IMG/VR virus record: IMGVR_UViG_3300022744_000102
Location: 1 to 22,836 of that record
Origin: a virus
Length of the DNA: 22,836 bases
Strand: one strand, 5' to 3'
The position numbers were made by a program, and so were the translations under genes. Below, one piece after another: positions 1 through 22,836 of this stretch. The first letter of the stretch is position 1; each line of letters starts with the position of its first letter. The notes under the pieces are model-generated. The model had not been told where the DNA came from, ran no database searches, and was given only the letters and a program-made list of their open reading frames with translations.

Positions 1-330
1 GTCAGTTCTGCCCACACCCTCTCTGGGGCTTCTACCACTCAAGGCAGCGTTTCCTCTGCCGGACAGGTCAGCTCCACGGGTACGCTGGCCGGAGCCTCTG
101 CCACTCAAGGCAACACCTCTTCCATAGGACAGGTCAGCTCTGCCCACACCCTTTCGGGAGCCTCTGCCACTCAAGGCAACGTCTCCTCTGCTGGACAGAC
201 AACCTCTGCCCATACCCTTTCCGGAGCTTCTGCTACTCAGGGGAATAGCACATCCCAAGGGTCTATCACTCCGGTCAGCACCCTGAACGGGACCTCTGTT
301 ACGGGTACGGCAGTTTCCTCAACTGGGACC
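1..330 (+). repeat. Five tandem 66-bp coding repeats
   Basis: Units lie at 1-66, 67-132, 133-198, 199-264 and 265-330, all in frame with the coding sequence. By hand count units 1 and 3 differ at nine of 66 bases, mostly in third codon positions, while unit 5 is clearly more diverged. The array starts at or before the window edge, so the total copy number is unknown. Such an array can gain or lose units by recombination or slippage without breaking the frame. Confidence 0.85.
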
Positions 331-747
331 ATCTCTACTCAGCATTTCTTGGTTAGTAGCGGTGTGGCGGTAGATGCTGTTGCTGCAAGCTCTAGCATTG
401 TGCAGTCCCATTTGCTGGGAGGCTTGTCTTCTAGCTCCAGTTCTACTGCCGCTAGTGGGGCGGTGCAGATTGTCTATACCCTGGGTGGTAGCCCCAGCAG
501 CCAGGATAACCAGTCTTCTTCCGATGCCTTTACCCAGAATCATGTTCTTAGTGGTTCCGGGAGTATCTGTGGTTCTGTTATTGACTCTGACTATATCGTT
601 CAGACTCACCTCTTGTCTGGAGTCAATGTAAGCCAAGGCAATATCTCCCCGCAGGGCAGAACCTTTACCGTGACTCAGAACTATGCTGTTGGAGCCGGTC
701 GGTACTTCAGTGTCGAGTATCATAACCGAAGGATTAGGGTTAGTTGA
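1..747 (+). CDS. Repeat-built phage structural protein (5' end outside window)
   Basis: Frame 1 is open from the first base to a TGA at 745-747, giving 248 residues of a longer protein whose start lies upstream. Residues 1-110 are five tandem 22-residue units with a core such as SAHTLSGASATQGN. A looser form of the same pattern, a Q-x-H-x-L-(S/G)-G motif (QSHLLGG, QNHVLSG, QTHLLSG), continues almost to the C terminus. The protein is rich in Ser, Thr, Gly and Ala, poor in charged residues, and has no membrane segment. Short Q-x-H-x-L repeat proteins of this look occur in other phage virion regions and are usually annotated only as structural. A repetitive beta-fold forming a fibre or head or tail appendage is my inference. 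Its place directly before the portal gene supports a virion role. The exact function is unknown. Confidence 0.75.
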   Translation, partial: VSSAHTLSGASTTQGSVSSAGQVSSTGTLAGASATQGNTSSIGQVSSAHTLSGASATQGNVSSAGQTTSAHTLSGASATQGNSTSQGSITPVSTLNGTSVTGTAVSSTGTISTQHFLVSSGVAVDAVAASSSIVQSHLLGGLSSSSSSTAASGAVQIVYTLGGSPSSQDNQSSSDAFTQNHVLSGSGSICGSVIDSDYIVQTHLLSGVNVSQGNISPQGRTFTVTQNYAVGAGRYFSVEYHNRRIRVS

Positions 748-793
748 CGTGAGTTAAACTCGGACACGGGATTGCAATAAATTAAATAAATCC

Positions 794-822
794 TTGAATA
801 GAGTTTTCTTATGACGTACCAT
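794..822 (+). promoter_or_regulatory. Promoter-like element upstream of portal
   Basis: TTGAAT (794-799) and TACCAT (817-822) are separated by 17 bases, the ideal sigma-70 spacing. The -10 box matches TATAAT at only four of six positions and has no extended -10. A matching element with the same spacing lies at 9719-9747 before the tail tube gene. The two agree at 22 of 30 aligned positions, including the spacer block TTTTCTTAT. Conservation of the spacer suggests recognition beyond plain sigma-70, for example by a phage-modified polymerase, but that is inference. Confidence 0.45.
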
Positions 823-850
823 TGCAGGGAATCTACTCTGCAATGGTGCG
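815..850 (+). promoter_or_regulatory. Long inverted repeat before portal start
   Basis: Arms at 815-827 and 838-850 pair over 13 positions (ten perfect inner pairs with core ACCATTGCAG / CTGCAATGGT, then one G-T wobble and two more pairs) around a 10-base centre. It overlaps the candidate -10 box and ends two bases before the ATG at 853. It has no T-run, so it is not a standard terminator. It could be an operator for a DNA-binding protein or an mRNA hairpin affecting portal translation. Confidence 0.6.
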
Positions 851-852
851 CC

Positions 853-2376
853 ATGCCAATCCTCGAAACTCTGCGTAAATACTTCGGGGGTGTCGAGCGG
901 GAAGCTGCTTCCGCCCTACCTCCGCAAGCTCCTCCGAAAGTACGTCCGGGGGCGCGGGCTTTGCCGGCCTATCTGACAACGGCAAAGCCGAATCCTCAGC
1001 AGCCAATTCCCCGCTCTGATCGGCGACTTGCCAATCAGGACGTACTGAATTACCGGAATGGGGCCGATACCCGGACAGTGATTCGGGATTTCGCACACTC
1101 CAGTCCTGACCTGTCCGCTGCACTGTGGGCATACCTCCGGGTGGGTATTCCGTCTGAATATACCGCTATCGCCTGTTCGGCGGTGGATGGGACCATTGAC
1201 GTCCCCGCAACGACCCTCCTTCAGCAGATCATTACCCGGATGGATACTCTGAACCCCTATGAAGAAGGGTTCAGCACCACCCAGAGCCTGAAGTCTTTGA
1301 GTGAGAGCCTTGCCAAAGAGATGCTTCTGTACGGGTCAATGGCTGCAGAGCTGGTTCTGGACAAGTCTCGTCTCCCGCTCAAGATTCAGCCGATCAGCGT
1401 AACTTCTGTGCAGTTCCGTCCGGATGGTACGAGCCTCAAGCCTTTCCAGAAGGTGGGGCAGGATGAGTTTGACCTGGACCTGCCGACCTTCTTCATGCTC
1501 AATCTGGACCAGGACTTGAAGGAAGCCTACTCGTCCAGCCCGTTCGAGACTGCGATCAAACCTGTCCTCTTCAAAGAGGACTTCGCCCAAGACCTGCACA
1601 AGATCATCAAGAAGGTCATCCACCCGCGCCAGAAGGTGAAGGTGGATGAGACGATGTTCCGCAAATTCATGAGCCAGGAAGCCCAGGTTGATGAGACGGT
1701 AGCGCGGGCCGAGATGCTGGCCCTGATCTCGGAGATCGAGAACCAGATCAATGGACTCAACCCTGAAGATGCTCTGGTCTACTTCGATACGATGGACTTT
1801 GAGGTGGATAACCCATCCAACGGCAATCTTGCCAATGAGTACGGAGTTCTCCAGGACATCAGTAATAGCCGCATCACCACTGGTGCAAAGACAATGGGCA
1901 CCATCCTCGGCTTCCAGGGCGGCAGCAGTAACATTGCCTCGTCAGAGACTATGCTGTTTGTGAAGTCGGCCAATGGGGCAGTCAAGGACAAGCTGGACCA
2001 GCTCTACAGCCGTATCTTTACCCTTGCCTTGCGGCTGTTCGGCCTTGATGTGTTTGTGCGTTTCCGCTATGCCGACATTGACCTGAGACCTCAGGCCGAT
2101 CTTGCCGCTTTCAGGCAGACCCAACAGATGATGATCTTGGAGCAGCTCAGCTTTGGACTGATTACCGATGAGGAAGCCTGCCTGAAACTGACCGGGAAGT
2201 TGCCACCTTCCGGGTATGTGCCAAAGTCAGGGACGATGTTCCACCAGGGCAACCCAGCCCAGGCAGCGGGAACACAGGAGCCGACCAATAGTGGTTCTAC
2301 TCTCAACCAGAACCTGAATGGGGATACTCCTGCAGTGGGAAGAGGTCAAAATAAGAAAAATTCTGGAGCCACATAA
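853..2376 (+). CDS. Portal protein
   Basis: This 507-residue protein has the size and sequence character of phage portals. These form the dodecameric ring at the head vertex through which DNA is packaged and ejected. The region from about residue 320 (FEVDNPSNG, then SRITTGAKTMGTILG) to the segment LITDEEACLKLTGKLPPSGYV resembles the stem and C-terminal part of portals, followed by a low-complexity tail rich in Gln, Asn and Gly. Position ahead of the protease/scaffold and capsid genes fits. I chose the ATG at 853 (MPILETLRKYFGG). An in-frame ATG at 811 would add 14 residues, but it lies upstream of the likely transcription start and its added residues are encoded by the inverted repeat. Neither start has a good ribosome binding site. 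Confidence 0.85.
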   Translation: MPILETLRKYFGGVEREAASALPPQAPPKVRPGARALPAYLTTAKPNPQQPIPRSDRRLANQDVLNYRNGADTRTVIRDFAHSSPDLSAALWAYLRVGIPSEYTAIACSAVDGTIDVPATTLLQQIITRMDTLNPYEEGFSTTQSLKSLSESLAKEMLLYGSMAAELVLDKSRLPLKIQPISVTSVQFRPDGTSLKPFQKVGQDEFDLDLPTFFMLNLDQDLKEAYSSSPFETAIKPVLFKEDFAQDLHKIIKKVIHPRQKVKVDETMFRKFMSQEAQVDETVARAEMLALISEIENQINGLNPEDALVYFDTMDFEVDNPSNGNLANEYGVLQDISNSRITTGAKTMGTILGFQGGSSNIASSETMLFVKSANGAVKDKLDQLYSRIFTLALRLFGLDVFVRFRYADIDLRPQADLAAFRQTQQMMILEQLSFGLITDEEACLKLTGKLPPSGYVPKSGTMFHQGNPAQAAGTQEPTNSGSTLNQNLNGDTPAVGRGQNKKNSGAT

Positions 2377-2387
2377 CGGAGAGGCAG

Positions 2388-2843
2388 ATGACTACACTAA
2401 AACATGAGGTAGAGGATTTTTATCGGACTGGGATGCGTTTGTTGATGGGCAGTGATCTACACGGGGTAAGGCTGCTATTGGCAGTAGCAGAGACGGTATG
2501 GATGATTACCCTGATCTGGCCTGGGGATTCCTTTTCCCGTCCGACCTATCAGGTCATGAGTATGGTTATGTCCGAACCTGCCTGGGCACTTGTGTTCGCC
2601 ATGACTTCCGCCTGCCAGTGGAGCATTTTGTTTTCTGGCAAATACCATGACCGACTTGCTGTGATTTTTGCCGCATGGAATAGCACGTTATGGTGGTTCG
2701 TGGTTGTCTGTATGTATACTTCAATTTCTCCCCCGCCGGCAGCTATATCCGGGGAATTCTCCCTCGCTGTGGGTGCATCCTGGGTATGGATGCGGTCTGG
2801 GTATTGCTTTCGATTAGAAGAAAAGAATGGGAAGGTACAGTGA
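2388..2843 (+). CDS. Multi-pass membrane protein, possible holin
   Basis: The 151-residue product has four hydrophobic stretches at about residues 27-44, 56-82, 88-110 and 118-135, several rich in Trp. The C-terminal tail is short and charged (RLEEKNGKVQ). There is no cleavable signal peptide. The start has a strong GGAGAGG site five bases or so upstream and lies 11 bases after the portal stop. It is followed by a one-helix coiled-coil protein and an endolysin that lacks an export signal, so it is the best holin candidate in the window, letting the endolysin reach the cell wall. That role rests on context and topology only. Similar Trp-rich four-helix proteins in other phages are often left as hypothetical membrane proteins. 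Confidence 0.7.
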   Translation: MTTLKHEVEDFYRTGMRLLMGSDLHGVRLLLAVAETVWMITLIWPGDSFSRPTYQVMSMVMSEPAWALVFAMTSACQWSILFSGKYHDRLAVIFAAWNSTLWWFVVVCMYTSISPPPAAISGEFSLAVGASWVWMRSGYCFRLEEKNGKVQ

Positions 2844-2844
2844 C

Positions 2845-3192
2845 ATGACAGAAGATGCTCTGATGACTGCGCTAGGGGGTGCTGGTGGGGTGAGTGTGGT
2901 TGTGTACCTCGCTAGGTTTTTGATGAAGCAGGTTACATCAGGAATTGGGGAGGCACGGTCTGAGAACGCTTACGGGGATGTGATCCAGAGCCTGCGTTCG
3001 GAGCTTGAACGTGTGAGCAGCCGAGTGGAGAACCTTGAGGGTCGGGTGACTTCTTTGATGAACCGGCTGGTGGATGTCCGGGGGCATGCCTTGGAGGCAT
3101 TCCAGATTGTTACTTCTACCTACCCGCTTACTGATGAGGCAAGGGCGAAGATTCAAAAGTGCCTTACTTCCATTATAAAGGACGACCTATGA
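2845..3192 (+). CDS. N-anchored coiled-coil protein, possible inner spanin or second holin
   Basis: The 115-residue protein has one hydrophobic segment near the N terminus (about residues 8-27, containing GGAGGVSVVVYLARFLM). A heptad-like stretch follows at about 45-85 with SLRSELERVSSRVENLEGRV. This N-in anchor plus coiled coil is the layout of inner-membrane spanins (Rz type), although some small holin-like proteins share it. I saw no overlapping lipoprotein gene of Rz1 type in the other forward frames. The ATG at 2845 has GGAAGG nine bases upstream and begins one base after the previous stop. An ATG at 2827 would add six residues. Its stop overlaps the endolysin start as ATGA, so the two are probably translationally coupled. 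Confidence 0.65.
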   Translation: MTEDALMTALGGAGGVSVVVYLARFLMKQVTSGIGEARSENAYGDVIQSLRSELERVSSRVENLEGRVTSLMNRLVDVRGHALEAFQIVTSTYPLTDEARAKIQKCLTSIIKDDL

Positions 3193-3725
3193 GAGTTACG
3201 GCACAGCAGGTCCAGCTTTCTGTAGGCTGCTCTGCTAGCTTGGCAGAGATTATGGTTGAGCCGCTTAACCTTACTTTTGAGCGGTTTCAGATTGATACCC
3301 CCAAAAGGGTCGCGGCTTTTTTAGCCCAGGTGGGCCATGAGAGTGGTGGCTTCAAGTATATGAGAGAAATCTGGGGTCCGACCCCGGCACAGTCCCGGTA
3401 TGAGGGTCGTGTGGACCTTGGCAATACCTTTCCCGGAGACGGCAAGCGGTATATGGGCCGGGGCCTGATCCAGATCACGGGACGCCACAACTACCTGAAA
3501 GTTTCTGAGGCCCTTGGAGTGGATTTTATTACCTCACCTGAAGCCCTGGAAAGCCCGCTCTACGCTTGCCTGAGTGCTGGGTGGTACTGGAACTCTAGGC
3601 ACCTTAACGATTACGCTGATGAGATGGACTGCCTGACCGTTACCAAAAAGATTAACGGGGGTACGAACGGTTTGGTGGATCGCAATAAGCGGTACGACAA
3701 GTCGTGCCGGGTTTTTGGAGTCTGA
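3189..3725 (+). CDS. Endolysin, glycoside hydrolase family 19 type
   Basis: A 178-residue lysozyme/chitinase-class hydrolase expected to cut the glycan strands of peptidoglycan at the end of infection. Family 19 features are visible in order: FLAQVGHESGGF with the likely catalytic Glu at residue 51, RYMGRGLIQITGRHNY in the substrate groove, and KINGGTNGLVDRNKRY near the C terminus. The length is usual for single-domain phage members. There is no signal peptide or separate wall-binding domain, so release would depend on a holin. The ATG at 3189 has AAGGA six bases upstream and overlaps the preceding stop (ATGA). A longer upstream reading would only extend into the previous gene. Its place between portal and head protease is unusual. 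Confidence 0.9.
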   Translation: MRVTAQQVQLSVGCSASLAEIMVEPLNLTFERFQIDTPKRVAAFLAQVGHESGGFKYMREIWGPTPAQSRYEGRVDLGNTFPGDGKRYMGRGLIQITGRHNYLKVSEALGVDFITSPEALESPLYACLSAGWYWNSRHLNDYADEMDCLTVTKKINGGTNGLVDRNKRYDKSCRVFGV

Positions 3726-3726
3726 C

Positions 3727-4050
3727 ATGGATGAGGCAACTAAGTACGTCAAGGGGCCTAACGATGTCCTTGACTATATCCTAGACCTGACCCTATTTCT
3801 TGGCGACGATACGGTGATTACTGCTTCGGCGGTGGAGGCTGTTGGAGTGGTCGTGGATAGCGTCGATGTCAACCCTATTCCTCTTAATCTCAATAACGAA
3901 ATCCCGGTGGACACCGGCAAAGCTGTGATTGTGTGGCTGTCCGGAGGTAATGCCGGGAGTCATGGGAAGGTAGTTATCCGGGTCAATACCCAAGGCGGTA
4001 GGCAGAAGGATATTGCCTATCCGGTTACCGTAACAAACAACTATAGGTAA
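3727..4050 (+). CDS. Small beta-rich phage protein (fibre/tail-adaptor-like)
   Basis: A 107-residue protein beginning MDEATKYVKGPNDVLDY. It contains the pattern DYxLDLTxFLGDDT near residues 14-28 and, later, VIVWLSGGNAG followed by a GGRQKDIAYPV segment. This matches a recurrent small phage family with the layout PNAVLDY...WLG-D-TI...VWLSGG-AG...GGR-D. I remember that family being annotated as structural or fibre-tail adaptor, but I could not check this. The predicted character is a single immunoglobulin-like beta domain with no membrane segment. The ATG at 3727 has TTGGAG six bases upstream; a TTG at 3715 is less likely. It may partner the repeat protein at 1-747 or decorate the virion. Confidence 0.6.
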   Translation: MDEATKYVKGPNDVLDYILDLTLFLGDDTVITASAVEAVGVVVDSVDVNPIPLNLNNEIPVDTGKAVIVWLSGGNAGSHGKVVIRVNTQGGRQKDIAYPVTVTNNYR

Positions 4051-4055
4051 GAGAT

Positions 4056-5498
4056 ATGAATATCAACGGTAGTGAGATTTGGGCCGGGACAGAGGAAAGC
4101 TATCAGACCCACCTTAAGGGTGAAGAAGCTAAGGTTGCTCGCATGTCCTCGGGAGAAGCCTTTAAGCAGGACCAAGAAGAGGACAAACCTCCTCGCCTGC
4201 TCGAAGTCCAAGATGGAATTGCTAACATCTCGATTCATGGTTCCCTGAATAATAGCTCGGATTCCTGGTGGAATGATTACATCGGCGCGACAGGGTATCC
4301 TGAAATTCGGGATGCTATGGTGTCTGCGGCGAATGATCCTGCAGTCAAGCACATTATCTTGGACATCAATTCTGGGGGTGGAACGGTCAGTGGTGTGAGT
4401 GACACCGCTAAATTGATCCGCACCATCAACGATAAGGTGAAGCCGGTTACAGCGTTTACCGATGGTTCCATGTATTCCGCTGCCTATTGGTTGGGTTCTT
4501 CCGCTGGCGAAGTTCATGCCAGCGAAGGGGCTGGGGTGGGCTCGATTGGCGTGATCGCTACACATATGGAGCGGTCGGCCATGCTGAAGGAAGCAGGGAT
4601 CGGAGTTACGGTGGTGCGGGCGGGCAAGTACAAGGCCCTTGCGAATGGCGTGGAGAAACTGAGCGAGGAGGGGAAAGCTCAGATTCAGGCTGGCGTGGAT
4701 GCAGCCTACAAGATTTTTGTTAGCCATGTGGCGGACATGCGTGACAAGTCCTACGAGTACGCAGACCAACATATGGCTCAGGGTCAGGAGTTCTTCGGCC
4801 AGAAAGCAGCCGATGTCGGGCTGGTCGATTCCATTACCACGTTTGATTCGGTGGTAGGCGAAATTAAGAAAAAATTTATGGACGGATCAAATAATCTAAT
4901 GGATAATCGCGCTAGACAGGTCTCGGGCCTGCGTGTCGAAAATGGAGATTCAATGATGAGTAAGAAAGTCCTGGACGAAGCCGCTATCGCTGCCCTGGCC
5001 TCTGGTGCGGGCGTCAGTGCGAGCGTCGAAGAGTCCGCAGAAGAGGTCGCTGGCGCTGCTGAGGCTGGCGAGAAGGGTGAGCAGGCTTCGGCCAGCACTG
5101 CGGCTGCAGAAGTTGACACTTCCGCTGCCATGCTCAAAGTTACAACCGACCAGCTCGCCGCAACCAATGCGGAGCTGCTGACTGCCCGCTTGGCCCTCGC
5201 CAAGCTGGAAGACAAACTGAAGGAAACGGTTGAGGCCATGTCTCCCCTGAAGGAGATCGCGGCCAAGGCTGTGAACAACATGCGTATTGCACTGAATACC
5301 CAAACCCTTGATCTGAGCGCCATGCAATCGGCTCAGCTTGTGGCTGAGTACAACAGTACCCTGAGCATGTTCCAGGCCAACTTTAAGGCAGGTGGTATTT
5401 CTGCTGGCGACGCGGATAAGTCCACCAAGAAAGTGGAAACCATCGACCCCAAGTTTAAGGCCCAGGTGCGTGCCACTGGCCTGAGCGCAATCAAGTAA
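4056..5498 (+). CDS. Prohead protease (S49/SppA-like) fused to scaffold
   Basis: This 480-residue protein joins a serine protease of peptidase family S49 (lambda gpC type) to a C-terminal scaffolding region. The catalytic pair is visible: Ser141 in DGSMYSAAYWLGSS and Lys193 in RAGKYKALANG. Their 52-residue spacing equals that of the Ser147/Lys199 dyad in Bacillus SppA. An Asp-Ile-Asn-Ser-Gly-Gly-Gly turn precedes them, as is usual in the family. From about residue 270 the sequence turns Ala- and Glu-rich with coiled-coil character, as expected for scaffold. It would process scaffold, and perhaps other head proteins, before DNA packaging. The start at 4056 follows the previous stop by five bases and has only a weak GAGA site. 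Confidence 0.9.
   Translation: MNINGSEIWAGTEESYQTHLKGEEAKVARMSSGEAFKQDQEEDKPPRLLEVQDGIANISIHGSLNNSSDSWWNDYIGATGYPEIRDAMVSAANDPAVKHIILDINSGGGTVSGVSDTAKLIRTINDKVKPVTAFTDGSMYSAAYWLGSSAGEVHASEGAGVGSIGVIATHMERSAMLKEAGIGVTVVRAGKYKALANGVEKLSEEGKAQIQAGVDAAYKIFVSHVADMRDKSYEYADQHMAQGQEFFGQKAADVGLVDSITTFDSVVGEIKKKFMDGSNNLMDNRARQVSGLRVENGDSMMSKKVLDEAAIAALASGAGVSASVEESAEEVAGAAEAGEKGEQASASTAAAEVDTSAAMLKVTTDQLAATNAELLTARLALAKLEDKLKETVEAMSPLKEIAAKAVNNMRIALNTQTLDLSAMQSAQLVAEYNSTLSMFQANFKAGGISAGDADKSTKKVETIDPKFKAQVRATGLSAIK
4953..5498 (+). CDS. Nested in-frame scaffold protein (lambda Nu3-like)
   Basis: Within the protease gene, GGAG at 4944-4947 precedes two consecutive in-frame ATG codons at 4953 and 4956 by five and eight bases. 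This site is stronger than the one for the full-length protein. Initiation here would give a 180-181 residue protein beginning MMSKKVLDEAAIAALASG, made only of the Ala/Glu-rich part and a helical segment near TTDQLAATNAELLTARL. In lambda, gene Nu3 sits in the same way inside gene C and supplies most of the scaffold around which the capsid assembles. The arrangement and ribosome site are seen directly; expression is inferred. Confidence 0.7.
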   Translation: MMSKKVLDEAAIAALASGAGVSASVEESAEEVAGAAEAGEKGEQASASTAAAEVDTSAAMLKVTTDQLAATNAELLTARLALAKLEDKLKETVEAMSPLKEIAAKAVNNMRIALNTQTLDLSAMQSAQLVAEYNSTLSMFQANFKAGGISAGDADKSTKKVETIDPKFKAQVRATGLSAIK

Positions 5499-5508
5499 GG
5501 AGATCAGC

Positions 5509-5985
5509 ATGGCTAAGTTTATGATGCAAGAGCTGGTGGGGGTCGAACCGATCACCGCCCGTCTGGGTGCCGGTTCCGGTGCCGCTAACAATGTGGACAC
5601 TAATGAGATTGGCAAGATCGTCAAGCTCGTGGGTGAGTCCCGCTTCAACCTCGCTGCTGCCGGTGACCAGATTGAGGGCTTCATCACTGCGGTGGAGTCC
5701 GCCACCCTTGATGGCTTCACCATTGGTGCTGTTCAGCAGGAGGATCGCAAGACGGTGACCTTCGATGGTCTCCAGGGTACCCCCGGAACTGGCACCATCG
5801 CGGTTGGTGACTTTGTGGTTGCAGGTACCGTGGTGGCTAAGGGCACTGCCCTATCGGCCCCGGTTAAGGTATGCAAGGCGACTACTCAAACGGGTATGTA
5901 CTTTGCTTGGCGTGTGGTTAGCCTTGGTTCCGCTGGTACAGGTGCTGTGGGCACCGTCGGTGTGATCGAGCGCGTTAACGGTTAA
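5509..5985 (+). CDS. Head decoration protein
   Basis: A 158-residue protein between protease/scaffold and major capsid genes, the place of lambda D. It is rich in Gly, Ala, Val and Thr with alternating hydrophobic residues (TIGAVQQEDRKTVTFDG, GTIAVGDFVVAGTVVAKG), as expected for a small beta-fold that caps and stabilises the expanded capsid. No catalytic motif or membrane segment is seen. It has a strong AAGGAG site shortly upstream and codons of the highly expressed type shared with the capsid gene. It is longer than lambda D (about 110 residues). The assignment rests mainly on position and character. Confidence 0.7.
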   Translation: MAKFMMQELVGVEPITARLGAGSGAANNVDTNEIGKIVKLVGESRFNLAAAGDQIEGFITAVESATLDGFTIGAVQQEDRKTVTFDGLQGTPGTGTIAVGDFVVAGTVVAKGTALSAPVKVCKATTQTGMYFAWRVVSLGSAGTGAVGTVGVIERVNG

Positions 5986-6001
5986 TTCAGGGAGAAACAC
6001 A

Positions 6002-7177
6002 ATGGCGAAGTTTTATGATGCAGAAGGTGCTCTCCGGGAAGTTGAAGTCTCCCTGGACACCATCCGTGAAGCCGGCAACAACAATATGTCGGTGCGTGAT
6101 TACGTCAATACGGTCTATCAGACCAACGCTGAGGCGTATGGTGACGCGTTCTCTCAGTTCTGTGCCTCTGAGGGTATCGTGCTGGTTCCTCAGAAGCGTT
6201 CCGGCATCCGTGCCCCGAGCCTTGATGCGGCCCTGAACGGTCGTCCGACGCTGGAGGCTGGCGCTATTGTTCGCCAACCGAGCCAGCAGGCCCGGACCCT
6301 GCTGATGCCGGCTATCGGTGCGCTGGTCGAGGACAAGCTGCTGGGCGATTTCGAGACCAATGCAATGGTCTTTGACAAGATGATCGCTCTGGATGATACC
6401 ATCACCGACGAGTGGCTGCTGTGGCCGGAAGCCAACTATGCGGGTCCGGAAGCCGGTCGTTCTCAGGGTGTGGCTCAGTTGGCGAAGCCGAACACGATGC
6501 TGACCCTGACTACCAGCGAGCGTCAGATCAAGGTTCCGACCTATGCTTTGGGTATCGAGTGGTCCGAGCAGGCGACGAAGTACCTGAACCTGGACTTCAT
6601 CTCCCTGTCCATCGCCCGTCAGGTCCTGGTCGAGCGCAATGAACGCGCCGGTCAGAACATCCTTGCGATGCTGAACGGTGACGTGGATGTGGGTCAGTCG
6701 GCCCTGTCGGCCATCTCCGGTAAGGTCAAGACTGCGCTCTCGCTGGACTCCACCGCTACCGCTGGCCTGACTCAGAAGGCTTGGATGCTGTGGCTGTACG
6801 GTGCTGCAAACCGGCGTATCGACTACGTCATCACCGATATTCTGGGTGCGCTGGCTATCGAGAACCGTGTTGGCAAGCCTATCGTTACCAATGACGATGG
6901 TACCAGCCCGCGTATCAACTCCACTGCGGTCGTGGCTAACCCGGCTTGGAACTCGGAAGTTCAGGTGTTCATCATGCCGCAGAACTCTGGCTGGCCGGCG
7001 AATACGATCATGGGTGTGGATAGCCGCTTCGCCATGCACCGTGTCACTTCGACCAATGCCTCGTACCAAGCTCAGGAAGACTTTGTTCTCCGTCGTGGCA
7101 GCGCCATGCGCTTCGACTACGGTAGTCTGACCCGCCGCCTGTATGATGATGCGTTTGATGTCCTGACCTTCGCCTAA
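6002..7177 (+). CDS. Major capsid protein
   Basis: The 391-residue product occupies the capsid slot and ends with RRGSAMRFDYGSLTRRLYDD, a C-terminal pattern typical of HK97-fold capsid proteins in one group of siphophages. The N-terminal 90 residues (MAKFYDAEGALREVEVSLDT onward) look like a separate arm or scaffold-interacting region, followed by a domain with DYVITDILGALAIENRVGKPIV. Codon use is strongly biased toward C- and G-ending codons, as in highly expressed genes. A GGGAGA site lies about six bases upstream. An intrinsic terminator follows 17 bases after the stop, consistent with the end of a strongly transcribed head unit. I see no clear protease cleavage site. Confidence 0.9.
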   Translation: MAKFYDAEGALREVEVSLDTIREAGNNNMSVRDYVNTVYQTNAEAYGDAFSQFCASEGIVLVPQKRSGIRAPSLDAALNGRPTLEAGAIVRQPSQQARTLLMPAIGALVEDKLLGDFETNAMVFDKMIALDDTITDEWLLWPEANYAGPEAGRSQGVAQLAKPNTMLTLTTSERQIKVPTYALGIEWSEQATKYLNLDFISLSIARQVLVERNERAGQNILAMLNGDVDVGQSALSAISGKVKTALSLDSTATAGLTQKAWMLWLYGAANRRIDYVITDILGALAIENRVGKPIVTNDDGTSPRINSTAVVANPAWNSEVQVFIMPQNSGWPANTIMGVDSRFAMHRVTSTNASYQAQEDFVLRRGSAMRFDYGSLTRRLYDDAFDVLTFA

Positions 7178-7194
7178 TCGGGGCATGGTCTGAG

Positions 7195-7226
7195 AGCAAG
7201 CCCCTCCCCGAGAGGGGCTTGCTTTT
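7195..7226 (+). terminator. Intrinsic terminator after capsid gene
   Basis: AGCAAGCCCCT (7195-7205) pairs perfectly with AGGGGCTTGCT (7213-7223) around the 7-base loop CCCCGAG, and the stem runs into a TTTT tract at 7223-7226. It is the only structure in the window with both a GC-rich perfect stem and a T-run. It probably reduces transcription from the head genes into the connector and tail genes. Confidence 0.88.
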
Positions 7227-7252
7227 GATGCCAAAAGATTCAGGAGTATTAA

Positions 7253-7453
7253 ATGAAGGTAGTGGAAAAAACTGTAGTAGCCAAAGCGCCTGTGGAGCGC
7301 CGGGCAGTCACCTCGGGTTCCACTTATACGTTAGTTCATTTGTTCACTAACAAGGTCTTTTCCAGAGTGCCTCAGACAGTTACTACTGAGGATGATAACG
7401 ACTGGTTTAAAGCTCAAGTAGCACAGGGAAAGGTAGAGTATGTTGGTAAGTAA
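7253..7453 (+). CDS. Small unknown protein after capsid gene
   Basis: A 66-residue protein, MKVVEKTVVAKAPVERRAVT onward, mixed in charge, with no membrane segment or motif that I recognise. The real-gene case is good: AGGAG sits seven bases before the ATG, it is the first gene after the terminator, and its last 14 bases overlap the next gene. In other siphophages this slot between capsid and connector often holds a small head-completion or unknown protein. I do not assign a function. Confidence 0.6.
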   Translation: MKVVEKTVVAKAPVERRAVTSGSTYTLVHLFTNKVFSRVPQTVTTEDDNDWFKAQVAQGKVEYVGK

Positions 7454-7937
7454 CTACACATCTCCTTCCGATATTCGGGCAGCGTTGGGCATCTCTGAAG
7501 ATGAGCTGGACGACGCCACTGTGGAGCTTCGGCTGTACGAGGACAGGCTCGTGTCGGACCTTGAGGATATTAGTCCGGACCTGGACCCCACCTATTCCCT
7601 AACTGTTGTAAAAGTAGAAGCAGACATGACGGATGCTGAGCTACGTTTTCTTCGTTATGCTCGCCTCTTTGCCACTTATTCTGTTGCGCGTGCACTTACT
7701 GTCAGCCTGCCCATGTTCAGCCCTAAAAGCATTGAAGACGGGAAAGCAAAGATGGACAGGTTTATGGACCCGTACCGGGACACGATCAAGCTCGTGAACT
7801 CCGAGTTTGAGAAGTGGAAGGAACGGCTCGCCGCCGCTTTTATTGCTCTGGGTATTTCTTCTGGAGCAGAGGTTAAGGCTCCACGCAGATACTTCGGGAT
7901 CATCAACCCGGCGAGCAACCCGATTACTGGAACTTGA
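7440..7937 (+). CDS. Head-tail connector (adaptor) protein
   Basis: A 165-residue protein whose N-terminal part (YTSPSDIRAALGISEDELDD) resembles the start of ring-forming connector or adaptor proteins of the HK97 gp6 type, which attach beneath the portal. The helical middle (AELRFLRYARLFATYSVARA) and a conserved-looking aromatic/basic region fit that all-helical fold. It overlaps the previous gene by 14 bases, and GGTAGAG just upstream may serve as ribosome site. The next gene starts one base after its stop. Context (after capsid, before neck and tail terminator genes) supports the call; the sequence evidence alone is moderate. Confidence 0.6.
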   Translation: MLVSNYTSPSDIRAALGISEDELDDATVELRLYEDRLVSDLEDISPDLDPTYSLTVVKVEADMTDAELRFLRYARLFATYSVARALTVSLPMFSPKSIEDGKAKMDRFMDPYRDTIKLVNSEFEKWKERLAAAFIALGISSGAEVKAPRRYFGIINPASNPITGT

Positions 7938-7938
7938 T

Positions 7939-8772
7939 ATGCGCCTGAAGAACGTCTCCAAGTATTTTGATACCACTGTGGCCCTAGATGGGTACTCAGG
8001 GAGGAAGGCGTTCAAGTGCCAGCTTGAGCCCTTGGATATGTTCAAGACTGAGGGGACGAAGATAAAGGTTAGAAACTTGTCCTCGTCCTCTGGTGTGCGG
8101 GTCCCGACCAGAGGCGTTATCTCAATCGGGCCGCAGAGGTATCTGATTACGGATTCAAGCCTGGACCATTGGGACGGGGAAGCTATCCGTGCTAGATACG
8201 TGCTTCAGGGGGCCGATGATCTAATCCTGGTCCGGACCATTCAGGAGACCCTTGAAGATACTCCTGGGTTTTCTGCTTACGCTTCTGTTGACTTTAATAA
8301 GTACAGCACTGATGAGCGTGACAACTCCAATTTCCAGAACCAGTACCATATCTTTTTCGCAGGTAGTGAGATTATCCCTGTCAACTCCATCCTGACTTCC
8401 AGTTCCGGTAAGTCATTCTTTGGCCGGACCAGCTATAAGACTCCGGCAGGCTTGATTGATGTATTTTCAGACGAGCTTCCCTCTCCAGTCACTGACTCGG
8501 CTACCTTCAGTGCTCGCACTTACAACCCGATCACGGATGACTATATGGAAACTAACCTGACAGTGTCCTGTATCGGTATGCGGTGGCAGGAGCACTTTGA
8601 GCGGTTGAACAAATCGACAACTCCTTACGAGTCCGGTGATATTCAACTGCTGGTGCCGTTGTCGGTGACCCCCAAGCCCAGCGATACTCTGCTTTTTCGT
8701 GGGACTAAATGGACCATTCTTAGCTGTATTCAGGAAGACGGGTATTGGTCCCTGCATGTTAGGCTGGTATGA
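7939..8772 (+). CDS. Unknown head-tail connection protein, 277 residues
   Basis: I do not recognise a named family. The start at 7939 follows the previous stop by one base and has GGAA six bases upstream; the reading frame is open further upstream only as overlap with the connector gene. The predicted protein is beta-rich and soluble. The C-terminal part (PSDTLLFRGTKWTILSCIQE, ending HVRLV) resembles the small beta-barrel of head-tail stopper proteins. An N-terminal segment (RGVISIGPQRYLITDSSLDH) has a similar feel, so two related barrels are possible. At 277 residues it is much longer than usual stoppers (about 100-130). It ends in an ATGA overlap with the next gene. Confidence 0.6.
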   Translation: MRLKNVSKYFDTTVALDGYSGRKAFKCQLEPLDMFKTEGTKIKVRNLSSSSGVRVPTRGVISIGPQRYLITDSSLDHWDGEAIRARYVLQGADDLILVRTIQETLEDTPGFSAYASVDFNKYSTDERDNSNFQNQYHIFFAGSEIIPVNSILTSSSGKSFFGRTSYKTPAGLIDVFSDELPSPVTDSATFSARTYNPITDDYMETNLTVSCIGMRWQEHFERLNKSTTPYESGDIQLLVPLSVTPKPSDTLLFRGTKWTILSCIQEDGYWSLHVRLV

Positions 8773-9317
8773 GACTCCGGAAATCCCAGAGGGGGTCCTG
8801 GAGTAACGTGATTTCTCGTTACCTGACTGACGGGGAGAGCATCCCGGTCAAGAAGGCAAGGGAGATCATGAGGGACGCACTTGAGTATGCGGCCTCCCAT
8901 TCTCCGCAGGCTACCGGGACATTTGCCTCTAACTGGAGGTTGTCTATCGGAGCACCGAAACCGGGGACAGCTACCCACGACGATAGTCACCTCACAGGTG
9001 ATCGTATCAAGTGGAACCGTAAGATGGGGATGCCCCATTTGGCAAACAGTGTTTGGAAGTTTGAGGGTAACGTTGAGGCCATCAATAAAGCATTGAATAG
9101 CCCAGGGTCTAGGCTGTCAGCTTTACGCCTTGGTCAGAAGGTGTATCTTTCTACTTCTGCCACCAACTCTACAACGGGTGAAAAATACGACTGGGATGTG
9201 GAAGATGGAACTATAAAGTTCCGCGATGTAAACCCATCTGCTAAACACTGGGGCGGGAAAATCGCCCACATGACCTCCATCTATATCCGAAGAAAGTATT
9301 CAGGGGCCGTCAAATGA
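8769..9317 (+). CDS. Neck / tail-completion protein (HK97 gp10-like)
   Basis: A 182-residue basic protein that carries the motif SPQATGTFASNWRLSIG near residues 45-60. This corresponds to the T-G-x-L/F-x-x-S/N-W signature of the HK97 gp10 / lambda gpZ-type tail-completion family. These proteins act at the head-proximal end of the tail. The start overlaps the previous stop as ATGA, and its own stop overlaps the tail terminator start in the same way. That suggests coupled translation of the neck genes. A segment rich in Ser and Thr follows the motif, and the C terminus is basic (SIYIRRKYSGAVK). Confidence 0.72.
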   Translation: MRLRKSQRGSWSNVISRYLTDGESIPVKKAREIMRDALEYAASHSPQATGTFASNWRLSIGAPKPGTATHDDSHLTGDRIKWNRKMGMPHLANSVWKFEGNVEAINKALNSPGSRLSALRLGQKVYLSTSATNSTTGEKYDWDVEDGTIKFRDVNPSAKHWGGKIAHMTSIYIRRKYSGAVK

Positions 9318-9715
9318 CAACCTACGTAGAAGCCAGGGACGCTATCGTTTCGCATATCGACGCCAACTTTTCTGGTATTCCTGTTTTTTATGAGAACACC
9401 TTGGAGGTTGATCTTAATACTGTGGAAGACCGCTTTATCCGGGTCGAGGTCGAGTTCTCTGGCGCAAGTCAGGCTTCTATGGGGGATAACGCGTTGGATC
9501 GTACTTACGGGTTCATCACATATCGGGTCTTCACCAAGCAAGGAAGGGGAACCAGGGCCACCCTTGAGGTCATGGACACCCTTAGAGATGTTGCCAAAAC
9601 CATGACCACTGACAAGGTTCAGTGCGAGTCTGTGAGACCCGGAAAGGTTGAATCGAAGTCCGGATGGGAGTGTCGAGACCTGCTGGTTCCGTTTTGGTTT
9701 GATAGACTCCGTTGA
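9314..9715 (+). CDS. Tail terminator protein (lambda gpU-like)
   Basis: The 133-residue product has the size and layout of tail terminators: an N-terminal helix (YVEARDAIVSHIDANFSGIP) followed by strands such as RFIRVEVEFSGASQ and a final RDLLVPFWFDRLR. Tail terminators form a hexameric ring that stops growth of the tail tube and docks to the head. Its position after the neck gene and before the tail tube gene is standard. The start is inside an ATGA overlap. It ends the run of tightly overlapping connector genes, with a 75-base gap carrying a promoter-like element after it. Confidence 0.75.
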   Translation: MTTYVEARDAIVSHIDANFSGIPVFYENTLEVDLNTVEDRFIRVEVEFSGASQASMGDNALDRTYGFITYRVFTKQGRGTRATLEVMDTLRDVAKTMTTDKVQCESVRPGKVESKSGWECRDLLVPFWFDRLR

Positions 9716-9718
9716 TTA

Positions 9719-9747
9719 TTGCATAAGTTTTTCTTATAGAGTACCCT
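9719..9747 (+). promoter_or_regulatory. Promoter-like element upstream of tail tube gene
   Basis: TTGCAT (9719-9724) and TACCCT (9742-9747) are 17 bases apart and match the element before the portal gene in boxes, spacing and spacer block (TTTTCTTAT). The -10 box is a poor sigma-70 match (three of six). It lies in one of only four noncoding gaps longer than 70 bases and precedes a gene needed in very high amount. The downstream leader has a weak GCCC/GGGC stem (9756-9769) and a GGAGA ribosome site at 9778-9782. Confidence 0.45.
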
Positions 9748-9790
9748 TCCACAAGGCCCAATCTCGGGCAGTTTTTCGGAGAATTCCGCC

Positions 9791-11005
9791 ATGACTCTTG
9801 CAACATCCAATCGCTCCCGGATTCGGTATATTAAGGAGTCCGCCTTTGGCGTGATTCCCACTTCCGGCAGCGTCCGCTCTCTGCGCTTCACAGGTGAATC
9901 CCTTGGCTTCACCTTCCAGACAACCACCTCGAAAGAGATTCGCTCTGACCGCCAAACCACCGACTTGACCCAGACGGGCGCTTCGGCCACGGGCAGCATC
10001 AACTTTGAACTCTCGTATGGCGAGTACGACCCGCTGTTTGAAGCCTTCCTGCAGAACACCTGGAGTGTGTTCGGCACGGGCGGCCTGGGTCCGGTCGGCC
10101 TTTCTGAAGTGGCCTCGGTCGGTACCTTCACCACCAGCACCCTGACTGCAGCGACGGCTACTTCGGGTGCGGGCATCTTCACCAATCTGGTCAAGGGCCA
10201 GTGGGTCAAGATCACCGGCTCCTCTATTTCGGCCAACAACAAGATCGTTCAGGTTTCTCGTACTGTTTCCCCGACCTCGACGGTAATCACTTTTGAAGGT
10301 ACTCCATTTACCGCTGGCGCGGGCGGCAGTGCTATCCAGATTTCTTCGTCCCGGCTTATCAACGGCACTTCGGAGTCGAGCTGGACCATCGAGCGTGGCC
10401 TTGAGGACGTGTCCCAGTTCTTCGCTTATCGTGGCATGAGCGCGGACAAGCTGAATCTGAAGTTTGCCTCGGGCACCATCACCGAAGGCAGCCTGGAGTT
10501 TATGGGCCGGGACTCGACCCGTGGCAATGCTACTCAGTTGACCGGCACCCTGGTTCCTTCCCTGTCCTACGACGTTCAGAACGCGGTCTCAGGCGTGGGT
10601 GATGTGCGGGAAGGCGGCTCTACGCTGACGGGTACTTTCATCAAGTCGGTGGACCTGAACCTGTCCAACAACCTGCGTGCGCGTGATGCAATTGGTGTGT
10701 TGGGTGCCGCATCGGTGGGTTCTGGTTCAATCTCGGTTACCGGCACCCTTGAGGTCTATCTGGCTGATGGCTCCATGTACCAGAAGTTTATCGATAACGT
10801 GGCCTCGTCCCTCTCGCTCTATACGGTGGATGGTGCAGGCAATGGCTACGTGATCGAGCTTCCGAAGCTCAAGTACAGCGATGCCAAGGTGAATAACGGC
10901 GGTCTGAATACTGACGTGATGCTCTCCATGCCGTTTACGGCTCTGGTCGATCCGGTGCTGGGCTATACGATCTCGCTGTGCCGTGTTGGTACCGCTCTCG
11001 TTTAA
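9791..11005 (+). CDS. Major tail tube protein
   Basis: A 404-residue protein beginning with the typical tube motif SRIRYIKESAFGVIPTSG, followed by LRFTGESLGF and a long pattern of beta strands. It is consistent with the Phage_tube_2-like major tail proteins that stack as rings around the tape measure. An apparent inserted beta domain occupies about residues 107-192 (from VGTFTTSTLTAATATSG to QISSSRLINGT); the tube fold then resumes with SSWTIERGLED. Codon bias is strong and resembles the capsid gene. GGAGA lies eight bases upstream of the ATG. It is transcriptionally separable from its neighbours: a promoter-like element lies upstream and a hairpin downstream. Confidence 0.88.
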   Translation: MTLATSNRSRIRYIKESAFGVIPTSGSVRSLRFTGESLGFTFQTTTSKEIRSDRQTTDLTQTGASATGSINFELSYGEYDPLFEAFLQNTWSVFGTGGLGPVGLSEVASVGTFTTSTLTAATATSGAGIFTNLVKGQWVKITGSSISANNKIVQVSRTVSPTSTVITFEGTPFTAGAGGSAIQISSSRLINGTSESSWTIERGLEDVSQFFAYRGMSADKLNLKFASGTITEGSLEFMGRDSTRGNATQLTGTLVPSLSYDVQNAVSGVGDVREGGSTLTGTFIKSVDLNLSNNLRARDAIGVLGAASVGSGSISVTGTLEVYLADGSMYQKFIDNVASSLSLYTVDGAGNGYVIELPKLKYSDAKVNNGGLNTDVMLSMPFTALVDPVLGYTISLCRVGTALV

Positions 11006-11016
11006 GTAGTTCCCGA

Positions 11017-11041
11017 TGGGCAGGCCGGGTAAGCCTGCCCA
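11017..11041 (+). terminator. Hairpin after tail tube gene, weak terminator or mRNA end
   Basis: TGGGCAGGC (11017-11025) pairs perfectly with GCCTGCCCA (11033-11041) around CGGGTAA, 12 bases after the tail tube stop. No T-run follows, so it is not a canonical intrinsic terminator. It may protect the 3' end of abundant tail tube mRNA or partly lower expression of the following genes. Confidence 0.5.
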
Positions 11042-11077
11042 CCCTACACAAACAGACAAAATTACAAGGAGTATCAA

Positions 11078-11470
11078 ATGGACATTTTTGCCACCTACGC
11101 GACCGATGAGTCGAAAGAAGAGAACGGAGTCTGGATGGAGCTTGGCGACGCCAAGCTGTTGATCGCCCGTTCCGGCAACCCGAAGTACACCAAGATTTTT
11201 GAAGCGGCGTACAAGAAGAACAAGCGTCTTCTGGACCGCGCCGACGAAGCGGCTGATGAGCTTGCCAAAAAGCTGTTCATCGATGCGACGGCCCGCAGCG
11301 TTCTGCTTGGCTGGGAGAATGTGTCTTTCCAAGGTCAGCCGATGACCTACTCGGTTGAGAATGCCAAGATTCTCCTGGGCCATAAGGACTTCTACAACGA
11401 GGTTACCAAGATGTCCCAGGACCTGACGGCCTATAAGATGGTCCAGGACGAGGATGTCGAAAAAAACTGA
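11078..11470 (+). CDS. Tail assembly chaperone, short form (lambda gpG-like)
   Basis: The 130-residue product lies between tail tube and tape measure, as lambda G does. It is charged and helical (FEAAYKKNKRLLDRADEAAD, LAKKLFIDATARSVLLGWEN). This class keeps the tape measure protein soluble and recruits tube subunits during assembly and is not part of the finished virion. The ATG is preceded by AAGGAG at ordinary spacing. The frame ends at TGA 11468-11470, directly after the heptamer A AAA AAC, where a share of ribosomes should shift to -1 and continue into the T part. Confidence 0.85.
   Translation: MDIFATYATDESKEENGVWMELGDAKLLIARSGNPKYTKIFEAAYKKNKRLLDRADEAADELAKKLFIDATARSVLLGWENVSFQGQPMTYSVENAKILLGHKDFYNEVTKMSQDLTAYKMVQDEDVEKN
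11461..11467 (+). promoter_or_regulatory. -1 ribosomal frameshift site A AAA AAC
   Basis: The heptamer has the X XXY YYZ form in the reading frame of the G gene (zero-frame codons AAA and AAC, followed at once by TGA). After a -1 slip the next codon is CTG at 11467-11469, which enters the downstream open frame ending at 11811. A AAA AAC is an established slippery sequence, and this gene pair is the classic place for it in lambda-like phages. Confidence 0.9.
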
Positions 11471-11811
11471 TTCAGTGGTTTGAGTGGGTGCTCCAGTGGG
11501 GAAGCCAGGAGGCTTTCCTTCTGGAGATAGCTGAAACCACAGGTATGACCCCTCCTGGGCTCCTCTCGAAGCCCGATCTGCCCAGTCGGTGTGTACCGAT
11601 CTGGAACATCTTTACGCTTCTCCACGATTCCCGCACTGAGGGAATGTCCGGCCCGGACCCTATCCCAATCAGCGAGATTAAGTCCACGCTTGACCTCCTA
11701 GGCAAAGAGGATATGGAGCACAGAATGTTTCTAACCCATATAGTGAAAAAGCTGGATTCAGTGTTTTTCGAGGACTGTAAGAAGAGACAAGGAAAGAGGG
11801 TGGAATCGTGA
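11467..11811 (+). CDS. T extension of tail assembly chaperone GT (via -1 frameshift)
   Basis: This frame adds 114 residues (LIQWFEWVLQWGSQEAFLLE onward) to the G protein, giving a GT fusion of 244 residues. It has no good start of its own: the first candidate is a GTG at 11488 lacking a convincing ribosome site. In lambda, the low-level GT product bridges tape measure and tube subunits through its T domain. The C terminus (KKLDSVFFEDCKKRQGKRVE) is charged. The stop overlaps the GTG start of the tape measure gene by four bases (GTGA). Frame relation, slippery site and position all agree; the frameshift rate cannot be read from sequence. Confidence 0.85.
   Translation: MIQWFEWVLQWGSQEAFLLEIAETTGMTPPGLLSKPDLPSRCVPIWNIFTLLHDSRTEGMSGPDPIPISEIKSTLDLLGKEDMEHRMFLTHIVKKLDSVFFEDCKKRQGKRVES
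11491..11526 (+). other. Strong hairpin 23 bases after the slippery site
   Basis: CTCCAGTGGGGAAGCC (11491-11506) faces GGCTTTCCTTCTGGAG (11511-11526) over 16 positions with a four-base AGGA loop: 13 Watson-Crick pairs, two G-T pairs and one T-T mismatch. It lies inside the T frame. Classical frameshift stimulators start five to nine bases after the heptamer, so this one is too distant to call with confidence. Confidence 0.45.
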
Positions 11812-14800
11812 GTGATAAACTTCAGCTAGACCTAGATACCAGTCAGGCACGGGACTCCATCAAGGAGCTGTTGACTCAGGTTAAGGCACTTGAGAGTACG
11901 TTTGACAATATCTCGGCTAAGAATCTGATCTCTCAATACGGAGGACTTCAATCCACCGCTGCTGCGCTTAAAAAAGAGATCGAAGGAATTAGCAAGATTG
12001 ATCTGTCCAGTGCTGGAGGTGTCAAGCAATTCAAGGAAAAGATCGCGGAGGCTGCAGCCAACGTTAAAAAGCTGTCTGGCGAGATGGCGCAGCAAGGACT
12101 TGCTACGGATAGAGCCAAGGCTGCTACGGTTTCCTATCGCGCTACTGTAGATGGGATTTCCCACTCCTTTAGGGAGTTGAGCTATCTTAGCAGTGACAGG
12201 GTTAAGACCCTTGCGGACCTTGAGGCAGGAGAGAAGTCCTACCGTAAAATAATTAGTGATGCTTCTAAGGATTATAGGGGCTACCTAAGGGATAACAGTG
12301 TCGCTTCTATTGAGGAGCGTAACGCTAACAAGGCTCGCATTAAGGCGTTTGAGGAGTATGAGAAGGCCCAAGCTAAAGCCGTTGAGACCTCAAAGAAAGC
12401 AGCGTGGGCTGCGGTAGAAGCGGATAGGGTTGCGGCTGCGTCCCAGGATAAGACAAACCGCAAACAACTAGAGGCCATACAGAAGAATTTGACTGTTGCT
12501 CAGGCCCAGGAAGACCGTAGGGTACACGCCAAGGCTAGAGCTGAAATCAAAACCTACGAGACGGATGAAGCTGAGAAGCAAAGTGCAGCTAAGGCTCGTA
12601 GTGTTCGCGGTGAATCTCAGGCGATGCAGATTGCTAGTGTTGATAGAGCCTCAGAACTTAAATCTGCCCGTGGCGATAGGAGCTTTGCACGAATCGCAGG
12701 TGCAGACCTTGCTGATGTAAAAAACCTTGAGAAGCTGGTTACCCATCTCCGTGCCGTTAAAGGTGAGATGGATTCGACTACGCGAAATATGGCTATTGAG
12801 CAGTACGGCAAGGATGCCGTAATTGCGACAGCCAATCTTAAGGCTCTTGAGCAACAGTTGAAGCAGGTCCAGTCGGCCAATGATCTTAGAAAGCAACAAG
12901 ACAAGACCGGGGCGGATACTGTAGCTGTTATGCGCCGCCAACAGGCCGAGCGCAACCTGAGCATGGGCAACGCTTTTGGGTTTGCAAGGGATGCAGCGGA
13001 TCAGTACACTAACTTGGGTAAGAGGATATTTGCAGCTAAGGAACTGGTGGCTCAGTTTGGAGAGGCTGAAACCCGCGCATTCCTTGGCAAGAATGCCTAC
13101 CTGGTTGATAAGATCAGTGATCTTAATAACTACACCAAGGCAGTTAAGTCTGCTACCGCTGCTTCCAGTGATGCTCAGAATAACGCCTCTTTCACCTTCG
13201 CCGGGGCTGACTCCAAGGTAAGAACAGTTAGGAAGATTCAGTACCTGCAGTCTGAGGGTGCTAGCCTCTCAGAGTTGAAGGATAGGTATGGAAGTATAGC
13301 AGTCGGAGACGCTAACTCCGGAGAAAGCATTAGAGCCCTTCACAGGGAATATGAGAGACTTGACTCTACGGTACGCAAAGCCTCTAAAGGCTTGAAGGAA
13401 GTATCCAATGCCAAGAATGAAGCCCACGCTGCGGCACGAGGTCTAGCTGGTTCTCTGGGGCAGCTTTGGACCACCTACGGCTCCATTGTTCCGCTCTTGG
13501 CTGGAGCCGCTGTTGGTGGAGCACTCAAGGAGTTAGTCACCATTGGAGCGAAGGTTGAGGATCAACTAACGCTCATGGAAGCCGTTGGTGGGGGGGCTAA
13601 GGTTTCAATGACCGCTCTGGCAGCGGCAACGAAAGATTCTGTATTTTCGTTTGCTGAGGCGACCAGCGCCCTCCGTGTCCTAGTCCAAGCCGGTCAGACT
13701 ACTCAGCAGGCCTTGCAGGTCCTTCCCCAGATTCTCAAGGTTTCTGCCATTGGGGAAATCGAGTTAGGGAAAGCTGCTCTGACCGTTGCCTCCATGATGG
13801 AATCTTTTAATTTCAGCATCGGAGAGGCTTCACGAGTAACTAACTCTATGGCAGCAGCAGCGGCCCGGTCCCCAACCAGTATGGGGGAGATGATGGAGGC
13901 TATGAAGCAGGCCTCTGCTATCTCCTCTCAGTACAAGGTCAGTATCGAGGAGACTTCGGCTGCCTTTTCAATCCTAGCTAAGAGGGGAATTGAAGGTTCT
14001 GCAGCCGGTACCTCCTTCAGAAACCTGGTAGCTGAGTTATCCGCTCCCACTACCAAGAAGGCGGCTGAGGCTATGCAGCAGCTTGGTCTTTCAATGTTCA
14101 ATAAATCCGGGAATCTTAACCCCTTAGTGGAGAACCTTGAGCAGATTGCAGTTGTGGCTAAGTCCATGTCCGAAGAAGACCGGATTAAGTGGTTTGAGAC
14201 TTTTACTAATAACCGGAGCGCAAAGTCTTTGGATGCCCTGGTTATGAACATGAAGGATTACAGAGACGCCATTAAAGAAGTTACATTGGCTCAAGAAGGC
14301 TTAGGGTTCGTCACCGAAACTAACGCTGCGAGGATGATGACGACCCAGGGGCAGTGGAAGCAGTTGGGCACCGATATTGAGGTTGTTTTTGCAGACGTAT
14401 TCAACACCCTTCAACCGACCCTGATGGTATTTATCAATACCCTCCGTGATGCTGTAAGCTCCAACGGGTTTAAGGAGTCGATGATTAAGCTGGCTGAAAC
14501 TCTAGCCAGTGTTACTAAGTTTGCAATGGAGAACGCCACCGCTATTGGGTATCTTATAGCAACCCTGGCTGGGCGCAGCGTTATCATGGCTGCCGCAGGG
14601 GCCTTTATCTACCTTGGTACTGCTATTGGAAGTCTCGGAGTTTTAGGTGGGGTATCCTCCTTATTTGCTTCCTTTGGTACCCTCCTCGCTAACCCAGTTG
14701 TAGCTGCAATTGCAGGGGCTGCGCTAGGCATCGGGGCTCTGGTGGCTTACCTTAATAGCACTAAGTCCGCTTCTACTGAAGCAGCAGAGGCTGTCAGTGT

Positions 14801-16937
14801 CTTGACGGTAAAGTCGGAGATTCTCGCTAAGTCCGCAGCATCTGGTAGGGCTGAGATTGAGAAGGAAAACCAGTCCTTAGTCGATAACATCATCCACATG
14901 AAGGAGGCGGCTAGAGCAGCTACGGACCTAGTTGTAGCCAAGAAGTGGGCTGCTCTTCAGGAGGCTAAGGAGGGGCGTGAAAGAAGCGTCAGGGAGACCA
15001 ACAGGGTAGAAGCTGCCTATGTGGCAAAGTACGGGCAATCCTCCTCTGAACCTTTATCCACTTTCGAGTCCGCTAAAACCCTTGGTAAGCGTGAGACTGA
15101 ACGTACAAATGTTCAGAACATGGTGCAAGGCGTTGTAGATCAGGGCGTAAATGTTAAGTCCGCCCAGGAAGATTATGATAGGGCTGTACTGGAGAGTACG
15201 TATAAAAAGTACCTAAAGACTCAGGAAGACTCTCTATCCGAAGCTATCAAACTAAACGAAACCCGTACTGCTCGTATAGACGCTGGTATTCGAGCAGAAA
15301 AAATCATTGCGTCTGGGACATCTACCGAAGCCCTAAAGAAGCAGGTCGAGAGTGGGAAGAAGGCTGCAAAAACTACACCTATCGAGATTGAAGGGTTTAA
15401 TAAGGAGTCTATCCCCCACCAGAAGCAGGTCGAGAAACTTAAGGAGGGGCTGGAAGGGACAGAGACTAAAGCTCCGAAGATAGAAGAAAAGGGCCGTAAG
15501 CCGTACAGCGGCGTAGACCGCACCGTTTCTCGTACCGAGCAGGACTACGGCAAGGAGATCGACCAAATCTACAAGCGTGGCATGGACACGATTGCGATGG
15601 AGGAAAAGGTCGCTGAGGCGAGGAAGAACCACGACCTCCTCACCGAGCGGGAATACTCCGATCTTCAGGATAAGTTCAACCAGGACCGCATTGCAGCCGC
15701 GACCAAGCGGTACGAATCCTACAAGGCCAAGCTGGAGAGTCTGGGTAAAGATGTAAACAAGGCTACGGCTGAAGACTTGAAGAGGAAAGTCGATACTGCT
15801 GGAGAGGAAAGAACAACCGCGATCAATTCCGCCAACCTGAAGAAAGAGGAGAAGACGGAACTCTACAAGGTCGAGGTCGAGTCGATTCCCAAAGTCGGGG
15901 CCAAAGATGTAGCCAAATTACGTGATGAGAATCGGCAAATCCTTGAGCAAAAGGAGCGGGAGTTCCAGATCACTCAGGAAATGGACCCCTATGTGATCGC
16001 TTCCCGTGAGGCGCAGATCGCAGTAGCCGAGCGGTATCGCTCCAAGTTGGCTGAGATTCAGGCACTGATCGAGAAGTCTGAGGGGAGCCCCGAAAAGCAG
16101 CAAGAGTACCGAGGGGTTAAGAAGCAACTGGAAGACCAGATGGGCCAGGACCAGGGCGCGGCCTCTGCTCAGGCTGTGAAGCAGGTTGAGTACAACATGA
16201 GCCCCTTCGCAGGGATTAATGCTGCGCTGAAAGAGATCAACCTCAATGCCAAGGACTTGTCTGGAACATTTAGAACAGGTCTGACCGGCTCCCTTGAGAT
16301 TGCCGCTCAGGGCTTTGTGAGTCTCGCCACGACAGGCAAGCTCAACGTTCGCTCTATGGTCGCAGACATGCTGGTGTATTTGACAAAGCTGATGGCCCAT
16401 AAAGCATTCATGATGGTTGCCAATATGGCAATGTCGGCAATGTTTGCGGGGTCCTCAGCGCCTGCAGGGGCAGCTTCGGGAGCACAACCTGTAGGAGCTG
16501 GGCCGGTCTCCCAGACCTGGGGAGGAGCAGGCACCGAGGCATTTTCTGCTTCGTCTTTCCAGGCTAACGGTGGCGCTTGGTCCCAGGGTGTGCAGATGTT
16601 CGCCAAGGGCGGGGCCTTCACCAACACCGTGGTCGATACCCCGACTCTGTTCAAGTTTGCCAAGGGCACCGGCATGATGGGTGAGGCGGGACCGGAGGCG
16701 ATTATGCCCCTGACAAGGGACGGCTCAGGTAGACTCGGAGTTCGCGCACAGGGGGCTGGCGGGGGCGGCAACAGCGTCGTCATCAACCAGCAATTCAATG
16801 TCGCGGTCGAGAGCAAGGGTGACAAAGATGGTCGGAACCAGGGTGATGAGATTGCCAAAACCCTGAAGACGCAAATGCGTCAGGCCACGATGGAAGTCCT
16901 CCTTGAGCAGAAACGTCCTGGCGGGGTATTGGCATAA
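11808..16937 (+). CDS. Tape measure protein
   Basis: The 1709-residue protein is by far the largest complete gene, and it sets tail length. From the N terminus there is a long charged coiled-coil region (1 to about 560). A TP901-type tape measure core follows at about 580-825 (MEAVGGGAKVSMTALAAATK, then RGIEGSAAGTSFRNLVAELS). Hydrophobic helices lie at about 905-985 (GYLIATLAGRSVIMAAAGAF and beyond), then more coiled coil. The C terminus is Gly-rich with GEAGPEAIMPLTRDG near 1625, as in lambda gpH. At about 1.5 angstroms per residue the tail would be near 250 nm. Translation starts at GTG 11808, overlapping the T stop. Base composition and codon choice change near 15,490. Confidence 0.93.
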   Translation: MSDKLQLDLDTSQARDSIKELLTQVKALESTFDNISAKNLISQYGGLQSTAAALKKEIEGISKIDLSSAGGVKQFKEKIAEAAANVKKLSGEMAQQGLATDRAKAATVSYRATVDGISHSFRELSYLSSDRVKTLADLEAGEKSYRKIISDASKDYRGYLRDNSVASIEERNANKARIKAFEEYEKAQAKAVETSKKAAWAAVEADRVAAASQDKTNRKQLEAIQKNLTVAQAQEDRRVHAKARAEIKTYETDEAEKQSAAKARSVRGESQAMQIASVDRASELKSARGDRSFARIAGADLADVKNLEKLVTHLRAVKGEMDSTTRNMAIEQYGKDAVIATANLKALEQQLKQVQSANDLRKQQDKTGADTVAVMRRQQAERNLSMGNAFGFARDAADQYTNLGKRIFAAKELVAQFGEAETRAFLGKNAYLVDKISDLNNYTKAVKSATAASSDAQNNASFTFAGADSKVRTVRKIQYLQSEGASLSELKDRYGSIAVGDANSGESIRALHREYERLDSTVRKASKGLKEVSNAKNEAHAAARGLAGSLGQLWTTYGSIVPLLAGAAVGGALKELVTIGAKVEDQLTLMEAVGGGAKVSMTALAAATKDSVFSFAEATSALRVLVQAGQTTQQALQVLPQILKVSAIGEIELGKAALTVASMMESFNFSIGEASRVTNSMAAAAARSPTSMGEMMEAMKQASAISSQYKVSIEETSAAFSILAKRGIEGSAAGTSFRNLVAELSAPTTKKAAEAMQQLGLSMFNKSGNLNPLVENLEQIAVVAKSMSEEDRIKWFETFTNNRSAKSLDALVMNMKDYRDAIKEVTLAQEGLGFVTETNAARMMTTQGQWKQLGTDIEVVFADVFNTLQPTLMVFINTLRDAVSSNGFKESMIKLAETLASVTKFAMENATAIGYLIATLAGRSVIMAAAGAFIYLGTAIGSLGVLGGVSSLFASFGTLLANPVVAAIAGAALGIGALVAYLNSTKSASTEAAEAVSVLTVKSEILAKSAASGRAEIEKENQSLVDNIIHMKEAARAATDLVVAKKWAALQEAKEGRERSVRETNRVEAAYVAKYGQSSSEPLSTFESAKTLGKRETERTNVQNMVQGVVDQGVNVKSAQEDYDRAVLESTYKKYLKTQEDSLSEAIKLNETRTARIDAGIRAEKIIASGTSTEALKKQVESGKKAAKTTPIEIEGFNKESIPHQKQVEKLKEGLEGTETKAPKIEEKGRKPYSGVDRTVSRTEQDYGKEIDQIYKRGMDTIAMEEKVAEARKNHDLLTEREYSDLQDKFNQDRIAAATKRYESYKAKLESLGKDVNKATAEDLKRKVDTAGEERTTAINSANLKKEEKTELYKVEVESIPKVGAKDVAKLRDENRQILEQKEREFQITQEMDPYVIASREAQIAVAERYRSKLAEIQALIEKSEGSPEKQQEYRGVKKQLEDQMGQDQGAASAQAVKQVEYNMSPFAGINAALKEINLNAKDLSGTFRTGLTGSLEIAAQGFVSLATTGKLNVRSMVADMLVYLTKLMAHKAFMMVANMAMSAMFAGSSAPAGAASGAQPVGAGPVSQTWGGAGTEAFSASSFQANGGAWSQGVQMFAKGGAFTNTVVDTPTLFKFAKGTGMMGEAGPEAIMPLTRDGSGRLGVRAQGAGGGGNSVVINQQFNVAVESKGDKDGRNQGDEIAKTLKTQMRQATMEVLLEQKRPGGVLA

Positions 16938-17266
16938 TGAGTGATTTCAGTTGGGTTCCCGATTACGGGTTGGATGCGGATAATGAGCTTCGTCTCCGGA
17001 CTGCAAAGTTCGGGGATGGGTACCAGCAACGGTACGCAGATGGGATTAACCCCCTGCAGCAAAAGTTTGACCCAGTATTCACTCGGAGCCCAGATGAGAT
17101 TGACAGCATTGAAGCCTTCCTTATAGCGAGAAGTACCGGCCAGTCCTTTACCTTCACCCCGCCGCGAGGCGGGGAGGTAAGGGTTATCTGCACCAAATGG
17201 AAAAGAACTTGGGTGGACTTCAGCAATGACCGTCTGTCTGTAACCCTGGAGCGTGTCTATGAGTGA
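16937..17266 (+). CDS. Minor tail protein (lambda gpM-like)
   Basis: A 109-residue protein that matches the phage minor tail M family: a start like FSWVPDYGLDADNELRLRTA, then KFGDGYQQRYADGIN, TGQSFTFTPPRGG and KWKRTWVDFSNDRLSVTLER. In lambda, gpM joins the tail-tip complex around the end of the tape measure. The ATG overlaps the tape measure stop by one base (TAATG), and the next gene overlaps its end by eight bases. Length equals the family norm. The order M-L-K-I-J that follows is the same as in lambda. Confidence 0.92.
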   Translation: MSDFSWVPDYGLDADNELRLRTAKFGDGYQQRYADGINPLQQKFDPVFTRSPDEIDSIEAFLIARSTGQSFTFTPPRGGEVRVICTKWKRTWVDFSNDRLSVTLERVYE

Positions 17267-18014
17267 AGTACCCAAGATTGCCAGTGAGGTACAGAAACTC
17301 AACCCAAGTAGCGTTGTTGAGCTTTTTGAGCTGGATACTCGTAACCATGTAGGCGGTACTTTGTTTCGGTTTCACGCCGGGGTCAACGGTATGTCTGACT
17401 ATCTGGTGTGGGGAGGAAATGAGTATGTCCCTTTCCCCATTCAAGCTGAGGGGTTTGAGTGGCGAGGTACGGGTACCCTTCCTCGCCCCAAGGTGAAGAT
17501 CGCCAACGTCACGGGCCTGTTGGGGGCAGCCGTAAGGGAGATGGACGACCTGATCGGCTCCAAGGTGACCCGAATCAGGACCTTTGCCCGCTATCTTGAC
17601 GCGGTCAATTTCCCGAACGGGAACCCCCTGGCTGACTCGACCGCTGAGTTCAGTCGGGACGTGTTCTTTGTTAACCGTAAGGTGATGGAGAACAAGTTCC
17701 TTATCGAGTTTGAGCTAGCGGCGATGCTTGACGTGCAAGGGGTAAAATTGCCAAAACGCATGATTGTCGCAAACGTCTGCGGGTGGGCGTATCGCGGAGC
17801 CGAGTGCGGCTACACCGGGGACCCGGTCGCGGACGAGAACGACCTTGCGACGAATAACCCGGCTCTGGATCAGTGCGGCAAACGCATCTCTAGCTGCAAG
17901 CTACGCTTTCCGTTGGCTGCCCAGGCTGAAATGCCGACCTTTACCTCAGCCGGGGCAGGAGGTCAGGGGCTGCCTTTTGGTGGATTCCCCGGTGTTGCAA
18001 TTGTGCGGGGTTGA
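17259..18014 (+). CDS. Minor tail protein (lambda gpL-like, iron-sulfur site)
   Basis: A 251-residue member of the phage tail L family. The N-terminal part (VELFELDTRNHVGGTLFRFH, YVPFPIQAEGFEW) binds in the tip complex. The C-terminal part has four cysteines at residues 174, 183, 206 and 213 (VCGWAYRGAECGY and DQCGKRISSCKLRF). In lambda gpL the matching cysteines hold a [4Fe-4S] cluster, and all four are present here. I chose the ATG at 17259, which has TGGAG seven bases upstream; a GTG two codons earlier is less likely. The start overlaps the end of the M-like gene. Confidence 0.92.
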   Translation: MSEVPKIASEVQKLNPSSVVELFELDTRNHVGGTLFRFHAGVNGMSDYLVWGGNEYVPFPIQAEGFEWRGTGTLPRPKVKIANVTGLLGAAVREMDDLIGSKVTRIRTFARYLDAVNFPNGNPLADSTAEFSRDVFFVNRKVMENKFLIEFELAAMLDVQGVKLPKRMIVANVCGWAYRGAECGYTGDPVADENDLATNNPALDQCGKRISSCKLRFPLAAQAEMPTFTSAGAGGQGLPFGGFPGVAIVRG

Positions 18015-18015
18015 T

Positions 18016-18726
18016 ATGTTCTCACCTGAGGTGATTCAATCCGTCCTATCTCACGCTACGGCCTGCATTCCGCGTGAGGCGTGCGGCCTTGTTATTGAGA
18101 CCGCAACAGGGCAGGAGTACAGACCTTGTACCAATATCGCTGAGGCTTCCGATCAGTTCATCCTGGACCCGGACGAGTACGCCGACATTGAGGATTACTA
18201 TAAGATTTTGGGCATTGCTCACTCCCATTATGGAGCCCCACCTAGCCCTAGTCAGGCTGATCTGGTCGGGTGCGAAAGCTCTGCCCTGCCCTGGCTCATT
18301 GTGAGTGTCCCGACCGGCACCCATCAGATTGTGACCCCGACAGGGTACGTCGCTCCACTATTGGGCCGTCAGTTTTACTGCGGGGTTTTGGATTGTTACT
18401 CCATTGTCCGGGACTACCACCAACTGGAGTTGGGCATCCATGTCAAGGACTATGAACGTTCCTCTGATTGGTGGTTGAAGGGTAAGAACCACTTCATGGA
18501 TCGCTTCGAGGATGCCGGGTTTGTGCAGAAACCCCTTGCTGAGCTTCAGAAGCATGACGTAGTTCTGATGAAGTGTAATTCCGCAGTGCCTAACCATGCC
18601 GCTATTTACTTAGGGAATAACATTATCCTGCATCACCTTGTTGATCGCCTGAGCAGCAAGGATGTGTACGGAGGCTACTGGTTAAAGGCTACGGTATGCG
18701 TTCTTCGACATAAGGAATTAGGATGA
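18016..18726 (+). CDS. Tail-tip peptidase (lambda gpK-like: JAMM plus NlpC/P60)
   Basis: A 236-residue two-domain protein. Residues 1 to about 110 form a JAB1/MPN metallopeptidase domain with Glu21, His69, His71, Ser79 and Asp82 in the order E...HSH-x7-S-x2-D. From about residue 115 there is an NlpC/P60 domain with catalytic Cys127 in CGVLDCYSIVRDYH and His194 in PNHAAIYLGNNII. Both sites look intact. The protein belongs to the tail tip and could cut peptidoglycan peptides during DNA entry or process a tip protein. The ATG at 18016 follows the L stop by one base. An open stretch further upstream is overlap with the L gene. It ends in an ATGA overlap. Confidence 0.92.
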   Translation: MFSPEVIQSVLSHATACIPREACGLVIETATGQEYRPCTNIAEASDQFILDPDEYADIEDYYKILGIAHSHYGAPPSPSQADLVGCESSALPWLIVSVPTGTHQIVTPTGYVAPLLGRQFYCGVLDCYSIVRDYHQLELGIHVKDYERSSDWWLKGKNHFMDRFEDAGFVQKPLAELQKHDVVLMKCNSAVPNHAAIYLGNNIILHHLVDRLSSKDVYGGYWLKATVCVLRHKELG

Positions 18727-19340
18727 GGACAGTAAGACTATACGGTGTCCTGGCTGAGAAGTTTGGGCGAGAATTTAGGCTGGATGTGAAGAATCCGGCT
18801 GAGGCTGTCCGTGCCCTGTGCTCCCAAATCAAGGGTTTGAGGCAGCACTTTGAAAAGTTTTCGGAGCCTGGGTACATCGTCCGGGTAGGCAAGGAGAGTC
18901 GAGGAGTCGAGGAGCTTACCCACCCATGCTCTAGCAAAGAGGTTATTAGGATTATTCCGGCGACGGCGGGGGCTACTGCAACCGTTAGAATCATTATCGG
19001 GGTTATTCTTATTATTGGTAGTTTTTTTGGTGGTGGTCCGTATATGTTTATGGCCGGTATGACTCTGGTGATGGGAGGGGTGGCCGAACTCCTTGCCCCT
19101 TCCCCACCCAAGATGAAACCAAACCGGGCTGCTAATGCTACTCCTAGCTATATGTTTGATGGCCCAGTCAATACTATTGGCTCAGGCTACGCAATGTCTG
19201 TGGGGTATGGAGAGATGCTTATTGGCTCCCATGTGGTGAGTGCAGAGTTTTACTCTGTCGAGGAGGCTTTGAACCCCCTTACAGCCGGTGCCACTGTTCA
19301 AGAAAACCAATCCTCAGTAGGGAGCATTATCAATGGGTGA
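18723..19340 (+). CDS. Tail assembly protein (lambda gpI-like)
   Basis: The 205-residue product starts with a ubiquitin-like fold region (TVRLYGVLAEKFGREFRLDV, AEAVRALCSQIKGLRQHFEK) typical of the lambda gpI family. A strongly hydrophobic Gly-rich stretch follows at about residues 80-120 (VRIIIGVILIIGSFFGGGPY), then a Pro/Lys linker and a C-terminal region containing SGYAMSVGYGEMLIGSHVVS. It helps load or fold the J protein during tip assembly. It is codon-biased less strongly than the J gene. The start overlaps the K stop as ATGA, and its last eight bases overlap the J start. Confidence 0.9.
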   Translation: MRTVRLYGVLAEKFGREFRLDVKNPAEAVRALCSQIKGLRQHFEKFSEPGYIVRVGKESRGVEELTHPCSSKEVIRIIPATAGATATVRIIIGVILIIGSFFGGGPYMFMAGMTLVMGGVAELLAPSPPKMKPNRAANATPSYMFDGPVNTIGSGYAMSVGYGEMLIGSHVVSAEFYSVEEALNPLTAGATVQENQSSVGSIING

Positions 19341-22300
19341 CGTGGATAAGTTTATCCGGGGTGCCGGGGGCAAGGGCGGCGCTGCTAAAGGGGGTGGGGC
19401 TGTCGAGGCGGACAATACCCTCCGCTCCCGCCAATGGGCACAGATTATCGACGTGCTGGGCGAGGGGGAGATTGAGGGCCTGGTTGGCCTCCATGCCGCA
19501 GGCACGGTTGAGCAGAAACAACAGGCTGCGGAGCAGAGTATCTACCTTGACGGGGTCCCGCTCCGCAACGAGATCGGCACCCCCAACTTTGACCTGTCGG
19601 GCATCTCTTGGGCCTTCGTCCCAGGGACCCAGGATCAGGCCATGCTGCCGATGGGTGGTGTGGTGGCAGCCGAGGTCCAGGTCGGCCAGCAGGTCAAGGC
19701 TGGCAATACAGGCGGGGGTCCGGTAGTTCGCCACGTCGCTGAGAACTACTTGGACGCTGTACGGATCACCCTGATGGTCCCGCGCCTGACCACGCAAAGT
19801 ACGACGAATGGTAACCTGGACGGGGGCAAGGTCGAGTTCTCGGTAGAAACTCAGAGCAATAACGCTGGTTTTATTGAAGCGATGCGCGGGTCCATCGAGG
19901 GCAAGACCAACTCCGAGTACCAGCGCAGCTATGAGATTCCCCTGCTCGGACCCGGCCCGTGGGACATCAAAGTAATCCGCCTGACCCCTGATTCGGATAA
20001 TTCCAGTGTTACGAACGATTTGCATTGGTCCTCGTACTCGAAGATCACCAAGGAGAAGCTGCGTTACCCCAATACAGCGATGGTTGGACTCAAGGTGGAT
20101 TCTGCTTTGTTCAACCATGTTCCGGCTCGTGCCTATAAGTGCAGGCTGCTGAAGGTCCGGATTCCCAGCGGGTACGACCCCATCGCCCGCACCTATCCCA
20201 CGTTCTGGGATGGTACCTGGGACTATGCGTGGACGGACAATCCGGCATGGTGCTGGTACGACCTTGTTACCAATGAGCGGTACGGTCTGGGGAATTACCT
20301 GGATGTGTCCACGATTGACAAGTGGGCACTGTACTCTATTGCGCAATATTGCGATGAGCTGGTCTCGGACGGTAGTGGTGGCACGGAGCCACGCTTCCGC
20401 TGTAACCTGATTCTTCAGACTCGTGAAGAAGCCATTAAGGTTATCCTTAACATGGCAAGTATCTTCCGGGGTATTGTTTATTGGCACACGAATGCAATCT
20501 TCTGTTCACAAGACCGTCCGAATGACCCGGTAAAGCTGTTCACTCCGTCCAACGTGATTGACGGGGTCTTTACCTATTCCGGAACTGCTCGTCAGGCCCG
20601 CCACACGGTAGCAATGGTGTCGTGGAATGACCCGGAGAATATGTATAAGCAGGAGGTGGAGTACGTCGAGGACAGGGAAAGCATCTTGCGCCTGGGTGTG
20701 CGGGAGATCGAGGTCACGGCGATGGGTTGTACCAGCCGCAGCCAAGCTCACCGCCTCGGGAAATGGACGCTGCTCACCGAACGGGAGGAGACCGATACGG
20801 TGTCCTTCCGCACAGGGCTGGAAGGCTGCGGGGTGATGCCTGGGGAGATCATCCAGACCACCGATCCGGCCCGCGCCGGAGACCGCATGGGCGGGCGAAT
20901 TCTGTCCAGTACCCCCACGACACTGACCCTGGATGCCCCAGTCACGCTGAAGCCCGGCTTGACCTACTCGATTGCCGTGGTCCTGCCTTCCGGTGTGATT
21001 CAGGAACGTGATGTTGTGTGGTCCGGGATCGTTGACACGGAGCTGAGCACCCTTGACTTGGTGACCGCTCTCGATGCCCTGCCCCAAGACATGGCAGTGT
21101 GGATTCTGTCCGCTAGTTCTCTGGTCCCGGAACTCTGGCGTGTGATGTCTACCACCGAGGTTGAGGACGGTGTCGTAGAGATCACTGCACTTGAGCACGT
21201 CCCTGGGAAATACGCTGCGGTTGAGCAAAACATTAAGCTAGAACCAAGACCTGTCAGTAACATCAACCTGAAGCCGGATGCGGTTACAAACCTGACCGCT
21301 TTCACTGACGTAAAGCGGCTTAATGACTTCCAATACTCCACCCGTGTTTTGGTGAGCTGGAGCCCGGTTTCCGCTGCGGCCCGGTATGTGGTGTCATACC
21401 GCAGGGGTAGTGAAAACCCCAAGACTCAGGTGTCCAGTGTCACGTCTGCGGACCTTGATGATGTGGCAGCGGGTACCTTTGAAATCACAGTGTATGCCGA
21501 AAATGCCTTAGGTGTTGCAGGACCTTCAACCACTATTACTCATGTGGTCGATGAGGCATTCATCGAGGGAGACATTACCAATCTCCGGTTGAATAAGGAC
21601 TTCCTCGGTAAAGACTGCCCGATCATCTGGGACCGGATTGAGTGGGCGATTGCCTACGTGGTGCGTATTTACAGCGAGGGAACACTCCTCCGCGAAGAAA
21701 CAATCAAGGAGAACTCCTACACCTACACGTTTGGGGCTAACTCGGCGGACGGCGGACCCCACCGTTACCTGGACTTTGCCGTTAAGGCGCTCTCGTGGCG
21801 CGGGAGGAGTGGGAACTGGGTCGAGCTTAGTGTTTCCAACGCGGCCCCGGCTGCCCCGCTGGGCGTGAACCTGGACACTGGACCCGGACAGATTGCCGTG
21901 ACGGCAGGAATGCCCAATGAGCAAGACCTGAAGGGGATGATCGTCTGGTATGGTACCGCACCCTTCGCAGCAGGTATTAATGGCACTAAGGTTTATGAGG
22001 GCACCAGTAACCACTTCCTGCATACCGGACTCGTACCTGGAACCAATTACTTCTACCGTGTCGCCTTCTATGATGAGTTCGGCAAATCGGGACTGAACGA
22101 GTCTAGCCTTGTCTATGCTTCCCCGGCTAATGCGGGGGGCATTAGACAGGTTCAGGTTCTTCCTGCCCACCCCTCGGACATCAATAATGAGATGGCCGTG
22201 TTCCTGGATGTGCCTGATGAGAACATCCGTGGCCTATACGGATGGGATGGCACGCAGTGGCGTTACACCCGAGACGGGGGCTACCTTGTCGCCAACTCCG

Positions 22301-22836
22301 TAACTGCGGATAAGATGTACGTCAACCAGTTGTCGTCCATCTCGGCCAATATGGGGAGCCTTACCTCCGGGAATATCACCCTTGCGTCCAACGGGTGGAT
22401 TCGTGGCGGTGCCCTGGACTACAGCGTAGGTAACGGGGTGTTCTTGGGGTATGACTCTTCCAATAGCAAGTACAAGTTCCGAGCTGGGTATCAGAACGGT
22501 GCTGGGATTTTCTGGGACGGGGACAGCCTCACGATTCGTGGCAGTCACGGCAACAAGCTACTGACTACAGGTGAGGGCCACTTCCTGAACGTCGGTCTAG
22601 GTGTGAATCAGGTCTTTAACGGGAACTATATTGATAGCCTGATCGGAACCCTTACCGGAAACAGGACGGATAATGGCACCACCGAGCTTGGAAGAAACCT
22701 TCCCGGTTTCACAATCCCTGGGGAGGGTGTGGCCTATATCCACCAGTCCGGAACTGTTTCCAATTCCGTCGTTTTCGAGGCAGAAATATGGGCCGGGGCA
22801 GGCTCTACCAGCTACTTCACGGTAATGCCGGGGCGT
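19333..22836 (+). CDS. Central tail-tip / host-specificity protein (lambda gpJ-like), 3' end outside window
   Basis: Frame 1 is open for 1168 codons to the window edge. The ATG at 19333 has AGGGAG eight bases upstream. The N-terminal motif RQWAQIIDVLGEGEIEGLVG is the hallmark of J-type tip proteins, followed by hub domains to about residue 640. Three fibronectin-III-like segments then occupy about 642-735, 749-840 and 840-935 (the first has VLVSWSPVSAAARYVVSYRR). From about 980 a central-fibre region begins (GYLVANSVTADKMYVNQLSS), then beta-rich repeats. The missing C terminus would carry the receptor-binding part. It closes the tail end and binds the host. Confidence 0.93.
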   Translation, partial: MGDVDKFIRGAGGKGGAAKGGGAVEADNTLRSRQWAQIIDVLGEGEIEGLVGLHAAGTVEQKQQAAEQSIYLDGVPLRNEIGTPNFDLSGISWAFVPGTQDQAMLPMGGVVAAEVQVGQQVKAGNTGGGPVVRHVAENYLDAVRITLMVPRLTTQSTTNGNLDGGKVEFSVETQSNNAGFIEAMRGSIEGKTNSEYQRSYEIPLLGPGPWDIKVIRLTPDSDNSSVTNDLHWSSYSKITKEKLRYPNTAMVGLKVDSALFNHVPARAYKCRLLKVRIPSGYDPIARTYPTFWDGTWDYAWTDNPAWCWYDLVTNERYGLGNYLDVSTIDKWALYSIAQYCDELVSDGSGGTEPRFRCNLILQTREEAIKVILNMASIFRGIVYWHTNAIFCSQDRPNDPVKLFTPSNVIDGVFTYSGTARQARHTVAMVSWNDPENMYKQEVEYVEDRESILRLGVREIEVTAMGCTSRSQAHRLGKWTLLTEREETDTVSFRTGLEGCGVMPGEIIQTTDPARAGDRMGGRILSSTPTTLTLDAPVTLKPGLTYSIAVVLPSGVIQERDVVWSGIVDTELSTLDLVTALDALPQDMAVWILSASSLVPELWRVMSTTEVEDGVVEITALEHVPGKYAAVEQNIKLEPRPVSNINLKPDAVTNLTAFTDVKRLNDFQYSTRVLVSWSPVSAAARYVVSYRRGSENPKTQVSSVTSADLDDVAAGTFEITVYAENALGVAGPSTTITHVVDEAFIEGDITNLRLNKDFLGKDCPIIWDRIEWAIAYVVRIYSEGTLLREETIKENSYTYTFGANSADGGPHRYLDFAVKALSWRGRSGNWVELSVSNAAPAAPLGVNLDTGPGQIAVTAGMPNEQDLKGMIVWYGTAPFAAGINGTKVYEGTSNHFLHTGLVPGTNYFYRVAFYDEFGKSGLNESSLVYASPANAGGIRQVQVLPAHPSDINNEMAVFLDVPDENIRGLYGWDGTQWRYTRDGGYLVANSVTADKMYVNQLSSISANMGSLTSGNITLASNGWIRGGALDYSVGNGVFLGYDSSNSKYKFRAGYQNGAGIFWDGDSLTIRGSHGNKLLTTGEGHFLNVGLGVNQVFNGNYIDSLIGTLTGNRTDNGTTELGRNLPGFTIPGEGVAYIHQSGTVSNSVVFEAEIWAGAGSTSYFTVMPGR

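Follow-up and report, generated by a model that had tools for sequence, protein, structure and literature searches.

Matched promoter-like elements ahead of the portal and tail tube genes of an uncultured phage and its relatives: a probable promoter pair with a candidate operator and a predicted portal leader hairpin

Introduction

Promoters of the sigma70 family have the consensus TTGACA-17-TATAAT. Mu C-dependent and T4 MotA-dependent promoters combine weak hexamers with a conserved non-sigma element, and the Mu C dyad, TTAT-N6-ATAA, is located further upstream. In phage P22, the Arc operator in the ant promoter is a dyad with a 5-bp centre between -35 and -10. Promoters of the MerR type hold a dyad within an over-long spacer of 19-20 bp.

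A separate mode of control operates on gene e of phage T4, for which the excerpts of PMC3014915 describe read-through RNA that hides the ribosome-binding site and promoter-started RNA that lacks the hairpin arm responsible.

The stretch of DNA analysed here, which we call the window, is an IMG/VR virus record, 22,836 bases long, in which we found no end repeats; records of this kind are often fragments. Its genes are in a lambda-like order on the + strand, and those named through PHROGs are portal, endolysin, head maturation protease, major capsid, tail terminator, tail tube (phrog_290), tail chaperones and minor tail proteins. A preliminary description had pointed to two similar promoter-like elements, TTGAATAGAGTTTTCTTATGACGTACCAT at 794-822 and TTGCATAAGTTTTTCTTATAGAGTACCCT at 9719-9747. 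Both are present at these positions and are identical to each other at 21/29 and 22/30 places, TTTTCTTAT included. The features to which we refer are as follows.

794-822, + strand: probable portal promoter, TTGAAT, 17-bp spacer, TACCAT; orthologous sites in relatives G001, G002, G008, L092 and L093
798-812, + strand: spacer dyad of the portal site, putative operator, ATAG-N7-TTAT, imperfect relative to the consensus ATAA-N7-TTAT
810-855, + strand: predicted read-through RNA hairpin, in which the -10 segment pairs with the portal Shine-Dalgarno sequence (845-848) and start codon (853-855)
829, + strand: predicted +1 position for the portal unit, G here and A in the 13 other sites
853-2376, + strand: portal protein gene (phrog_3753)
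6002-7177, + strand: major capsid protein gene (phrog_3922)
7196-7226, + strand: intrinsic-terminator-like hairpin (7196-7222) and TTTT, 3' of the capsid gene
9314-9715, + strand: tail terminator gene (phrog_179), stop codon immediately 5' of the tube-side site
9719-9747, + strand: probable tail-tube promoter, TTGCAT, 17-bp spacer, TACCCT
9723-9737, + strand: spacer dyad of the tube site, putative operator, ATAAG-N5-CTTAT
9754, + strand: predicted +1 position for the tail-tube unit, A
9791-11005, + strand: tail tube gene (phrog_290)
11018-11040, + strand: G+C-rich hairpin, without a T run, 3' of the tube gene

Alignment of relatives indicates that the portal gene most likely starts at the ATG at 853 rather than at the first in-frame ATG at 811, a start also supported by a conserved GGTGCGCC(C)RTG, and the noncoding gap before the gene is therefore 748-852. 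Upstream of it, 1-747 is an open frame with a repeat unit of ~66 bp (22 residues, SAHTLSGASATQGN-like) that had no PHROG match. The segment 2388-3725, between portal and head protease genes and within the head unit, contains the endolysin gene and two small frames. A DNA search of the whole window against named phages gave no match, and a literature search found no published report of the motif.

Materials and methods

Relatives were collected by scanning IMG/VR and GTDB genomes with the portal, tube and capsid proteins; the portal proteins of these loci are up to 73 percent identical. G000 is the window, G001 is L081, G008 is L094, G009 is L119, G010 is L120, and L128 is phage JWF. Sites of the element were found by eye first and then by matrix, with a leave-one-contig-out scan of 22 sequences. 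For spacing tests we used 100-nt stretches 3' of the tail terminator gene, of which 21 were non-redundant (25 before removal of near-copies). The automatic start finder missed the portal gene starts in G001, G002, G008 and G011 and put that of L092 in the wrong place; nine portal starts were assigned manually or taken as the nearest start codon.

Results

Within the window, the likeness of the two elements is not remarkable by itself, and 22/30 matches are common by chance. We counted 41 overlapping pairs of 30-mers with at least 22 identities in positions 748-22836, and 2 to 20 such pairs (mean 10.7) in 10 dinucleotide shuffles of the same segment; when the comparison was limited to the four long gaps, 22/30 was reached in 0/1000 shuffles. 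Because the evidence from the window is barely above chance, we have made the case from relatives. The leave-one-contig-out matrix gave the two window sites scores of 32.5 and 23.0. The next best score, 11.3, belongs to the tube site on the opposite strand, owing to the dyad nature of that site, and was followed by 5.5, in agreement with the earlier remark that the window has no third copy.

IMG/VR was also searched with fixed patterns. The pattern TGATCCTTGYATAAN7TTAT was present in 5 stretches on 4 contigs; the matches from the window's phage family were L093 and three copies in G008, and those in L151 and L152, which are unrelated to the family, are near-identical to each other round the site. 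The pattern TTGCATAARN5YTTATN4TACCNT had 1 match, also unrelated. The core pattern TTTTCTTATNNNGTACCNT occurred in 63 stretches, 0/63 with the full 29-letter pattern, which fits chance, and it was dropped.

We observed the element at 14 sites in 9 contigs, the window's two included, with 6 before portal genes and 8 at tail tube genes, several of them related by descent and not fully independent. Their consensus is TTGnATAA-N7-TTAT-N4-TAnnnT. Besides the window, the portal-side sites are those of the five relatives listed above, and the element lies directly 3' of the tail terminator gene in G002, G004, G008, G009, G010, L092 and L124. In the leave-one-contig-out scan, the top match was at the portal or tube position in 12/22 sequences, and the portal and tube sites held ranks 1 and 2 of the contig in G000, G002, G008 and L092. 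Twelve sites scored >20, compared with a best reversed-matrix score anywhere of 11.6, and the tube copy of G008, which was outside every training set, scored 30.3; L124 is a weak member (7.2). The top match was elsewhere in the remaining 10/22, namely G006, G011, G012, G014, G015, G016, L070 and the named phages Lumi, SHOU24 and JWF, none of these three having its top match at portal or tube.

Conservation is concentrated in the site itself: for 12 sites, near-identical G008 copies being left out, mean pairwise identity was 0.61 in the site, 0.37 in the 40 nt upstream and 0.28 in the 40 nt downstream. The portal and tube copies within one genome are alike at 16-21/29 positions. Information is high in the columns of TTG-AT, ATAA, TTAT and TA---T, in a TGAT upstream of these and in a single column, 36, downstream. 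Blocks of ATA and TGAT at columns -16 to -2 from the TTG, together with ATAA and TTAT, recur with a period of ~10-12 bp, as though they might be touched on one helix face.

The matrix scan found no convincing further copies in the 54-kb G001 or the 56-kb G009, and the element seems to be confined to two places, portal and tube. The preliminary description had counted a lack of further copies in the genome against its proposal, and this applies by half: no convincing extra copies appeared in the large relatives, yet the element is clearly conserved between phages. We therefore regard it as an element of two sites rather than a late promoter used across the genome. The tube genes behind the sites of G002, L092 and G009 have no detectable similarity to that of the window, from which it follows that the site outlived exchange of the gene it serves.

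Several of the loci have peculiarities of their own. On the minus strand of G008 (23761-26082), an inserted 725-codon frame separates the working portal promoter from a third, degenerate copy, which shares its flanks but has a changed -10. In G001, an HNH-endonuclease-like gene (1528-3435, + strand) points away from the portal promoter in a divergent arrangement, and the earliest start codon that it could use overlaps the promoter site. The structural module and both promoter copies are also present on L092 (CALMKG010000174.1), a contig of 12.5 kb that was binned as uncultured Propionibacterium but is probably of phage origin.

We examined promoter geometry with the caveat that sites had been partly picked by eye before the spacing and +1 tests. 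TTGnnn-17-TAnnnT was present in 11/21 stretches 3' of the tail terminator gene, those before unrelated tube genes included, with 0.39 expected. Spacers of 14, 15, 16, 20 and 21 gave 0 matches, 18 gave 1, 19 gave 3 and 13 gave 4, these last being L072-L075, in which the matches of L072-L074 fall within a common end of coding sequence. The same pattern was found 3' of other genes as follows: protease 0/17, decoration 0/17, g11 0/19, g12 0/19, portal 2/13 and capsid 2/18. Column 36, the predicted +1 position seven bases past the -10, was A in 13/14 sites and purine in 14/14, the exception to A being the G of the window's portal site; the next highest A count among 21 downstream columns was 7. The tube regions of G003, G006, L070 and L103, which had no part in defining the dyad motif, are missing the spacer dyad but retain both hexamers at 17-bp spacing together with the +1 A (4/4).

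The preliminary description had also argued that the spacer is conserved beyond the needs of plain sigma-70, and this is borne out: the hexamers match the sigma70 consensus at only 8/12 (portal) and 6/12 (tube) positions, and a sigma-70 scan with a threshold of 9/12 listed neither window site. The poor match weakens no claim other than that the sites depend on plain sigma70. Because the same element occupies the same two places in relatives, even where the tail tube gene has been swapped, we consider the sites very likely to be promoters of sigma70 geometry, with +1 in the window near 829 and 9754. Thus the promoter reading of the preliminary description gains conserved places, exact 17-bp spacing and a +1 A, from which we infer promoter activity; its adjectives 'late' and 'activator-dependent' go further than these observations, and late timing of the two units is plausible.

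The outer pairs of ATAA-N7-TTAT are near-invariant, with a double change from A-T to G-C at one pair in G010 and L124. Covariation across the dyad was not above shuffles (61/500 as high), and the dyad was accordingly rejected as an RNA hairpin. A protein dimer is favoured by this result: the dyad most likely binds a dimeric regulator, and regulation through it is, on balance, probable. The four tube promoters that keep their hexamers without the dyad indicate that the arrangement can do without it.

The regulator is itself something that we infer from the dyad. Pfam searches with small frames, 69 from G001 and 39 from G009, named no DNA-binding regulator and no member of the C, Mor or MotA families. 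Sigma70 region 2 (PF04542) was absent from six contigs, which are possibly fragments (control found in 10/14), and PF00940 (T7-like RNA polymerase) had 0 matches in 6 contigs that may likewise be fragments, but its control was silent throughout, so that the lack of matches does not show absence. With PF03869 (Arc), 1 phage contig, G011, gave a weak match of 1.4e-4, under the cut-off, with G001 and G002 negative; PF01402 (ribbon-helix-helix) matched, of the phage contigs scanned, in G008 only, with G000, G001 and G002 negative. Phage JWF has an Arc-like DNA-binding gene (15716-15916, minus strand), antisense in the gap just before its tube-position gene, and at the matching place phage Lumi has a 274-base gap. 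L129 (MW202657) is a distant relative that comes from Manatee Spring; directly before its portal gene, and overlapping it, is a gene (12249-12836) that carries the annotation RNA polymerase sigma factor cnrH.

RNA that reads through the portal-side site of the window is predicted to form a 15-bp stem at 810-855 (z from -4.85 to -5.6 for the different stretches folded), and the promoter's own transcript, starting at 829, would contain no more of the 5' arm than its final base. In the window and in 2/5 other portal sites (G001 and G002), the sequences of the -10 segment and the portal Shine-Dalgarno region are complementary; with segments that were picked after the first folds had been seen, duplexes as strong occurred in 0, 3 and 1 of 2000 shuffles for G000, G001 and G002, respectively. 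In all three, the phage's own pair was stronger than every swapped pair, by only 0.5 kcal/mol in the case of G001 against the L092 and G008 swaps. Such preference for the own partner, though the letters differ, is what compensating change would look like. Predicted openness of the Shine-Dalgarno sequence was 0.00, 0.18 and 0.10 in the read-through RNAs of G000, G001 and G002 and 0.42, 0.39 and 0.37 in the promoter-started RNAs.

The duplex test detected no such pairing in L092, L093 or G008, and predicted openness had no clear rise there. In G011 the pairing was matched by 0/2000 shuffles; as its promoter score (6.7) is near noise and the segments were chosen after the fold was seen, we have not counted it. 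On the tube side, only G002 of 6 had -10/Shine-Dalgarno pairing below 1 percent of shuffles, and G009 was the single case in which a tube leader folded better than its shuffles. In a survey for which the start finder lost or misplaced some starts, mean folding z was lowest at portal starts (-1.51, n=14), with other genes at -0.58 to +0.46. Masking of the portal Shine-Dalgarno sequence in read-through RNA is, by these predicted folds, plausible.

Hairpins of -17 kcal/mol or lower were present 3' of the capsid gene in 12/14 contigs (not G003 or G009), often with a T run, and hairpins of -13 kcal/mol or lower 3' of the tube gene in 7/10, both being counts without a shuffled control. A consensus terminator scan did not list the window's capsid hairpin (7196-7222) and TTTT. 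The depositors of phage JWF annotated terminators 3' of its capsid gene and 3' of its tube-position gene. Terminator-like hairpins after the capsid gene would account for a second promoter before the tube gene. The division into head and tail units made by the preliminary description is thus roughly right, except that the second unit begins at the tube gene: the connector genes are upstream of it, 3' of the capsid hairpin and 5' of the tube promoter. In the simplest reading of the order, a first promoter serves the genes from portal to capsid, a partial terminator follows, and the connectors are reached by read-through; a second promoter then serves the tube gene, behind which an attenuating hairpin precedes the remaining tail genes.

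Discussion

We think it quite probable that a matched promoter pair with a regulated dyad, a capsid terminator and portal masking together form one explanation of these observations. RNA polymerase with sigma70-type geometry would read both sites through TTGnAT, 17 bp, TAnnnT and an A seven bases on. The portal-side promoter would start the portal-to-capsid unit, the terminator-like hairpin behind the capsid gene would lower read-through, and the tube-side promoter would restart transcription at the tail tube gene, whose product is needed in large amounts. A dimeric regulator on ATAA-N7-TTAT, between the hexamers, would time both units together. In the window and two relatives, the -10 segment in read-through RNA would pair with the portal Shine-Dalgarno region and start codon, and promoter-started transcripts, without the 5' arm, would leave portal freer to be translated.

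Among other explanations, the one that we take most seriously, without thinking it the probable one, is that these are ordinary weak sigma70 promoters with no regulator, their spacers being shared by descent or by copying from site to site. This would accommodate both the lack of a recognised regulator and the four tube regions (G003, G006, L070 and L103) that keep hexamers, 17-bp spacing and +1 A without the dyad. However, across the 14 sites from 9 contigs few columns are better conserved than those of the dyad (5-8 and 16-19), while the spacer centre varies, and the hexamers themselves fit the consensus poorly. Mere chance likeness of two A+T-rich gaps, suggested by the ease with which a window of this size yields 22/30 matches, is refuted by the relatives, which keep the element at both places, and we give it practically no weight.

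Two further readings set the promoter function aside. The element might be a recombination linker at module borders, kept to guide exchange of head and tail modules; the tube site does persist before a tube gene of a different family, and the degenerate and portal copies of G008 do flank an inserted frame. A linker does not need fixed 17-bp spacing or a conserved +1 base, though, the portal and tube copies within a genome are only 16-21/29 alike, and four tube sites keep the promoter features without the rest, which makes this reading improbable. We judge it very unlikely that the element is an RNA element (leader hairpin or processing site) of read-through messages with only a coincidental likeness to promoters: the strong hairpin at the window's portal site speaks for it, but the window's tube copy folds no better than shuffles, the dyad arms are without significant covariation, and 17-bp spacing and +1 A are DNA features of promoters.

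Returning to the regulated promoter pair, we offer a stronger version tentatively and with some doubt: that one dedicated operator-promoter times both units and is kept at the head/tail border despite tail swap, and that the portal -10 doubles as an anti-Shine-Dalgarno sequence, so that only promoter-started, timed messages would make portal protein. Portal protein made too early or in too large an amount would be expected to be harmful. At the least, a match noted by eye has led to a predicted two-promoter plan, with exact start sites, for the structural genes of uncultured phages.

In relation to known systems, the sites resemble bacterial and phage promoters of the sigma70 family in having hexamers 17 bp apart and an A at +1 seven bases past the second, and differ from them in the additional ATAA-N7-TTAT of the spacer, the TGAT just upstream and the 8/12 and 6/12 hexamers. 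Their 17-bp spacer (14/14 sites) sets them apart from MerR-type promoters. Weak hexamers plus a conserved non-sigma element are shared with the Mu C and T4 MotA promoters; unlike that of Mu C, the dyad here is ATAA-N7-TTAT and lies between the hexamers, and the scans of G001 and G009 recognised none of these activator families. Like the Arc operator of P22, the dyad has a 5-bp centre between the hexamers, so that a repressor could block polymerase; an Arc-like gene was recognised in the distant JWF but not in the window's closest relatives. The T4-type late promoter -10 element, TATAAATA, is absent from the 14 sites.

The closest parallel for the portal leader is lysozyme gene e of T4, whose late promoters, as the excerpts of PMC3014915 present them, lie within the 5' arm of a leader hairpin, as predicted here. 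The layout in which a promoter occupies the 5' arm of a hairpin pairing the ribosome-binding site is found in the window, G001 and G002. Compared with gene e as described in those excerpts, the gene concerned is portal and not lysozyme, no TATAAATA late promoter is involved, and the arrangement is predicted, in some relatives only. What would be new is the complementarity of a -10 segment to the portal Shine-Dalgarno region, by analogy with gene e. We regard the whole as a well-supported, modestly novel variation on known phage promoter logic, in which the portal leader would extend the gene e principle from lysis to capsid assembly.
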